This document shows positions 1-64,000 of a stretch of 64,000 nt of DNA, piece by piece. A program made the translations under genes and the position numbers. The stretch is from Mycolicibacterium sp. MU0050. Its GTDB lineage: Bacteria > Actinomycetota > Actinomycetes > Mycobacteriales > Mycobacteriaceae. Within the stretch, counting starts at the first letter, position 1, and every line of letters begins with the position of its first letter. The notes beneath the pieces were generated by a model. That model saw only the letters and a list, made by a program, of their open reading frames with translations. It did not search any database and was not told where the DNA came from. The stretch is from positions 806,001 to 870,000 of the forward strand of contig NZ_OY726395.1 of the NCBI RefSeq assembly GCF_963378085.1. The letters are read 5' to 3'.

Positions 1-51
1 TACCGTTGCTGGACATCAAGCGGCCCGATGTAAACCTCAGGGAGGCTTCAC

Positions 52-1080
52 ATGGCACGTACGAAGATGATCCGACGCTGGCGTCGCAATATGGACGTGC
101 TGGACGACCAGCCGTACGTCGACATGCTCACCACACTGTCCGAGGGGTCGGTGCGGCGGAACTTCAACCCGTATACCGACATCGACTGGGACTCCCCGGA
201 GTTCGCGGTGACGCCCAACGACCCCCGCTGGGTCCTGACCGACACCGACCCGCTGGGCCGGCACCCCTGGTATCAGGCCCAGCCGCTGGAGCGTCAGATC
301 GAGATCGGGATGTGGCGGCAGGCCAACGTGGCGAAGGTGGGCCTGCACTTCGAGTCGATCTTGATCCGCGGGCTGATGAACTACGCGTTCTGGGTGCCCA
401 ACGGGTCCCCCGAGTACCGCTACTGCCTGCACGAATCGGTCGAAGAGTGCAACCACACCATGATGTTCCAGGAGATGGTGAACCGGATCGGGGCCGACGT
501 CCCCGGCATGCCCCGGATGCTCAAGTGGCTTTCGCCGCTCATCCCGCTGGCGGCCGGTCCGCTGCCCATCGTGTTCTTCTTCGGCGTGCTGGCCGGCGAG
601 GAGCCCATCGACCACACCCAGAAGAACGTGTTGCGGGAAGGCCGCACCCTGCACCCCATCATGGAACGGGTGATGGCGATCCACGTCGCCGAGGAGGCGC
701 GGCACATCTCGTTCGCGCACGAATACCTGCGCAAGCGGGTGCCGCACCTGCGGTCGCGTAAGCGCTTCATGCTCTCGCTGCACGTGCCGATCATCATGCG
801 GGTGCTGTGTTCGGCGATCCTGAAGCCACCGCGCAGCTTCTGGCGCGAGTTCGACATCCCCAAGTCGGTCAAGCGGGAGGTGTTCTTCCGCTCCCCGGAG
901 GCCCGGCAGATGCTGTCGGAGGTGTTCGCCGATGTGCGGATGCTGTGTCACGACACGGGGCTGATGAACCCGGTCGCCAAGCTGATCTGGCGCCTGTGCA
1001 AGATCGACGGCGCGCCGTCGCGCTACCGCAGTGAGCCGCAGCGGGCCCACCTGCGGGTGGCCGAGCAGATCCCGGCCTAG
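52..1080 (+). CDS. AurF-like diiron oxygenase family protein (Rv0885-type)
   Basis: This 342-residue protein looks like a ferritin-fold diiron oxygenase of the AurF (p-aminobenzoate N-oxygenase) family. Carboxylate/histidine motifs typical of a diiron four-helix bundle are visible: Glu101, an EECNH motif at 131-135, an EEPIDH motif near 197-202 and an EEARH motif near 230. The ATG has a GGAGG ribosome site at 41-45. The gene lies 14 bp upstream of fprB in the same orientation, as Rv0885 does before Rv0886 in M. tuberculosis, so the ferredoxin/reductase fusion is a plausible electron donor (inference). The substrate is unknown. The family call is fairly sure and the reaction is not. Confidence 0.8.
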   Translation: MARTKMIRRWRRNMDVLDDQPYVDMLTTLSEGSVRRNFNPYTDIDWDSPEFAVTPNDPRWVLTDTDPLGRHPWYQAQPLERQIEIGMWRQANVAKVGLHFESILIRGLMNYAFWVPNGSPEYRYCLHESVEECNHTMMFQEMVNRIGADVPGMPRMLKWLSPLIPLAAGPLPIVFFFGVLAGEEPIDHTQKNVLREGRTLHPIMERVMAIHVAEEARHISFAHEYLRKRVPHLRSRKRFMLSLHVPIIMRVLCSAILKPPRSFWREFDIPKSVKREVFFRSPEARQMLSEVFADVRMLCHDTGLMNPVAKLIWRLCKIDGAPSRYRSEPQRAHLRVAEQIPA

Positions 1081-1094
1081 AGCGCGGAGGCCGG

Positions 1095-2771
1095 ATGCCC
1101 CACGTCATCACCCAGTCGTGCTGCAGCGACGGGTCGTGCGTCTACGCGTGCCCGGTGAACTGCATTCATCCGTCACCGGATGAGCCAGGGTTCGCCACCA
1201 CCGAGATGCTCTACATCGACCCGGACGCCTGCGTCGACTGCGGCGCCTGCGTCAGTGCCTGCCCGGTCGGTGCCATCGCGCCGGCGTCCCGGCTGACCGC
1301 GGACGAGCTGCCGTTCATCGAGTTGAACGCCGGCTTCTATCCGCCACGTCCGCCGGGGGAGAAGGTGCCGCCGACGTCCAAGCTGGCCCCGGTGATCCCT
1401 GCGCCGCAGGTGCGCACGGGCCGCACTCCGTTGACGGTTGCGATCGTCGGCTCCGGACCCGCGGCGATGTACGCCGCCGACGAGCTCCTCACGCAGCCCG
1501 ACGTGCGGGTCAACGTGTTCGAGAAGCTGCCCACCCCTTACGGTCTGGTCCGCGCCGGGGTGGCTCCGGACCACCCGAGCACCAAGCGGGTGACCGCGCT
1601 GTTCGACCGGATCACCCGGCACAAGGGCTTCACGTTCTTCCTCAACGTCGAGGTGGGGGAGCACCTGCGGCACAGCGAGCTGCTGGAGCATCATCATGCG
1701 GTGCTCTACGCCGTGGGCGCGCCGAATGACCGCCGCCTCGACATCGACGGGATGGGGCTGCCGGGAACCGGGACCGCCACCGAGCTGGTGGCCTGGATCA
1801 ACGGCCACCCGGACTTCACGGACCTGCCGGTACACCTCGACCACGAACGCGCAGTGGTCATCGGGAACGGCAACGTCGCCCTGGACGTGGCGCGCATCCT
1901 CACCGCCGACCCCGACGCCCTGGCGCGCACCGACATCGCCGACCACGCGCTGGCGCGGCTGCGGGATTCCCGCCTGCGCGAGGTCGTCATCGCGGCCCGG
2001 CGTGGCCCGGCGGACTCGGCCTTCACGCTGCCGGAGCTGATCGGGCTCACCGCGAAGGCCGAAGTGGTGCTCGACCCGGCCGACCAGGAACTGGTGCAAC
2101 GCGACCTCGCGGCACTGGGCCCGGGCCCGGAGCACCGGCTCACCCGGGCCAAGTTGGAGGTGCTCAGCAAGCTGTCCAGCAGCGATGCCCCGCTGGGCCG
2201 CCCGCGCATCCGGCTGGCCTACCGGCTGACCCCGGCGCGGATCACCGGCACCGACCGCGCGGACGGCATCGAGTTCACCGTCACCGGCACCGACCGGCCC
2301 CATCGCATCGACGCCGGCATGGTGCTGACGTCCATCGGCTACCGCGGCAAGGCCGTACGCGACCTGCCGTTCGACGACGACGCCGCCGTCGTGCCCAACG
2401 ACGGGGGCCGGGTGGTGGGGGCCCGCGGGGCCTACGTCGCCGGCTGGATCAAACGCGGACCGACCGGATTCATCGGCACCAACAAGTCCTGCGCGCTGCA
2501 GACCGTGCAGCAACTGGTCGCCGACTACAACGACGGGCTGCTCGCCGACCCGGCCGACCGGCCCGGCGCGCTCGCCAAGCTGGTGCAGGCGCGCCGGCCG
2601 GAGGTGGTGGACCTGGCCGGCTGGCGGGCCATCGACGCCGCCGAGATCGCCCGAGGCGGCGAGCTGCGGCCGCGCAACAAGTTCACCGACGTGCCGTCGA
2701 TGCTCGCCGCCGCCGCAGCCGCGCCGAAACCCTCGGTACGGCAACGCATTCTGGCAGGTCTGCGCGGCTGA
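1095..2771 (+). CDS. fprB: Ferredoxin/ferredoxin-NADP reductase FprB
   Basis: This 558-residue fusion has an N-terminal bacterial ferredoxin domain (about residues 1-75, with a CVDCGACVSACP cluster motif) followed by an adrenodoxin-reductase-like FAD/NADPH domain. The FAD loop GSGPAAM follows the linker, a VIGNGNVALDVARI NADP site sits mid-protein, and the C-terminal GWIKRGPTGFIGTNK motif is typical of the family. It should move electrons from NADPH through FAD to the Fe-S clusters for oxygenases or P450s. The ATG has a GCGGAGG site just upstream and lies 14 bp after the AurF-like gene, so the two are probably co-transcribed. The architecture and neighbourhood match M. tuberculosis FprB (Rv0886). 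Confidence 0.93.
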   Translation: MPHVITQSCCSDGSCVYACPVNCIHPSPDEPGFATTEMLYIDPDACVDCGACVSACPVGAIAPASRLTADELPFIELNAGFYPPRPPGEKVPPTSKLAPVIPAPQVRTGRTPLTVAIVGSGPAAMYAADELLTQPDVRVNVFEKLPTPYGLVRAGVAPDHPSTKRVTALFDRITRHKGFTFFLNVEVGEHLRHSELLEHHHAVLYAVGAPNDRRLDIDGMGLPGTGTATELVAWINGHPDFTDLPVHLDHERAVVIGNGNVALDVARILTADPDALARTDIADHALARLRDSRLREVVIAARRGPADSAFTLPELIGLTAKAEVVLDPADQELVQRDLAALGPGPEHRLTRAKLEVLSKLSSSDAPLGRPRIRLAYRLTPARITGTDRADGIEFTVTGTDRPHRIDAGMVLTSIGYRGKAVRDLPFDDDAAVVPNDGGRVVGARGAYVAGWIKRGPTGFIGTNKSCALQTVQQLVADYNDGLLADPADRPGALAKLVQARRPEVVDLAGWRAIDAAEIARGGELRPRNKFTDVPSMLAAAAAAPKPSVRQRILAGLRG

Positions 2772-2779
2772 GACCGGCG

Positions 2780-3244
2780 CTAGCTGCCCTGCCCCGCGTA
2801 CTGGCTGAGCTCCTCGGCGCTGACCTCGCGGACCGTCTCGGCCAACGACCACAGGTGGCCGAACGGGTCCTGCACCTGGCCGTACCGGTCGCCCCAGAAC
2901 TGGTCCTCGGGTGGCATCACCACGGTGGCGCCGGCGTCGACGGCCTGCTGGAAGCGCCGGTCGACTTCGGTGACCTGAAGGTGGATGGTCACCGGCGAGC
3001 CGCCGAGGGCCTTCGGGGTGCTCGCTTTCCCGCCGGCCATCTCCGGGAAGTCGTCGTTGAGGAAGATCATGCTGCCGTTGATCACCACGGCGGCGTGGAT
3101 CAGCTTGCCGTCCTGGCCGGGGATCCGCGCCATCTCGATGGCGTCGAAGGCCTTGACGTAGAAGTCGATCGCGGCGGCCGCGTCGTCGACCACCAGGTGC
3201 GGGACGACGGCGGTGTGGACGGCGGAGGCGTCGGGACAAGTCAT
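2780..3244 (-). CDS. VOC/glyoxalase family protein (PhnB-like)
   Basis: This 154-residue single-domain vicinal oxygen chelate protein carries the usual pattern AIDFYVKAFDAIE, a central DFPEMAGG segment of the PhnB/DUF1428-like group, and a C-terminal WGDRYGQVQDPFGHLW motif. The long open frame extends further upstream, but the ATG at 3244 (MTCPDAS) has an AGGAG site about 7 bp upstream and gives the family length. It is convergent with fprB (8-bp gap) and corresponds by position to Rv0887c. No substrate can be assigned. Confidence 0.8.
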   Translation of the reverse strand: MTCPDASAVHTAVVPHLVVDDAAAAIDFYVKAFDAIEMARIPGQDGKLIHAAVVINGSMIFLNDDFPEMAGGKASTPKALGGSPVTIHLQVTEVDRRFQQAVDAGATVVMPPEDQFWGDRYGQVQDPFGHLWSLAETVREVSAEELSQYAGQGS

Positions 3245-3327
3245 TCGGGGGCTCCTAGCGTGCGTTGGTGGGCAATGCACGTATACAGACAGCCACCGAC
3301 ACCCAAACTCATCGTGCGACCGGCGGG

Positions 3328-4446
3328 TCAGCTCTTGGCGACGAGCTCCCAGCCTTCGACCTGCTGCGGGCGCCGCGGCGCCGGTCCCACGTAGATGGCC
3401 GCCGGCCGTACCAGCTTGCCCAGGCGCTTCTGTTCGAGGATGTGTGCGCACCAACCCGCCGTGCGGCCGCAGGTGAACATCGCCGGCATCATCTTCGGCG
3501 GCACGCCGGCGAAGTCCAGGATGACCGCGGCCCAGAACTCCACATTGGTCTCGATGGGGCGGTCCGGGCGGCGCTCCCGCAATTCGGCGAGCGCCGCCTG
3601 CTCGAGTTTGGCGGCCACCTCGTAGCGCGGCGCGCCGAGCCGCTCGGCGGTGGCCCGCAGCACGCGCGCCCGCGGGTCCTCGGCGCGGTACACGCGGTGG
3701 CCGAATCCCATCAGCTTCTCGTTGCGGTCGAGGATGCCCTTCACCACCGCGCGGGCGTCGTCGCTGCGCTCCACCTCTTCGATCATGGGCAGCACGCGGG
3801 CGGGGGCGCCGCCGTGCAAGGGGCCGCTCATCGCGCCGATCGCACCCGAGAGCGCCGCCGCCACGTCGGCACCGGTGGAGGCGATCACGCGGGCGGTGAA
3901 CGTCGAGGCGTTCATGCCGTGCTCGGCCGCGGTCACCCAGTAGGCGTCGATGGCCTCCACGTGCCGCGGATCCGGCTCGCCCTGCCAGCGCGTCATGAAC
4001 CTGGAGGTGACCGTGGGGCACTCGTCTATCACGCGCTGCGGGACGGCGGGTTGATAGATCCCACGCGCGGACTGCGCCACGTAGGACAGCGCCATCACCG
4101 AGGCCCGGGCCAGCTGATCGCGGGCGGTGTCGTCGTCGATGTCGAGCAGCGGCGCGTAGCCCCAGATCGGCGCCAGCATCGCCAGGCCTGCTTGCACGTC
4201 CACCCGGACGTCGCCGGTGTGGATCGGCAGCGGGAACGGTTCGGCCGGGGCCAGGCCGCGGCCGAACCGGCCGTCGACCAGCAGGCCCCAGGCGTCTGAG
4301 AAGGTCACCTTGTCGGCCACCAGGTCCTCGATGTCGACGCCGCGGTAGCGCAGCGCGCCGCCGTCTTTGTCGGGTTCGGCGATCTCCGTCTCAAAGGCGA
4401 CCACGCCCTCCAGGCCGGGAACAAAATCCGTAGGTCCTGCAGTCAT
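3328..4446 (-). CDS. citA: Citrate synthase II
   Basis: This 372-residue citrate synthase family enzyme (acetyl-CoA + oxaloacetate to citrate) shows the catalytic region GPLHGGAPA and the active-site motif [16 protein letters not shown], followed by the ETNVEFW segment. The start at 4446 ([11 protein letters not shown]) is chosen because it gives the known CitA length; the open frame upstream is an antisense shadow of pdxH. It corresponds to Rv0889c and is the shorter paralog of gltA2 at 5946-7256, so the window encodes two citrate synthases. A 2-methylcitrate synthase role cannot be excluded from sequence alone. Confidence 0.9.
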
Positions 4447-4470
4447 GGTGCCGATTCTCGCACTAGCGTT

Positions 4471-5169
4471 ATGGGGATGGTTGAGCCGGAGGGTGCACGA
4501 CTGAGAGGGATGCGGGTCGAGTACGGCTCCGTCGAGAAGGACGCCAGCGTGGACCTCGACGTCGACTGGTTGGGTGCCGACCCGTCGACTGGTTGGCTGA
4601 CTTTGCTGAGGAGCTGGATCGCCCAGGCCGAACAGGCCGGTATCCCCGAGCCCAACGCCATGGTGCTGGCCACGGTGCGCGACGGCCTGCCGGTGTGCCG
4701 TTCGGTGCTGTGCAAGGGCGTCGGTGCCGACGGCATCACGTTCTACACCAACTACGAGTCGGCCAAAGCCGCCGAAATTGCCGGAACTCCCTATGCAGCG
4801 GTCACTTTCCCGTGGTACGCCCTCGGGCGTCAGGTGCACGTCCGAGGCGCGGTCACCAAGGTGGACGCCGAGGAGACCGCGGAGTATTGGTCCAAGCGTC
4901 CGCGGGGGGCGCAATTGGGAGCCTGGGCATCTCGTCAATCGCAGCCCATCGCCTCCCGCGCCGACCTGTTGACGCAGTTCGCCGCGTGCGCGGATCGGTT
5001 TGCCGCACTCGAGCAGGTGCCGGTGCCGCCGCACTGGGGCGGCTACCGCATCGCCGCCGACGTGGTGGAGTTCTGGCAGGGCCGGGAGAACCGCATCCAC
5101 AACCGCATCCGGGTGCTCCGCGCGGACGGGCCGGCCGGGGCTCGCCGCGTGGAGCGCCTGCAGCCCTGA
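4471..5169 (+). CDS. pdxH: Pyridoxine/pyridoxamine 5'-phosphate oxidase
   Basis: This FMN enzyme oxidises PNP/PMP to pyridoxal 5'-phosphate. The 232-residue frame shows the FMN-binding RSVLCKGV segment, [13 protein letters not shown], the [16 protein letters not shown] core, and the C-terminal [14 protein letters not shown] signature. The start is uncertain: ATG codons at 4471, 4477 and 4510 are all possible, and the conserved region begins near MRVEYGS (4510). It diverges from citA with a 24-bp gap. In M. tuberculosis pdxH lies elsewhere, so this placement differs from that genome. Confidence 0.9.
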
Positions 5170-5188
5170 GCGGTTAACATTCTTCGCC

Positions 5189-5818
5189 GTGGGGGAAATC
5201 GGCCGCCCGGGATTGCGGGAGCGCAAGAAGCGGCGTACCCGCGCCACGCTGATCGACGCCGCCGTGCAACTGTGCCTGGAGCAGGGGTACGACAACACCA
5301 CGGTGGAGCAGATCGCGGCCGCGGCCGAGGTGTCCCCGCGCACCTTCAGCCGCTATTTCCCCACCAAGGACGCCGTGGTCCTGACCCTGCTCGACGAGCT
5401 GGTGGAACGCGTCGTCGAGGAGCTGGCGAGGATCCCGTTCGACGTGCCCGTGTTCGAGGCATTCCGCCGCGCCCATGTCAACGTGCTGGGAGGGGTCGCC
5501 GCCGGCGGGGTGCCGGGACTGTCCACCGAGCGGATCGTGCTGATGCTGCGGATCGTGAATTCGACCCCCGCGCTCAAGACAGCGGCCACCGACTTCAAGC
5601 CGCGTGCCACGCTCGACGCGTTGGCGGAGCGGCTGGGCACCGATGTCGAAGATCGTCGGGTGGCGCTGGTCACCGCCGTCTGGGCCTCGATCATCGTCAC
5701 CGCGTGCGGAGACCTCGTGGAAGACCGCGACGGCCTCGAACTGGGGCCGGAGCTGATGGTCGAGCGGATCTCCGAGTCCTTCCGACACTTCGTCGAACTC
5801 ACCGCCGACCTGACCTGA
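5189..5818 (+). CDS. TetR/AcrR family transcriptional regulator
   Basis: This 209-residue regulator has a clear N-terminal HTH: RTRATLIDAAVQLCLEQGY, then TTVEQIAAAAEVSPRTFSRYFPTKDAVV. A variable helical ligand domain follows. The GTG at 5189 (MGEIGRPG) is preferred over upstream in-frame codons because it lies after the pdxH stop (20-bp gap) and places the HTH at the usual distance from the N-terminus. Possible targets are its own promoter, pdxH or the downstream gltA2, but no operator was recognised. Confidence 0.85.
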   Translation: MGEIGRPGLRERKKRRTRATLIDAAVQLCLEQGYDNTTVEQIAAAAEVSPRTFSRYFPTKDAVVLTLLDELVERVVEELARIPFDVPVFEAFRRAHVNVLGGVAAGGVPGLSTERIVLMLRIVNSTPALKTAATDFKPRATLDALAERLGTDVEDRRVALVTAVWASIIVTACGDLVEDRDGLELGPELMVERISESFRHFVELTADLT

Positions 5819-5945
5819 GGATGCGGCCCCGGCAGCGCCGAACCGGCCGTAGAGCAACCCCCCGCAGGCGCACCGCGACGATAGCGACTACCTTTCCTTA
5901 GTACAGACAGCACTGTCGCTGCCAACGAGCGCAGAAGGGGTTTCC

Positions 5946-7256
5946 GTGGCCAGCAACTCGGATCGAGATTCAACCCTCGAAACCGCCACCCTGAAGTACC
6001 CGGGTGGAGAGATCGACCTGGAGATCGTCCCGGCGACGGAGGGCTCAGACGGGATCGCGCTGGGGCCCCTGCTGGCGAAGACGGGCTACACCACCTTCGA
6101 CGGCGGTTTCGTCAACACCGCTTCGACGAAGTCCTCGATCACCTACATCGACGGTGACGCGGGCATCCTGCGGTACCGGGGCTACCCGATCGACCAGCTC
6201 GCGGAGAAGTCGACGTTCATCGAGGTCAGCTATCTGCTGATCTACGGCGAGTTGCCCAACACCGAGCAGCTCGAGGAATTCACCACCCGCATTCAGCGGC
6301 ACACCCTGCTGCACGAGGACCTCAAGCGCTTCTTCGACGGCTTCCCCCGCAACGCACACCCCATGCCGGTGCTGTCCTCGGCGGTCAACGCGCTGTCCGC
6401 CTACTACCAGGATTCGCTGGACCCGTTGGACAACAAGCAGGTCGAGCTGTCGACCATCCGGCTGCTGGCCAAGCTGCCGACCATCGCCGCCTACGCCTAC
6501 AAGAAGTCCGAGGGCCAGCCCTTCCTGTACCCGGACAACTCGTTGACGCTGGTGGAGAACTTCCTGCGGATGACGTTCGGCTTCCCGGCCGAGCCCTACG
6601 AGGTCGACCCCGAGATCGTCCGCGCGCTGGACATGCTGCTGATTCTGCACGCCGATCACGAACAGAACTGTTCGACCTCGACGGTCCGGCTGGTCGGCTC
6701 CTCGCAGGCCAACCTGTTCACCTCGATCTCCGGCGGCATCAACGCGCTGTGGGGGCCGCTGCACGGCGGCGCCAACCAGGCGGTCCTGGAGATGCTCGAG
6801 AAGATCCGGGTCGGCGACGACGATGTGAAGACCTTCGTCAAGAAGGTCAAGAACCGCGAGGACGGCGTCAAGCTGATGGGCTTCGGCCATCGGGTCTACA
6901 AGAACTACGACCCGCGGGCGCGCATCGTCAAGGAGCAGGCCGACAAGATCCTGGCCAAGCTCGGTGGCGACGACGAGCTGCTGCAGATCGCCAAGGAGCT
7001 CGAGGAGATCGCGCTCACCGACGACTTCTTCATCGAACGCAAGCTCTACCCGAACGTGGACTACTACACGGGCGTCATCTACCGGGCGATGGGCTTCCCC
7101 ACCCGGATGTTCACCGTGTTGTTCGCGCTGGGTCGGCTGCCGGGCTGGATTGCGCACTGGCGCGAAATGCACGGCGAGCCCAACAAGATCGGCCGGCCTC
7201 GCCAGATCTACACCGGCTACACCGAGCGCGATTACGCCGACCTCAGCACCCGCTGA
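5946..7256 (+). CDS. gltA2: Citrate synthase (TCA cycle)
   Basis: This 436-residue type II (hexameric, NADH-sensitive class) citrate synthase is the probable main TCA enzyme. Visible motifs are the [10 protein letters not shown] segment carrying one catalytic histidine, [15 protein letters not shown], and [16 protein letters not shown] with the second histidine. The GTG start at 5946 follows a GAAGGGG ribosome site. It corresponds to Rv0896. About 127 bp of non-coding DNA separates it from the TetR gene and probably holds its promoter. Confidence 0.96.
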
Positions 7257-7346
7257 GATTGGGCACGCGCTAACGCCTTTCAGCCAACGGTCCGACGTCG
7301 GCGTCGGCTCGCCGCGGAGGCACGCTCGCGGAGTAGGGTCACTGCA

Positions 7347-7709
7347 ATGACGACAAAACCCGAGATCGATTTTCCGGAGGGACCCGCGCCGACCGAGTTG
7401 GTCAGCGAGGACCTGGTGGTCGGCGACGGCCCAGAGGCGGTTCCCGGCGGCACCGTCGAGGTGCACTATGTCGGCGTCGAATTCGACACCGGCGAGGAAT
7501 TCGACAGCTCCTGGGACCGCGGGCAGAGCATCGAATTTCCGTTGCGGGGCCTCATCCAGGGTTGGCAGGACGGCATTCCCGGCATGAAGGTGGGTGGGCG
7601 GCGCAAGTTGACCATCCCGCCCGCCCAGGCGTACGGACCGGCCGGCGGCGGGCACCGGTTGTCGGGCAAGACCCTGATCTTCGTGATCGATTTGCTGGGC
7701 GTGCGCTGA
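7347..7709 (+). CDS. FKBP-type peptidyl-prolyl cis-trans isomerase
   Basis: This 120-residue single-domain FKBP is a cytosolic prolyl isomerase with no signal peptide. The core is complete: [53 protein letters not shown] and AYGPAGGG, ending in FVIDLLGVR. It lies 90 bp downstream of gltA2 on the same strand. It is absent from the corresponding M. tuberculosis stretch as I remember it. Confidence 0.93.
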
Positions 7710-7848
7710 CGCGCGGTCTCGGTCAAGAGCGCGGCGCGGTTGCCGGCCACCTGACTTGCCCTGAATTCGCCTCGTCGTAGGTAGGCCCTGTCCTAGGCTG
7801 CAGACTCGCTCGGATGAGCGGGCCTGACAGTGCGAGGATGGAGGTCCC

Positions 7849-8835
7849 ATGTCGGATCCCGACGAGACCCGAACGATCACCGGGTGGGAATCCGCGTCGC
7901 GCTTATACCGGCGGCCACCGGGTCTGGGCTGGCTGTTCGCGTTGCTGGTGGTCCCGTTGTTGCTGGGGTTGCTCGGCTGGGGGACCCGCGACAAGTCCGA
8001 CCCCGATGCGTCGTTCTCCGGTGTCGAGCCGTCGCTGTCGGCCCCCGCGGTGGACGGGCCGGCGGATGCGCCCGGCGCCGGGCTGCCCGGCCTTCCCGCC
8101 GCCCTGTCAATCACGCGCAACAGCAACGACATAACGCTGTCCGGCGACCTTCCGAACGCGGCCGCGCGCACCGGGCTGCTGGACCTGCTGGAGTCGATCC
8201 ACGGCCCGGACGTGAATCTGGTCGACAACCTGCACATCGCCGCGGGGGCGTCCGGGCCGGACCTGACCGGCCTGCAGGGGGTGTTCGCCGCGGCGGTCGA
8301 CATTCCGGATTTCGGCTGGACGCGCAACGGTGACGCCGTCACACTGACCGGAACCGCCCCCGACGAACAGGTCCGGGACCAGGTCGAAGCGGCCGCTCGA
8401 AGCGCGTGGCCGAATGCCAACCTCACCAATCGGATCCGGGTCCCGGGGTCGGCCGCGCCGACACCGGGCGGCGCGTGCGCCGGGCTGCAGGCCGATATCA
8501 CTGCGCTGCTGAACCAGCCCGTCACCTTCGAAACCGACGGGGCGACACTGACATCGGACAGCAGGCAGATGCTGAGCCGGGTGGCGGAGGAGATCACCGC
8601 CTGTCCCGAGGCGCGGATCTCGGTGGACGGCTACACCGACAGCAGCGGCAGCGACGCGATCAACGTCCCGCTGAGCGCCAACCGGGCCAGGGCCGTCGCG
8701 GAATTTCTCATCTCCCAAGGAGTTTCGTCTGACCTCGTCACCTGGAACGGGCACGGGTCGGACAATCCGATCGCCGGCAATGACACGCCGGAGGGCAAGG
8801 CCCAGAATCGCCGCGTCGAGATCACCGTCAGCTGA
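7849..8835 (+). CDS. arfA: ArfA/OmpATb-like outer-membrane-associated protein
   Basis: This 328-residue protein has a single N-terminal membrane segment (about residues 25-45), two BON-like repeats (about 80-140 and 145-205), and a C-terminal OmpA/peptidoglycan-associated domain with the [10 protein letters not shown] and [10 protein letters not shown] motifs. It matches M. tuberculosis Rv0899 in architecture. That protein, with ArfB and ArfC, is linked to acid adaptation and ammonia release. The ATG at 7849 follows a GGAGG site. It begins a three-gene operon with arfB 12 bp downstream. Confidence 0.9.
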
Positions 8836-8847
8836 GGAGGATTCGCA

Positions 8848-9003
8848 ATGGATTTCGTCATCCAGTGGTTGTGGTGCCTGGTGGCCTTCCTGGCCGGCTC
8901 GGGGGTGGCCTGGGTGATCGCCGTGGTGGTGGTCCAGCGCACCAGCGAGGCGGAGGCCTTCGCCGACCTGCCCGGTTCGCGGGAGATCGGGGCGTCGCGA
9001 TGA
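8848..9003 (+). CDS. arfB: ArfB-like small membrane protein
   Basis: This 51-residue protein reads MDFVIQWLWCLVAFLAG and continues through a hydrophobic span to about residue 25, then a short polar tail ending in GASR. The ATG has a strong GAGGAGG site at 8834-8840 overlapping the arfA stop region, and the frame overlaps arfC by 4 bp (ATGA). Size, membrane topology and position match Rv0900. It is a single-pass membrane peptide of the Arf operon. Confidence 0.85.
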   Translation: MDFVIQWLWCLVAFLAGSGVAWVIAVVVVQRTSEAEAFADLPGSREIGASR

Positions 9004-9416
9004 ACGACGTCAACGGGTGGCTGCTGGCGCTGGCCTTCGCGCTCGGGTTGCTGCTCACCTTCGCATTCATGCTGCGGCGGGTCACCCGAGAGGTCCCGGT
9101 GTACGGCCCGCTGGGGCGGGGGCCGAACGTGGACGCGGCTGCGGTGCAGACCCGATCCCGCGCGGGCACCGGGGATTTCGAGATCGCCGACCCGGAACCC
9201 TTCGGGACCGGGTCGGTCCGGCTGGCCGCGCCCAGCGGTATCGGCCCGCCGGGGTTCACCATCAAGGGCAACGAGGACTCGATGCTCTATCACACCACCG
9301 ACAGCCCGTCCTACGAGGCGACCGTCGCCGAGGTGTGGTTCACGACTCCCGCCGACGCCGAGCGGGCCGGGTTCGCGCGCTGGGACGCCAAAAGGCCGGA
9401 CGACACGAACCAGTAG
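9000..9416 (+). CDS. arfC: ArfC-like membrane protein
   Basis: This 138-residue protein has one N-terminal membrane helix (WLLALAFALGLLLTFAFML) and a soluble C-terminal part containing IKGNEDSMLYHTTDSPSYE, a motif I associate with ArfC/Rv0901-like proteins, followed by a VAEVWFTTPADAERAGF segment. The ATG overlaps the arfB stop (ATGA), indicating translational coupling. It is somewhat shorter than the M. tuberculosis protein (175 residues, from memory). It converges with prrA with only 17 bp between. Confidence 0.85.
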   Translation: MNDVNGWLLALAFALGLLLTFAFMLRRVTREVPVYGPLGRGPNVDAAAVQTRSRAGTGDFEIADPEPFGTGSVRLAAPSGIGPPGFTIKGNEDSMLYHTTDSPSYEATVAEVWFTTPADAERAGFARWDAKRPDDTNQ

Positions 9417-9433
9417 AGCAGCAGGCGTTGCGG

Positions 9434-10135
9434 CTACTGCGTGCGCAGCACGAAGCCCACGCCGCGCACGGTGTGCAGCAGGCGCGGGGCGCCCCCGGCC
9501 TCGAGCTTGCGCCGCAGATAGCCGATGAACACGTCGACCACGTTGGTGTCGGCGGCGAAGTCGTAACCCCACACCAGCTCGAGCAGTTGGGCCCGGGACA
9601 GCACCGCGGTCTTGTGCTCGGCGAGCACCGCCAACAGGTCGAACTCGCGTTTGGTCAGGTCGACGTCGACACCGTTGACCCGCGCCCGCCGGCCGGGGAT
9701 GTCCACCTCGAGCGGGCCCACCTGGATGGTCTCCGAGGAGAACGTCGCGGTGGCGCCGCGGCGGCGCAGCAGGGCCTTCACCCGGGCGACCAGCTCGGCC
9801 AGCACGAAGGGCTTGACCAGATAGTCGTCGGCGCCGGCCTCCAGGCCCGCCACCCGGTCGTCGACCGAACTGCGCGCCGAGAGCACACACACCGGCACGT
9901 CGTTGTCCATCGCGCGCAGGGCCGTCACCACGCTGACCCCGTCGAGCACCGGCATGTTGATGTCGAGCACGATCGCATCCGGCCGGGTCTCGGTGGCGCT
10001 GCGCAAGGCTTCGGCCCCGTCGACGGCGGTGGATACCTCGAATCCGGACAGCCGCAGCCCGCGCTCGAGCGAGGCCAGCACGTCGGCATCGTCGTCGACC
10101 ACCAAGACCCGAGGGGAACCCGCAGCACTGTCCAT
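9434..10135 (-). CDS. prrA: Two-component response regulator PrrA
   Basis: This 233-residue OmpR/PhoB-type regulator has a receiver domain (1-120) with acidic pocket DDD at 14-16 and phospho-acceptor Asp58 in LDINMP, the conserved KPF lysine, and a C-terminal winged helix ([38 protein letters not shown]). Synteny with arfABC and accD3 identifies it as PrrA (Rv0903c). The ATG at 10135 gives the usual length. The expected downstream kinase gene prrB is missing: the next gene, arfC, ends 17 bp away on the other strand. Confidence 0.92.
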
Positions 10136-10330
10136 GGGCTCAATTTTGCCTGATCGCTGCCCGCGAACGGCGCAGGCGCTTGACCTCAACGCTTGTTCGG
10201 GTTCTACGTTGGGCCCCATGCGCATCCTGCGGGCGGCCCCGACCTCGCAAAACGGTGCGGACGCCGCTGGTCACCAGGCGCGGGACCGGTGCTGTCGCCG
10301 TGTCGTGGGAGCATCGGAATTGGAGGTCAG

Positions 10331-12325
10331 GTGGCGACGTTGATGTCGCGTGGTCGGGTATCGGTAGGGACACACCCGCACAAAGGAGCGACGAGGGAGT
10401 TGATTGCACCGCCGCCGCAGCGCATCCGGGGTAGTTCGGATCTGATCCGGCTGCTGCCGTATCTGCTGCCGTACCGCGCGCGCTGGATCACCATGGTGCT
10501 CGTCGCGTTGGCCAGCCTCGCCGCGACCATCGCGATCCCGCTGATGACCAAGGCCGTCATCGACGGTCCCGTCCGCAACCAGGACCAGCGTGGCCTGTGG
10601 ATCCTCGGCACCGCGGCTCTGGCGATCGGCGTCACCGAGGCGGTGCTGTGGTTCATCCGCCGTTGGCTGACCGCCCGCGCGACGATGGGGGTCGAGGCCG
10701 ACATCCGCAAGGACCTCTACGCGCGGCTGCAGATCCTGCCGATGTCGTTCCACGGCCGCTGGCAGTCCGGTCAGTTGCTGTCGCGGGTGATGAACGACCT
10801 GGCCACCATCCGCCGATTCTTGTCCTTCGGCCTGGTCTTCATGCTGCTCAACGGCCTGCAGATCACCGTCGTGACGGCGATCCTGCTGAGCATGTACTGG
10901 CCGCTCGGGGTCGTCGTCCTGGTGTCGGTGGTGCCCATCGCGGCCACGGTGCTGCACTTCGAGCGGCAGTTCACCCGGCTGTCCCGACAAGCCCAGGACC
11001 AGTCCGGGGTGGTCGCCACCCACGTCGAGGAAGCGGCGCTGGGGGCGCGGCTGGTCAAGGCCTTCGGGCGCGAGGACTACGTCTACGACCGGTTCGACCG
11101 GGAGGCCGCCCACCTCTACGACATCCAGGTGCGCAAGGTCGGCGTCTCGGCGCGGTTCTGGACGCTACTGGAGGTCATCCCGAACCTGACGCTGATCGTG
11201 GTGCTCGCGTTTGGCGCCTACGCGGCCGGCCACGGCCTGGTGACCATGGGAACGCTGGTCGCGTTCATCACCATGATGTTGTCGCTGGTGTGGCCGATCG
11301 CCTCGTTGGGCTTCCTGCTGTCGATGACGCAGGAGTCGATGACGGCCGCGAACCGGATCGCGGAGATCTTCGACGCCCCGCGCGAGATCGACGACGGTCC
11401 GGTGACCCGGGGTGTCCGCGGCGGCCGGCTGGAACTGATCGACGTCGGTTTCCGGTTCCCCGAGGACGACGACCGGGAATCCCCCTGGGCGCTGCGGCAC
11501 GTCAACCTGACCGTCGAGCCCGGGCAGACCGTCGCGTTGGTCGGGGCCACGGGCTCGGGCAAGTCGGTGTTGGTGGCGCTGCTGTCCCGGCTCTACGACG
11601 TCAGCGAGGGCCGGATCCTGCTCGACGGCATCGACATTCGCGAGCTGAGCCTGCCCGCGCTGCGCAGTGCGGTCGCGACGGCGTTCGAGGATCCCACGCT
11701 GTTTTCCATGTCGGTGGCCGAGAACCTGCGACTGGGCCGCGGCCCCGACAACCCCGCGACCGACGAGGAACTTGCCCGCGCCATCGACATCGCGGCCGCC
11801 GACTTCGTCTACGAGTTGCCGTTCGGGCTGGACACCCGGATCGGTGAGCAGGGCATGAGCCTGTCCGGCGGCCAGCGCCAACGGCTTTCGCTGGCCCGCG
11901 CCATCTTGGCGGACCCGAGCGTGCTGGTGCTCGACGACACCCTGTCGGCGCTGGACGTGCACACCGAGGCCGGGGTCACCGAGGCGCTGCGGCGGGTGCT
12001 GGGTTCGGTCACCGGAATCGTTGTCGCGCATCGGGCCTCGACGGTGTTGTTGGCCGACAAGGTGGCCCTGCTCGAGGTGGTGGACGGCGTCGGCACCATC
12101 ACCCATACCGGCACGCATTCGGAACTGCTGGCCACGGTGCCGCAGTACCGCGACCTGCTCGCCGCCGAAGACGAGCTGAACGACGATCTCGAATACGCCA
12201 CCACCTGGGAAGCCGACGCCCAGTGGGACCGGCTGAGCCACCGCCTGCTCGAGCAGGCCGACGGGCGGCAGGAGGTGAACGATGCGGGAGACGGTTTGGC
12301 GCGGCCGGCTCGACGAGAAGTCTGA
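10331..12325 (+). CDS. ABC exporter half-transporter, degenerate-type NBD
   Basis: This protein of about 664 residues fuses an exporter transmembrane domain (six helices, about residues 40-350) to an ATPase domain. The NBD has Walker A GATGSGKS and signature LSGGQRQR, but Walker B reads VLVLDDTLSALD, with Asp where the catalytic Glu normally sits. This is typical of the degenerate partner in heterodimeric exporters. Start choice is uncertain: GTG 10331 follows a GGAGG at 10322-10326, and ATG 10343 is an alternative. It overlaps the next half-transporter by 44 bp. The substrate is unknown. Confidence 0.85.
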   Translation: MATLMSRGRVSVGTHPHKGATRELIAPPPQRIRGSSDLIRLLPYLLPYRARWITMVLVALASLAATIAIPLMTKAVIDGPVRNQDQRGLWILGTAALAIGVTEAVLWFIRRWLTARATMGVEADIRKDLYARLQILPMSFHGRWQSGQLLSRVMNDLATIRRFLSFGLVFMLLNGLQITVVTAILLSMYWPLGVVVLVSVVPIAATVLHFERQFTRLSRQAQDQSGVVATHVEEAALGARLVKAFGREDYVYDRFDREAAHLYDIQVRKVGVSARFWTLLEVIPNLTLIVVLAFGAYAAGHGLVTMGTLVAFITMMLSLVWPIASLGFLLSMTQESMTAANRIAEIFDAPREIDDGPVTRGVRGGRLELIDVGFRFPEDDDRESPWALRHVNLTVEPGQTVALVGATGSGKSVLVALLSRLYDVSEGRILLDGIDIRELSLPALRSAVATAFEDPTLFSMSVAENLRLGRGPDNPATDEELARAIDIAAADFVYELPFGLDTRIGEQGMSLSGGQRQRLSLARAILADPSVLVLDDTLSALDVHTEAGVTEALRRVLGSVTGIVVAHRASTVLLADKVALLEVVDGVGTITHTGTHSELLATVPQYRDLLAAEDELNDDLEYATTWEADAQWDRLSHRLLEQADGRQEVNDAGDGLARPARREV

Positions 12326-14102
12326 CGACGACTCGCCGATCGACGAGAAGCTGCCGCGGCGGCGCGAGGCGCGGGAACTGCTGTTCTCGCTGCTGCGTCC
12401 GTTCCGGGTCACGGTCGCGGTGCTCGCGGTCATCGTGGTGGTGGAGAATGCGGCGCGGCTGTCGGTGCCGCTGCTCGTTCAGCGCGGCATCGACCACGGC
12501 ATCCCACCCATCGCCGAGGGCGGCTCGGCCCGCGAACTGGCGCTGGTGGTCGCGGCGCTGTGCGCGGTGGTCACCGTGCAGGCCGTGGGCCGGATGGTGT
12601 TCCTGCTGCGCTCCGGGCAGGTAGGGCAGAAGGTGCTGCTGGAACTGCGCCGCCGGGTGTTCCGCCATTTCGGTCGCCTTGATGTGGCCTTCCACGACCG
12701 CTACACCTCCGGGCGGGTGGTCAGCCGGTCCACCAACGACATCGACGCCATCCAGGAGTTGTTGCAGAACGGGTTCGACAGCCTGGTCACCGCGGTGCTG
12801 ACGCTGTTCGGCACCGCCGTGCTGCTGATCGTGCTCGACTGGCGGCTGGGCCTGATGTGCCTGGTGGCCTTTCCCATCCTGGTGTTGCTGGCGGCGTGGT
12901 TCCGCACCGAGTCCGCCAAGACCTACCGCGAGGTGCGGGACAGCGCCGCGCTGGTGATCGTGCAGTTCGTCGAGACCATGACCGGCATCAAGGCGGTGCA
13001 GGCCTACCGGCGCGAGGAGCGCAACCAGGAGATCTTCGACGGTGTCGCCGACCGTTACCGGGACATCAACGAGAAGACCTTCAAGCTGGTCGCGGTCTTC
13101 ATGCCCGGGGTGAAGCTGGTCGGCAACATCACCACCGGCGTGGTGCTGCTCTACGGCGGCTACCGGGTGCTGCAGGGCGACATGACGATTGGCACCCTGA
13201 CCGCGTTCCTGCTCTATCTGCGGATGTTCTTCGAGCCCATGCAGGAGATCACCCAGTTCTTCAACACCTTCCAGTCCGCGTCGTCGGCCCTGGAGAAGCT
13301 GGCCGGGGTGCTGGCCCGCCCGCCGGCCATCGCCGACCCGCCGCGGCCGGTGGCGCTGCCGCGGGCGCGCGGTGAGGTCACCTTCGACGGCGTCGAGTTC
13401 GAGTACGTCCCCGGCCGGCCGGTGTTGCCCGGACTCGAGTTGAGCGTTCCCTCGGGGCAGACGGTCGCGTTGGTGGGGACCACCGGCGCGGGCAAGACCA
13501 CCATCGCCAAGCTGATCGCGCGGTTCTACGACCCCACCGCCGGGGCGGTCCGGCTCGATGGGGTCGACCTGCGGGACCTCGCGCAGGACGAACTGCGCCG
13601 CCACGTCGTGATGGTCACGCAGGAGAACTTCATGTTCTCCGGCACCGTGGCCGACAACATCCGGTTCGGCCGGCCCGGCGCCTCCGACCCCGAGGTGGTC
13701 GCGGCCGCGGAGGCCGTCGGCGCCGACCGGTTCATCGCGACGTTGCCCGACGGCTACGAGACCGACGTGGCCAAGCGGGGCGGCCGCCTGTCGGCCGGGC
13801 AGCGGCAGCTGATCGCCTTCGCCCGAGCGTTTCTCGCCGACCCCGCGGTGCTCATCCTCGACGAGGCGACGTCCTCATTGGACATCCCGAGCGAGCGCAT
13901 GGTGCAGCGCGCGCTGCGCACCGTGCTGGCCGACCGCACCGCGTTGGTGATCGCACACCGGCTGTCCACGGTGGAGGTGGCCGACAGGGTGCTGGTTCTC
14001 GAGCACGGGCGGGTCGTCGAGGACGGCGCGCCCGTGGAACTCATCGCCGGGGACGGCCACTACGCGGCGTTGCACGACGCCTGGTTGCGGTCGTTGGTGT
14101 GA
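12282..14102 (+). CDS. ABC exporter half-transporter, catalytic NBD
   Basis: This 606-residue partner of the preceding gene has an exporter transmembrane domain (about 30-330) and an NBD with Walker A GTTGAGKT, a variant signature LSAGQRQ and a canonical Walker B VLILDEATSSLD with catalytic Glu, then VIAHRLST. Canonical Walker B here, degenerate Walker B in the partner and a weakened signature here fit one functional and one degenerate ATP site, as in TM287/288-type exporters. The ATG has a GGAGGTGAAC site inside the upstream gene. It converges with accD3 (4-bp gap). Confidence 0.87.
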   Translation: MRETVWRGRLDEKSDDDSPIDEKLPRRREARELLFSLLRPFRVTVAVLAVIVVVENAARLSVPLLVQRGIDHGIPPIAEGGSARELALVVAALCAVVTVQAVGRMVFLLRSGQVGQKVLLELRRRVFRHFGRLDVAFHDRYTSGRVVSRSTNDIDAIQELLQNGFDSLVTAVLTLFGTAVLLIVLDWRLGLMCLVAFPILVLLAAWFRTESAKTYREVRDSAALVIVQFVETMTGIKAVQAYRREERNQEIFDGVADRYRDINEKTFKLVAVFMPGVKLVGNITTGVVLLYGGYRVLQGDMTIGTLTAFLLYLRMFFEPMQEITQFFNTFQSASSALEKLAGVLARPPAIADPPRPVALPRARGEVTFDGVEFEYVPGRPVLPGLELSVPSGQTVALVGTTGAGKTTIAKLIARFYDPTAGAVRLDGVDLRDLAQDELRRHVVMVTQENFMFSGTVADNIRFGRPGASDPEVVAAAEAVGADRFIATLPDGYETDVAKRGGRLSAGQRQLIAFARAFLADPAVLILDEATSSLDIPSERMVQRALRTVLADRTALVIAHRLSTVEVADRVLVLEHGRVVEDGAPVELIAGDGHYAALHDAWLRSLV

Positions 14103-14106
14103 GTCC

Positions 14107-15579
14107 TCAGGGCAGGCCCATCCGGCGGTAGCGGTCGAGGCGGGCCGTCAGTCGCGCGGCGTCCACCTGTCCGGTCAGGCCGGCCACCTCGACGGCGATC
14201 GCCCGGCCGAGCCGTTTGGAGAACTCGATCGGTTCGTCGGCGGCGTCGGGTTCTTCGGGCACGATGACGTCGACGATCCCGTTGCGCTTCAGATCGGCCG
14301 ATCGCACGCCCTGGGCCGCGGCGAGCTCGGGTGCGTGGTCGGTGTCGCGGAAGACGATCGCGCTGGCTCCTTCCGGGGGCAGCGGCGCCAGCCACCCGTG
14401 CAGCGCGGCCAGCACCCGGTCGGCGGGCACCATGGCCAGTGCGGGACCGCCGCTGCCCTGGCCCATCAGCACCGACACCGTCGGCACCGGCAGGGTGACC
14501 AAATCCGAGAGGCAGCGGGCGATCTCGGCGGCCAGCCCGCCCTGCTCGGCCTCCTGTGACAAGGCCGGTCCGGCGGTATCGATCACGAGCACCAGCGGCA
14601 GTTGCAGGCCGGCGGCCAGCGCCATGCCGCGCCGGGCCTCCCGCAGCGCCGCCGGCCCGACCAGACCTCCGACCAGCCGCTGCTGGCCGAGCACCACGAC
14701 GGGTTGGCCGCCGAAGCGGGCCAGCGCGAGCAGCGTGGTGGCGGCCTCCCCGGCGCCGGTGCCCGACAGCAGGACCCGCGCGTCCGCGCCGTGCTTGAGC
14801 AGGTGCCCGACGCCGGGGCGGTCCGGGCGGCGGGAGGCCTCCACGGATTTCCAGGCTTCGACGTCGGGGATGGCCGTTTCCGGCAGCGGCTCCGGAGCGG
14901 GTCCGGGCGGGTCGGCGACGACCTTCAGCGCCCAGTCCAGGGTCTGACGGAGCGCTTCGAGCGGGACGACGCCGTCGATGACGCCGTGGTGGCGCAGGTT
15001 CTCGGCGGTCTGCACGCCCGGCGGAAACGGCGCGCCGTAGAGCTGTTCGTAGACCCGCGGGCCCAGGAAGCCGACCAGCGCGTCGGGTTCGGCGACCGTG
15101 ATATGCCCCAACGAACCCCAGGACGCGAAGACCCCGCCGGTGGTGGGGTGGCGCAGGTACACCAGGTAGGGCAGGTGGGCCTGCTTGTGCAGGGTGACCG
15201 CCGCGGCGATCTTGACCATCTGCAGGAAGGCGACGGTGCCCTCCTGCATACGGGTGCCGCCCGAGCTCGGTGACGCCAGCAGCGGCAGCCGGAGGTCGGT
15301 GGCCCGCTCGATGGCGGCCGTGATGCGTTCGGCCGCGGCCACACCGATCGAACCGGCCAGGAAGTCGAATTCGCAGGCCACCACGGCCACTCGGCGCCCG
15401 GCCACCGTGCCCTCGCCGGTGAGCACCGACTCGTCCAGGCCGGTGGCCTCCCGCGCGGCCGCCAGCTCGTCGCGGTACTGATCGGACATCGCGATCTCGA
15501 TCGGCGGCGCGTCCCAGCTGATGAACGATCCCGGATCCAACACTGCGTCGCGCAGTTGCAAGGCACTGATGCGGCTCAC
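14107..15579 (-). CDS. accD3: Acetyl/propionyl-CoA carboxylase carboxyltransferase AccD3
   Basis: This 490-residue carboxyltransferase contains two crotonase-like halves. The N-terminal half has SPSSGGTRMQEGTVAFLQM and RHPTTGGVFASWG, and the C-terminal half has a LVLVIDTAGPALSQEAEQGG segment and a GQGSGGPAL oxyanion-type motif. It would transfer carboxyl from biotin to an acyl-CoA. Position between prrA and echA6 matches Rv0904c. The GTG start at 15579 begins MSRISALQLRD. Upstream lies the repeat-bearing intergenic region. Confidence 0.87.
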   Translation of the reverse strand: MSRISALQLRDAVLDPGSFISWDAPPIEIAMSDQYRDELAAAREATGLDESVLTGEGTVAGRRVAVVACEFDFLAGSIGVAAAERITAAIERATDLRLPLLASPSSGGTRMQEGTVAFLQMVKIAAAVTLHKQAHLPYLVYLRHPTTGGVFASWGSLGHITVAEPDALVGFLGPRVYEQLYGAPFPPGVQTAENLRHHGVIDGVVPLEALRQTLDWALKVVADPPGPAPEPLPETAIPDVEAWKSVEASRRPDRPGVGHLLKHGADARVLLSGTGAGEAATTLLALARFGGQPVVVLGQQRLVGGLVGPAALREARRGMALAAGLQLPLVLVIDTAGPALSQEAEQGGLAAEIARCLSDLVTLPVPTVSVLMGQGSGGPALAMVPADRVLAALHGWLAPLPPEGASAIVFRDTDHAPELAAAQGVRSADLKRNGIVDVIVPEEPDAADEPIEFSKRLGRAIAVEVAGLTGQVDAARLTARLDRYRRMGLP

Positions 15580-16056
15580 GCGGTCAGGTTAGCCGGGGCG
15601 GTGTGCGGTGCAACGGTCTGCCGATCAACCGCGACCGCCGACTGAGCGTGTGCTCGCCGGGGGCGAGGGGCTGCTTGTCATCGTTGGGTGACGGGTTGCG
15701 ATTGAGGGGGGTCTGGGACCGGCGGGCTGTCTTGGTCCCCTCTCGATTGCGGGACGTCATCGTTGGGTGACGGTTATGCACAGGCCGACTGGAGTGGGGG
15801 CCGGCGGGCGGTTCGGGCTGTGGATGGTTGTCATCTGTGGGTGACGAGTTGCAATCGAGTGGGGATGTGGACAGCGGCCTGTCTCCGTCCCCTGTCGATT
15901 GGATTACGTCATCGTCGGGTGACGGTCATCCAGAGGGTGATCGGTGTGGGGGCCGGGCCAGCGGTTATCCACACGGCGACTGGCGACGGGGGCCGCGGGC
16001 GGTTCACGCTGTGCAGTGGTGTCACCGATGGTGACGAGCTACAGCGGAGGGACCCG
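15580..16056. repeat. Intergenic region with five near-palindromic repeats
   Basis: This 477-bp gap between divergent accD3 and a small HTH-like gene holds five copies of an imperfect palindrome of the form GTCAYC-N4-6-GGTGAC. Copies are at 15677-15694, 15756-15773, 15830-15847, 15908-15925 and 16021-16038, with start-to-start spacing 79, 74, 78 and 113 bp. Between copies 1 and 2, and again between 3 and 4, there are inverted arms of the type TTGCRATYGAG...CTSTCGATTG. The last copy ends 8 bp before the ribosome site of the downstream gene. Operator-like clustering or a structured repeat are both possible. Confidence 0.65.
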
Positions 16057-16377
16057 GTGGAGAGCAGCGAGCCGTGGTGGAAGAACCACCCCGAAATCGA
16101 GGCTTTGAAAGAGCAGGTGTTGGCGGAGCTCCGGGAACCCATCGACGAGAGCAGACGCCGCGACCCCGATGAGCCCGATCACGTGCTCGACGAGGTCTTC
16201 ACCGGCAACCGGGTGCGGGCTTTGGTCGCCGCGCGCGAAGGGCTCGCGAAAGCCCGGGCCGACTACGACGACGCCGTGATCCATGCCCGCCGCGCCGGGC
16301 TGTCCTGGGGCGAGATCGCGACGGTGCTGGGCGTTGCCCGGCAACCGCTGCACCGCCGCTTCCGGGGCCGCAAGTAG
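16057..16377 (+). CDS. Small protein with C-terminal HTH-like motif
   Basis: This 106-residue protein starts at a GTG (MESSEPWWKNHPEIE) preceded by GGAGGG at 16046-16051. An acidic/helical N-terminal half is followed by TGNRVRALVAAREGLAKARA and a C-terminal LSWGEIATVLGVARQPLHRRF segment. The latter reads like a helix-turn-helix recognition unit with a basic tail (RGRK). I do not recognise a named family. The five palindromic repeats directly upstream make autoregulation a reasonable hypothesis. The gene lies 29 bp before echA6. Confidence 0.7.
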   Translation: MESSEPWWKNHPEIEALKEQVLAELREPIDESRRRDPDEPDHVLDEVFTGNRVRALVAAREGLAKARADYDDAVIHARRAGLSWGEIATVLGVARQPLHRRFRGRK

Positions 16378-16406
16378 CCTGCCGGGACCGCGGTTAGGGT
16401 GGGCGC

Positions 16407-17141
16407 ATGATCGGAATCACCCGAGACGGCAATGTCATGACCCTCGAGATGCAGCGCGCGGAACGGCGCAATGCACTCAACTGTGAACTCGTCGACGCAC
16501 TTCGGGAGGCCGTCGAGCACGCCGCGGAGCAGGACATCCGCGCCATCGTGTTGACCGGCGCGGGCTCGGTGTTCAGCTCCGGCGCCGACCTCACCGATGC
16601 CGCCGGGATGGCGGAGAAGCTTCCGGACAAGGCGCTGGCGCTGAACCTGGCCATCGACAAGGCCCCGGTCCCGGTCATCGGCGCCATCAACGGCCCCACC
16701 ATCGGCGCCGGGGTGATCCTGTCGCTGATCTGCGACCTGCGCGTGGTGGCGCCGGAGGCCTACTTCCAATTCCCGATCGCCAAGTACGGGCTGGCCATCG
16801 ACAACTGGAGCATCCGCCGGCTGACCTCGCTGGTGGGCGCCGGCCGTGCTCGCGGGATGCTGCTGGCCGCCGAGAAGCTCACCGCCGAGACCGCGCTGCA
16901 AACCGGGCTGGCGAACCGGATCGGCACCCTGGCCGACGCGCAGGCATGGGCCGCCGAGATCGCCGGCTACGCGCCGCTGTCGCTGCAGCACTCCAAGCGG
17001 GTACTCAACGACGACGGCGCCTACGAGCAGCCGTGGCCCGAGCACAAGGAACTGTTCGACCGGGCGTGGGCCAGCAAGGACGTCATCGAGGCCCAGGTGG
17101 CCCGCATCGAGAAGCGTCCACCGAACTTCATCGGGGCGTAA
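16407..17141 (+). CDS. echA6: Enoyl-CoA hydratase/isomerase family protein EchA6
   Basis: This 244-residue crotonase-fold protein shows the oxyanion-hole segment [10 protein letters not shown] and [21 protein letters not shown]. Position and length match Rv0905. M. tuberculosis EchA6 is described as catalytically defective and as a carrier of acyl-CoA precursors for mycolic acid synthesis, and a similar role is plausible here. Its TAA overlaps the ATG of the next gene by one base (TAATG), suggesting coupled translation of the echA6-Rv0906-like pair. Confidence 0.88.
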
Positions 17142-18256
17142 TGCTCCGCTCGGCGATCAGGCTGGTCGGGGGCACCGCCGCGCTGGCGACGGGCGGCTGG
17201 GTGCTGCGCGCGCTGCAAGGGGCGCCGTCGGCGCTGGGCGCCGGTGCCGACGCCATCGCCAAGGTCGCCGACGGCTCCCCGAACTATCACGACGGCGTCT
17301 TCCACAACCTGGAACCCGCGTCGATGATCAGCCTCACCCGCCAGGATCAATGGCGCCTGCTGCACGACATGTTCGACGGCGCCAACAAGGGCCCCGACGG
17401 GCCCATCCCGGTGATGGTTCCCGACGCCGGGATCGCGGCCGCGGAGTTGGCGGTGACCTGGTACGGGCACTCGTCGGCGGTCATCGAGGTCGACGGCTAC
17501 CGCATCCTGGCCGATCCGGTGTGGAGCCAGCGGTGCTCCCCGTCGCGCAGCGTGGGGCCGCAGCGCCTGCACCCGGTGCCGGCGCCGTTGGCGGCGCTGC
17601 CCGCCATCGACGCGGTCATCATCAGCCACGACCACTACGACCACCTCGACATCGACACCATCAAAAGCCTTGTGCACAGCCAGAATTCGAAGTTCTACGT
17701 GCCGCTGGGGATCGGCGCGCATCTGCGTGAGTGGCGGGTCCCGGAGGACCGCATCGTCGAGTTGGACTGGAACCAAGCCGGCCAACTCGGCGAATTGCGG
17801 ATCGTGTGCACACCGGCGCGGCACTTCTCCGGACGGTTCCTCACCCGCAACACCACGCTGTGGTCGTCCTGGGCGATCATCGGCCCCCGCCACCGCGCGT
17901 TCTTCGGCGGCGACACCGGCTACACCACCTCCTTCGCCGACATCGGCGACGACCACGGCCCGTTCGACCTCACGCTGATGCCGGTGGGCGCCTATCACCC
18001 GGGCTGGCCGGACATCCACATGAACCCCGAGGAGGCGGTGCGGGCGCACCGCGACGTCACCGACGCGGGCAAGGGGCTGTTCGTCCCCATTCACTGGGCC
18101 ACCTTCCGGTTGGCGCCCCACCCGTGGGCGGAACCGATCGAACGGATGCTCGCCGCGGCCACCGCGTCGGCGGTTCCGGCCGCCGTGCCCCGGCCCGGTC
18201 AGCGGGTGGAGTCGGCGCCGACCGACCCGCAGAACGACCCCTGGTGGCGTTTGTAG
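17141..18256 (+). CDS. Metallo-beta-lactamase fold hydrolase (Rv0906-type)
   Basis: This 371-residue protein has an N-terminal hydrophobic stretch and an MBL fold with SHDHYDHLD metal motif, then TPARHFSGR, FFGGDTGY, and MPVGAYHPGW. These are typical of UlaG/NAPE-PLD-like (outer membrane protein romA-type) metal-dependent hydrolases. The ATG overlaps the echA6 stop. It corresponds to Rv0906. A phosphodiesterase acting on phospholipids is a family-level guess only. Confidence 0.85.
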   Translation: MLRSAIRLVGGTAALATGGWVLRALQGAPSALGAGADAIAKVADGSPNYHDGVFHNLEPASMISLTRQDQWRLLHDMFDGANKGPDGPIPVMVPDAGIAAAELAVTWYGHSSAVIEVDGYRILADPVWSQRCSPSRSVGPQRLHPVPAPLAALPAIDAVIISHDHYDHLDIDTIKSLVHSQNSKFYVPLGIGAHLREWRVPEDRIVELDWNQAGQLGELRIVCTPARHFSGRFLTRNTTLWSSWAIIGPRHRAFFGGDTGYTTSFADIGDDHGPFDLTLMPVGAYHPGWPDIHMNPEEAVRAHRDVTDAGKGLFVPIHWATFRLAPHPWAEPIERMLAAATASAVPAAVPRPGQRVESAPTDPQNDPWWRL

Positions 18257-18292
18257 CCCGCTTGAGCGCCCCCGACCCGCTACGGTTTAGGC

Positions 18293-19861
18293 GTGAAACG
18301 CGCGGCGGTGCTGGGTGTGCTGATGACGCTGGTCGTGGCGGGATGTCAGGCGCCCGAGCGGCCCTCGGCGCCTGCCAGCGACCTGCCGCCGCCGTTGGTG
18401 CCCGCCATGGAACTGCCCGCGGCCGCCGTCGACAACGCGGTGGCCAAACTGACCGGGATCGCCGAGGAGTTGATGGACTCCTCGGGCATCCCGGGCATGG
18501 CCGTCGCGGTGGTGCACGGCGGGAAAACGATCTACGCCAAGGGTTTCGGCGTCAAGGACATGCGCCGGGACGACACCCTGGACAACCGCGTCGACCGGGA
18601 CACCGTGTTCCAGGTGGCCTCGGTGTCGAAATCGTTGTCGGCCTCGGTGGTCGCCCGGCAGGTGGGGGCGGGTGTCATCGACTGGGACACCCCGCTGGTG
18701 TCCAAGCTGCCCGGCTTCGCGCTGTCGGACCCCGCCGTCACCGCCAAGGTCACCGTCGGCGACATGTTCGCCCACCGGTCCGGGCTGCCCGACCACGCCG
18801 GGGACCTGCTCGAGGACCTCGGCCATGACCGCCGCTACATCCTGACCAAGCTGCGCGAGCTTCCGCTCGAGGCGTTCCGAACCTCCTACGCCTACACCAA
18901 CTTCGGGCTGACCGCCGCCGCCGAGGCGGTGGCCGTCGCGTCCGGGAAGCCCTGGGATCAGCTGGCCGCCGACGTGCTCTACGAGCCGCTGGGGATGGCG
19001 TCGACCAGCTCGCGGTTCGCCGACTTCGAGGACCGGTCCAACCGAGCCGTCGGACACATCCGCATCGAGGACCGCTACGAGCCGCGCTACCAACGCGACG
19101 CCGATCCGCAGGCACCGGCCGGCGGTGTCAGTTCGTCGGTCGCGGACATGGCGCACTGGCTGGCGATGGTCCTGGCCGACGGCAAGCGCGGCGACCAGCA
19201 GGTCGTCGACGCGAAAGCGCTGCTGCCCGCGCTCAGCCCCCAGATCGTGGCGAACCCGCCGACCGAACCCGCCATGCACGCAGGCTTTTACGGGTATGGG
19301 TTCAACGTCGGAACCACCTCGGGGGCGCGCACACAGCTCAGTCATTCGGGTGGGTTCGAGCTCGGGGCGGCCGCCAATTTCGTGGTGATCCCGTCGGCGG
19401 ACGTCGGCATCGTCGCACTGACCAACGCCACCCCGTCCGGGGTTCCCGAGACGCTCACCGCCGAGTTCGCCGATCTGGTGCAGTTCGGTGCGGTGCGCGA
19501 GGACTGGCGCCGCCTCTACCGGGAGAAGTTCGAGGAGTTCGATGCCCCGGCGGGATCCCTGGTGGGCAAGCCGCCGCCGTCGGCGCCGACACCGGCCCCG
19601 CCGCTGCCCGAGCTGACCGGCACGTACGCCAACGACTACTGGGGCCCGGCCACGGTGACCGAACGCGACGGCGCGCTGATCCTGTCGTTGGGGCCCAACG
19701 CCGCGCCGTGGCCGCTGAAGCACTGGGACGGCAACGTCTTCACCTTCGGCTTCGTCAGCGAGAACGCGCCGCCTGGCACCATTTCCAAGGCGGTCTTCGA
19801 CGGTGACACGTTGACGCTCGAATACTTCGATGCCGAGGGTAAGGGGACTTTCACGCGATGA
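18293..19861 (+). CDS. Serine beta-lactamase family lipoprotein (Rv0907-type)
   Basis: This 522-residue protein begins with a lipoprotein signal ([18 protein letters not shown], lipobox VAGC with Cys18). The class C/penicillin-binding-like domain shows the Ser-x-x-Lys motif in [10 protein letters not shown] and a Tyr-x-Asn-like YAYTNFGL; a C-terminal [13 protein letters not shown] corresponds to the KTG-like box. A C-terminal beta-domain follows. The GTG at 18293 gives a proper signal peptide. The stop overlaps the ctpE start (ATGA). It is probably a membrane-anchored hydrolase at the cell envelope, not necessarily an antibiotic-degrading enzyme. Confidence 0.85.
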
Positions 19862-22371
19862 CAGAGACCACCGTCGTCGAGCCGCTCACCGGACTCTCCG
19901 ACGCCGAAGTGGCGCAGCGGGTCGCCGACGGCAAGACCAACGACGTGCCGACCCGGGCGGCGCGCAGCGTCTCCGAAATCGTCCGGTCCAACGTGTTCAC
20001 CCGGATCAACGCCATCCTCGGGGTGCTGTTCCTGATCGTGCTGACCACCGGCTCGCTGATCAACGGGCTGTTCGGGCTGCTGATCATCGCCAACAGCGGC
20101 ATCGGGATCATCCAGGAGATCCGGGCCAAGCGGACGCTGGACCAGCTGGCCATCGTCGGGCAGGCCCGGCCGACGGTGCGCCGCCAGTCCGGCACGGCCG
20201 AACTGCCGCCCAACGAGGTGGTGCTCGACGACGTCATCGAGGTGGGACCCGGCGATCAGATCGTGGTCGACGGCGAGGTGCTCGAAGAGGCCAACCTCGA
20301 GGTCGACGAATCGCTGCTGACCGGCGAGGCCGACCCGATCGCCAAGGACGCCGGCGACACGGTGATGTCCGGCAGCTTCGTGGTCGCCGGCACCGGCGCC
20401 TACCGCGCGACGAAGGTCGGCAGGGAGGCGTATGCGGCCCGGCTCGCCGAGGAAGCCAGCAAGTTCACCCTGGTGAAATCCGAACTGCGGACCGGCATCA
20501 ACAAGATCCTGCGGTTCGTCACCTACCTGCTGTGGCCGGCCGGGCTGCTGACCATCTACACCCAGTTGTTCACCACCGACTCGGGCCTGCGGGAGTCGCT
20601 GGCCACCACGTTCCGCAACATCGTGGACAACGACGCCGGCTGGCAGGGCGCGCTGCAGATCATCCGGACCGACCTGTTCACCGCCGACGCGGCCTGGCAT
20701 GAACCGGTGCTGCGGATGGTGGGCGCGCTGGTGCCGATGGTGCCCGAGGGCCTGGTCCTGATGACCTCGATCGCCTTCGCGGTCGGGGTGATCCGGCTGG
20801 GCCGACGGCAGTGCCTGGTCAACGAGTTACCGGCGATCGAGGGTCTGGCCCGCGTCGACGTGGTGTGCGCCGACAAGACCGGCACGCTCACCGAGAACGG
20901 GATGCGATTGTCCGACCTCAAGGGCCTCGGCGGGATCGACCGCGGCCGCATCGACGACGCACTGGCGGCGCTGGCCGCCGACGACGCCCGACCCAACGCC
21001 AGCATGCAGGCCATCGCCGAGGCGTTCGGGACCCCGCCGGGCTGGCGGGCCACCGCGTCGGCGCCGTTCAAGTCGGCGACCAAGTGGAGCGGCACCTCCT
21101 ACGGGGAGCACGGCAACTGGGTGATCGGCGCGCCGGACGTCCTGCTCGATCCCGGCTCCGCGGCGGCCGCCGAGGCCGAACGCATTGGCGCCCAGGGCCT
21201 TCGGGTGCTGTTGCTGGGATCGTCGGACCGCCCGGTCGACGCCCCCGACGCCCCGGGCCAGGTGACACCCGCTGCGTTGGTGGTGCTGGAGCAGAAGGTC
21301 CGCCCGGACGCCCGGGACACCCTGGATTACTTTGCCGACCAGAAGGTTTCGGTCAAGGTGATCTCCGGCGACAACGCCGTGTCGGTGGGCGCGGTGGCCG
21401 GTTCGTTGGGCCTGCACGGGGCCACCCTGGATGCGCGCCAACTGCCGGAGGAACAAGGCGCGCTGGCCGACGCGCTGCAGAGCCACACCACCTTCGGGCG
21501 GGTGCGCCCGGACCAGAAGCGCACCATGGTGCACGCCCTGCAGTCGCGCGGGCACACCGTGGCCATGACCGGCGACGGCGTCAACGACGTGCTCGCCCTC
21601 AAGGACGCCGACATCGGGGTGGCGATGGGGTCGGGCAGCTCGGCGACCCGGGCCGTCGCGCAGATCGTGTTGCTGGACAACAAGTTCGCCACCCTGCCCT
21701 ACGTGGTGGGGGAGGGCCGCCGGGTCATCGGGAACATCGAGCGGGTCTCGAACCTGTTCCTCACCAAGACGGTGTACTCGGTGTTCCTGGCGCTGCTGGT
21801 CGGCCTGGTCGGGCTGGGGTCGCAGTTCTTCGACTACGACCCGCTGTTGTATCCGTTCCAGCCGATCCACGTCACCATCGCGGCCTGGTTCACCATCGGC
21901 ATCCCGGCGTTCATCCTGTCGCTGGCTCCGAACAACGAACGCGCGCACACCGGGTTCGTGCGCCGGGTGATGCTGGCGGCGCTGCCGTCGGGCATGACGG
22001 TGGGCATCGCGACCTTCGTCTCGTACCTGATCGCCTACCAGGGCAACGACGTGTCGCGGGAGGTCCAGGACCAGGCGTCGACGGCGGCGCTGATCACGTT
22101 GCTGATCGCGGGCTGGTGGGTGCTGGCGACCGTGGCCCGCCCGTACGAATGGTGGCGGGTGTTGCTGGTGGCGGTCTCCGGGTTGGCCTACGTCGTGATT
22201 TTTTCCATCCCGCTGGCCCGGGAACTGTTCATGCTGGACCCGTCCAATCTGGCGATGACCAGCACCGCGGTGGTCATCGGCCTGCTGGCCGCGGGCGTGA
22301 TCGAGGCGCTGTGGTGGCTGCAAGGCCGGATCCTGGGTGAGCCGAGGCGGTTGTGGAAGGTCGAGGACTAG
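19858..22371 (+). CDS. ctpE: P-type ATPase CtpE
   Basis: This 837-residue P-type ATPase has the TGE motif in [14 protein letters not shown] (actuator domain), the phosphorylation motif DKTGTLT, and the hinge [13 protein letters not shown]. Membrane helix 4 reads [10 protein letters not shown] (PEGL). Size and position match M. tuberculosis CtpE (Rv0908), implicated in calcium uptake and surface properties. Translation is coupled to the lipoprotein gene by a 4-bp overlap. The C-terminal six-helix half is complete. Confidence 0.93.
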
Positions 22372-22424
22372 CGTTCACTGGGAAATCGGACTGCCCGTCG
22401 TAACCGGAAGTGAGGCGCAGCACC

Positions 22425-22637
22425 ATGTCGTTCCTCGACAAGGCCAAGGATTTGCTGGGAAAGAACGCCGACAAGGTCGGTGATGCGATCGACAAGGCCG
22501 GCGACTTCGTCGACAACAAGACCGGCGGCAAATACGCCCAGCATGTCGACAAGGCGCAGGACGCGGCCAAGGATGCCGTGGGCAAGCTCGGTGAGCAGGG
22601 CACCGATCCCGCGAACAAGGACACTCCGCCCGCCTGA
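22425..22637 (+). CDS. Rv0909-like small protein, proposed antitoxin
   Basis: This 70-residue, highly charged helical protein (repeats of DKAxD such as AIDKAGDFVDNKTGG and HVDKAQDAAKDA) belongs to the group annotated as Rv0909-type antitoxins. The ATG at 22425 is preferred to a GTG at 22410 because it starts at the conserved MSFLDKAKD. The next gene, an SRPBCC protein, starts 13 bp after its stop, as in the Rv0909-Rv0910 pair. The low-complexity sequence gives no fold by itself, so function rests on synteny. Confidence 0.75.
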   Translation: MSFLDKAKDLLGKNADKVGDAIDKAGDFVDNKTGGKYAQHVDKAQDAAKDAVGKLGEQGTDPANKDTPPA

Positions 22638-22650
22638 CAGAATTGCCCCC

Positions 22651-23085
22651 GTGGCGAAGCTATCTGTCTCTGTGGACGTGCCGCTCCCACCGGAGCAGGC
22701 CTGGGAGTGCGCGGCCGACCTGTCCCGTTACAAGGAGTGGCTGACCATCCATCGGGTGTGGCGCAGCCCGCTGCCCGACACCCTGGAGAAGGGCACCACC
22801 CTGGACTCGATTGTCGAGGTCAAGGGCATGGCCAACCGGGTGAAGTGGACCATCGTGCACTACAAGCCCCCGCAGGCGATGACGCTCAACGGCGACGGTC
22901 GCGGCGGGGTCAAGATCAAGCTGATGGCCAAGATCACGCCCAAGGGCGACGGCTCGGTGGTCACCTTCGACACCCACCTCGGCGGGCCGGCCCTGTTCGG
23001 GCCGATCGGGATGGTGGTCGCGGGCGCGCTCAAGGGCGACATCCGCGAGTCGCTGAACAAGTTCGTCACGGTCTTCGCCGGCTGA
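22651..23085 (+). CDS. SRPBCC/START-like protein (Rv0910-type)
   Basis: This 144-residue protein matches polyketide cyclase/START-like small helix-grip proteins: VDVPLPPEQAWECAADLSRY near the N-terminus, then an antiparallel sheet and a long C-terminal helix (MVVAGALKGDIRESLNKF). The GTG at 22651 gives MAKLSVSVDV. In M. tuberculosis, Rv0910 is described as a toxin paired with Rv0909. Ligand binding is equally consistent with the fold. It converges with the sensor kinase (10-bp gap). Confidence 0.8.
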   Translation: MAKLSVSVDVPLPPEQAWECAADLSRYKEWLTIHRVWRSPLPDTLEKGTTLDSIVEVKGMANRVKWTIVHYKPPQAMTLNGDGRGGVKIKLMAKITPKGDGSVVTFDTHLGGPALFGPIGMVVAGALKGDIRESLNKFVTVFAG

Positions 23086-23095
23086 GCCGCCCGGC

Positions 23096-25313
<2,218 letters not shown>

Positions 25314-25386
25314 CCGGCAAGGTTAACGCCTAGGCTGGGCCCGTGATGCCGGTGCTGGAGACGAAGATCGCGGGAGCCTGAGCCTG

Positions 25387-26286
25387 ATGTCGGGTCGAAC
25401 GGACGAAAAGTACATCTGTGGCGTCGATTTCGCGAAGATCGATGCGCTCGACATGCACACCCATGTCGAGATCGACTGCCACGGACATCGGGCCTACGAC
25501 GACGAACTCGTGGCGGCCACCCGGGCCTACTTCAAGATGGGCGATGCCGCGAGCGCCACCGTCGACGACCTCGCCGAGATCTGCCGCCGCAACAACGCCG
25601 CGGCGGTGGTGTTCACCATCGACGCGGAGACCGCGATGGGGCACCGGAGCAACTCGGTGGAGGACCTGATCGCCGGCACGGTTCGCCACAACGACGTGCT
25701 GATCCCGTTCGGCACCGTCGACCCGTGGAAGGACGACGCCGTGACACGGGTGCGGGAACTGGTGGACCGCTACGGGGTTCGGGGTTTCAAGTTCCATCCC
25801 AGCATGCAGGCATTCGAACCGAACGACCGCCGGTTCTACCCGATCTACGAGGAGATTTCGGCGGCCGGGGTGCCGGCGCTGTTCCACACCGGCCAGACCG
25901 GCATGGGGTCGGGCCTGCCCGGTGGGCACGGCATCAAGATGCGCTATTCCGACCCGACGCTGCTCGACGACGTTGCGGCGGACTTTCCGGCTTTGACCGT
26001 GGTGATGGCCCATCCCGCCGTGCCGTGGGTGGACGCGCAGATCGCGATCGCCGCCCACAAGGCCAATGTCTACATCGACCTGTCCGGGTACAGCCCCAAG
26101 TACTTTCCACCGCAGTTGGTCTCGGCGATGGCCCGCCAACTGCGCACCAAGGTGCTCTTCGGCACCGACCACCCCTACATCGGCATCGAGCGCTGGCGCC
26201 GCGATTTCGCCGCGTTGGACCTGCCCGCCGAGGTCGCGGCGCTGGTGTATCGGGACAACGCGCTGCGGGTGCTGGGAGTGACGTAG
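25387..26286 (+). CDS. Amidohydrolase family metal-dependent hydrolase (ACMSD-like)
   Basis: This 299-residue TIM-barrel amidohydrolase-2 protein carries DMHTHVE (metal HxH), GFKFHPSMQ, ALFHTGQTG, MAHPAVPW, and a FGTDHPY aspartate. These are positioned as in decarboxylases/hydrolases of the ACMSD group. It begins 73 bp from the divergent devR. The substrate is unknown; the family includes decarboxylases of aromatic acids and lactonases. The ATG at 25387 gives a full-length protein. Confidence 0.82.
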   Translation: MSGRTDEKYICGVDFAKIDALDMHTHVEIDCHGHRAYDDELVAATRAYFKMGDAASATVDDLAEICRRNNAAAVVFTIDAETAMGHRSNSVEDLIAGTVRHNDVLIPFGTVDPWKDDAVTRVRELVDRYGVRGFKFHPSMQAFEPNDRRFYPIYEEISAAGVPALFHTGQTGMGSGLPGGHGIKMRYSDPTLLDDVAADFPALTVVMAHPAVPWVDAQIAIAAHKANVYIDLSGYSPKYFPPQLVSAMARQLRTKVLFGTDHPYIGIERWRRDFAALDLPAEVAALVYRDNALRVLGVT

Positions 26287-26355
26287 CCGGCGCGATGAGT
26301 TTCGCGCGCCGCCGCGGTCTACATCGCGACGACCATCACCCTGAGGAGACCCGAC

Positions 26356-27129
26356 ATGCCAACCATCACTGCGACCGCGCTGGGCGCCCCCTGCTGGATC
26401 GACCTGGCCAGCTCCGACCTGGACCGGGCCAAGGATTTCTACGGCGGAATCTTCGGCTGGACCTTCGAAAGCGCGGGTGCCGAATACGGCGGCTACACCA
26501 CCGCCCGCAAGGACGGGCGCAAGGTGGCGGGCCTGATGGCCAACGACCCGCAGTGGCAGATGCCCGACGCATGGAGCACCTACCTGCACACCGCCGACAT
26601 CGACGCCACCCTGGCCAAGGCCGTCGCCGCGGGGGGTTTCTCCTGTGGGGGCGCGATGGACATCCCCGAGCAGGGGCGGATGGCGATGCTGACCGATCCC
26701 GACGAGGCCATGTTCGGGCTGTGGCAGCCCACCGGCCATCGGGGTTTCGAGGTCGTCGGCGAGCCGGGCGCGCCGGTCTGGCACCAGTTGACGACGCGAA
26801 ACTACGGCGTTGCGCTGGAGTTCTACCGGCAGCTGCTGGGCTGGCAGACTCAGACCGAGTCGGATACCGACGAATTCCGCTACGCCACCGCGGTGTTCGA
26901 CGGTGAGGCGCTGCTGGGGGTGATGGACGGCAGCGTCCTGCCCGCCGGGACCCCCGCGCAATGGAGCTTCTTCCTCGGCGCCGAGGACGTGGACACGACC
27001 GTCGAGGCGGTCCTGGCCCGCGGCGGTTCGGTGCTGCGTGCCGCCGAGGACACCCCCTACGGTCGGCTGGCGGCGGTGGCCGATCCGACGGGCGCGGCGT
27101 TCAATCTGTCGTCGTTGCCGACGGGCTGA
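26356..27129 (+). CDS. Two-domain VOC/glyoxalase protein (Rv0911-type)
   Basis: This 257-residue protein has two tandem vicinal oxygen chelate domains (about 5-125 and 135-255). The first contains WIDLASSDLDRAKDFYGGIF and GWTFES, and the second WHQLTTRNYGVALEFYRQLL and GWQTQTES. Length and location downstream of the ctpE block match Rv0911. A GAGGAGAC ribosome site precedes the ATG. It converges with the cupin gene (10-bp gap). The reaction is unknown. Confidence 0.85.
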   Translation: MPTITATALGAPCWIDLASSDLDRAKDFYGGIFGWTFESAGAEYGGYTTARKDGRKVAGLMANDPQWQMPDAWSTYLHTADIDATLAKAVAAGGFSCGGAMDIPEQGRMAMLTDPDEAMFGLWQPTGHRGFEVVGEPGAPVWHQLTTRNYGVALEFYRQLLGWQTQTESDTDEFRYATAVFDGEALLGVMDGSVLPAGTPAQWSFFLGAEDVDTTVEAVLARGGSVLRAAEDTPYGRLAAVADPTGAAFNLSSLPTG

Positions 27130-27139
27130 CCAGCCCGGC

Positions 27140-27577
27140 TCACCCGTGCATGGTGAAGTCGGCGAAGTCGAACCCGGGCACCACCACGCAACTCACCAGG
27201 CACGCCTCGTCGCCGCGGGGCCGAGCCCGCTGCCAGTGCCCCGGCGGCACGACCAGCTGTGGGCTCTCCCCGGCGGCGATGTCGCTGCCCAGCACATGCG
27301 TTGTGGCACTGTCCCGTTCGGCACCGACCTCCAGCAGCAACGGCCCGCCGCGGTGATAGAGCCACAGCTCGGCGCTGCGCACCGTGTGCCAGGCCGACTG
27401 CTGGCCGCCGAGCAGCAGGAACAGGATGGCGGTTCCGGCGTTACGGGGCCCGGCGTAGCCCGCGGGCAGCGCCGAGGCGCCGAGGGTCAGTTCGCTGCGC
27501 CAGGTCTCCCTGAAGAAGCCGCCCTCGGGGTGCGGCCCCAGATCGAGGTGCCGGGCCCAGTCCGGGAGCTCAGTCAT
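27140..27577 (-). CDS. DUF985-type cupin domain protein
   Basis: This protein of about 145 residues shows the cupin_5/DUF985 pattern: LDLGPHPEGGFFRETWRS, AILFLLLGGQQSAWHTVRSAELW, and VVPPGHWQRARP, ending in VVPGFDFADF. The His/Glu residues in these blocks are the usual cupin metal-site candidates. The start may be ATG 27577 or the upstream GTG 27583. No specific function is known for this family from the sequence. Confidence 0.8.
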   Translation of the reverse strand: MTELPDWARHLDLGPHPEGGFFRETWRSELTLGASALPAGYAGPRNAGTAILFLLLGGQQSAWHTVRSAELWLYHRGGPLLLEVGAERDSATTHVLGSDIAAGESPQLVVPPGHWQRARPRGDEACLVSCVVVPGFDFADFTMHG

Positions 27578-27701
27578 CGCCACAGCCTAGGGAAATTCGG
27601 TTGCGGGCGGACGGCAACGGTGCATACCGTGGCCCCATGATCGACAGCAGGGTTGCCTTCGCACGCTGACCCCCCGGCCGCCTTCCGTCTCCAGGAGCGC
27701 C

Positions 27702-29264
27702 ATGTCTGTCATTCTTCACAATCTCGGCTTCACCTGGCCGGACGGCACCGTCGTGCTGTCCGACCTCACCGGCGCATTCGGTGCGGGCCGCACCGGTCTG
27801 GTCGGCGCCAACGGATCCGGCAAGTCGACCCTGCTGCGGCTGATGGCCGGTCTGCTGCCGCCCGGCAGCGGCTCGGTCTCCGTCGACGGCGAGGTGGCCT
27901 ACCTGCCCCAGACGTTGACCCTCGAGGTGGGAGCACGCGTTGCCGACCTCCTGGGTATTGCCGAGCAACGCGCCGCGCTGGCGGCGATCGAGTCCGGCGA
28001 CGCGGACGAGGTGCACTTCGCGGTCATCGGCGACGACTGGGACGTCGAGGCCCGCGCGCGGGCGCTGCTGACCGATCTCGGGCTGGGGCACCTCCACCTC
28101 GACCGCGACGTGGGCTCGATCTCCGGTGGCGAGGCGATGCTGGTGGCCATCGCCGGTATCCGGGTGGCTCGGGCCGCCGTCACGCTGCTCGACGAGCCCA
28201 CCAACAATCTGGACCGCGACGCCCGAGCCGCCCTGACCGACCTGCTCGCCGAGTGGCCCGGCACCCTGATCGTCGTCAGCCACGATGTGGCGCTGCTGGA
28301 CCGGATGGACCACACCGCCGAGTTGCACGACGGCGCGCTGACGGTCTTCGGCGGCCCGTACCACCAGTGGCGGGCGCAGCTGGAGGCCGAACAGGCCGCG
28401 GCCGCGCAGGCCGCGCGCGCCGCCGAACAGGCGGTCAAGCTCGAGAAGCGGCAGCGGGTGGAGGCCGAGACCAAGCTGGCGCGGCGCAACCGGACCGCGA
28501 AGAAGAACCGCGACAGCCTGCCGCCGATCGTGGCCAACATGCGGGCGTCGGCGGCCCAAGTGTCGGCGGGCAAGCTGCGCACCGGCCACGAGGATCGGCT
28601 GCGGGCGGCCCGAGACGCGGTTGCCGAGGCCGCCGCCCGGGTCCGCGACGACGAGCACATCCGCGTCGAATTGCCCGACCCGCGGTTGCCCGCCGGCCGG
28701 ACCATCGCCGAGGTCGACGGGGCCGACGGCGTCCTGGCTGTGGTGGGGCCGCAGCGGGTCGCGCTCGTCGGACCCAACGGGGTCGGCAAGACGACGTTGC
28801 TGCGCGGCCTGCTGGGCGGCGCCGGGCTGCGGACCGCGCGGGTCGGGTATTTGCCGCAGCGTCTCGACGGCCTCGACGACGACGCCACCGTGCTCGACAC
28901 GATGCGCGCGGCCGCCCCGGGTGCGTCGGCGGAGACACTGCGCGCCCAATTGGCGCGGTTCCTGCTGCGCGGCGACAGCGTGCACCGCCCTGTGGGCAGC
29001 CTCTCCGGCGGGGAGCGGTTTCGGGTGGTGCTGGCCCGGTTGTTGCTCGCCGAGCCGCCCGCGGAGCTGCTGGTCCTCGACGAGCCGACCAACAACCTCG
29101 ACCTGACCAGCGTCGAACAACTCGTCGACGCGTTGGGCAGCTACCGCGGCGCCCTGCTGGTGGTCAGCCACGATGACGCCTTCCTGGAACGTCTGGAACT
29201 GGACCGGATCTGGACGATGTCGGCGCCGGGGCGGGTCCGCGAAACGGATAGGCTCAGAGCATGA
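27702..29264 (+). CDS. ABC-F family ATPase
   Basis: This 520-residue protein has two ATP-binding cassettes and no membrane domain. NBD1 has GANGSGKST, signature ISGGE and LLDEPTNNLD, and NBD2 has GPNGVGKTT, LSGGERFR and LDEPTNNLD. The charged inter-domain linker (about 215-300, rich in Ala/Glu/Arg) is the P-site-tRNA interaction motif region of ABC-F proteins. It probably acts on the ribosome as a translation factor or antibiotic-protection protein. The ATG at 27702 has CAGGAG upstream. Its stop overlaps the next gene (ATGA). Confidence 0.88.
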   Translation: MSVILHNLGFTWPDGTVVLSDLTGAFGAGRTGLVGANGSGKSTLLRLMAGLLPPGSGSVSVDGEVAYLPQTLTLEVGARVADLLGIAEQRAALAAIESGDADEVHFAVIGDDWDVEARARALLTDLGLGHLHLDRDVGSISGGEAMLVAIAGIRVARAAVTLLDEPTNNLDRDARAALTDLLAEWPGTLIVVSHDVALLDRMDHTAELHDGALTVFGGPYHQWRAQLEAEQAAAAQAARAAEQAVKLEKRQRVEAETKLARRNRTAKKNRDSLPPIVANMRASAAQVSAGKLRTGHEDRLRAARDAVAEAAARVRDDEHIRVELPDPRLPAGRTIAEVDGADGVLAVVGPQRVALVGPNGVGKTTLLRGLLGGAGLRTARVGYLPQRLDGLDDDATVLDTMRAAAPGASAETLRAQLARFLLRGDSVHRPVGSLSGGERFRVVLARLLLAEPPAELLVLDEPTNNLDLTSVEQLVDALGSYRGALLVVSHDDAFLERLELDRIWTMSAPGRVRETDRLRA

Positions 29265-29701
29265 CTCGCGTGCGTCCCGGCTGGCTGGTGGCACTGTGTG
29301 CGGGCGTGCTCGCGGTCAGCGCCTGGCTGCCGTGGCTGACCACGAGTCTGGACGGCGGCGGGCGGATCAGCGCCGGCGGCGGGGCGGCGGGGGCCATGTC
29401 ACTGCCGCCGGGATTCGGTGCCGGGCAACTGATCGTCCTGCTCACCTCGACCCTGCTGGTGGCCGGCGCGATGACCGCGCGCGGACTCTCGGCGACATGG
29501 GCGGCCGTGGCCGCGCTGGTGAATTCGCTGCTCATCGGGGCGCTGACCGGCCTGTTCTACCGCATGCACGCCGGGGACGCGGTCGGGATCGGCTACGGGT
29601 TCTACATTGCTGCGGTCAGTACCGTTGGCGCCGTGGCCTTTTCGGTGTGGGCGCTCATCGAGGCCCGGTCCGGCCGGCGGTCGCACGGGCCCGCGGACTG
29701 A
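29261..29701 (+). CDS. Four-helix membrane protein of unknown function
   Basis: This 146-residue protein has four predicted membrane spans: WLVALCAGVLAVSAWLPW near the N-terminus, LIVLLTSTLLVAGAM, WAAVAALVNSLLIGALTGLF, and IAAVSTVGAVAFSVWALIE. A glycine/alanine-rich loop (residues about 30-45) follows the first span. It overlaps the ABC-F gene by 4 bp, so it is translated from the same message. I do not recognise a named family. Confidence 0.75.
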   Translation: MTRVRPGWLVALCAGVLAVSAWLPWLTTSLDGGGRISAGGGAAGAMSLPPGFGAGQLIVLLTSTLLVAGAMTARGLSATWAAVAALVNSLLIGALTGLFYRMHAGDAVGIGYGFYIAAVSTVGAVAFSVWALIEARSGRRSHGPAD

Positions 29702-29751
29702 ACCCGCGCGCCCAATCTGCGGTCCCCGCGGGGCGGATATGCGAAAGTTTG

Positions 29752-30438
29752 GTGGTGCGTGCAGAACCCGACACCTCACTGGCCAACCGCATGGCGGAGC
29801 TGGCCCGAAGTTTGGCCGTCCCGCTGCAGCTCGACGAGGTGCTGGCCGGGGTCAGCCAGACGGTGCTCGAAGTGCTCCCGGGCGCCGAGTTGGCCGGGTT
29901 TCTGCTGTTCACCCGGGCCGAGAAGTTCGAGACTCAAGCCGCCACCGCGGACCTGATGTACACCATCGACGACCTGCAGATCCGCCATGGGGAGGGTCCC
30001 TGCATGGAGGCGGCGGTCGAGGAGTTGATCGTCCGCACCGACGACTTCGAGCGGGAACAGCGGTGGCCGCAGTTCACCGCCGGTGTGCTCAAACTCGGGT
30101 TGCGCAGCGCGCTGTCGTTCAAGCTCTACACCAGCCAGCGCAACGCCGGGGCGCTGAACATCTTCAGCTCACAGCCCAATGCGTTCGGCCCTGAGGACGA
30201 GGCGCTGGGGCAGGTACTGGCCGCACATGCCGCAGCGGCCATCCTGGCCAGCCGCCAGGGTGAACAGCTGAAATCGGCGTTGACCAGCCGCGACCTGATC
30301 GGTCAGGCCAAGGGCATCATCATGGAGCGGTTCAACGTCGATGCCGTCCGCGCTTTCGAGATGCTGCGCGAACTGTCTCAGTCGTCCAACGTCAAGCTGG
30401 TCGAGGTCGCCCAGCAGGTGATCGACAAGCGTGGGTGA
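29752..30438 (+). CDS. GAF-ANTAR domain transcription antiterminator
   Basis: This protein of about 228 residues has a GAF domain (about 15-160; IRHGEGPCMEAAVEE and LSFKLYTSQRNAGALNIFS) and a C-terminal ANTAR RNA-binding domain (about 170-228; LTSRDLIGQAKGIIMERF, then EMLRELSQSSNVKLVEVA). It is a predicted sensor that binds RNA hairpins to relieve termination. Start codons GTG 29752 and GTG 29755 are equally possible. The upstream gap is 50 bp. Ligand and target transcripts are unknown. Confidence 0.83.
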   Translation: MVRAEPDTSLANRMAELARSLAVPLQLDEVLAGVSQTVLEVLPGAELAGFLLFTRAEKFETQAATADLMYTIDDLQIRHGEGPCMEAAVEELIVRTDDFEREQRWPQFTAGVLKLGLRSALSFKLYTSQRNAGALNIFSSQPNAFGPEDEALGQVLAAHAAAAILASRQGEQLKSALTSRDLIGQAKGIIMERFNVDAVRAFEMLRELSQSSNVKLVEVAQQVIDKRG

Positions 30439-30441
30439 CGA

Positions 30442-30681
30442 TCAGTCGTCGTGGTGGTGACGCCAGTGCTTGTGGTGCCCCTTGCCCTTGCCGCGGGGCC
30501 CGTCGTACCAGACGTTGACGCCCGGGACGTCGACGCACGCGCTGGCGTAGCCGTAGGGGCCGCTCACGCAAAGGTTCGGACCCGCAGACGCTGGGGCGGC
30601 GATCACTGTGGCAAATCCCAACGGCAGCGCCGCGGCCACGACGCCGACGGCGCCGCGACGAATCATCTTCTGCCAGCTCAC
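30442..30681 (-). CDS. Small secreted His-rich protein
   Basis: This 79-residue protein starts at a GTG with a GGAGG site 5 bp upstream. A signal peptide (hydrophobic core VGVVAAALPLGFATVIAA, cleavage near ASA-G) is followed by a short two-cysteine segment (LCVSGPYGYASACVDVPG) and a basic His-rich tail (KGKGHHKHWRHHHDD). It diverges from the metal ABC importer operon (164-bp gap). Extracellular metal binding is an attractive inference, but the motif alone does not prove it. Confidence 0.72.
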   Translation of the reverse strand: MSWQKMIRRGAVGVVAAALPLGFATVIAAPASAGPNLCVSGPYGYASACVDVPGVNVWYDGPRGKGKGHHKHWRHHHDD

Positions 30682-30824
30682 TTTAACCTCCGGCTCAATC
30701 CCCGACTGAATCGGATTGCATGTAGGAAGACAGCCTACGTTATTGGTCCGGCAGGCGGGGGTGGGGCCATCGCGGCGCGCCGCCGGGGCCCCGCGGAACG
30801 GTCCCCAACTGTGATTTCAGGGTT

Positions 30825-30838
30825 GTCGAACTTTAGAC
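30825..30838. promoter_or_regulatory. Palindromic operator candidate and leaderless -10 before metal importer
   Basis: A 14-bp palindrome of the form GTCnAAnnTTnGAC lies 7 bp upstream of the ATG at 30846. It overlaps a TAGACT hexamer (30834-30839) that fits the mycobacterial -10 consensus TANNNT, with its last T 7 bp before the ATG, as expected for a leaderless transcript. A metalloregulator such as MntR, Zur or IdeR could block this promoter. The exact match to any known box was not established. Confidence 0.5.
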
Positions 30839-30845
30839 TACGGGT

Positions 30846-31802
30846 ATGCGAACTGGAGGTGGCGCGATGCGGCGGGTCCGGACTCGATGGCGGCGCTCGG
30901 CGGCCGCGGCGCTGGGCGCGGTCCTGGTGGCCGCCGGCCTTTCGGCCTGCGCGCCGGCCGACCGTGGTGAGTCCGACCGGCCGGTGGTGCTGACCACCTT
31001 CACGGTCCTGGCCGACATCGCCTCGAACGTCGCCGGGGACCACCTGATCGTCGAGTCGATCACCAAACCGGGCGCCGAGATCCACGGCTACGAGCCCACG
31101 CCCGGGGATATCAAGAAGGCCGCCCGGGCGGACCTCATCTTGGACAATGGGCTGAACCTCGAAGCCTGGTTCGCCCGGTTCGTCGACGGTCTCGATGTTC
31201 CGCACGTCGTGGTCAGCGAGGGCATCGACCCCATCGACATCGTCGGTGACGCCTACGCCGGGATGCCCAACCCGCACGCATGGATGTCCCCGCTGAACGT
31301 CGGGGTCTACGCGGAAAACATGGCGGAGGCGTTTGCGAGGCTGGACCCTGACAACGCGCCGGAGTACCGGGCCAACGCCGCGGCCTACCGCGAACAACTG
31401 CAGCAGGTCCAGCAGGAACTCGTCGACCGACTCGACGCGGTGCCGCCGACGCAGCGGGCCCTGGTCACCTGCGAGGGCGCGTTCTCCTACCTGGCGCGGG
31501 ACGCGGGGTTGACCGAGAAGTACATCTGGCCGGTCAACGCCGAACAGCAGGCCACCCCGCAGCGCATCGCCGCGGTCATCGAGTTCGTCGACGCCAACGA
31601 GGTGCCCGCGGTGTTCTGCGAGTCGACGGTCTCCGATGCGGCGATGCAACGGGTCGTCGAGGCCACCGGCGCCGAATTCGGCGGGGTGTTGTTCGTCGAC
31701 TCGCTGTCGGCGCCGGACGGTCCGGTGCCCACTTACCTCGACCTGATCCGTCACGATGCGGCCACCATTGTCGCGGGCCTGTCCGGTGGTCAGCGTCGGT
31801 GA
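30846..31802 (+). CDS. Metal ABC transporter substrate-binding lipoprotein (Mn/Zn type)
   Basis: This 318-residue cluster A-I solute-binding protein has a lipoprotein signal (LVAAGLSAC, Cys38). Metal-ligand motifs are in family order: His in EIHGYEPTP, His in NPHAWMSP, Glu in TCEGAFSYLARD, and Asp in LFVDSLS. The His-His-Glu-Asp set is typical of manganese/iron binders such as PsaA and MntC, whereas zinc binders usually have three His. The stop overlaps the ATPase start. It is the first gene of a three-gene importer. Confidence 0.88.
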   Translation: MRTGGGAMRRVRTRWRRSAAAALGAVLVAAGLSACAPADRGESDRPVVLTTFTVLADIASNVAGDHLIVESITKPGAEIHGYEPTPGDIKKAARADLILDNGLNLEAWFARFVDGLDVPHVVVSEGIDPIDIVGDAYAGMPNPHAWMSPLNVGVYAENMAEAFARLDPDNAPEYRANAAAYREQLQQVQQELVDRLDAVPPTQRALVTCEGAFSYLARDAGLTEKYIWPVNAEQQATPQRIAAVIEFVDANEVPAVFCESTVSDAAMQRVVEATGAEFGGVLFVDSLSAPDGPVPTYLDLIRHDAATIVAGLSGGQRR

Positions 31803-32515
31803 CCGAGGTCCTGCAGGTCGACTCGGTCACCGTCCACTACGGACCGGTGGTGGCGCTCGAGAACGCGACGTTGTCGATCGGTGCCGGCCGGATCTGTGGC
31901 CTGATCGGCATGAACGGGTCCGGTAAGTCGACGCTGTTCAAGGCGATCATGGGGTTGGTGCGCGCCGACACCGGCCGCATCCTCGTCGAGGGCGCCACGC
32001 CCGCGCGGGCGCGCCGCAGCGGCGCCATCGGCTACATGCCGCAGAACGAGGCCGTCGACTGGAAGTTCCCGGTGTCGGTGCGCGACGTCTTGCTCACCGG
32101 CCGCTACGGCCACCTGGGCTTCACCCGTCGGCCGCGCCGCGCCGACCACGACGCCGTCGACGCGGCGCTGAGCCGGGTCGGTCTCGCCGAACTCCAGCAT
32201 CGACAGATCGGCCAACTGTCCGGCGGACAACGCAAGCGGGCGTTCCTGGCGCGCTGCATCACGCAGAACGCCCGGGTGCTGTTGCTCGATGAGCCGTTCG
32301 CGGGCATCGACAAGCACAGCGAGGGCACCATCAGCGGGCTGCTGCGCGACCTCGCCGCCGGCGGGACCACCATCGTGGTGGCTACCCATGATCTGGTCGC
32401 CCTGCCCGACCTGGCCGATGAGGCGGTCCTGCTGATGCGGACCGTGCTGATGCACGACGCACCGGAAGCCGTGCTGCAGCCGCAGAACCTGGCGCGAGCG
32501 TTCGGTCGGTCATGA
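31799..32515 (+). CDS. Metal ABC importer ATPase
   Basis: This 238-residue ATPase shows Walker A GMNGSGKST, a Q-loop region YMPQNEAVDWKFPVSV typical of Mn/Zn importers, signature LSGGQRKR, Walker B VLLLDEPFAGID and the H-loop VATHD. The GTG start overlaps the upstream stop (GTGA), and its own stop overlaps the permease start (ATGA). It powers metal uptake with the neighbouring binding protein and permease. Confidence 0.9.
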   Translation: MTEVLQVDSVTVHYGPVVALENATLSIGAGRICGLIGMNGSGKSTLFKAIMGLVRADTGRILVEGATPARARRSGAIGYMPQNEAVDWKFPVSVRDVLLTGRYGHLGFTRRPRRADHDAVDAALSRVGLAELQHRQIGQLSGGQRKRAFLARCITQNARVLLLDEPFAGIDKHSEGTISGLLRDLAAGGTTIVVATHDLVALPDLADEAVLLMRTVLMHDAPEAVLQPQNLARAFGRS

Positions 32516-33381
32516 ACGTCGTCGAAATCCTCCTCGAGCCAATGCAACTGGAGTTCATGGTCCGCGCGACCCTGATCACCATCGTGGCCTCGGTGGTGTG
32601 CGCCACGCTGTCGTGCTGGCTGGTGCTCATCGGCTGGTCGTTGATGGGTGACGCGGTGTCCCACGCGGTGCTGCCGGGCGTGGTGCTGGCCTACATCGTG
32701 GGGGCGCCGTTCGCCCTCGGGGCCGTGCTGTTCGGGGTGCTGGCCGTCGCGCTGATCGGGGTGGTGCGCGACACCAGTCGGGTCAAGGAGGACGCCGCGA
32801 TCGGCGTGGTCTTCACCACCCTGTTCGCGTTGGGGTTGGTACTGGTCTCGGTGACACCGAGTCAGGTCGACCTCAACCACATCATCTTCGGCAACCTGCT
32901 CGGTGTCTCGCGCGCCGATCTGACCCAGGTCCTGATTCTCGGCGGAATCGTGCTGGCGGTGCTGATCCTGAAGCGACGCGACTTCACGTTGTATGCGTTC
33001 GATGCCACCCATGCGCACGCCATCGGGCTCAGCCCGCGCCTGCTCGGTGCCACGCTGCTGGGGCTGCTCGCGCTGACCGCGGTGGTGGCACTGCAGGCCG
33101 TCGGCGTGGTGCTGGTGGTCGCGCTGTTGATCATCCCCGGGGCCACGGCCTACCTGCTGACCGACCGGTTCGGGCGGATGCTGGTGATCGCGCCCGCCCT
33201 CGCCGCGCTGTGCGGTCTGATCGGCATCTACGTCAGCTACTACCTCGATGCCGCGTCCGGCCCCATGGTGGTGCTGGCCAACGGGGTGGCGTTCACGCTG
33301 GCCTACCTGTTCAGCCCGACGCAGGGCGTGGTGATGACGCGGGTGCTGCGGGTGGTGCGCAAGCGCGACCGGGTCGGCTGA
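32512..33381 (+). CDS. Metal ABC importer permease (ABC-3 family)
   Basis: This 289-residue membrane protein has about eight hydrophobic spans. It contains the ABC-3 features LIGWSLMGDAVSHAVLPGVV near the N-terminus and ALLIIPGATAYLLTDRF near the C-terminus. It is translationally coupled to the ATPase. It converges with the acyl-CoA synthetase gene (10-bp gap). A single permease gene makes this a three-component MntABC-like system. Confidence 0.9.
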   Translation: MNVVEILLEPMQLEFMVRATLITIVASVVCATLSCWLVLIGWSLMGDAVSHAVLPGVVLAYIVGAPFALGAVLFGVLAVALIGVVRDTSRVKEDAAIGVVFTTLFALGLVLVSVTPSQVDLNHIIFGNLLGVSRADLTQVLILGGIVLAVLILKRRDFTLYAFDATHAHAIGLSPRLLGATLLGLLALTAVVALQAVGVVLVVALLIIPGATAYLLTDRFGRMLVIAPALAALCGLIGIYVSYYLDAASGPMVVLANGVAFTLAYLFSPTQGVVMTRVLRVVRKRDRVG

Positions 33382-33391
33382 CGGTTCGGGC

Positions 33392-34936
33392 TCAGAGCGC
33401 CCGGCCGGCGGCCTGCCAATAGCTCTCGCGCAACTTGCGTTTGAAGATCTTGCCGGAGTCCTCCCGGGGCAGGTCCTCGGCGAAGTCGATGCGCCGGGGG
33501 ATCTTGAAGCCGGCGATGCGCTCGCGCAGGAAATCCTGGATGTCGGAGGCGGACAGGTCCTCGTGGCCACGGCGGCGTTGCACCACCGCGCACACCGACT
33601 CGCCGTACTCGTCGTCAGGGATCCCGAACACGGCGCAGTCGGCGATGCCCGGCATCAGGTGCAGGGCGGCCTCGATCTCGGCGGGGTAGATGTTGACGCC
33701 GCCGGAGATGATCATGTCGACCTTGCGGTCGCAGATGAACAGGTGGCCGTCGTCGTCCAGATAGCCGATGTCGCCCGGGGCCACCAGCCCGTCGCGGTCG
33801 ACGCCGGCGCGCTTGTTCTCGTCGTTGTGATAGACGAAGTCGCCGGAACCCGGTATCACCGCGGCGATCTCGCCCACGCTGTTGGCGGGAAGTTCGTTGC
33901 CGTTGTCGTCGAGGATGCGGATCACGGCCCCGACCATCGCCTTGCCGACCGTCCCGGGATGGTCCAGCCATTCCTGCGACGAGCAGAAGGTGACGTTCCC
34001 GATCTCGGTGGCGCCGTAGTACTCGTAGATGACCGGACCCCACCAGTCGATCATGGCCCGCTTGACGTCCGGTGGGCAGGGCGCCGCGGCGTGGGCGACG
34101 TACTTCAGCGACGAAAGATCGTAACGGGCACGAACTTCCGGCGGCAGCTTGAGCAGTCGGCTGAACATGATCGGCACCATGTTCAGGTGGGTGATGCGTT
34201 CGGCTTCGATGAGCCGGAGCAGTTCCTCGGGGTTGAATCGCGGCATCACGACGATGCCGGCGCCCATCCGCAGCGAGAACAGGGCGTGATTGTTGGGCGC
34301 GGCGTGATAGGCGGGACCGACGACAGCGGTGACCACGGTAGTCGGGTCGTCCACGAGGTGGAATCCGTAGCTCTGTGTGAACATCTCGGCGATGCGTTGC
34401 ATGGCTTCCGGGCTGAAGGGCGGCCGCCGCACGCCCTTCGGTGTGCCCGTGGTGCCTGAGGTGTAGATGATGGTCGCGGGATAGCTCGCCGGGTCGAATT
34501 CCCGAGGGGTGAACTGGTCTCGCCAGGACTCCCACTCGAGGTCGCCGGGAGCAGCCTTGCCGTTCTGTTCGCTGATGCCGTACGCGTCGCGGATCTCCGG
34601 CGGTGTTTCCACGACCAGCACCGCCACGCCCTCGGGGATGGCGGTGCGCCGCTCGATCAGCAGGTCGGCGTGGATGACCAACGCCTTGGCTCCGCAGTCG
34701 TCCAGGATGTAGCGCACCTCGGCGGCCGTCGAGTGCCAATTGATCTGCACGGGAAAACAACCCAGGATGGCGGTGGCCATCGACGCCTCGAAGAAGGCGA
34801 TGTCGTTGCGCAGACAGATCGCGACCGCGTCGCCGGGTTGCAGCCCCATGTCCTGGAGCCCCGCGGCCACCTGGGCGCTGCGGGTCTGGATCTCGCCGGT
34901 GGTGAACCAGCGATCACCACTGATGAGGTACGACAT
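33392..34936 (-). CDS. Acyl-CoA synthetase (FadD family)
   Basis: This 514-residue AMP-forming synthetase has the P-loop-like motif YTSGTTGTPKGV, the adenine motif YEYYGATE, the hinge GDIGYLDDDGHLFICDRKVD, and the C-terminal catalytic Lys in EDSGKIFKRKL. The ATG at 34936 has AAGGGAG upstream; the longer open frame is a shadow of the next gene. It would activate a carboxylic acid to its CoA thioester. It lies in an apparent operon with the SMP-30 protein (23-bp gap) and the acyl-CoA dehydrogenase. Confidence 0.88.
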   Translation of the reverse strand: MSYLISGDRWFTTGEIQTRSAQVAAGLQDMGLQPGDAVAICLRNDIAFFEASMATAILGCFPVQINWHSTAAEVRYILDDCGAKALVIHADLLIERRTAIPEGVAVLVVETPPEIRDAYGISEQNGKAAPGDLEWESWRDQFTPREFDPASYPATIIYTSGTTGTPKGVRRPPFSPEAMQRIAEMFTQSYGFHLVDDPTTVVTAVVGPAYHAAPNNHALFSLRMGAGIVVMPRFNPEELLRLIEAERITHLNMVPIMFSRLLKLPPEVRARYDLSSLKYVAHAAAPCPPDVKRAMIDWWGPVIYEYYGATEIGNVTFCSSQEWLDHPGTVGKAMVGAVIRILDDNGNELPANSVGEIAAVIPGSGDFVYHNDENKRAGVDRDGLVAPGDIGYLDDDGHLFICDRKVDMIISGGVNIYPAEIEAALHLMPGIADCAVFGIPDDEYGESVCAVVQRRRGHEDLSASDIQDFLRERIAGFKIPRRIDFAEDLPREDSGKIFKRKLRESYWQAAGRAL

Positions 34937-34959
34937 CTCGGGGACTCCCTTCCGGTGGG

Positions 34960-35895
34960 TCAGCGGCTGTGTGCCAGTGCGAGTCCCGGCCGCGGCCAGG
35001 GCATGCTCGCCAGGCGTCCGGTGCCCGACAACGTGACGAACGCGGTCCGCAGATCGGGGCCGCCGAAGCAGATGTTGGTGGTCAGCGGGTCGCCGGTCGG
35101 ATAGAACTCGACGGTCTCGCCGGTCGGGTCCACCGCGGTGATGCCGCCGGCCATCAGCGTGCCGACGCACACCCAGCCCTCGCCGTCGACGGCCAACGAG
35201 TCCAGGCCGTGCATCTCGCGCTGCCCGCCGAGACCGCGCAGCACGGTGCCGCCGTGACCCGCCAGCCCCGGAATCAGTACCGGAGTGCCGGGGCCGCTGA
35301 GCTCCCACGAGATGAGCCGGCCGGTGAAGGTTTCGGCGGCGTAGAGACGCTTGCCGTCCGGGGAGAGGCCGATGCCGTTCGGACAGTCCAAGGGGAAGAC
35401 CGCCTCGGTGATGGAGCTGCCGTCGGCTTTGCCGTAGAACAGGCCGGTGCGGTCCTGGGTGCGCTCGAAGGTGATGCCGAGATCGGTGAACCAGAAGCCG
35501 CCGTGGTCGTCGAACACGATGTCGTTGGGGGAGCGCAGGGGTCGGCCGTCGCAGCTGTCGTAGACTACCTCCACCTCACCGGTGTCGAGGTCGATCCGCT
35601 CGATGCGGCCACCGCTGTAGCGGCTCGGGTCGTGCGGGCCCGGCGCCATCAGCCCGCCGTGATCGGCCCAGGTCATCGAGCCACCGTTGTTGGCGCAGTA
35701 GAGCTTCCCATCGGGACCGACCGCCAGGCCGTTCGGCCCGCCGCCGGGCTCGGCGACCACGGTCTTGGTGCCGTCGGGGGCGATGCGGGTGATGCGGGCG
35801 TGGGGCAACTCCACGACGACCACGCTCCCGTCGCTCAGTGCAACGGGGCCTTCGGGGAATCCCAGGCCGTCGGCGATGATGTTCAGCTCGGACAT
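34960..35895 (-). CDS. SMP-30/gluconolactonase-like protein
   Basis: This 311-residue six-bladed propeller of the SMP-30/gluconolactonase/LRE family has the metal-site motifs GLGFPEGPVALSDGS, DGRPLRSPNDIVFDDHGG and PNGIGLSPDGKRLYAAET. It probably hydrolyses a lactone or ester; the substrate is unknown. The gene sits between the acyl-CoA dehydrogenase (44-bp gap) and the acyl-CoA synthetase on the same strand, so a shared catabolic route that forms a lactone intermediate is possible. Confidence 0.85.
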   Translation of the reverse strand: MSELNIIADGLGFPEGPVALSDGSVVVVELPHARITRIAPDGTKTVVAEPGGGPNGLAVGPDGKLYCANNGGSMTWADHGGLMAPGPHDPSRYSGGRIERIDLDTGEVEVVYDSCDGRPLRSPNDIVFDDHGGFWFTDLGITFERTQDRTGLFYGKADGSSITEAVFPLDCPNGIGLSPDGKRLYAAETFTGRLISWELSGPGTPVLIPGLAGHGGTVLRGLGGQREMHGLDSLAVDGEGWVCVGTLMAGGITAVDPTGETVEFYPTGDPLTTNICFGGPDLRTAFVTLSGTGRLASMPWPRPGLALAHSR

Positions 35896-35939
35896 GTCAG
35901 TTCACTTCCTTGCGTTTCGTCGGGACCGTGGTGCGGCGT

Positions 35940-37220
35940 TCAGGATTCGAGGAGTTCGGCGAAGCGCCGGATGGCCTCCTCGCGGCGGGTGGGGACGTGT
36001 TCGGTGGGCGTGTTGTCGGCCGGGGCGGTGTAGTCCCGCAGGATCAGCCGCGCGACGGTCTCGCGGTGGACCTCGTCGGGACCGTCGTAGAGCCGGGAGG
36101 CGCGCGCCAGCTTGTACATCCAGGCCAACGGCATGTCGTCGGAATAGCCCAGAGAGCCGTGGATCTGGATGGCCCGGTCGATGACGTCGTGGAGCACCTT
36201 GGCGCCGAAGAACTTGATCAGCGCGATGTCCTTGCGGGCGGCCTTGACGCCCTGCTGGTCGATGACCCACGCCGCGTGCAGGGTCATCAGCCGGGCGGCC
36301 TGGATCTCGGCGGCCGAGTCGGCGATCCAGGCGCGGACGGTCTGCTTCTCGCCCAGCACACTGCCATGTGCCCACCGGTAGGTGGCGCGCTCGCACATCA
36401 TGTCGAACGCGCGGGTGGCCTGGCCCATCCACCGCATGCAGTGGTGGATGCGGCCGGGCCCGAGACGCTTCTGCGCGATGGCGAAGCCGTCGCCGACGCC
36501 GCCGAGCAGGGCATCGCCGGGCACGCGGACGTTGTCGAACACCACCTCGGAGTGGCTGCCGTACGGGCTGCGGGCATTCTCCGCATGATCCAGGGAGGCG
36601 ATGTCGCGCAGGATGTTCAGCCCCGGGGTGTCGGCGGGGATGATGAACTGCGAGGTGCGGCTGTGGGCGGGCGCCTCGGCGTCGGTGACGGCCACCACGA
36701 TCATGAAGTCGGCGATCGAGGCATTGGTGATGAACCACTTGCGGCCGTTGATGATCCAGTCGTCACCGTCCTTGACGGCGACCGTCGACATCCGGGTGGG
36801 GTCGGACCCTGCGTGGTCGAGTTCGGTCATCGCGAATGCCGAATACATCTCGCCGGCGAGCAGAGGTTTGAGCCAGCGCTCCTTCTGCTCGGCCGTGCCG
36901 GCCTCAGCGAGAATTTCGCTGTTGCCCGAGTCGGGCGCCTGGTTGCCGAACACCAGTGGCGCATACGGAGATTTGCCGAGGATCTCGTGCATCAGGCCCA
37001 GCTTGACCTGACCGTAGCCCTGGCCACCCAGCTCGGGACCGAGGTGTGCCGCCCACAGGCCCTGGGCCCGCACCTGCTCCTTGAGCGGTGCGATCGCCTT
37101 GAGCATCTGCGGCCACGTGAGGTCGAGGATCTCCAGCGGGAAGATCTCGGTCCGGACGAACTCGTCCATCCAGTCCAGCTTGGCCTGAAATTCCTGATCG
37201 GCGAACAGTTCGGTGATCAC
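35940..37220 (-). CDS. Acyl-CoA dehydrogenase family protein
   Basis: This 426-residue flavoenzyme has the family segments AFAMTELDHAGSDPTRMST, RKWFITNASIADFMIVV, NVRVPGDALLGGVGDGF and the C-terminal QIHGSLGYSDDMPLAWMYK. The length is slightly above the short-chain group. The GTG start at 37220 has AAAGGA upstream. It is the first gene of the FadD/SMP-30/ACAD group and diverges from the SDR gene. Confidence 0.88.
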   Translation of the reverse strand: MITELFADQEFQAKLDWMDEFVRTEIFPLEILDLTWPQMLKAIAPLKEQVRAQGLWAAHLGPELGGQGYGQVKLGLMHEILGKSPYAPLVFGNQAPDSGNSEILAEAGTAEQKERWLKPLLAGEMYSAFAMTELDHAGSDPTRMSTVAVKDGDDWIINGRKWFITNASIADFMIVVAVTDAEAPAHSRTSQFIIPADTPGLNILRDIASLDHAENARSPYGSHSEVVFDNVRVPGDALLGGVGDGFAIAQKRLGPGRIHHCMRWMGQATRAFDMMCERATYRWAHGSVLGEKQTVRAWIADSAAEIQAARLMTLHAAWVIDQQGVKAARKDIALIKFFGAKVLHDVIDRAIQIHGSLGYSDDMPLAWMYKLARASRLYDGPDEVHRETVARLILRDYTAPADNTPTEHVPTRREEAIRRFAELLES

Positions 37221-37285
37221 TGCGGGTCCTTTCGACGGCGGCGGGTCGACTACCGCTTACGGCCGACCCTAACCCGCAAAATATC

Positions 37286-37398
37286 GGCTGTCTACTACAT
37301 TTTTAGGGGCGACAGATCTGAAGATTGCAGACCAAAATAGCCTGATCCGGTGCTTTACGGGCGACTTTCGGCCACATCAATAGGCTGACTGCTACATT
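37286..37398 (+). promoter_or_regulatory. Pair of direct repeats with -10 hexamers
   Basis: The 16-bp element GGCTGnCTnCTACATT occurs at 37286-37301 and again at 37383-37398, 97 bp apart and in the same orientation. Each copy ends in TACATT, a TANNNT-type -10 hexamer. The second copy places the SDR ATG (37406) 8 bp after the hexamer, which fits leaderless transcription. The first copy lies nearer the divergent acyl-CoA dehydrogenase. These could be duplicated promoters or sites for the TetR regulator encoded at 38185. Confidence 0.5.
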
Positions 37399-37405
37399 AA
37401 TCATC

Positions 37406-38149
37406 ATGACGAGCTTCGAAGACCGCGTGGTCGTGGTAACCGGTGGCAGCCGCGGGTTGGGCCAGCAGATGATCAGGACTTTCGCCGAACGCGGGGCGCA
37501 TGTGGTGATCGCCAGCCGCAAGGTGGCCAACTGCGAGGCGTTGGCCGACGAGGTTCGCGCTCAGACCGGTGTGCGCGCGTTGGCGGTGGGCTGCAACGTC
37601 AGCGACTGGGCGGATTGCGACCGGCTGGTGGACGCCGCCTACGGCGAGTTCGGCCGGGTTGACGTGCTGATCAACAACGCCGGGATGTCCCCGCTGTATC
37701 CCAGTCTCGACCAGGTCGACGAGGCCCTGTACGACAAGGTCATGGGGGTGAATCTGAAGGGCCCGTTCCGGCTTTCGGCGGCAATCGGTACCCGGATGGC
37801 CGCCGGCGACGGGGGCGCCATCATCAACATCAGCTCGATCGCGGCGATCCACGCCGACCCCAGCACGGTGCCGTATTCGGCAGCGAAGGCCGGGCTCAAC
37901 GCGATGACCGGCGGTATGGCCCAGGCGTTCGGGCCGAAGGTCCGCGTCAATGCCATCCAGTGCGGGCCGTTCCTCACCGATATCTCGGACGCCTGGACCC
38001 CGGAGGTGCGCGCGCGCTTCGAGGCCGCCACCGCGCTCGGGCGTTGTGGGGAGCCCGAGGAGGTGCTCGGTGCGGTCCTGTACTTCGCCGGCACGGAGTC
38101 CTCGTACTGCACCGGGGCGATCCTTCGACTCGACGGTGGCATGGCCTAG
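37406..38149 (+). CDS. Short-chain dehydrogenase/reductase
   Basis: This 247-residue classical SDR has TGGSRGLG (NAD(P)-binding), LINNAG, catalytic Ser in INISSIAAIHAD and the YSAAK motif, with the C-terminal YCTGAILRLDGGMA. The gene is divergent from the FadD/ACAD operon and 35 bp upstream of a TetR gene, so it probably belongs to the same catabolic regulon. Substrate unknown. Confidence 0.88.
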   Translation: MTSFEDRVVVVTGGSRGLGQQMIRTFAERGAHVVIASRKVANCEALADEVRAQTGVRALAVGCNVSDWADCDRLVDAAYGEFGRVDVLINNAGMSPLYPSLDQVDEALYDKVMGVNLKGPFRLSAAIGTRMAAGDGGAIINISSIAAIHADPSTVPYSAAKAGLNAMTGGMAQAFGPKVRVNAIQCGPFLTDISDAWTPEVRARFEAATALGRCGEPEEVLGAVLYFAGTESSYCTGAILRLDGGMA

Positions 38150-38184
38150 GGCCGCCGCGCGCCCCGTAGACCAGAATCAGATCC

Positions 38185-38817
38185 ATGCAGACGCCCACGG
38201 ACTCGGCACCGCCGACGTCGCGCCGCCCCGGCCGGCCGCGCGGCAGCGTGGCGGCCAATCGTGAGGTGACCCGCGACCGGATCCTCGATGCGGCAACCGA
38301 ACTGTTTGCCGCCCAAGGATTTCACGGCACCAGCGTCGCCGAGATCAGTGCGCGGGCCGATATCAAGACCGGCGCCCTGTACCACCACATCAAGTCCAAA
38401 GAGGAGCTGCTGTGGGAGATCCTGCGCGGCTACACCGGTAAGGCGCTGGCGGCCGCGACCGCCGTCACCTCCGGCGCCGGCGGACCCGTCGACAAGCTCG
38501 GGGCGCTCATCGACGTGCACGTGGAGGTCATCACCGACCACTGGCGCGAGGTCGCCATCCAGACCCGTGATGCGTCGGCCCTCAACGCCGAGCACGGAGT
38601 GCAGCTGCAGGCCCTGCGCCAGGGCGTGCAGGACTGCTGGGAACAGGTCATCCGTGAGTGCTGGCCGGACAAGCGTGAATCGGAGGTCCGCATCGTCGCC
38701 AGCGGACTGCTGGGCATGGTGAATTCACTGTGGTACTGGTATCGGCCGGAACGCGGCGATACCCCGGAGGAGATCGCCAAGAACTTCCGCGACGTGGTCA
38801 TCGGGGGCGTGGGGTAG
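38185..38817 (+). CDS. TetR family transcriptional regulator
   Basis: This 210-residue regulator has an N-terminal HTH (TRDRILDAATELFAAQGFHG, then TSVAEISARADIKTGALYHH and IKSKEELL) and a TetR_C-like ligand domain. A disordered RRPGRPRGS segment precedes the HTH. The ATG is 35 bp after the SDR gene. It is a candidate regulator of the SDR and the divergent FadD/SMP-30/ACAD operon through the repeats at 37286-37398. Confidence 0.87.
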   Translation: MQTPTDSAPPTSRRPGRPRGSVAANREVTRDRILDAATELFAAQGFHGTSVAEISARADIKTGALYHHIKSKEELLWEILRGYTGKALAAATAVTSGAGGPVDKLGALIDVHVEVITDHWREVAIQTRDASALNAEHGVQLQALRQGVQDCWEQVIRECWPDKRESEVRIVASGLLGMVNSLWYWYRPERGDTPEEIAKNFRDVVIGGVG

Positions 38818-38824
38818 ACCAGGC

Positions 38825-39166
38825 TCAGGAGACCTGACCGGGACGATCCCCGCGCAACTCGAGGACGAACGCCACGATGACCGCCGCCGCCGTCCCGAGC
38901 CCGCTCAACGCCAGCACGTACCAGAAGACACCGCTGTATGAGGCGATGATCAGCAGGATGAACGACGTCAGGACCGCCAGGGTGGCCTTCCAGGTGAAGC
39001 CGGGCACCAGGGCGACCTCCGCGGCGTCGAGCTCGTTGTCCAGCGCCTCGGTCCCGGCACTGGCCGCCAGCTCGCGGCGGATGCGCAGGAAGCTTTGGGT
39101 GCCGACGGCCAGGTAGATCACGGCGAGTACCAAACCGATGGTCGCGCCGATGTAAAAGAGGGTCAC
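38825..39166 (-). CDS. Small membrane protein partnering the SSS symporter
   Basis: This 113-residue protein has an N-terminal span (LFYIGATIGLVLAVIYLAV), a polar loop (about 22-55) and two C-terminal spans (LAVLTSFILLIIASYSGVF and VLALSGLGTAAAVIVAF). It starts with a GTG 24 bp after the SSS symporter gene. Small membrane subunits are common beside solute:sodium symporters. I do not recognise a specific family name. Confidence 0.72.
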   Translation of the reverse strand: MTLFYIGATIGLVLAVIYLAVGTQSFLRIRRELAASAGTEALDNELDAAEVALVPGFTWKATLAVLTSFILLIIASYSGVFWYVLALSGLGTAAAVIVAFVLELRGDRPGQVS

Positions 39167-39190
39167 AGGAATGCCTTTCGGGTGTTTCGG

Positions 39191-40759
39191 CTACTGCTTG
39201 ACGGCGGGTTCTGCCGGAGCGGCCGCTGCCTCGGCGGGAACCGGGACGGCCGCCGCCTTGCCGGCCGCGCTGGCCGCATCACGCTCCAGCAGTGCCGCCG
39301 TGCCTCCGGTGAGGCTGTCGAAGTCGAACTTGGTGCCGGCGCGCAGGCTGACCACCACCGAGACGATCGCCGAGGCCGCGATCAAACCGATGATGCCGAA
39401 CAGCGGCCCGTAGGTGGGTCCGAGCGTCTCGCGCAACGGGCCGCCGACGAGGATGCCGGCGAGCACGCCCGCGACGTACCCGGTGCCGGTCATCCGCGAC
39501 CAGAAGATGCTCAGGGTCACCGGGATCAGCAGGCTGGTGCCGTAGAAGTACACCGTGGTCACCAGGTTCACGTAGTCGATGCCGGTCAGCACCACGCCAC
39601 CGGCGATGGCGGCCGCGACGATCATGCTGGTCTTGGTGATGGTGAACAGCGTGCGCTCGGACACGTTGGGCCAGTACCGGTGCACGACGTCCACGGCGAC
39701 CAGGGAGGTGACGCCGGAAAGGGCGCCGTCGATGGCCGCGAAGCACGCGTTGACCACCACCAGGGTGTAGAGGGCGATGATGAAGATCGGCAGGCCGAGG
39801 CTGGCGATGACGTGGGGCCCGACCGCGCCAGCACCCAGGGAGCCCAGCTGTTCGGGTGTCACGCCGTAGGCGACGCCGATGAAGCCGAGCAGGCCCAGCG
39901 CCAACGGGATCGGGTAGAACCACACGCCCGCCCACAGGAAGCTGCGCCCCAGGTCCTTGGGGCGGATCGCCCACACGCGTTGCCAGAACGACTGGTCGGC
40001 GATGACGTTGGTCAACAGGCCCAGCGCCAGGGCCAGGCCGAAGCTGGCGGCGGTGACGGGGTTGAACGGGTTCAGGTGCTCGGTCTCCAGCGCCTTGACC
40101 TCGTTGAAGACCAATTCCGCGCCGCCGGCCTTCGCCAAGGCGAACAGGACCACCACCGAGGAGCCGACGCCCAACAGCAGGGTGTTCAGGGTGCCCGTGA
40201 CGGCGGAGGTCGTCAGCCCACCGAAGTAGGAGTACACGGTGACGACGATGATGCCGGTGATGACGATGCTGATCGGGGTCAGGCCGAAGATCTTGTTCAT
40301 GACCAGCACAAGTCCGGCCAGGTTGATCATGATGACGCCGAGCAAGGCGCCGATCAGGAAAACCAGTGTCGCGACACTGCTTACCGAGTTCTGGAACCGC
40401 GCGCGGATGAACTCGGCAAGCGTGTATCCCGACGGCATCTTCTGGCGCAATTTCAAGGCGAACGGCACCATGATGATCACCGCGAGACCGTTGGGCACGA
40501 TGAACCAGATCAGGCCGGAGGTGCCCCAGGTGTAGGCCTGGGCCGACGACAGCATCACCGCCATGGACCACGTCCACACCGAGATCAGCGACGCGACGCC
40601 GAAACCGAATCCGAGGAGCCGGCCGGAGATCACGAAGTTGTGGGTCGTCTTGACGGCGCCCTTGATCACCAGGGCGATGGCCAGTAGCACCACGCCGGGG
40701 GCGAAGAGCAGCACATATCCCAATGTGCCTGATTGCTGGATGAATTCGAGGTTGGGCAC
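39191..40759 (-). CDS. Solute:sodium symporter (SSS family)
   Basis: This 522-residue transporter has about 13 membrane helices. SSS features include VISGRLLGFGFGVASLIS near helix 1, the YSYFGGLTTSAVTGTLNTLL region, and ADQSFWQRVWAIRPKDLGRS. A Pro/Ala-rich tail (about 480-522) is cytosolic. The GTG at 40759 follows a GGAG site. It lies 98 bp downstream of the LLM gene on the same strand, so it may import the substrate handled by the LLM/cysteine-synthase-like pair. Urea, acetate or amino-acid subfamilies cannot be resolved by eye. Confidence 0.85.
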   Translation of the reverse strand: MPNLEFIQQSGTLGYVLLFAPGVVLLAIALVIKGAVKTTHNFVISGRLLGFGFGVASLISVWTWSMAVMLSSAQAYTWGTSGLIWFIVPNGLAVIIMVPFALKLRQKMPSGYTLAEFIRARFQNSVSSVATLVFLIGALLGVIMINLAGLVLVMNKIFGLTPISIVITGIIVVTVYSYFGGLTTSAVTGTLNTLLLGVGSSVVVLFALAKAGGAELVFNEVKALETEHLNPFNPVTAASFGLALALGLLTNVIADQSFWQRVWAIRPKDLGRSFLWAGVWFYPIPLALGLLGFIGVAYGVTPEQLGSLGAGAVGPHVIASLGLPIFIIALYTLVVVNACFAAIDGALSGVTSLVAVDVVHRYWPNVSERTLFTITKTSMIVAAAIAGGVVLTGIDYVNLVTTVYFYGTSLLIPVTLSIFWSRMTGTGYVAGVLAGILVGGPLRETLGPTYGPLFGIIGLIAASAIVSVVVSLRAGTKFDFDSLTGGTAALLERDAASAAGKAAAVPVPAEAAAAPAEPAVKQ

Positions 40760-40857
40760 TGTGGGCTCCTTAGCAGGGAGAGGGGGTCAGGCTGTGGTGG
40801 TGGGACGGAAGGGCGCGGCGCAGGTGTGCGTGCCGCGGTCCCGGTGGGGTACGGGCG

Positions 40858-42087
40858 TCATGCCTGGGCCGCCGGCTTCCAACCGAGTTCGGGCGCGATC
40901 TCCTCGGCGAACAGTCGCAGCCGTTCGGCGTCCAGGTCCGCGCCGTAGGTGCCCTCTCGGACCGACGGGAACAGCCCGATGGTCGGGAAGAAGTCGGTGA
41001 CAAAGCCCAGCAACGCCGGGTCGTCCCGGAGCTGCTGCACGATGTCCTTGGCGGAACCGGTCCGCGCCACGGTCTGGAGATACTCCTTCGGAGACAGCGC
41101 CCCCAGCTGCGGGAACCGAGGCGCGAGGCCCTCCTGCGTGGCCGCGACCTGCGCGCCGAGCGTCTCGGCGATGGCGTCGATGCTCTCACCGTGAAACGTG
41201 AAGCGCTGCGCTCCAATTCGTGCGTCGTCGAGACTGCCGTACAGCGCCAGCCATTCGTCGAGGAAGGCGACGATGAACCGGAGCTGATGGTGGATCACAT
41301 GATCGTGATAGGCGCCGATCATGAGCCCGTTGCCATTTCGCGCGATCTTGCGGGCCCGGTCCTCGCTGCTGGCCGTCTGCCAGAGCCTGCCCCTGAGCTC
41401 TGGCGTGCTGGGGAAGATGTGCTTGGGCTCGAGATCGGCCGCCGCCTGCTGGCCGGCGACCGAGTCCGACGAGGAAAGCTGTTGCGCCGACGAACGTCCC
41501 GGCGCGGCATCGGCGCCGTTGGCGTGGATATTCACCACCAGGGTGTAGTCCGAGAAGCTCCGGCGCTCCAAGAGGCTCTGCAGAATCTCGAGATTCCGGT
41601 CGAAGAACTCATGTCTTGCCGAGAAATCGATGCCAAAGGTGTTGAATGCCTGCAGGTCTCCGCGGGCACCGCCCAGGCCAACCTGGAGGCGGCCGCCGGA
41701 GATCTCGTCGAGCACCGCAAGATCCTCGGCGAGGCGGATCGGGTGCTCGAACGGCAGCGCGATCACCGCTGTGCCCAGATCGATCCTGGTGGTCCGCGCC
41801 GCGGCGGTCGCCAGTAGCACCAGCGGTGAGGGAACGCTGCCATCCTCGGGGCTGAAGTGGTGTTGCCCGATCCAGACACTGTCGTAACCGATCTCCTCGG
41901 CGGCCACGATCGCATCGACGAGTTCGGCGTAGGTGATCTTCGCCGGCCGGTCGGCGGGGCTGGGAACCTGGGTGAAGAAGCCCAGTTTGAACTGCTTGCC
42001 GGGCTGGCGCAGCTGGTCTGCGCGCTGGTGAAGCTGCTCGTCGGAGAGCTGCGTCTGCTTGTTGGTCGTCTGCACTGATTCAGGCAT
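40858..42087 (-). CDS. Luciferase-like (LLM) flavin monooxygenase
   Basis: This 409-residue bacterial luciferase-like protein has a TIM-barrel pattern: FKLGFFTQVPSP, AAEEIGYDSVWIGQHHF, GTAVIALPFEHPIRLAEDLA, and VLDEISGGRLQVGLGGARGD. The start at 42087 (MPESVQTT) overlaps the upstream cysteine-synthase-like gene by 8 bp, so the two are coupled. LLM enzymes use FMNH2 or F420; several cleave methyl-sulfur compounds and release formaldehyde. Which cofactor and substrate apply here is not visible. Confidence 0.82.
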   Translation of the reverse strand: MPESVQTTNKQTQLSDEQLHQRADQLRQPGKQFKLGFFTQVPSPADRPAKITYAELVDAIVAAEEIGYDSVWIGQHHFSPEDGSVPSPLVLLATAAARTTRIDLGTAVIALPFEHPIRLAEDLAVLDEISGGRLQVGLGGARGDLQAFNTFGIDFSARHEFFDRNLEILQSLLERRSFSDYTLVVNIHANGADAAPGRSSAQQLSSSDSVAGQQAAADLEPKHIFPSTPELRGRLWQTASSEDRARKIARNGNGLMIGAYHDHVIHHQLRFIVAFLDEWLALYGSLDDARIGAQRFTFHGESIDAIAETLGAQVAATQEGLAPRFPQLGALSPKEYLQTVARTGSAKDIVQQLRDDPALLGFVTDFFPTIGLFPSVREGTYGADLDAERLRLFAEEIAPELGWKPAAQA

Positions 42088-43060
42088 GGGTGCGAAGGGC
42101 TCCGTCCTCGTCGAAGGTTTCCTGGAACAGGTAGCTGGAGATGTAGCGATCGGCGGAATCCGGAACCAGCGCAACGATGGTGCGCAGGGACGGATCCTGG
42201 CGCGCGGCGACCTTGCGGGCGGCGGCTACCGCGGCGCCCCCGCTGACGCCGGCGGGGATTCCCGCGTATCTGGCCAGATCCCGGGCCGTGGCTGCCGCGT
42301 CGTCTTCGGTGATCCGGAGAATTTCGTCGACTACGTCGTCCTCGAAGTTCGGGCTCTTGAAGTTGGGGCCCAACCCGTACAGCTTGTGGGGATTGAAGTT
42401 CTCGCCGCTGAGCACCGCGGAATTGTCGGGTTCGACCGCGAAGATCTTGATGTTCGGGTTCTTCTCCTTCAGGATCGAACCGACGCCGCTGACCGTTCCG
42501 CCCGAGCCGACACCGAGCACCACGGCGTCGACGTCCCCGGCGGTGTCGTCCCAGATCTCTCGCCCCGTCGTCTCCCGGTGCACTTCCCGATTGACGGGAA
42601 TAGTGAACTGGTTCAAGAAGAATGCGCCCGGAGTGCGGGTGGCGATGCGTTCGGCCTCCTCCAGGGACCCCCGGACGCCGTCGGCTGCCGGTGTGAGCAC
42701 CAGCTCGGCACCGAGGTTCTGGATGACGACCTTTCGCTCGTAGCTGGTGTCCTCATAGATGACGATCACCACGCGATAGCCGCGGCTGGCGCCGGCGGCC
42801 GCCAGGCCGATGCCGAGGTTTCCGCTGCTCGCCGCGACGATGGTGCCACCCGGGGCCAGCTGACCGGTGCGCTCTGCGTAGTTGATTGCGCCGACGGAGA
42901 GTCGGTCCTTCACGCTCGCGGTGGGGTTGTAGTACTCGAGCTTGAGCAGCAGCTCCGCGTTGTCGACCGCGAGCTGATTGGTCAGACGGACCAGGGGCGT
43001 GTTCCCCACCGTCTGGGTCACGTTGTCGTAGATGCGTTTTGGGCCAGTCACCAGTGTCAT
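42080..43060 (-). CDS. Cysteine synthase-like PLP enzyme
   Basis: This 326-residue fold-type II PLP enzyme has the Schiff-base lysine in TASVKDRLSVG, the phosphate loop GVGSGGTVSGVG, and the GVSGGAAV segment. The asparagine loop reads VAASSGNLGIGLA, where O-acetylserine sulfhydrylases usually have a TSGNTG motif, so its amino-acid substrate may differ. The ATG at 43060 starts MTLVTGPKRI. It is the first gene of the group leading to the LLM enzyme. Cysteine synthase, cystathionine beta-synthase-like or diaminopropionate-forming activities are all possible. Confidence 0.8.
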   Translation of the reverse strand: MTLVTGPKRIYDNVTQTVGNTPLVRLTNQLAVDNAELLLKLEYYNPTASVKDRLSVGAINYAERTGQLAPGGTIVAASSGNLGIGLAAAGASRGYRVVIVIYEDTSYERKVVIQNLGAELVLTPAADGVRGSLEEAERIATRTPGAFFLNQFTIPVNREVHRETTGREIWDDTAGDVDAVVLGVGSGGTVSGVGSILKEKNPNIKIFAVEPDNSAVLSGENFNPHKLYGLGPNFKSPNFEDDVVDEILRITEDDAAATARDLARYAGIPAGVSGGAAVAAARKVAARQDPSLRTIVALVPDSADRYISSYLFQETFDEDGALRTHA

Positions 43061-43406
43061 TCCATGTCTTCGAAGGGGGCAGAAATCGCACCGTTGTCAC
43101 GGATGCGCAGCGGCCGGCGCGGGGGCCGGGAGAAAACGCGCTCGGGGAAGGCGTCAGCAGATCAGCGCTGTCGCGGCGTTGTCGCAAGGGCGACAGTCCG
43201 CGGTCACCACAGTCCTGCCTTCATCGGGTGAGCCTTCGTTCTAAGCGTCGTGGGAGAAATGGGCCGTGGGCCGGAAGAGAAGCTAACAGCGGGTATTGGG
43301 GCGTCGGAATAGATAAATGCACGCCGAATTTAAGGACGAAGCACGCGTCCGGTCGGGCCGCCGGAATTCTCAGCGCATGCTCAGCCTGCAGAGGCAATAG
43401 TGAGTC
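43061..43406. other. Intergenic region between divergent cysteine-synthase-like and PAP2 genes
   Basis: This 346-bp region contains no credible gene. It carries the 17-bp box at 43222-43238 that recurs upstream of the RuMP operon, an AT-richer stretch near 43300-43335 (GAATAGATAAATGC, GAATTTAAGG) that may hold promoter elements, and a GC-rich inverted segment near 43105-43130. No riboswitch was recognised. Confidence 0.6.
43222..43238 (+). promoter_or_regulatory. Shared box copy A
   Basis: CATCGGGTGAGCCTTCG lies 162 bp upstream of the cysteine-synthase-like start (43060) and 169 bp upstream of the PAP2 start. It matches the copy at 47878-47894 in 16 of 17 positions, although the flanks differ. 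It may be a binding site for a shared regulator. Confidence 0.5.
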
Positions 43407-44219
43407 ATGCATGGTGTTCCACCCGCAGTATTCAAGGTGGTCGAGGATGCATTGTTCGGCCCGGCCGGGGCGCCGACGTTGATGGCGGTACTGACGGCCA
43501 CCAGTTTCCTGCTCAGCGCCCAGATCCAACAGTGGAACGAGCGCCGTAACGTGGCCGTGGCGCTGCGGATGGCGGGGCTGCTCACGCTGCTCGGCACGGT
43601 GGTTGTCAACATGCACAGACCCGGTTGGCTGCAGGCGGTCGACAGGGTGACCGCGTCGTGGATGGCGGGGCACCGATCCGAGAACTTGAACCTGGTTGCG
43701 TCGACGGTCGGTGATGTGAGCAGCCCGGGTGTTGTCGCCCTCGGTGCGCTGACCGCTGCGATGCTGCTCTCCTGGCGGGCCCGGTCGGTGCTTCCGGGTT
43801 TGGTCGTGCTGGCCACGGTGGCACTCGCCGGGCTGGTAACCGTCGCGCTCCGAACAGTGCTGACCCGCCCGCACCCGCCGCCGGCACTGCAGATGACGGC
43901 GGAACCCGGCGGCTGGCTTCCGCCCGGCCACGTCGCCGTCGGTGTGGCCCTGGTGGGCATTGTGGCTGTCTGCGGCCTGACCAGGGGGCGCCGCAGCGCT
44001 CGGCTGGGGGTGACGGTCGCGGTGTGCGCGGCGGTCGTAGGCATGGTCGTCGCGCCGGTGTATCTGGGGCAGCGCTGGCTCAGCGACGACATCGCCGGGG
44101 CATTGCTCGGGGCGGCGGTGGTGTATCTCGGCGCTGTGGTGTGGATCGCCGCGCTGCCGAGCCGGTCGACCCTGCGACGAGTCCTCAGCTACCGAGGGCC
44201 GCGAAAACGTCTGCCCTAG
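43407..44219 (+). CDS. PAP2-like membrane phosphatase family protein, altered active site
   Basis: This 270-residue membrane protein has about six spans and PAP2 features: a motif-1-like LRTVLTRPHPPP, PPGH (usually PSGH; His175), and YLGQRWLSDDIAG as motif 3. In motif 3 the usual nucleophilic His position is Arg223, and the Arg expected six residues earlier is Pro217, so phosphatase activity is doubtful. Its stop codon overlaps that of the convergent esterase gene. It may be a degenerate or non-phosphatase member. Confidence 0.75.
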   Translation: MHGVPPAVFKVVEDALFGPAGAPTLMAVLTATSFLLSAQIQQWNERRNVAVALRMAGLLTLLGTVVVNMHRPGWLQAVDRVTASWMAGHRSENLNLVASTVGDVSSPGVVALGALTAAMLLSWRARSVLPGLVVLATVALAGLVTVALRTVLTRPHPPPALQMTAEPGGWLPPGHVAVGVALVGIVAVCGLTRGRRSARLGVTVAVCAAVVGMVVAPVYLGQRWLSDDIAGALLGAAVVYLGAVVWIAALPSRSTLRRVLSYRGPRKRLP

Positions 44220-45520
44220 ACAAGATTCAATTGGTGGGCCAGCCACGGGAGTTCACGGCCGAGCCCTGCGGAGAACACCCGCCAATCATGCGCGCCGGGA
44301 AGCTCGAGATAGTGGGTGTTCATTCCGGCTGCCTGGGTCGCGGCATACACCGCGCGAGAATCGCCGACGGTGTCGCTGTCACCGGCGCCCACGACGATCG
44401 CCCCAGCGCTGCCCGGGTAGCGGTGACTGCGTAGCAGGTCCAGCGGATTCACCCGAATGAAGGGCGCGGGATCGCCGCTGAAAGTCTCGGCCAGGGTTTT
44501 CTGGCGATCGCCCAGGCCCGGTTCGGCCGCACCGGAGATGTCCAGAAAGGTGGGGTACACGTCGGGATGATTGGTCGCCAGCTGCAGCGCACAGGTGCCG
44601 CCATAGGACAGGCCCCCTACGGCCCAACTGTGCGGATCGGTATCGACGGTGAGATAAGTCCTGATCCACGCGGGCACGTCTCGCGACAGGTAGCTGTCGG
44701 CGTTGCCGCGGCGTGAATCCAGGCAGAGCGGATCGCCGAACTCGCTGCCCGTCCCGTCGGGTACCACCACCACCGGGGCCAGGCCGGCATGGGCTGCGGC
44801 GAAGGAATCCATGGTTCCCACAAGGTTTCCGGCGGTCAGCCAATCCGACGGCGTCCCGGGCTGGCCCGCGATCAGCACCAACACCGGAAGCTGGGGCCGT
44901 GGATCGGCGAAATAGGCCGGTGGCAAATAGATCTCGGCGTTGCGTGCCGAGAAGCCCGATACCGGCGACGGAATCGGCGCTGACGCAGCCTTGCCCCGCG
45001 CGGGAAGCTGCGGTGGAACAGCCCAGCGCGATGCCACCGGATCGGCATCGGCCATCACCCGCACCGACGCGTCGTCGCGGGGGAGTGGGACTTGATCGAA
45101 CTGGCCGGTCCCCAACGCATCGGCCGCGGTCGGATAGACGCCGAACACCGCGTTGACTTGATTGGCGCAGGCCGCCACGACCACTGCGGCCGCGACCAGG
45201 CCGGCAAGGGTGCGCGGTAAACGCCGGTCGGACACCACCGGGACGATCGCGGCGCTGATCGCCAGCATGGCCATGCCGATCCACACATAGACCGCTGCCT
45301 GCGAATCGTCCGGGATCAGCAGCCACACATTGCGCGCCAAATACGTGACAACCACCGTCGCGGTCGCCGATACCGCGAGGCATCCCGCCACGACCCGGAT
45401 TCGGGAGTGCTGCGATGTGCCGGACCACCACAACCTCCACACCAGCACAGCCGTAGCCGCGATCGCGGCGCCATGCAGCACAACGGGCAACCAACCGGAC
45501 AGCAACGGCCAACTCAGCAC
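44216..45520 (-). CDS. Membrane-anchored esterase (alpha/beta hydrolase)
   Basis: This protein of about 434 residues has an N-terminal four-span membrane region (about 1-135) and a C-terminal esterase domain of the Ag85/esterase D type: VLVLIAGQPGTPSDWL, nucleophile Ser in VGGLSYGGTCALQ, and His in LPGAHDWRVF. The GTG at 45520 has GGGAG 9 bp upstream; longer starts at 45565 or 45577 are possible. It follows gnd on the same strand with a 90-bp gap. It may be a mycolyltransferase-like or lipid esterase of the envelope. Confidence 0.78.
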   Translation of the reverse strand: MLSWPLLSGWLPVVLHGAAIAATAVLVWRLWWSGTSQHSRIRVVAGCLAVSATATVVVTYLARNVWLLIPDDSQAAVYVWIGMAMLAISAAIVPVVSDRRLPRTLAGLVAAAVVVAACANQVNAVFGVYPTAADALGTGQFDQVPLPRDDASVRVMADADPVASRWAVPPQLPARGKAASAPIPSPVSGFSARNAEIYLPPAYFADPRPQLPVLVLIAGQPGTPSDWLTAGNLVGTMDSFAAAHAGLAPVVVVPDGTGSEFGDPLCLDSRRGNADSYLSRDVPAWIRTYLTVDTDPHSWAVGGLSYGGTCALQLATNHPDVYPTFLDISGAAEPGLGDRQKTLAETFSGDPAPFIRVNPLDLLRSHRYPGSAGAIVVGAGDSDTVGDSRAVYAATQAAGMNTHYLELPGAHDWRVFSAGLGRELPWLAHQLNLV

Positions 45521-45610
45521 AATTCGTGACTCCCAGCTCAATTCGCAGGCTGGTAACCAGTGCACTCCACCATCCAACGAGGCGCCTGTGGAGGCACTGA
45601 AGATTTCCTG

Positions 45611-46513
45611 TTAGCGCTGGTCGGCCGCGGGCACGGCGGGTTCCACCGCGTGGCCGCCAAACTGCCTCCGTAGTGCCGACACGGCCTTCATCGTCGGGGA
45701 GTCGGACTGACGCGACGCGAACCGGGCGAACAGCGCCGCCGAGATCACGGGAACCGGTACCGCATGCGCGATCGCTTCCTCAACCGACCACCGGCCTTCC
45801 CCGGAGTCCTCGGTGTACCCGGTGAGCGAGGCAAGCTCGGGGTCCCCCGAGAGGGCGTCGACCAGCAGGTCGAGCAGCCACGACCGCACCACGGTGCCAG
45901 CCGTCCAGGCCTGCAGTACGGCGCCGGGATCTGCGATGGAATCCTCAGCGAGGAGAAGCTCGTAGCCTTCGGCGTAGGCATGCATGAGTCCGTACTCGAT
46001 ACCGTTGTGCACCATCTTGGCGTAGTGGCCTGCGCCCACCGGGCCGGCATGGACAAAGGAATTGGCGCGTGGCCCCGGTGGGCGCAGCGCGTCGAAGACC
46101 GGAGCGAGGAACTCGATATCGGTGGGGTTCCCGCCGACCATGAGGGCGTAACCGTTGTCGCGTCCCCAGACCCCGCCGGAGACACCGCAGTCCACGAACC
46201 GGACTCCCCGGGCGCCGAGCAGTGCGGCGTTGACCGGGTCGTCGGTGTAGCGCGAATTGCCGCCGTCGACAACCAGATCGCCGGGCTGGAGCCGTTCGGC
46301 GAGCCCGGCGATCACGCTGCGAGTGACCTCCCCGGCAGGCACCATCAGCCACACGATGCGTGGAGGTGACAATGCCGCGACCAGTTCACCGAGTGTGGCG
46401 ACGTCGGAAGCCTCGGATCCGGGGTCGTAGCCGATGGCGTCGTGACCGTGTTCACGGAGTCGCTCGCGCATGTTGGCGCCCATCCGGCCCAGTCCGACGA
46501 GTCCGAGTTGCAT
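45611..46513 (-). CDS. gnd: 6-phosphogluconate dehydrogenase (decarboxylating)
   Basis: This 300-residue short-form enzyme begins MQLGLVGLGRMGANM with the NAD(P) loop. It contains VVDGGNSRYTDD, the signature CGVSGGVWGRDNGYALMVGG, and the catalytic Lys in YAKMVHNGIEYG. It converts 6-phosphogluconate to ribulose 5-phosphate, the formaldehyde acceptor of hexulose-phosphate synthase, so its place in this operon closes a RuMP cycle. The ATG at 46513 is chosen on the conserved N-terminus; a TTG at 46537 is less likely. hxlA ends 49 bp upstream. Confidence 0.9.
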   Translation of the reverse strand: MQLGLVGLGRMGANMRERLREHGHDAIGYDPGSEASDVATLGELVAALSPPRIVWLMVPAGEVTRSVIAGLAERLQPGDLVVDGGNSRYTDDPVNAALLGARGVRFVDCGVSGGVWGRDNGYALMVGGNPTDIEFLAPVFDALRPPGPRANSFVHAGPVGAGHYAKMVHNGIEYGLMHAYAEGYELLLAEDSIADPGAVLQAWTAGTVVRSWLLDLLVDALSGDPELASLTGYTEDSGEGRWSVEEAIAHAVPVPVISAALFARFASRQSDSPTMKAVSALRRQFGGHAVEPAVPAADQR

Positions 46514-46562
46514 AGCCTCACCAATCCGTGCGGTCAACTGTGTAGGGGAGTGCCGACGGCCG

Positions 46563-47189
46563 TCAGCCGAGGGCGGATTTGAGCGCCTTGGCAGCCGCGG
46601 CGGGATCCTCGGCGCCGTAGATCGCGCCGCCGGCCACGGCGACTTCCGCGCCGGCGTCGCGTACCGCGGCGATGGTGTCCACCTTCACGCCGCCCGCGAT
46701 CGAGAACGGGACGCCCGCCTCCCTGCCGTCCTCGAGCAGGGTGTTGATCGAGTAGCCGGGTTGCGCCTGCTCGTCCAGGCCGGCATGGATCTCGACGAAT
46801 GCCACACCGAGTTTGGTGATCTCCCGGGCGCGTTCGACGCGATTGTCGACGCCGATCAAGTCCGCCACGACCCGCTTTCCGTGCTTTTCGCCGGCTTCGA
46901 CGGCCCCCTTGATGGTGGCGTCGCTCGCAGCGCCCATGACGGTGACCAGATCGGCCCCGGCGGCGAAAGCCAGGTCCGCTTCCAGGAATCCGGCGTCAGC
47001 GGTCTTGAGGTCGGCGAAGACCTCCTTGTCGGGATGAGCGGCCTTGACCGCGCTGATCACGCCGAGGCCCGCGCTCTTGATCAGCGGGGTGCCGAGTTCG
47101 ATGATGTCGACATAGGGCGCAACTTTGTTGGTCAGTGCCAGCGCGTCTGCGGTGGAGAGCAGATCGACGGCAACTTGCAGTTTTGTCAT
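46563..47189 (-). CDS. hxlA: 3-hexulose-6-phosphate synthase (RuMP pathway)
   Basis: This 208-residue TIM-barrel enzyme of the OMP decarboxylase superfamily has the catalytic DLKTADAGFLEADLAF motif, VTVMGAASDATIKGAVE, VDLL near the N-terminus and a phosphate site VAGGAIYGAEDP. It condenses formaldehyde with ribulose 5-phosphate to D-arabino-3-hexulose 6-phosphate (RmpA in M. gastri). It lies 42 bp downstream of hxlB and upstream of gnd, in one operon. Confidence 0.94.
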   Translation of the reverse strand: MTKLQVAVDLLSTADALALTNKVAPYVDIIELGTPLIKSAGLGVISAVKAAHPDKEVFADLKTADAGFLEADLAFAAGADLVTVMGAASDATIKGAVEAGEKHGKRVVADLIGVDNRVERAREITKLGVAFVEIHAGLDEQAQPGYSINTLLEDGREAGVPFSIAGGVKVDTIAAVRDAGAEVAVAGGAIYGAEDPAAAAKALKSALG

Positions 47190-47231
47190 GAGATTTCTCC
47201 TGTTGTGTTGTGCGGTGGTTTATTTCGATGG

Positions 47232-47810
47232 TCAGCCGATGTTCGCGTGTCGACGCCACAACCTCTCAGCCGTCTGATTCGTTTGGTTCCAAAGGGATTG
47301 GAACAGCGCGTCGAAGCCCAGCAACACCGACTGCTCGAATAGGCTGCCCGCGTACTGGCTTGTCACCGATCCGGTGTGGTCTTGTTTGTCGGCGGCCGGC
47401 AAGACGAGCACCTCATCCGCCCGTTGCGCAAGGGGCGAACTCCGGGCCGTCGTGACAACCAGCACCGTTGCGCCGACGTTCTTCGCGGTGTCAGCGGCGG
47501 CCACCGCCGATGCCGTTGTCCCGGAACCGGACACCGCGATCAACAGGTCACCCTCCCCGACGGCCGGGGCGGTGACCTCGCCCGCGACGTGTACGCGGAG
47601 GCCGAGGTGCATCAGGCGCATCGCGGCCATCTGGATGGCCAGTCCGCTGCGGCCACTGCCGATGGCGAACACTGACCGCGCGGAGGTGATGAGGGTGCCT
47701 GCACGGTCCCAGGCCTCATCGGAGATGGCGTCGAGCAATCGCGAGTTCTCCTCGATCACGATCTGCCGGCCAACTTTGAACGGTGTTGGTGGTGCTGTCG
47801 CGGTGGTCAT
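47232..47810 (-). CDS. hxlB: 6-phospho-3-hexuloisomerase (RuMP pathway)
   Basis: This 192-residue SIS-domain isomerase (RmpB-type) has FAIGSGRSGLAIQMAAMRLM, LLIAVSGSGTTASAV, and SVTSQYAGSLFEQSVLLG. It converts hexulose 6-phosphate to fructose 6-phosphate. It is the first gene of the operon hxlB-hxlA-gnd. The promoter region is shared with the divergent LuxR-type regulator and contains the box at 47878-47894. Confidence 0.93.
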   Translation of the reverse strand: MTTATAPPTPFKVGRQIVIEENSRLLDAISDEAWDRAGTLITSARSVFAIGSGRSGLAIQMAAMRLMHLGLRVHVAGEVTAPAVGEGDLLIAVSGSGTTASAVAAADTAKNVGATVLVVTTARSSPLAQRADEVLVLPAADKQDHTGSVTSQYAGSLFEQSVLLGFDALFQSLWNQTNQTAERLWRRHANIG

Positions 47811-47877
47811 CGATGCTCCTGGGGTAGCTGAGTTCTGCTGACCAGCTTGCAGTTGCGGAGGCTGGAAGACACCCCGC

Positions 47878-47894
47878 CATCGGGTGAGTCTTCG
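47878..47894 (+). promoter_or_regulatory. Shared box copy B
   Basis: CATCGGGTGAGTCTTCG lies 68 bp upstream of the hxlB start and 52 bp upstream of the regulator GTG at 47946. It differs from the copy at 43222-43238 at one position. A location between the divergent operon and regulator is expected for a regulator-binding site. Confidence 0.55.
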
Positions 47895-47907
47895 CTAGCC
47901 TCTCGGC

Positions 47908-47931
47908 CATTTCCGTTCGGCAGCCGAAATG
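47908..47931. promoter_or_regulatory. Inverted repeat before the LuxR-type regulator
   Basis: Arms CATTTC and GAAATG are separated by 12 bp (CGTTCGGCAGCC). The element ends 3 bp before a TACCGT hexamer (47934-47939) that fits a -10 box with its last T 7 bp before the GTG at 47946, consistent with a leaderless transcript. The repeat could be an autoregulatory operator. Confidence 0.45.
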
Positions 47932-47945
47932 CCTACCGTGTAGCG

Positions 47946-49241
47946 GTGGGCAGCTACACCGAGGTCCCAGTAGGTCGGCTTTCTCCGCAGGCTCTGGCCT
48001 GTCTTCGCGAGGTGGTCGACGGTCCGTTGCCCGATATCGCGGCGCGCCTGTCCCGATTGCTCGCCGAATCATGGCCGCACGAAGCCCTGGTGATCTTCAC
48101 CCGGGAATGTACCGGCCGTCCGAGAAAGGTCGCCGGCAAGGACGACATCGTCGACCGGGTCACCATCGATGAATTGGCCGACCTCAAACGGTCGGTGGAA
48201 CCGGGCGGCGTGGCCGCAGGGCTTCGGCTTTTTGCCGGTGTGCAACAATACATCTGGGTGGTGCGCGACGTCAACGGCGTGCTTTTGGTGATCGTCCCGA
48301 AACGGCGCGGTGCGCAGACCGTCGACCTCGGCCCGATTGCCGCGGTGTTCGGTATCGTCGCGACGTCGATCCAGCAGCAGGTGACCCAGGCGAGCCCGGA
48401 CTACCTGGCCGAGTCACGTGCGGCTTCGGCCGAACGCGCTCGAATCATCACCGAACTCACCGAGATTCACGATGCGACGTTGTCGTCGATCCTGGCCACT
48501 CTGCGTTCCAACGACCTCGATGATCGGCGTTCACGCATCACCGCCAGTGAGACGGCTTCGGCCGCATTGATCGAGCTGCGAACCAAAGGGGCGATGGATC
48601 GTGCGCTGTCCGAGGAGGCCGTCACTACAGCGTTCGCCCGGTTGCAGGGTGAGCTGCGGTCGATTCTGCGGCACCGCGACATCGACGTCGACTACGTCGA
48701 GCCACCGGCGGACGGCCGCCCGCTACCCGGTGAGATCGCCCACGCTGCTCGGGCCATGGTTCGTGCGGTCGTGCTCACCCTCAGCGCACAGACGGTGGTC
48801 ACGCGCATCCGGATCGCTTGGGACTGCGACGGATCCAACCTGGCCATCGAAGTCCGCGACCAGGGGCCGGGCACGATCGACTGCAACGCACTATCGCGCC
48901 AGTTGTCCGGTCGGGTGCAGACTCTCAACGGACAGATGGACATCGAATCCATTGCCGGCTGGGGCAGCCGAATCGTTCTGCGGGTGCCGTTGGATCCACC
49001 GGTATCTCGGTCCGATGACCACATCTTCTCCAGTTTGAACCCTCGCGAGCTCGCGGTGCTGTCTCAACTGGCCGACGGTGCGAGGAACAAGGCGATCGCC
49101 GCAGAACTCGGCATTGCCGAAAGTACCGTCAAATTCCATGTCGCCAGTGTGTTGCGCAAGCTCGGTGCCGAGAATCGTGGTGTGGCAGGGGCGATGGCGG
49201 TCCGTGCGGGAATCGTGGGGTCAGCCCCGCAGCGTCGCTGA
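47946..49241 (+). CDS. LuxR-type regulator with sensor-kinase-like core
   Basis: This 431-residue protein has an N-terminal GAF-like sensory part (about 10-150), a HisKA_3-like helix with His175 (ERARIITELTEIHDATLSSI), an HATPase-like segment (IEVRDQGPGTI near 310), and a C-terminal LuxR HTH (LNPRELAVLSQLADGARNKA, AAELGIAESTVKFHV). The HATPase lacks a recognisable N-box Asn, so kinase activity is doubtful. The GTG at 47946 with a leaderless -10 is preferred over the longer frame from 47847. It is divergent from the RuMP operon, its probable target. Confidence 0.78.
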   Translation: MGSYTEVPVGRLSPQALACLREVVDGPLPDIAARLSRLLAESWPHEALVIFTRECTGRPRKVAGKDDIVDRVTIDELADLKRSVEPGGVAAGLRLFAGVQQYIWVVRDVNGVLLVIVPKRRGAQTVDLGPIAAVFGIVATSIQQQVTQASPDYLAESRAASAERARIITELTEIHDATLSSILATLRSNDLDDRRSRITASETASAALIELRTKGAMDRALSEEAVTTAFARLQGELRSILRHRDIDVDYVEPPADGRPLPGEIAHAARAMVRAVVLTLSAQTVVTRIRIAWDCDGSNLAIEVRDQGPGTIDCNALSRQLSGRVQTLNGQMDIESIAGWGSRIVLRVPLDPPVSRSDDHIFSSLNPRELAVLSQLADGARNKAIAAELGIAESTVKFHVASVLRKLGAENRGVAGAMAVRAGIVGSAPQRR

Positions 49242-50216
49242 CGGCGCTACGCCGAACTTTTTCTTGTACGCCATCGCGAAGCGGCCCAGATTCGCGAAAC
49301 CCCATGTGTGCGCGATCTCGGCCACGCCGGTCGTCGACGGATCCGCCGTGATCAACGCCGCATGAACGCGGTCGAGCCGGACGTCGCGCAGATAGGCCAT
49401 CGGTGTCATCCCCACATACTCCTGGAAGGACTCCTGCAGTCGGCGCACGCTGCATCCGCCGATGTTGGCCAGGTCGGCGGCGGTGAATGCACGATGCGGG
49501 TACTCCTCGATCGCGTCGATGACCAGCTTCACGGTGCGCGGGCGCAACACCTCGCTCGGCCCCTGCAGTTCGTTCTGGAAGCGGTGGCCGGCAGCGAAGA
49601 TCAGGCCCATCACAATGCCGTCTTCGAGGTGGCTTGCCAGCAAGGGATAGCGAGCCAGGGCAGCGGTTCGGTCGGCGGATCGAAGCTCGCGATCCAGTTG
49701 CTGGACCATCCGCCACCAGGTGGCGCCCAGTCCCGAATCGATTTGCAGCGATGCGTCGAAATCCACCGTGTCCACCTCGGATCGGCCGAGGATCGACTGC
49801 AGGCGATCCTCGACCGCTGCCCGGTCGATCTTGATGGTGAGCACCCGACTCGCCGCGTACCACTTGCGCAGGAGGGTGTGCCCTGTCGGGCGGTAGATCG
49901 TGGCTACCCGCGGAGTTGCCTGGGTGAGGGTGTGCGCGACCTTGGAGTCGATCGCTCCGCTGAGTGGGACGTTGACATGGTAGGCGGTGCGAAGCTCCGC
50001 GCAGTCGATCTCCACGTCGGAGGCGTAGGTCAGTTCACCAAGCGTCAGAGAGTTCAGCGTGCTGGTTCGCAGGACCATCTCGAAGGGGACCGATCGGTCG
50101 AGAACCTTCATCCGCTGCGGATAGTAAGAGCTGCTGCCGAGCTCCTGCGCCTGCTCCGGGTCCGCGGCCACCTGGGTGCGGACGGGGATCCGACCCGCGC
50201 CGCCAAGAGTTTTCAA
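49221..50216 (-). CDS. AraC family transcriptional regulator
   Basis: This 331-residue regulator has an AraC-binding-like N-terminal domain (VPFEMVLRTSTLNSLTLGEL, RPTGHTLLRKWYA) similar to AraC_binding_2 proteins, and a C-terminal double HTH: LANIGGCSVRRLQESFQEYV and VAEIAHTWGFANLGRFAMAY, then KKKFGVAP. The TTG at 50216 has AGGAG 5 bp upstream, which supports this rare start. It lies downstream of the first P450 on the same strand and overlaps the convergent LuxR-type gene by 21 bp. It is a likely regulator of the P450/hydroquinone genes. Confidence 0.85.
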   Translation of the reverse strand: MKTLGGAGRIPVRTQVAADPEQAQELGSSSYYPQRMKVLDRSVPFEMVLRTSTLNSLTLGELTYASDVEIDCAELRTAYHVNVPLSGAIDSKVAHTLTQATPRVATIYRPTGHTLLRKWYAASRVLTIKIDRAAVEDRLQSILGRSEVDTVDFDASLQIDSGLGATWWRMVQQLDRELRSADRTAALARYPLLASHLEDGIVMGLIFAAGHRFQNELQGPSEVLRPRTVKLVIDAIEEYPHRAFTAADLANIGGCSVRRLQESFQEYVGMTPMAYLRDVRLDRVHAALITADPSTTGVAEIAHTWGFANLGRFAMAYKKKFGVAPSATLRG

Positions 50217-50344
50217 CCCCGCTCCTATCTGTCGTAGCGCTTCCCTGCCCCGGTTCCGGCGCTGGTCAACTCACTGGTGAGGCTACCCATAGAACCGAAT
50301 TGTCGTGATCGATCCGGGGATTCGGTCCGATGGGCTGACCGCGG

Positions 50345-51535
50345 TCAGTGAACGGTGACCTCGAGGCGGTTGAAGCCCCGCAAGACGTGATTGAGCGCCC
50401 GCTCCGGCGAACCCGATATCTCGAACCGTTCGACGCGGGCGATGAGCGCCTCAAGTACCGCACCGATCTCCATCTTCGCCAGGTTCATTCCTAGGCACGC
50501 GTGTGGCCCGGCCCCGAACCCGAGATGGTCGATGGGGTTCCGACGGACGTCGAACCGGTCGGGATCGGGATACTTGACGGGATCACGATTGGCTGCACCC
50601 CAGAGGATCAGCGCGCGCGAACCTGCGGGCAGCGTGGCGTCGCCGAACACCGCATCTTGCAGCAGATAACGGGACCACCCCTGGATCGGCGACTCCATCC
50701 TGAGCACTTCATTGATGGCACTCGGGATGAGCTCCGCGTTGCCGCGCACGGCGTCCCACTGATCGGGGTGCTCCGCGAACAGATAAACCGCGCTGGCGAT
50801 GGCAGAGATCGTGGTGTCGAGGCTCGGGCCCATGTAGTCGATCATCAACGCCGGGCATGCCGATGGGTCGATGACTCCGCGTGCTGCGGCGTGGTGCACC
50901 GCCTCAGCCCAGCTGCCTGGTTTCAGCTTGCCGGGCACCGCCTGCGTCGTCGCGTATTCCACCATCTCCTCCAGCACGGGCATCGAAGCACGGGTGCGCT
51001 CGTTGTCCGGGCCGAAGCAGTTGAACATCTGCGTGGCCCACACCAACATCTGGCTGCGGCCCTCCTCGGGCAGTCCCACCAGGTTCGCAACGATGTTGAC
51101 CGGCAGATGCTGGGCTAGATCGGTCACCGCGTCGAATGTCTTGCGCATTACTAGGTCATCGACGAGTTCCTTTGCCATCGAGTCGATCTGCGGTTTGAGA
51201 GGTTGCAGGGCCCGGGGCGTGAGCGGATCGATGATCACTCTGCGCTGAGCCGCGTGCCGTTCGCCGTCACTGCACAGCGTGTTGCCCCGCAACACCTGGT
51301 TCATCGTCTCGTTCATCATCACGCCGCTGGCCGAGGAGAACGTCTGCCAGTTGGTCAGGGCCCGCTTCGCCTCGGCGTAACCGGTGAAGGCATACATCTG
51401 GAGGTCGGTCAGCCAGGCGATGCTGCCCAGCTCACGCAGCTGGCGATAACCTTCCCACGGGTCGAGTAATTGTGCCGGAGCGTAGAGGTCGATCGATGAA
51501 TGCGGGACTCCGGCTCCCAATTTTTCGTCAACCAT
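50345..51535 (-). CDS. Cytochrome P450, CYP199-like
   Basis: This 396-residue P450 has the heme motif HLGFGAGPHACLGM (Cys347), an I-helix SLDTTISA, and an ExxR pair at Glu276-Arg279. Its overall pattern (FNCFGPDNE, ESPIQ, AANRDPVKYPDPDRFD) resembles CYP199A enzymes, which demethylate or hydroxylate para-substituted benzoates. The ATG at 51535 has GGAGG 4 bp upstream. It diverges from the PDR-type reductase and is followed by the AraC regulator. The substrate is inferred, not shown. Confidence 0.82.
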   Translation of the reverse strand: MVDEKLGAGVPHSSIDLYAPAQLLDPWEGYRQLRELGSIAWLTDLQMYAFTGYAEAKRALTNWQTFSSASGVMMNETMNQVLRGNTLCSDGERHAAQRRVIIDPLTPRALQPLKPQIDSMAKELVDDLVMRKTFDAVTDLAQHLPVNIVANLVGLPEEGRSQMLVWATQMFNCFGPDNERTRASMPVLEEMVEYATTQAVPGKLKPGSWAEAVHHAAARGVIDPSACPALMIDYMGPSLDTTISAIASAVYLFAEHPDQWDAVRGNAELIPSAINEVLRMESPIQGWSRYLLQDAVFGDATLPAGSRALILWGAANRDPVKYPDPDRFDVRRNPIDHLGFGAGPHACLGMNLAKMEIGAVLEALIARVERFEISGSPERALNHVLRGFNRLEVTVH

Positions 51536-51941
51536 GTTGCCTCCTGGCGTTCGCAGTTGGGAATTGGTGCCTGGTCGTGGACCGGCACTCAGCGCTGTGG
51601 GTCTGTCACGGCGGTCACCGCACGTCCTGTGGGACAGCACTATTCGTTGAATGAAAAGTACTTCGGTAGACGGAAACTATCCGGTATCTTTCAACACAAG
51701 TCAAGGGGATGCCCACGCAGGTGGCCACACCGCGAGGAATCCGAGCGCCTCCGACCGTCGCCCTGTCGTCTCGGCGCGTGTGCGCAACGAGGGTGTGATC
51801 GGGCTGCGAATGTCCCACCCAGGTGGGCGCCCTCACATTCGTCGCGCAATCTGACCAGTTGCCGCGCAAACGGGGTAGTTCACCACGTCGACCAGCCATA
51901 ACGTCATCCACACACCTCGCGCATCGTTAAAGGCATGGCAC
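51536..51941. promoter_or_regulatory. Divergent control region of P450 and hydroquinone operon
   Basis: This 406-bp gap separates the CYP199-like gene from the reductase gene. It holds an inverted repeat at 51807-51841: outer arms CGAATGT (51807-51813) and ACATTCG (51835-51841), and an inner CCCACC/GGTGGG pair (51814-51827). An AT-richer block at 51635-51700 may hold promoters. No ORF here is convincing. AraC or IclR binding is likely. Confidence 0.55.
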
Positions 51942-52910
51942 ATGAACTCCTCAGAAACACTGTGGGTCACCGTTTCCCAGGTCACCCACGAAGCCGACGA
52001 CATCCGCTCGTTCGAGCTACGTCCCCTCGACGGTGGCCCGTTGCCGCCGTTCGAGGCCGGCGCACACGTCGACGTGCACATCGGTACCCAGTACATCCGG
52101 CAGTACTCGCTGTGCAACAACCCCGCCGAACGCGACCGCTACGAGATCGGTGTGCTCAACGACCGCACCGGCCGCGGCGGATCCACCGCGCTGTTCGAGC
52201 TCTTCGAGGTAGGGCACAAGGTTCAGATCAGCGTGCCGCGCAACCACTTCCGGGTCGATCCTGAAGCGGAGCATGTTCTGCTCATCGGCGCTGGGATCGG
52301 CATCACACCCCTGCTTTCCATGGCCGAGCAACTGCACTCGGCCGACAGATCGTTCGAGCTCGTGTACCGGTCGAGGTGCCGGGAACGCGCCGGGTTCGTC
52401 GAACGGATCAACACCGCACCCTGGTCCGGTCAGGCGCAGATCTACCTGAGTAGCGAGCTCGTACAGCCGTTCGAGCTCGATACGGTGCTGGCCTCGGCGG
52501 CGTCGGGCACACAGGTGTATACGTGCGGCCCGGAGGGGTTCATCGCGGCCGTGGAAGCCGCTGCCGGCCGGGCGTTGTTGTCGCCCTCGGCCGTGCGCAA
52601 GGAACTGTTCACCAATGCCAACCTGAACACCGCCACCGGCGAACGGGAGTTCAAGGTCACCCTCGCCCAATCCGGTGGCACCTACACCATTCCGGTGGGC
52701 CGCTCCGTCGTCGATGTGCTGCAAGAAGAGGGCGTCGACGTGCTGGTCTCCTGCGAATCGGGCGTGTGTGGATCCTGTGTCGTCGGTGTCATCGACGGGG
52801 TGCCCGAGCACCGCGACGTCTTTCTCACCGACGAAGAACGTGCCTCCAACGCGGAGTTCACCCCCTGCTGTTCCCGCGCTGTGGGCGACCACCTCACTAT
52901 CGACCTCTGA
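51942..52910 (+). CDS. PDR-type oxygenase reductase (flavin + 2Fe-2S)
   Basis: This 322-residue reductase has an N-terminal flavin domain (RQYSLCN), an NAD domain (IGAGIGITPLLSMAEQL, VYTCGPEGFI) and a C-terminal plant-type 2Fe-2S domain (SCESGVCGSC, then a fourth Cys in FTPCCSRA). This is the phthalate dioxygenase reductase/VanB order. No Rieske oxygenase partner is nearby, so it probably feeds the P450 that starts 47 bp downstream. It begins the main catabolic operon. The ATG at 51942 is accepted although its ribosome site is weak. Confidence 0.87.
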   Translation: MNSSETLWVTVSQVTHEADDIRSFELRPLDGGPLPPFEAGAHVDVHIGTQYIRQYSLCNNPAERDRYEIGVLNDRTGRGGSTALFELFEVGHKVQISVPRNHFRVDPEAEHVLLIGAGIGITPLLSMAEQLHSADRSFELVYRSRCRERAGFVERINTAPWSGQAQIYLSSELVQPFELDTVLASAASGTQVYTCGPEGFIAAVEAAAGRALLSPSAVRKELFTNANLNTATGEREFKVTLAQSGGTYTIPVGRSVVDVLQEEGVDVLVSCESGVCGSCVVGVIDGVPEHRDVFLTDEERASNAEFTPCCSRAVGDHLTIDL

Positions 52911-52957
52911 CGTCCCCAGACCCCTGTCCAGCGCCAACCAGAGAAAGAGGAAAACGA

Positions 52958-54250
52958 ATGACAAGCACCGTATCGAAGTGCCCCGTGTCGAAGTTTGCCG
53001 CGGACTTCAACCCGTTCACCAATCCGTACCTGGCCGATCCCTACACGCCGCTGGCGCAGGCTCGGCGGGAGGAGCCGGTCTTCTACAGTCCCGAGTTGGA
53101 CTACTTCGTCGTCACTCGCTATGCAGATGTACGCGCGATCTTCCGTGACATCAAGTCGTTCTCGGCCGAAATCGCGCTCGAGCCCATCACGCCGATGTTC
53201 GAGTCGTCGATCCAGAAGATCATCGAGGTCGGATACGTCCCCGGACCTGCGCTGGTGAACGAGGACGAGCCCGGACACATGAAGCGCCGGAGGCGGCTTT
53301 CCGGCATGTTCACGCCCGAGTCGGTGGCCGCGCTCGAACCCCGTATCCGTGCTCTGGTCAGCGGGTACATCGATGAATTCGTCCGGCGCGGCAACGCGGA
53401 CATCGTCGAGGACATGGTCTGGGAGGTGCCGGCGCTGGTCGCGTTCCTGTTCATGGGCGTTCCCGACGAGGACGTCCAGCGGGTCAAGCAGTTCGCCACC
53501 CGACGTACGTTGCTGACCTGGGGGCGGCCCAACGAGGCCGAGCAGAACACCCTGATCGACGAGATCGGCGACTACTGGAATTTCTGCAAACAGCACGTCG
53601 AGCGGACGCGGCAGAACATGGGCACCGACTTCGTCAGTGAGGTCATCCGTGCCAACGAGGAAGACCCGGAACTGTTCGACGAGATCTCGATGTACAACCT
53701 CATGCTGAACTTCCTGTTCGCGGCGCATGAAACCACAACCAACGCCTCGGCCAACGGCATCAAGACCCTGCTCGAGCATCCCGACCAGTGGCGGGCGATC
53801 TGCGAGGACCCCAGCCTCATTCCCAATGCCGTCGAGGAGATCCTTCGCTACAGCTCGTCCGTCATCGCCTGGCGCCGGCTCGCGCTGAAGACCGTGACCG
53901 TGGGTGGGGTCGAAATCCCCGAGGGCTCCAAGGTTCTGGTGGTCCTCGGCTCGGCAAACCATGACGAGGAGATGTTCGCTGACGGCAAGCAGTTCGACAT
54001 CCGTCGCGAGGGGGCGGCACGACACCTGTCCTTCGGTATCGGCACGCACACCTGCCTGGGCGCCCCGGTGGCCCGACTGGAGATGAGGGTCATCATCGAG
54101 GAGTTGACCCGACGGCTGCCGCATCTGCAGATCAAGCCCGGTCAGACGTTCACGTATTCCCCGAACACCTCGTTCCGAGGACCGGAACACGTACTCGTGC
54201 AATGGGATCCGACTCAGAACCCGGTGCCCGAAGACCGTCCGCTGAGCTGA
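52958..54250 (+). CDS. Cytochrome P450 in hydroquinone operon
   Basis: This 430-residue P450 has the heme motif HLSFGIGTHTCLGA (Cys366), the I-helix AAHETT (255-260), and ExxR at Glu294-Arg297. The N-terminal block (PVFYSPELDYFVVTRYADVR) and LLTWGRPNEAEQ recall CYP116-type P450s, which in fused form use a PDR-like reductase; here that reductase is the neighbouring gene. It probably O-dealkylates or ipso-hydroxylates a para-substituted phenol to hydroquinone (inference from the operon). The ATG at 52958 has GAGAAAGAGG upstream. Confidence 0.85.
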   Translation: MTSTVSKCPVSKFAADFNPFTNPYLADPYTPLAQARREEPVFYSPELDYFVVTRYADVRAIFRDIKSFSAEIALEPITPMFESSIQKIIEVGYVPGPALVNEDEPGHMKRRRRLSGMFTPESVAALEPRIRALVSGYIDEFVRRGNADIVEDMVWEVPALVAFLFMGVPDEDVQRVKQFATRRTLLTWGRPNEAEQNTLIDEIGDYWNFCKQHVERTRQNMGTDFVSEVIRANEEDPELFDEISMYNLMLNFLFAAHETTTNASANGIKTLLEHPDQWRAICEDPSLIPNAVEEILRYSSSVIAWRRLALKTVTVGGVEIPEGSKVLVVLGSANHDEEMFADGKQFDIRREGAARHLSFGIGTHTCLGAPVARLEMRVIIEELTRRLPHLQIKPGQTFTYSPNTSFRGPEHVLVQWDPTQNPVPEDRPLS

Positions 54251-54271
54251 CACAGACTAGGAGAACGGGAT

Positions 54272-54775
54272 ATGACCACCTACACCACCCGGTTCGGGTC
54301 ACTGGATTCCTACGATCCGGGCAAAGTTGTCATCGTCGACGATGATCCCCGCAACTACGCCTTCTCCAACGTGTTCGACGTGGCGTCGCGGGCCCAGCCG
54401 TTCGAGAAGATCGCAGTGGCCAAGAACCTCGAATACGTGCTCGAGGTCGTCCGTGTCGAGAACACCTCGCCCTGGCGCACCTGCGCGCACGACGAGTTCG
54501 CGCTGGTGATGGACGGAGAGGTCACGTTCGAATTCGTCGACCTGGACACACCGCCCGACAACCTGCCCGACGGTGGGTCCGTTGCCCTGACCGGCGAACC
54601 GTCCGGCCCCGAAATGGGCACCGTCATCGCCCACCAGGGACACATGGCACTCCTGCCCGCCGGCTCGGCGTATCGCTACTCGGCTCCCCGCCCGGCGGTG
54701 CTGCTGCTGCAGACGGTCGAGGGGCCGGACACCGTGTACCGCTGGTCCGAGATCTGCCAGACCACCATCAACTAA
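54272..54775 (+). CDS. hapC: Hydroquinone 1,2-dioxygenase small subunit
   Basis: This 167-residue cupin-like protein matches the size of the small (about 19 kDa) subunit of two-component Fe(II) hydroquinone dioxygenases (HapC/PnpC/HqdA). It contains RTCAHDEFALVMDGEVTFEF and IAHQGHMALLPAGSAY. Pairing with the 335-residue large subunit 12 bp downstream supports the call. The small subunit is needed for substrate binding and activity, while iron is held by the large subunit. A GGAG site precedes the ATG. Confidence 0.88.
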   Translation: MTTYTTRFGSLDSYDPGKVVIVDDDPRNYAFSNVFDVASRAQPFEKIAVAKNLEYVLEVVRVENTSPWRTCAHDEFALVMDGEVTFEFVDLDTPPDNLPDGGSVALTGEPSGPEMGTVIAHQGHMALLPAGSAYRYSAPRPAVLLLQTVEGPDTVYRWSEICQTTIN

Positions 54776-54787
54776 GGAGCCGTGACG

Positions 54788-55795
54788 ATGAGCACCGACA
54801 CCATCAGACCCGACGTGAGCCCGGCGGAGGGAAGCCGACCGACCAACACCCACGGGTACCGCGAATTCGAGCTCGGGGCGTTCCATCTCAGCCGCGACGA
54901 GTACTTCGCCTACATCACCTGGCCGACCGGCCAGCACGTGATGAGTGTCGACTCCTTCCTGCGCGCGCTGCAACGCGACGTCGCGTGGGATTTCTTCTAC
55001 GGGATCGTGAACTTCGACGGTGTGTTCGGCACCACCAACCACTACGGCACCGTCGACGTCTTCGCCGGCCGGTACAACGATGCGTACCGGAAGGCCGAGC
55101 TCGATCACGTTGAAACGCTGGACACACCGGTGATCCGGGAGGTCTTCGTCGACATCATCAAGGACTGGACCAATGCCGGATTCGACCCGTTCGCGTCGCC
55201 GGCGGAGACCGGAAGCGCGTTCGGCGTCAAGCGGGGCGACAACCACGAGGCGGTGAGCCGTGAGCGGGTGACCGCGCAGCGGATGGTCGGCGTGGCCGGC
55301 GACGAGCAGCCGCGCAGCGACGACTCCGGGTACCCGATCAACCGGCAGTTCCTCGATGTTCCGCAAGATGAGCCGCAGGTCAAGCCGGAACCGGGATACG
55401 AGGACCGCATCGCGGCATTCAGTTTGAAGGCCTACCTGTCGCGCTCGGACGTCACCTGGAATCCCAGCGTGGTGTCGGTGTGCCGGGAGTCGCTGATGTG
55501 CCCGACGACCGAGGAGTACATCCTGCCGATCATCCACGGCAACGATCGCTCCGAGTGGTTCATCCAGCTCTCGGACGAGATCACGTGGGAGGTGGAGGAC
55601 CGCGATACCGGGCGCAAGCGCGCAACGGTGGTGATGAAGCCCGGCGACGTGGCGGCCATGCCGGCCGACATCCGGCACCAGGGCTATTCGCCCAAGCGCT
55701 CGATGCTGCTGGTCTGGGAGAACAACAGCAGTCTGATCCCCGAACTCATTGCCGAGGGCAAGATCTCGCCGCAACCGGTGGAGTTCGCCGGATGA
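54788..55795 (+). CDS. hapD: Hydroquinone 1,2-dioxygenase large subunit
   Basis: This 335-residue subunit carries the iron site of the PnpD/HapD family at the exact family spacing. His250, Asn252 and Glu256 lie in IHGNDRSEWF, and His297 lies in PADIRHQGYS, corresponding to PnpD His256, Asn258, Glu262 and His303. The enzyme opens hydroquinone to 4-hydroxymuconic semialdehyde. The ATG at 54788 has AAGGAG 8 bp upstream and is better placed than the GTG at 54782. Its stop overlaps the ALDH start (ATGA). Confidence 0.93.
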   Translation: MSTDTIRPDVSPAEGSRPTNTHGYREFELGAFHLSRDEYFAYITWPTGQHVMSVDSFLRALQRDVAWDFFYGIVNFDGVFGTTNHYGTVDVFAGRYNDAYRKAELDHVETLDTPVIREVFVDIIKDWTNAGFDPFASPAETGSAFGVKRGDNHEAVSRERVTAQRMVGVAGDEQPRSDDSGYPINRQFLDVPQDEPQVKPEPGYEDRIAAFSLKAYLSRSDVTWNPSVVSVCRESLMCPTTEEYILPIIHGNDRSEWFIQLSDEITWEVEDRDTGRKRATVVMKPGDVAAMPADIRHQGYSPKRSMLLVWENNSSLIPELIAEGKISPQPVEFAG

Positions 55796-57264
55796 ACACC
55801 CCCAACCAGCTCTTCATCGACGGCGAGTTCGTCGACGCGCTCGCCGGCGGGACGGTGGCGGTCCACGACCCGCACGACGGGTCGAAACTGACCGACATCG
55901 CCGAAGGGCGCGGCGAGGACATCGACCGGGCCGTGGCGGCGGCGCGCAAGGCGGCCACAGATTGGGCGGCGACGCCCGCCGCGGACCGCGGTCGGCTGCT
56001 GTTGCGGCTGGCGGACGCGATCGAGGCGAGCGGGGACGAACTGGCCCTGCTCGAAACCCGCGACACCGGGCACCCGATCAGGGACACGACCCGCCTGGAC
56101 GTGCCGAGAACCGCGGCGACCTTCCGGTATTTCGGCGGCATCGCCGACAAGTATCAGGGCAGCGTGGTGCCGGTGGAGCGGGGCTTCCTCAACTACGTCC
56201 AACGCAAGCCGGTGGGGGTGGCCGGATCGATCGTGCCCTGGAACTTCCCGCTGATGTTCACCAGTTGGAAGCTGGGCCCGGCGCTCGCGGCCGGCAACAC
56301 CGCCGTGATGAAGCCCAGTGAACTGACTCCGCTGTCGACGTTGCGGCTGGCCGAGTTGATCGCCGAGGTCGGGATTCCGCCGGGGGTGGTCAACATCGTT
56401 CCCGGTTACGGGGACACGGCGGGTCAGCACCTGGCCGAGCACCCCGACGTCGACAAGATCTCGTTCACCGGGTCGACGCAGGTGGGCCGCGGCGTGGTGC
56501 ATGCCAGTGCCGGGAATCTGAAGCGGGTCCAACTCGAACTCGGCGGCAAGGGAGCCAACATCGTCTTTGCCGACGCCGACATCGACCAGGCCGTCCAGGG
56601 TTCGGCGTTCGCCATCTTCCACAACCAGGGGCAAGCCTGTATCGCCGGCAGCCGACTGCTCCTGCACGAATCGATTGCCGACGAGTTTCGGGAGAAGTTT
56701 CTGGCGCTGGCGGCGTCGATCCGGGTCGGGGATCCCAAGGACCCCGGAACCGAGATGGGGCCACTGACCAGCTCCCTGCACCAGCAGCGGGTGCTGGAGT
56801 GGGTCGATACGGCGCGAACGGAAGGATGCCAGATCCTGCTCGGCGGCACCGTGCCGGACGAGGCCCCCGCAGCGGGCTGTTATGTCGCACCGACCGTCGT
56901 GGCGGCGGCCACCGGCACGCGAGTCACCCTCGAGGAGGTGTTCGGTCCCTTCGTCACGGTCGGCACATTCACCACCGATGACGATGCGCTGACCCAGGCC
57001 AACGCCACCCAATACGGCCTCGGGGCCGGGTTGTGGACCACGGACCTGGCCCGCGCGCATCGGTTCTCCGACCAGCTGCGAGCCGGAATGGTGTGGGTCA
57101 ACAGCTACAAACGGGTAAATCCCGGGTCACCCTTCGGTGGCGTCGGGGGATCGGGCTACGGCCGAGAGATGGGATTCGAGGCTATGCACGAATATACCGA
57201 GGCACAGTCGATCTGGATCAATACCGAGCGACTCCCACCCTGGTACCCGCGCGACCAGGCCTGA
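55792..57264 (+). CDS. hapE: Aldehyde dehydrogenase (4-hydroxymuconic semialdehyde)
   Basis: This 490-residue ALDH has the NAD fold with GSIVPWNFPL and SFTGSTQVG, general-base Glu in LELGGKGANIVFADAD, and the nucleophile Cys in NQGQACIAGSR, with FGPFVTVGTF near the end. In hydroquinone pathways this position is filled by the dehydrogenase that oxidises 4-hydroxymuconic semialdehyde to maleylacetate (HapE/PnpE). Translation is coupled to hapD by a 4-bp overlap. The specificity assignment rests on context. Confidence 0.87.
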   Translation: MNTPNQLFIDGEFVDALAGGTVAVHDPHDGSKLTDIAEGRGEDIDRAVAAARKAATDWAATPAADRGRLLLRLADAIEASGDELALLETRDTGHPIRDTTRLDVPRTAATFRYFGGIADKYQGSVVPVERGFLNYVQRKPVGVAGSIVPWNFPLMFTSWKLGPALAAGNTAVMKPSELTPLSTLRLAELIAEVGIPPGVVNIVPGYGDTAGQHLAEHPDVDKISFTGSTQVGRGVVHASAGNLKRVQLELGGKGANIVFADADIDQAVQGSAFAIFHNQGQACIAGSRLLLHESIADEFREKFLALAASIRVGDPKDPGTEMGPLTSSLHQQRVLEWVDTARTEGCQILLGGTVPDEAPAAGCYVAPTVVAAATGTRVTLEEVFGPFVTVGTFTTDDDALTQANATQYGLGAGLWTTDLARAHRFSDQLRAGMVWVNSYKRVNPGSPFGGVGGSGYGREMGFEAMHEYTEAQSIWINTERLPPWYPRDQA

Positions 57265-57291
57265 CCGTTAGCTCTGTGAGGAAGTACGACA

Positions 57292-58401
57292 ATGAACCGA
57301 TTCATCCGCGAAAGTCTGCCCAGCCGAATAGTTTTCGGTGGTAACAGACTCGAGAGCGAGCTCTACGGCGAGATCCGATTGCTCGGGTCGGTGGCTCCGT
57401 TGCTCATCTCCAACGCATCCACCGATTTGAACCAATTGGTCACCTCGCTGCACCCGGGCTGGGCCGGCCAGTGGACCGACGTGCGTCAGCACGTGCCCAC
57501 CGAGTTGGCCGACCGTTGCCATCAGCGGGCGGCAGATCTGAAGGCAGATCTCTTGGTCGCGGTGGGCGGCGGCAGTGCGACGGGGCTGGCGAAGGCCGTC
57601 GCGTACCGCAGTGGTCTCCGGATCCTGTGCGTACCAACCACCTACGCGGGATCGGAGATGACGCCGATCTGGGGCCAGACCGATGCGTTGAAGAAGACGA
57701 CGGCCCGCGACAACAAGGTGCTACCCGCGACGGTGATCTACGACCCCCTACTGCTCGTGCCGTTGCCGGGGCCGGTGGTAGCGGCAAGTGGCATGAACGC
57801 GCTGGCGCATTGCGTGGAGGCGTTGTACGCGCCCAAAGCCGACCCACTGAGCACGCTGATGGCGGTGGACGCCGCGGGGTTGTTGTTCGACCATCTGCGG
57901 GCGGCTGCGCAGGCGGCCCAGGGATCGGCGCGGGGGGAGATCTTGTGGGCGTCGTGTCTGGCTGGATCGGTGCTGGGGACCGTCGGGGGGTCGCTGCACC
58001 ATTCCATCTGTCACATCCTCGGCGGCCTGCACGAACTTCCGCACGCCGAGACTCACGCGGCCGTGCTGCCGCAGGCGCTGGCCTATCTACTCGATGCCGT
58101 GTCGCTCCGATTGCGGCCGCTGGCAGCACGACTCGGGGCTGTGGTCAATGAATTGCCGGGCATGATCTGGGATCTCGGCGCCAGCGTTGGCACACCGGCC
58201 GGGCTGTCCGAGATCGGCATCACCGAAGGCGACCTTCCGGGTATCGTGACGGCATTGCTGGATGCCAACCCGGCCGCGCCGGTGCCGTTGACACTCGAGG
58301 ACGCCACCGAGTTGGTCGACAGGCTGTTCCATGGCGATCGCCCGACTGCATCCCGGCCTGTCGCGGCCGCCGGCGCCGACAGGAGGGGTCGTGCCACCTA
58401 G
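57292..58401 (+). CDS. hapF: Maleylacetate reductase
   Basis: This 369-residue iron-containing alcohol dehydrogenase family protein has VAVGGGSATGLAKAVAYR, PTTYAGSEMTPIWG and the HHSICHILGGLHELPHAETH segment typical of maleylacetate reductases. It reduces maleylacetate to beta-ketoadipate with NAD(P)H. The conserved His residues remain although this subgroup generally does not need iron. It lies 27 bp after the ALDH and overlaps the next gene by 11 bp. Confidence 0.92.
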   Translation: MNRFIRESLPSRIVFGGNRLESELYGEIRLLGSVAPLLISNASTDLNQLVTSLHPGWAGQWTDVRQHVPTELADRCHQRAADLKADLLVAVGGGSATGLAKAVAYRSGLRILCVPTTYAGSEMTPIWGQTDALKKTTARDNKVLPATVIYDPLLLVPLPGPVVAASGMNALAHCVEALYAPKADPLSTLMAVDAAGLLFDHLRAAAQAAQGSARGEILWASCLAGSVLGTVGGSLHHSICHILGGLHELPHAETHAAVLPQALAYLLDAVSLRLRPLAARLGAVVNELPGMIWDLGASVGTPAGLSEIGITEGDLPGIVTALLDANPAAPVPLTLEDATELVDRLFHGDRPTASRPVAAAGADRRGRAT

Positions 58402-59215
58402 TCACGACATCACCGATCGGCTGGTCGCACAGTTGCAGCAGACGCCCAACCCGCGACTGCGCGAGGTGATGATCGCACTCGCACGGCACCTCCACCAATT
58501 CGCCATCGAAATCGAACTCACCCCGCAGGAATGGGAAGTCGGGATCGAATTCCTCACGGCCACCGGGCAGCTGAGCAACGCCGACCGGCAAGAGTTCATC
58601 CTGCTGTCCGATGTCCTGGGATTGTCCTCGCTGGTCGAGCAGATCGACGATCGGGACCGGCGGTCGACGGAGTCGACCGTGCTGGGTCCGTTCTATCGGG
58701 AGCACAGTCCGCGCCGGCAGGCCGGTGCCACGATCTTCGAGCGACCCAGCGGGACACCGACCCGTTACAGCGGGCGGGTCCTCGACCTCGACGGAGACCC
58801 CATAGCCGGTGCGACAGTCGATGTCTGGCAGAACGGCGCGGATCGGCTCTATGCGGCCCAGGATCCGAGCGCGCCGCCGGCCAATCTGCGCGGTGTGTTC
58901 ACCACCGACGACGCCGGACGGTACTGCTTCGTGGGGGTGCGTCCGGTCGACTATCCGGTACCGACGGATGGGCCGGTGGGCACGCTGCTGAAAGCGACGT
59001 CGCGCTCCGAGTGGCGTGCAGCCCACATCCATGCGATCGTGCGCGCCGACGGGTACCGGCCCGTGACAACCCATTTGTTCGACGACGCCAGCGACCACCT
59101 GGACTCCGATGTCGTCTTCGGCGTCAAGGATTCGCTGATCAAACGTTTCATTCGCCATGAAACCGACGAGGGGTATTCCGTCGAGCATGACTTCGTGCTG
59201 GAACGCCTGCTGTGA
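58391..59215 (+). CDS. Hydroxyquinol 1,2-dioxygenase (intradiol)
   Basis: This 274-residue intradiol dioxygenase has the ligand Tyr in VLGPFYREHSP, the second Tyr in GRYCFVGVRP and the His pair in AAHIHAIVRADGY. The N-terminal helical domain (about 1-95) is typical of hydroxyquinol/catechol 1,2-dioxygenases. It cleaves hydroxyquinol (1,2,4-trihydroxybenzene) to maleylacetate. The GTG at 58391 has AGGAGG 4 bp upstream inside hapF; the frame extends to 58331, but that start lacks a site. Catechol activity is possible. Confidence 0.88.
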   Translation: MPPSHDITDRLVAQLQQTPNPRLREVMIALARHLHQFAIEIELTPQEWEVGIEFLTATGQLSNADRQEFILLSDVLGLSSLVEQIDDRDRRSTESTVLGPFYREHSPRRQAGATIFERPSGTPTRYSGRVLDLDGDPIAGATVDVWQNGADRLYAAQDPSAPPANLRGVFTTDDAGRYCFVGVRPVDYPVPTDGPVGTLLKATSRSEWRAAHIHAIVRADGYRPVTTHLFDDASDHLDSDVVFGVKDSLIKRFIRHETDEGYSVEHDFVLERLL

Positions 59216-60075
59216 CCGCTCAACTCGCCAGTCCGGCCCACGTCCAGGACGGTCTGCGACAGCACGGCTACCTCGCCGACGCCGCGGTCGGCGAAGCGGT
59301 GTTCCTGGCCGACCGGCTGGGTCGCGCCATCCTGGTCGAAGGACCGGCCGGGGTCGGCAAAACGCAGCTGGCCAAGTCGGTCGCTCAGCTCGGTGGGCGT
59401 CCGCTGTTCCGACTGCAGTGCTACGAGGGTCTCGATGAGGCAAAAGCGCTGTACGAGTGGGACTATCGTAAGCAGTTGCTCCGGCTGCAGGCCGGCAATA
59501 ACCAACGCCAGTCGACGTGGAGCCAAGCCCACGACGAGTTGTTCGATGAACAGTTCCTACTGGCGAGGCCCTTGTTGCAGGCATTGCAGTCGCCGGTCCC
59601 CTCGGTGCTCCTCATCGACGAGGTTGACCGGGTGGAGGCGGAAACCGAGGCGCTCTTCTTCGAGGTGCTTGCGGAGAACCAAGCCACGATTCCGGAACTG
59701 GGAACCATCGTGGGCCGCCATCGACCGCAGATCTTCTTGACCAGCAACGGTACTCGCGAACTTTCGGAGGCGCTCAAACGCCGCTGTCTGTTCCTGCACA
59801 TCGGCTACCCCGATGCCGAGGCCGAGGCCGCGATCATCCGACAGCACCTCCCCGACATGAGCGCAGCGTTGTCCTCGCACGTCGCTCGAGTGCTGGCCGC
59901 GCTGCGCAAATTGGACCTCGGGAAGCCGCCGTCGGTGGCCGAAGGGATCGACTGGGCACGCAGTCTCCAGTTGCTGGAAATCGACGATGTAGCGGGAAAC
60001 CTGGCCCGGGGTTTACCCGTGCTGCTCAAGAGTCGAAGCGATATCGACGCCGCCCTGGCCGCGTCGATAGGTTGA
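59212..60075 (+). CDS. MoxR-type AAA+ ATPase
   Basis: This 287-residue AAA+ protein has Walker A VEGPAGVGKTQLAKS, CYEGLDEAKALYEWDYRKQL, Walker B VLLIDEVDRVE and sensor-1 FLTSNGTRELSEALKRRCL. It resembles CoxD/CbbQ-like MoxR ATPases. The GTG overlaps the dioxygenase stop (GTGA), so it is part of the operon. Such ATPases usually act with VWA proteins in metalloenzyme maturation. The matching VWA gene lies at 61628, separated by two reverse-strand genes. Confidence 0.88.
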   Translation: MTAQLASPAHVQDGLRQHGYLADAAVGEAVFLADRLGRAILVEGPAGVGKTQLAKSVAQLGGRPLFRLQCYEGLDEAKALYEWDYRKQLLRLQAGNNQRQSTWSQAHDELFDEQFLLARPLLQALQSPVPSVLLIDEVDRVEAETEALFFEVLAENQATIPELGTIVGRHRPQIFLTSNGTRELSEALKRRCLFLHIGYPDAEAEAAIIRQHLPDMSAALSSHVARVLAALRKLDLGKPPSVAEGIDWARSLQLLEIDDVAGNLARGLPVLLKSRSDIDAALAASIG

Positions 60076-60096
60076 CCGATGCCCGCCCGGTGGTGC

Positions 60097-60909
60097 TCAA
60101 AAGCGCAGTGCCAGAGAACGGTTGATATCGGCGGCGGCCACCAGCAGCGCCGGCAGTATCCGCTCGCGCATCTCGTCAGGGGAGACTCGGCCGGTGTGGG
60201 CGGAGATCGCGACGGCGGCGATGGTCTGGCCCTGATCGTGAACAGGAGCCGCGACGCATTGGACGCCGGCTTCGAGTTCCTGTTCGACGAGGCAGAATCC
60301 GTCCCGGCCTGCTCGCTGCACGGCTCGCTTGAGCGCCGTGACGGATTTTACGGTGTACAGGGTGCGATCGGCGGGTGCGCGTGATAGCAGGCCGGCGAAG
60401 TCGACCCCGCTCTGCGCGGCGAGCAGCACCCGCCCCATCGACGACGCGAACGCGGGGATCCGCGTGCCTACCTCGATGTCCATCGACATAATGCGCCGGT
60501 ACGGCACCCGAACGGTGTACAGCACGTCGTCGTTGTCGAGCACACCCGCGGATGTCGATTCTCCAACCTCGCGGGCCAAGTCCTCCAGCCGTGTCCGGAC
60601 GATGTCCCAGGTGCGATTCGTCGCGAGGTACGCGTGGCCGAACTCCAGGACCCTGGGCGCCAACGACCAGGTCCGCCCGTCGGTGCGGACGTATCCGAGC
60701 GCGTGCAACGTCATGAGCAGTCGGCGGGTGGTCGCCGGTGACAGCTCGACGGTCTTCGCCACCTCCGCCAGGGTCAGCGCCGAGGTGTCCGGTCCGAATG
60801 CGTGCAGCACCGACAGGCCACGGTCCAACGCCCGCACGTATTCGGCGGACGCACCGGTCTCGGGGCCTCCGGGCAGCTCCGAATCCAGTGTGGGATCCAC
60901 AATCGTCAC
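60097..60909 (-). CDS. IclR family transcriptional regulator (PcaR/PobR-like)
   Basis: This 270-residue regulator has an N-terminal winged HTH (LSVLHAFGPDTSALTLAEVA, VELSPATTRRLLMTLHALGY) and an effector domain with ASSMGRVLLAA, CLVEQELEAGVQCVAAPV and DMRERILPAL-type ends. The PcaR/PobR subgroup controls aromatic catabolism, with beta-ketoadipate or 4-hydroxybenzoate as effectors. It is convergent with the MoxR gene (21-bp gap). The start is GTG 60909; a GTG a few codons in is also possible. Confidence 0.87.
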   Translation of the reverse strand: MTIVDPTLDSELPGGPETGASAEYVRALDRGLSVLHAFGPDTSALTLAEVAKTVELSPATTRRLLMTLHALGYVRTDGRTWSLAPRVLEFGHAYLATNRTWDIVRTRLEDLAREVGESTSAGVLDNDDVLYTVRVPYRRIMSMDIEVGTRIPAFASSMGRVLLAAQSGVDFAGLLSRAPADRTLYTVKSVTALKRAVQRAGRDGFCLVEQELEAGVQCVAAPVHDQGQTIAAVAISAHTGRVSPDEMRERILPALLVAAADINRSLALRF

Positions 60910-60952
60910 AATCCATCCCCGATCTCTTCGGTGTCTGCAGGGTACCGCTGAC

Positions 60953-61591
60953 TCAGGATTGTGCCGGGCCGCCCCAACCTGCCGGCGGCAGTGGATCTGC
61001 CGACCGCGGACTGCCTGGATAGTGAGTTTCCAGTGTTCCCACCGCGATTGAAGAGAGTTGCGCCAAGTGATCGACGAGATCTCCTTGCGGGAGGATGCAG
61101 CACAGCTGGCGGATGCCGCCGGCGGCCAGCCGGGCTACCTTCTCCTGGACGTCTTCCAGCCGGCCGACCAGCGCGTCGTCGAGGTCCCCGGCCAGGTCTT
61201 GAAAGAGCGGATCGCCCGCGGCCCTGGCCTTGGCCTCGGCATCGGTGCGTCCGACACTTACTGCGACGTCGACGGATCGGTACTGTCGCCCTGCGACGGC
61301 TGCGAACAAGTCGCGGCCGGCCCAGGCAGGTAAGTGGTCGGCCGATGTCGGGGATTCGCCCGAGCGCCAACTGCGACGTACGACGGGCAGCGGTGATCCG
61401 AACTCCTCGCCGAGTCGGGCGGCATCGGCTGACGTGGGTGCCAGCGGGCCGTCCTCGGCGAACAGGATCGACTCCAGACCGACACGCGCGCCGATCGAGG
61501 TCAGTAACGACAGTTGATCCACTCCGCGGCGCAGATCCGCCCACACGGACACGGCAAGCAGGTTGTCCATTACCATCATCGGGTCTTTCAC
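60953..61591 (-). pseudogene. Remnant of an LLM (luciferase-like) enzyme
   Basis: This 212-residue frame starts like an LLM protein (LLAVSVWADLRRGVDQLSLL, RVGLESILFAEDGPL) and then jumps near residue 55 to the C-terminal part of such enzymes (VDVAVSVGRTDAEAKARAAG, LVGRLEDVQEKVARLAAGGI). It ends with SPRSADPLPPAGWGG. The barrel middle (roughly 90-100 residues of a normal LLM) is absent, so it is probably an internal-deletion pseudogene, although the frame is still open. It lies between the IclR gene (43-bp gap) and the divergent VWA gene (36-bp gap). Confidence 0.6.
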
Positions 61592-61627
61592 TTTGCGAAT
61601 ACTATTCCGTCTAGCGAAGGATTGTAT

Positions 61628-62941
61628 ATGGCGCCGTTAGCCGAGCCGGCTGACGTACTCCTTTCCCGGCTGATCGAACTGGCCGCGCTCGCACGCGCGC
61701 GCGGTGTGGCCGTCTCACCCGCCAAGACCGTCGATCTGATCGCGGCGATCGGTGTGGTCGACGTCCTCGAGCGGTCGGCTCTGCAACGCGTCGTACGGCT
61801 CACGCTGAGTGGCTCCGCAGCCGATGGGCCGGTCTTGGATGCGCTGGTGGACAGGCTGTTTCCCGCCATGGTTGCCACTGGAGCTCCGCAGGCCACGCCG
61901 GAACAACTGCGCGATCGGCTCGTCGACGCGGTCGTGTCGGGGGACCGCGCCGCAGCGGCGGAACTCGGGGGCCAGGCCTCGGGCCTGGTCGCCGCCGACC
62001 ACGGCGACCAACCGGCCTCCCTCACCCGTGCCACCCAACAGGCATTGCGGGCCATGGAACTGTCGCAGGTCCTGCGTCGCGCGATGAAGCAGGCAGACGG
62101 CTTCGACAGCGACTCCGCCGAACTGTGGCGACAGGCGCTCGGGGCGTTCGAGGACGGAGTGTCGAACGGCCTTCGCGCACAGGGGTGCAACGACGCCGTC
62201 GACGATGGCGTGCTCGATGCCGACCTGATGCACCTCAGTGCGGCTGAACAGGTAGCGCTACGCGACTGCGTTCACGCACTCGCCCGGCGATTGGCCACCC
62301 GACTGAGCGCGCAACGCACCAATGCGGTCAGCGGGCGCCTCGATGTGCGCCGTACCCAACGCCGTGCCTTGGCGACCGGAGGGATCCCGCTCGACCCGAT
62401 ATTGCGCCGGCGGCGCCGACATCGACCACAGCTGGTCGTGCTGTGCGACGTCAGTGGATCGATGGCTGACTACACCCGGTTCTCGCTGGCGCTCCTCGGT
62501 GAACTTGCCAGCCAGATGGCGCACATCAGGGCGTATGCCTTCGTTGACGGCAGCGCAGACGTCACGCACCTGATGACCGCGTCCAACTCACTGGTGAGCC
62601 CGCAGACCTTGTTGCTCCAGCCGGGAGTCGTCACCGGCGATGGGCACACCAACTACGGTACGGCCCTGCAGTCCTTCCTCGACTCCCCGTCGCTGCACGT
62701 CGACATGAAGGCCACCCTCGTCATTTTCGGCGACGCCCGGACTCGGGGGCAGGGCACGGGTCTGGAGGCGTTGCGTGAATTGGGCCGGCGCGCCAACAAG
62801 ATCTACTGGCTCAATCCCGAACCGCGCGAGCAGTGGGGCGTCGGCGACAGCAGCGCGGCGGGCTACGGGGCGGTCTGCACCGACATGGTCGAGGTGCGCA
62901 CCCTCAATCAACTCGCTGACTGGATCGCCACCACCCTCTAG
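61628..62941 (+). CDS. VWA domain protein, CoxE-like
   Basis: This 437-residue protein has an N-terminal helical region (1-250) and a C-terminal VWA domain whose MIDAS motif reads VVLCDVSGSMADYTRF (DxSxS), with further MIDAS-like Thr in GHTNYGTALQ and FGDARTRGQG. It belongs to the CoxE/YeiN-type VWA group that works with MoxR ATPases. The ATG at 61628 has GAAGGA 6 bp upstream; longer frames start inside the divergent promoter region. It is the presumed partner of the MoxR gene at 59212. Confidence 0.87.
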   Translation: MAPLAEPADVLLSRLIELAALARARGVAVSPAKTVDLIAAIGVVDVLERSALQRVVRLTLSGSAADGPVLDALVDRLFPAMVATGAPQATPEQLRDRLVDAVVSGDRAAAAELGGQASGLVAADHGDQPASLTRATQQALRAMELSQVLRRAMKQADGFDSDSAELWRQALGAFEDGVSNGLRAQGCNDAVDDGVLDADLMHLSAAEQVALRDCVHALARRLATRLSAQRTNAVSGRLDVRRTQRRALATGGIPLDPILRRRRRHRPQLVVLCDVSGSMADYTRFSLALLGELASQMAHIRAYAFVDGSADVTHLMTASNSLVSPQTLLLQPGVVTGDGHTNYGTALQSFLDSPSLHVDMKATLVIFGDARTRGQGTGLEALRELGRRANKIYWLNPEPREQWGVGDSSAAGYGAVCTDMVEVRTLNQLADWIATTL

Positions 62942-63114
62942 GTCAACCCCAACAGGGTTGCGCGCCACATCACATCGCGCATTCGGGACAGTCGCCGCGT
63001 AAAGCGAGTAGCTCCCCGATATACCGAGCAATACCTTGTGGCAAGCACCAAACCTGCCCGCTCTGATCCCGATCACATAACAGTGCACCAACATCAACTC
63101 GACAGGTACCGAGG

Positions 63115-64000
63115 ATGCATCAGCCCCCAACGATCAACATGACACCGCCCAAGAGCCAGATACCTGCACACCGCGTCCCGATCCCGAAGTTTCGACGCGG
63201 ACGGATTATCCTGAGGGCCTTGGCTGTCGGAGCGATCGCCGCCGTTGTGCTTCCGACGCTGCCGACCATCGTCCCCACAGCGCACGCCTATGAAAGCCAT
63301 TACCAAGAGTTTTACACCCCGCCCGCTCAGTTACCGACCGCACAGCCCGGAGCTCTCATCCGGTCTGAGCCCTCGCGGCTGGTGCTCGAGCCGTCCGGCC
63401 AGTTGGGTGCGTACGTCGCCACCGGTACCCGAATCATGTACAGCAGTACGGATGCGCGGGGAAATCCCGTGGCGGTGACGGGTACCTATTTCGAACCCGA
63501 CAATCCGTGGCCCAGTGACGGGCCTCGGCCGCTGATCGCCTTCGCAACAGGCCCCTATGGGCTGGGCGAGCAATGTGCGCCCTCCCGGATGTTCAATCAG
63601 GGGATTCACTTCTCGCAGGGCTTCGACCTCATGTTCGGCTACGAGGAAGGGTTCATCGCGACCATGGTCGCCCGAGGCTTCGCCGTGGTCGTCACCGACG
63701 GTGTCGGACTGGGTATCCCGGGGGCCATCCCGCAGTTCCTGAACCGGCTCGCCGCCGGGACCGCGCTTATCGACGCGGCTCGCGCTGCGCAAAAACTTCC
63801 GGATACATCACTGGAGTCCGATGGGCCAGTGGCGTTTTGGGGATGGTCGTCCGGTGGGCAGGCGTCAGCATCTGCGGCGGAACTGGCATCCACATACGCA
63901 CCGGAACTCAGCGTCGTCGGCACGTGGAGCGGCGCACCGCCCGCGGACGTCGCCGCGCTGCTGCCGTACATCGACGGCAACCTGCTCGCTGGCGCCACCG
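63115..64000 (+). CDS. Secreted lipase family protein (partial, runs off window)
   Basis: The open frame continues past the window end, giving 295 residues so far. A signal-like segment (ALAVGAIAAVVLPTLPTIVP, then AHA) follows a basic N-terminus, so export is likely. The alpha/beta hydrolase core has AFATGPYGLGEQCAP, FAVVVTDGVGLG and the nucleophile Ser in FWGWSSGGQASA, matching secretory lipases (LIP family). The ATG at 63115 and one at 63139 are both possible. The catalytic Asp and His lie beyond the window. Confidence 0.8.
   Translation, partial: MHQPPTINMTPPKSQIPAHRVPIPKFRRGRIILRALAVGAIAAVVLPTLPTIVPTAHAYESHYQEFYTPPAQLPTAQPGALIRSEPSRLVLEPSGQLGAYVATGTRIMYSSTDARGNPVAVTGTYFEPDNPWPSDGPRPLIAFATGPYGLGEQCAPSRMFNQGIHFSQGFDLMFGYEEGFIATMVARGFAVVVTDGVGLGIPGAIPQFLNRLAAGTALIDAARAAQKLPDTSLESDGPVAFWGWSSGGQASASAAELASTYAPELSVVGTWSGAPPADVAALLPYIDGNLLAGAT

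What the first reader, a model, noticed from the sequence alone, without database searches (positions are those of the whole stretch)
50345..60075. P450-initiated hydroquinone pathway in a mycobacterium-like genome
A near-continuous operon encodes a PDR-type reductase, a P450, both subunits of Fe(II) hydroquinone 1,2-dioxygenase, an aldehyde dehydrogenase, maleylacetate reductase and hydroxyquinol dioxygenase. A CYP199-like P450 is divergent. The four iron ligands of the large subunit sit at exact PnpD spacing. Hydroquinone clusters known from p-nitrophenol or acetophenone degraders start with flavin monooxygenases; here a P450 occupies that position. A plausible route is 4-alkoxyphenol or 4-alkoxybenzoate to hydroquinone to beta-ketoadipate.
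Basis: partly seen in the sequence, partly recalled or inferred. Interest (0 to 1): 0.85.

Follow-up and report, generated by a model that had tools for sequence, protein, structure and literature searches.

The report
P450-fed hydroquinone pathway with formaldehyde capture
A mycobacterium-like bacterium carries, side by side, genes for two P450 enzymes, for splitting open hydroquinone and for capturing formaldehyde, which together look like a route for eating methoxylated phenols.

Summary
A second P450 (P450a) is divergent.

Three points change the reading. Relatives of P450b and its reductase lie near the same operon on R. jostii plasmid pRHL3 and in a same-genus genome, though in only 2 of 15 other loci examined. 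This points to O-demethylation. (2) P450b is a standalone CYP116, outside the fused CYP116B clade. (3) P450a is only 37% identical to a PbdA-like (CYP199A) P450 and lacks most carboxylate-binding residues; a p-alkoxyphenol or 1,4-dimethoxybenzene route fits better than 4-alkoxybenzoate.

Of the 80 HapD loci kept, one has a detected P450, about 9 kb away, and none has hxlA. A P450a+P450b+reductase unit recurs in two genomes of one genus, probably Pseudonocardia.

Verdict: a new combination of known parts. The downstream pathway is secure by homology. P450 initiation is likely. The substrate is inferred, not shown.

The parts
45611..46537 (-). gnd-like NAD-dependent 6-phosphogluconate dehydrogenase (RuMP-linked)
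   Evidence: TIGR00872 314 bits against a cut-off of 297; 74% identical to gnd beside hxlA on RHA1 pRHL3
46563..47189 (-). hxlA, 3-hexulose-6-phosphate synthase (formaldehyde fixation)
   Evidence: TIGR03128 247 bits against a cut-off of 200; 90% to pRHL3; over the cut-off in 4 of 119 genomes searched, this one included
47232..47810 (-). hxlB, 6-phospho-3-hexuloisomerase
   Evidence: TIGR03127 225 bits against a cut-off of 160; 77% to pRHL3
47847..49241 (+). LuxR-type regulator next to the RuMP operon
   Evidence: GerE domain; 67% to the regulator at the same place on pRHL3, 54% in G055
49221..50216 (-). AraC-family regulator
   Evidence: PF14525 + HTH_18; an AraC-type relative lies within 6 kb of P450b-like genes in 12 of 15 other loci
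50345..51535 (-). P450a, divergent P450 related to but outside CYP199A
   Evidence: PF00067 106 bits; 37% to a PbdA-like protein, 65% to a Pseudonocardia plasmid P450; carboxylate-binding residues mostly lost
51942..52907 (+). PDR-type reductase (flavin, NAD, C-terminal 2Fe-2S)
   Evidence: phylogenetically unplaced long branch; a PDR lies within 400 bases of the P450b-like gene in 7 of 15 other loci
52958..54247 (+). P450b, standalone CYP116-family P450
   Evidence: best PDB hits include P450 RhF (CYP116B2) and two fused P450s; 56% to the pRHL3 P450 that a source names CYP116; tree places it outside the fused CYP116B clade
54272..54772 (+). HapC, hydroquinone 1,2-dioxygenase small subunit
   Evidence: 5m21_A E 4.8e-53; no Pfam or NCBIfam hit
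54782..55792 (+). HapD, hydroquinone 1,2-dioxygenase large subunit
   Evidence: PF18191 E 2.5e-55; 5m21_B E 7e-137, 4zxa_W E 2e-126 with the ligand positions conserved
55792..57261 (+). aldehyde dehydrogenase, presumed 4-hydroxymuconic semialdehyde dehydrogenase
   Evidence: PF00171 570 bits; best NCBIfam HpaE, below its cut-off; median gap to HapD 88 bases in the 62 of 80 loci that have it
57292..58398 (+). maleylacetate reductase
   Evidence: 3jzd, 3w5s, 3iv7 and 3hl0 at E 1e-66 to 3e-64; 3w5s and 3hl0 are named maleylacetate reductase
58391..59212 (+). hydroxyquinol 1,2-dioxygenase (GTG start at 58391 behind an AGGAGGGG; an upstream ATG at 58331 is possible)
   Evidence: 3n9t E 1e-73, 8r2x, 1tmx (run from 58331); sequence of the start region
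59212..60072 (+). MoxR-type AAA ATPase, last gene of the run
   Evidence: AAA_5; NF047784 MadB 288 bits, below its cut-off of 475
60097..60909 (-). IclR regulator of PcaR/PcaU type
   Evidence: TIGR02431 268 bits, just under its cut-off of 285
61514..62938 (+). VWA CoxE-like protein, usual partner of MoxR
   Evidence: PF05762 142 bits; VWA near HapD in 23 of 27 close, well-flanked loci

Best explanation
An acquired catabolic island for p-methoxylated arenes such as 4-methoxyphenol or 1,4-dimethoxybenzene. P450b, with the adjacent PDR-type reductase, and probably P450a sharing it, remove O-methyl (or larger O-alkyl) groups, giving hydroquinone plus formaldehyde (inferred). HapCD opens hydroquinone to 4-hydroxymuconic semialdehyde, the ALDH makes maleylacetate, and the maleylacetate reductase makes beta-ketoadipate; the hydroxyquinol dioxygenase feeds hydroxyquinol in at maleylacetate (by homology). 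HxlA and HxlB fix the released formaldehyde through ribulose monophosphate (inferred from position). The MoxR/VWA pair may mature or repair an iron dioxygenase (inferred).
For: Homology and gene order for every downstream enzyme. RuMP operon 2.5 kb from P450a and 5.1 kb from P450b. A P450b relative, a PDR and hxlA-hxlB also lie together on RHA1 pRHL3 (with maleylacetate reductase and an intradiol dioxygenase 51% to the window's) and in genome G055 (with catechol 1,2-dioxygenase above its cut-off, a muconate-cycloisomerase-family protein, an HpaB-type monooxygenase and EthD). Genuine hxlA is rare (4 of 119 genomes with this one); 3 of those 4 have a P450b-like gene against 3 of the other 115 (Fisher 2.9e-4), and 2 of 3 against 3 of 115 without the window's own genome (0.004). 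P450a, P450b and a PDR recur together in L174 and L175, and the two P450 hit lists share 8 contig lengths where about 0.6 is expected. A P450a relative in R. opacus 1CP lies about 3.4 kb from npcA. P450b-like genes have an intradiol dioxygenase within 9 kb in 5 of 15 other loci.
Against: No activity, substrate or expression data. hxlA was found in only 2 of 15 other standalone P450b-like loci (L149, L148); the 13 without it include the closest ones, L174 and L175, which are limited by contig ends. Fused CYP116B enzymes para-hydroxylate a phenol (PMC8449657, PMC11889516), and four pocket positions that vary in the family match those hydroxylases in P450b. The window reductase is not orthologous to the RHA1 and G055 reductases (34-35%, unplaced long branch). 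In G040 the hxlA and P450b-like genes lie on different contigs and the P450 is only 44% identical; G062 has hxlA and no P450b-like hit; two of the six P450b-like genomes carry fused proteins. The co-occurrence is small-numbered and not corrected for kinship.
Confidence: 0.5

Rival explanations
1. P450b is a phenol para-hydroxylase: it turns phenol or a 2- or 3-substituted phenol directly into a (substituted) hydroquinone for HapCD, as the fused CYP116B OhpA turns 2-hydroxyphenylacetate into homogentisate.
For: Experimental function of OhpA and CYP116B234 (PMC8449657: abstract and section 10; PMC11889516: abstract, section 19 and passages). By my alignment P450b has S, A, W and T at the four positions that vary in the family (CYP116B234 numbering 313, 84, 199, 198), as the 2-HPA hydroxylases do.
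Against: P450b is outside the fused clade. Its B-C loop (GPALVNEDEP) differs from the fused sequences (RTLVNEDEP). It does not explain the linked formaldehyde operon in three loci, nor why two P450s recur together.
Confidence: 0.22
2. O-demethylation of methoxyhydroquinone or another methoxylated dihydroxybenzene to hydroxyquinol is the main route, with the hydroxyquinol dioxygenase as the main ring opener and HapCD as a side branch.
For: A hydroxyquinol dioxygenase is in the operon; pRHL3 and L176 pair the P450 type with a dioxygenase 48-51% to it and a maleylacetate-reductase-like gene, and no HapC or HapD match was found there.
Against: HapCD and ALDH directly follow the P450 in the window. 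Hydroxyquinol dioxygenase relatives are ordinary companions of HapCD (33 of 80 loci), so their presence is weakly diagnostic.
Confidence: 0.12
3. The P450s are neighbours by chance of gene transfer, or act far upstream (for example on a bisphenol or alkylphenol side chain), and do not themselves make hydroquinone.
For: 1 of 80 HapD loci elsewhere has a detected P450; the genome holds dozens of P450 genes (57 match segments); none of 15 other P450b-like loci has a HapC or HapD match. In R. equi a P450 is proposed to attack bisphenol A upstream of 4-hydroxyacetophenone and hydroquinone-type genes (PMC9862853, passages).
Against: P450b and HapC are 21 bases apart in one run; P450b-like genes have an intradiol dioxygenase nearby in 5 of 15 other loci.
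Confidence: 0.13
4. 4-alkoxybenzoate route: P450a is a CYP199A-type demethylase giving 4-hydroxybenzoate, which is then turned into hydroquinone.
For: Best PDB hits of P450a are PbdA (9g9q) and other CYP199A.
Against: Only 37% to a PbdA-like protein. Of PbdA R84, S87, R236 and S237 (PMC11530827), P450a has R, T or G (depending on the alignment), I and D. No 4-hydroxybenzoate 1-hydroxylase candidate was seen among the cluster genes scanned.
Confidence: 0.03

Closest known systems
p-Nitrophenol hydroquinone pathway (pnpCDEFG) of Pseudomonas
   Same: Hydroquinone dioxygenase, semialdehyde dehydrogenase, maleylacetate reductase and hydroxyquinol dioxygenase in one cluster (gene functions recalled; PMC5603801 seen as search listing)
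   Different: Starts with a flavin monooxygenase (recalled); here a P450 and reductase sit directly before hapC, with a formaldehyde-fixing operon nearby
Two-component P450 O-demethylases PbdAB (CYP199A) of R. jostii RHA1 (PMC11530827, parts 1-2 of 5 and passages) and GcoAB (PMC6021390, search listing)
   Same: P450 with a cognate flavin/iron-sulfur reductase opening a methoxyarene pathway
   Different: Other P450 families; products p-hydroxybenzoate and vanillate (PbdAB) or, recalled, catechol (GcoAB) rather than hydroquinone; no hydroquinone or gene cluster in PMC11530827 (term counts)
CYP116B self-sufficient P450s (OhpA, CYP116B234; PMC8449657, PMC11889516)
   Same: Same P450 family (47-51% identity to the fused ones compared) with a phthalate-type reductase
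   Different: There the reductase is fused and the native reaction is para-hydroxylation of 2-hydroxyphenylacetate; here P450 and reductase are separate genes and P450b lies outside the fused clade
R. jostii RHA1 plasmid pRHL3 region, about 306-328 kb
   Same: PDR + CYP116-type P450, AraC, intradiol dioxygenase, maleylacetate reductase, gnd-hxlA-hxlB and LuxR
   Different: No HapCD match; a flavin reductase and an HsaA-like (below cut-off) oxygenase sit with the dioxygenase; no published function was found in the searches
Bisphenol A degradation in Rhodococcus equi DSSKP-R-001 (PMC9862853, passages)
   Same: A P450 is proposed upstream of hydroquinone-type genes (hqdD maleylacetate reductase)
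   Different: The P450 (called CYP130) attacks the bisphenol side chain, a 4-hydroxyacetophenone monooxygenase lies between, and no P450-HapCD operon is described in the passages seen

Membership tests
Hydroquinone 1,2-dioxygenase (PnpCD/HQDO) | Two adjacent subunit genes matching both solved subunits | tested here: met
Hydroquinone 1,2-dioxygenase (PnpCD/HQDO) | Large-subunit domain PF18191 above its cut-off | tested here: met
   186.7 bits against 25
Hydroquinone 1,2-dioxygenase (PnpCD/HQDO) | Cupin ligand positions H, N, E, H at PnpD spacing | tested here: met
   H252/N254/E258/H299 align to H256/N258/E262/H303 of 4zxa; their role as ligands is recalled
Hydroquinone 1,2-dioxygenase (PnpCD/HQDO) | Ring opening of hydroquinone | not testable with these tools
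   needs an enzyme assay
CYP116 P450 family (P450b) | At least 40% identity to, and grouping with, CYP116 members (threshold recalled) | tested here: met
   47-51% to fused and 44-66% to standalone relatives; tree
CYP116B self-sufficient P450 (P450b) | Reductase fused to the heme domain | tested here: not met
   separate genes; outside the fused clade
CYP199A (P450a) | At least 40% identity to CYP199A (threshold recalled) | tested here: not met
   36.8% to PbdA-like L123; identity to PbdA itself was not computed
CYP199A (P450a) | Carboxylate-binding Arg84, Ser87, Arg236, Ser237 (PbdA numbering) | tested here: not met
   R; T or G; I; D. Residues from PMC11530827
RuMP formaldehyde fixation (HxlA/HxlB) | Both equivalog-domain models above cut-off, adjacent genes | tested here: met
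Maleylacetate reductase | Among the closest solved structures, maleylacetate reductases well ahead of other iron alcohol dehydrogenases | tested here: met
   3w5s 228 and 3hl0 221 bits against 96 for the next named enzyme; 3jzd (229) and 3iv7 (222) carry generic names
Hydroxyquinol 1,2-dioxygenase | Closest to hydroxyquinol rather than catechol intradiol enzymes | tested here: met
   1tmx 217 and 8r2x 229 bits (best hit 3n9t, named PnpC, 251) against 129 for the best catechol 1,2-dioxygenase
MadB/MadC (NCBIfam) MoxR-VWA pair | Score above the curated cut-offs | tested here: not met
   288 of 475 and 125 of 600 bits
P450 O-demethylase-initiated catabolism | Formaldehyde release from a methoxyarene | not testable with these tools
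   only context evidence

The most novel reading that the evidence does not exclude
Two P450s sharing one reductase strip both methyl groups from 1,4-dimethoxybenzene-type compounds: P450b removes the first, and P450a, with an Asp where CYP199A binds a carboxylate with Ser237, removes the second from the resulting phenol. The carbon is split between a RuMP operon for the methyl groups and a HapCD operon for the ring. A MoxR/VWA pair, found near HapD across several phyla, keeps the hydroquinone dioxygenase iron active. This would give standalone CYP116 a native role and hydroquinone dioxygenase a dedicated activase.
Probability: 0.12. Interest if true: 0.75.

Novelty: new variant of a known kind. 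Interest (0 to 1): 0.55.

Why it matters
It would be a P450-initiated entry to the hydroquinone pathway with its own sink for the released formaldehyde, which matters for the breakdown of lignin-type and other natural methoxyarenes. It gives a concrete substrate hypothesis for standalone CYP116 P450s, for which what I read names only herbicides as substrates (ThcB, in PMC8449657), and for a P450 family next to CYP199A. It also exposes a linkage of hydroquinone dioxygenase with a MoxR/VWA pair that can be tested as an iron-enzyme activase.

Tried and rejected
P450b as a fission product of CYP116B: rejected; all seven fused proteins form one nested clade (100/100) inside standalone ones. 4-Alkoxybenzoate route through P450a: disfavoured by residues. 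The P450 as a usual HapCD neighbour: rejected. HapCD as a genus trait: rejected; besides the window's own genome none of the other 147 searched has a true HapD, and the five further matches are weak partial ones at 26-30% identity. Contig-length coincidence of HapD and P450b hits (68,151): no more than chance as a count, 1 seen against about 0.6 expected. Tree of the window reductase: long branch, no placement. MoxR tree: the window MoxR groups only weakly (81/73) with HapD-linked ones, and a core paralogue sits among the actinobacterial ones, so no exclusive HapCD-MoxR clade. Search of the family of G158 reached only 5 genomes. Paper searches for MadB/MadC with MoxR/VWA and for pRHL3 with P450/EthD/PDR returned nothing. 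No structure prediction or fold search was run.


Full report
What is there. The run 51942-60075 is a compact series of eight genes on the + strand: PDR-type reductase, P450b, HapC, HapD, aldehyde dehydrogenase, maleylacetate reductase, hydroxyquinol dioxygenase and a MoxR ATPase, with gaps or overlaps of 47, 21, 6, -4, 27, -11 (if the GTG start is right) and -4 bases (coordinates). P450a (50345-51535) and an AraC regulator (49221-50216) run the other way. Every reading frame is intact. Homology is strong for the downstream enzymes: HapD (PF18191 E 2.5e-55; solved hydroquinone dioxygenase large subunits E 7e-137 and 2e-126), HapC (E 5e-53), maleylacetate reductase and hydroxyquinol dioxygenase (best hit 251 bits, against 129 for the best catechol 1,2-dioxygenase).

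On the - strand at 45611-47810 lie gnd, hxlA and hxlB, all above curated cut-offs, next to a LuxR-type regulator at 47847. HxlA and HxlB fix formaldehyde. The same order gnd-hxlA-hxlB/LuxR occurs on plasmid pRHL3 of R. jostii RHA1 at 74, 90, 77 and 67% identity, in a stretch of about 22 kb that also holds a PDR reductase, a CYP116-type P450 (56% to P450b), AraC regulators, an intradiol dioxygenase (51% to the window's) and a maleylacetate reductase (42%). In same-genus genome G055 the P450 (53%), a PDR (35%), AraC, LuxR (54%), hxlB (66%) and hxlA (80%) lie within about 6.5 kb, with catechol 1,2-dioxygenase (467 bits, cut-off 404), a muconate-cycloisomerase-family protein (below cut-off), an HpaB-type monooxygenase and EthD nearby.

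How unusual this is. True hxlA is over the cut-off in 4 of 119 genomes searched, the window's own included, and a P450b-like gene (E at most 1e-100) is found in 6 of the same 119, two of them fused proteins. Three genomes have both: Fisher p 2.9e-4, or 0.004 without the window's own genome. The numbers are small and not corrected for kinship, and in one of the three (G040) the two genes lie on different contigs. Against this stands the locus count: of 15 other standalone P450b-like loci, hxlA was found in 2 (L149, L148), a PDR within 400 bases of the P450 in 7, an AraC within 6 kb in 12, an intradiol dioxygenase within 9 kb in 5, and HapC or HapD in none (flanks range from 0.8 to 18 kb, so some absences are contig ends). 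HapD proper is absent from the other 147 relatives searched. Of 158 HapD relatives found in the species collection the best 80 were kept. Among these 80, one locus (L021) has a detected P450, about 9 kb from HapD, and none has a match to hxlA, hxlB, the AraC or the PDR; 51 of the 80 have at least 5 kb on both sides. G+C is 0.63-0.66 over 50-60 kb, against about 0.69 over most of the first 36 kb, which agrees with acquisition.

The P450s. P450b's best solved matches are P450s of which RhF (CYP116B2) is named and the other four are, by recall, CYP116B too. In a tree of 29 P450s it groups with a standalone P450 of G158 (99/95), and all seven fused proteins form one nested clade (100/100). It is therefore a standalone CYP116 and not a split CYP116B. 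P450a matches CYP199A best but is only 36.8% identical to a PbdA-like protein. PbdA binds its benzoate with Arg84, Ser87 and Ser237, with Arg236 helping to hold a water (PMC11530827, parts 1-2 of 5). P450a has R, then T or G depending on the alignment, then D and I at these places. An Asp there suits a phenol better than a carboxylate; this is inference. P450a and P450b recur together: L174 (63 and 66%, with AraC between and a PDR after P450b) and L175 (60 and 66%, PDR after P450a). Eight contig lengths are shared between the two hit lists where about 0.6 is expected; one of the eight (7,816) joins different sources and may be chance, and one (10,357) is L174 itself. In R. opacus VOC-14 a CYP199-like P450 in two pieces lies near AraC and a P450b relative. 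In R. opacus 1CP a P450a relative lies near npcA and a dioxygenase. In L176 a P450b relative lies 5 to 8 kb from HQD-like (48%) and MAR-like (44%) genes.

Likely mechanism. By homology: hydroquinone to 4-hydroxymuconic semialdehyde to maleylacetate to beta-ketoadipate. Inferred: the P450s make hydroquinone by O-dealkylation, because formaldehyde-fixing genes accompany this P450 type in three loci whose ring-cleavage genes differ. Main rival: para-hydroxylation of a phenol, the proven native reaction of fused CYP116B OhpA (PMC8449657) and the suggested one of CYP116B234 (PMC11889516). Four positions that vary in the family (S313, A84, W199, T198 in CYP116B234) read the same in P450b by my alignment, which favours this rival; the B-C loop differs.

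MoxR and VWA. In the 46 loci with HapD of at least 67% identity, 27 have 5 kb on both sides; of these MoxR is present in 21, VWA in 23 and both in 20. In the 34 more distant loci MoxR is present in 0 and VWA in 1; in the 24 with such flanks both are absent. MoxR lies within 400 bases of HapD in four loci. The genome also has another MoxR/VWA pair (51 and 40% to the window's), and VWA relatives are found in 109 of 119 genomes, so a VWA match alone is weak; the MoxR tree shows no exclusive HapCD-linked clade. An activase for the iron dioxygenase is a fair hypothesis and no more.

Literature. The ten paper searches listed no paper whose title or abstract start describes a P450-HapCD operon or a P450-RuMP gene linkage; the library lacks most subscription journals, and most listed papers were not opened. 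PMC9862853 (passages) proposes a P450 attack on bisphenol A upstream of hydroquinone-type genes in R. equi, the nearest precedent seen. PMC11936349, PMC6193132, PMC13101518 and PMC13101465 were checked by passages only and show no such linkage there.

Verdict. It is a new combination of known modules with a testable substrate hypothesis. Its chemistry is unproven.

Noticed in passing
window 59212-60072 and 61514-62938; loci L015-L063: A MoxR ATPase and a VWA CoxE-like protein accompany hydroquinone dioxygenase in loci titled Actinomycetota, Rokubacteria, Chloroflexi, Dormibacterota and others, but almost never in the more distant, mostly proteobacterial loci; possible activase for an iron dioxygenase.
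   Followed up: partly
window 60953-61591 (-): A 212-residue protein without a Pfam or NCBIfam match has relatives in 13 of 46 close HapD loci; by eye some look like partial luciferase-like flavin proteins.
   Followed up: no
L106 8214-9281, L109 7407-8276: On R. opacus 1CP pR1CP1 and R. jostii RHA1 pRHL1 the order AraC-PDR-CYP116-type P450-intradiol dioxygenase is conserved; the dioxygenases match catechol 1,2-dioxygenase best but below its cut-off, a possible sister pathway ending in another diol.
   Followed up: partly
L105 4470-5649: In R. opacus VOC-14 a CYP199-like P450 is annotated in two pieces next to AraC and a P450b relative; apparently broken. Left as it stands.
   Followed up: no
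G000 whole genome: 57 P450 match segments, that is several dozen P450 genes, in a 5.2 Mb genome.
   Followed up: no
window 40858-42174 (-): Luciferase-like flavin monooxygenase (TIGR04027-like, below its cut-off) next to a cysteine-synthase-like gene; role unknown.
   Followed up: no
L174 1314-3140 (-): Between P450a and AraC of this P450 pair lies a FAD-binding aromatic-ring hydroxylase (PF01494 406 bits), perhaps the next step where HapCD is absent.
   Followed up: partly
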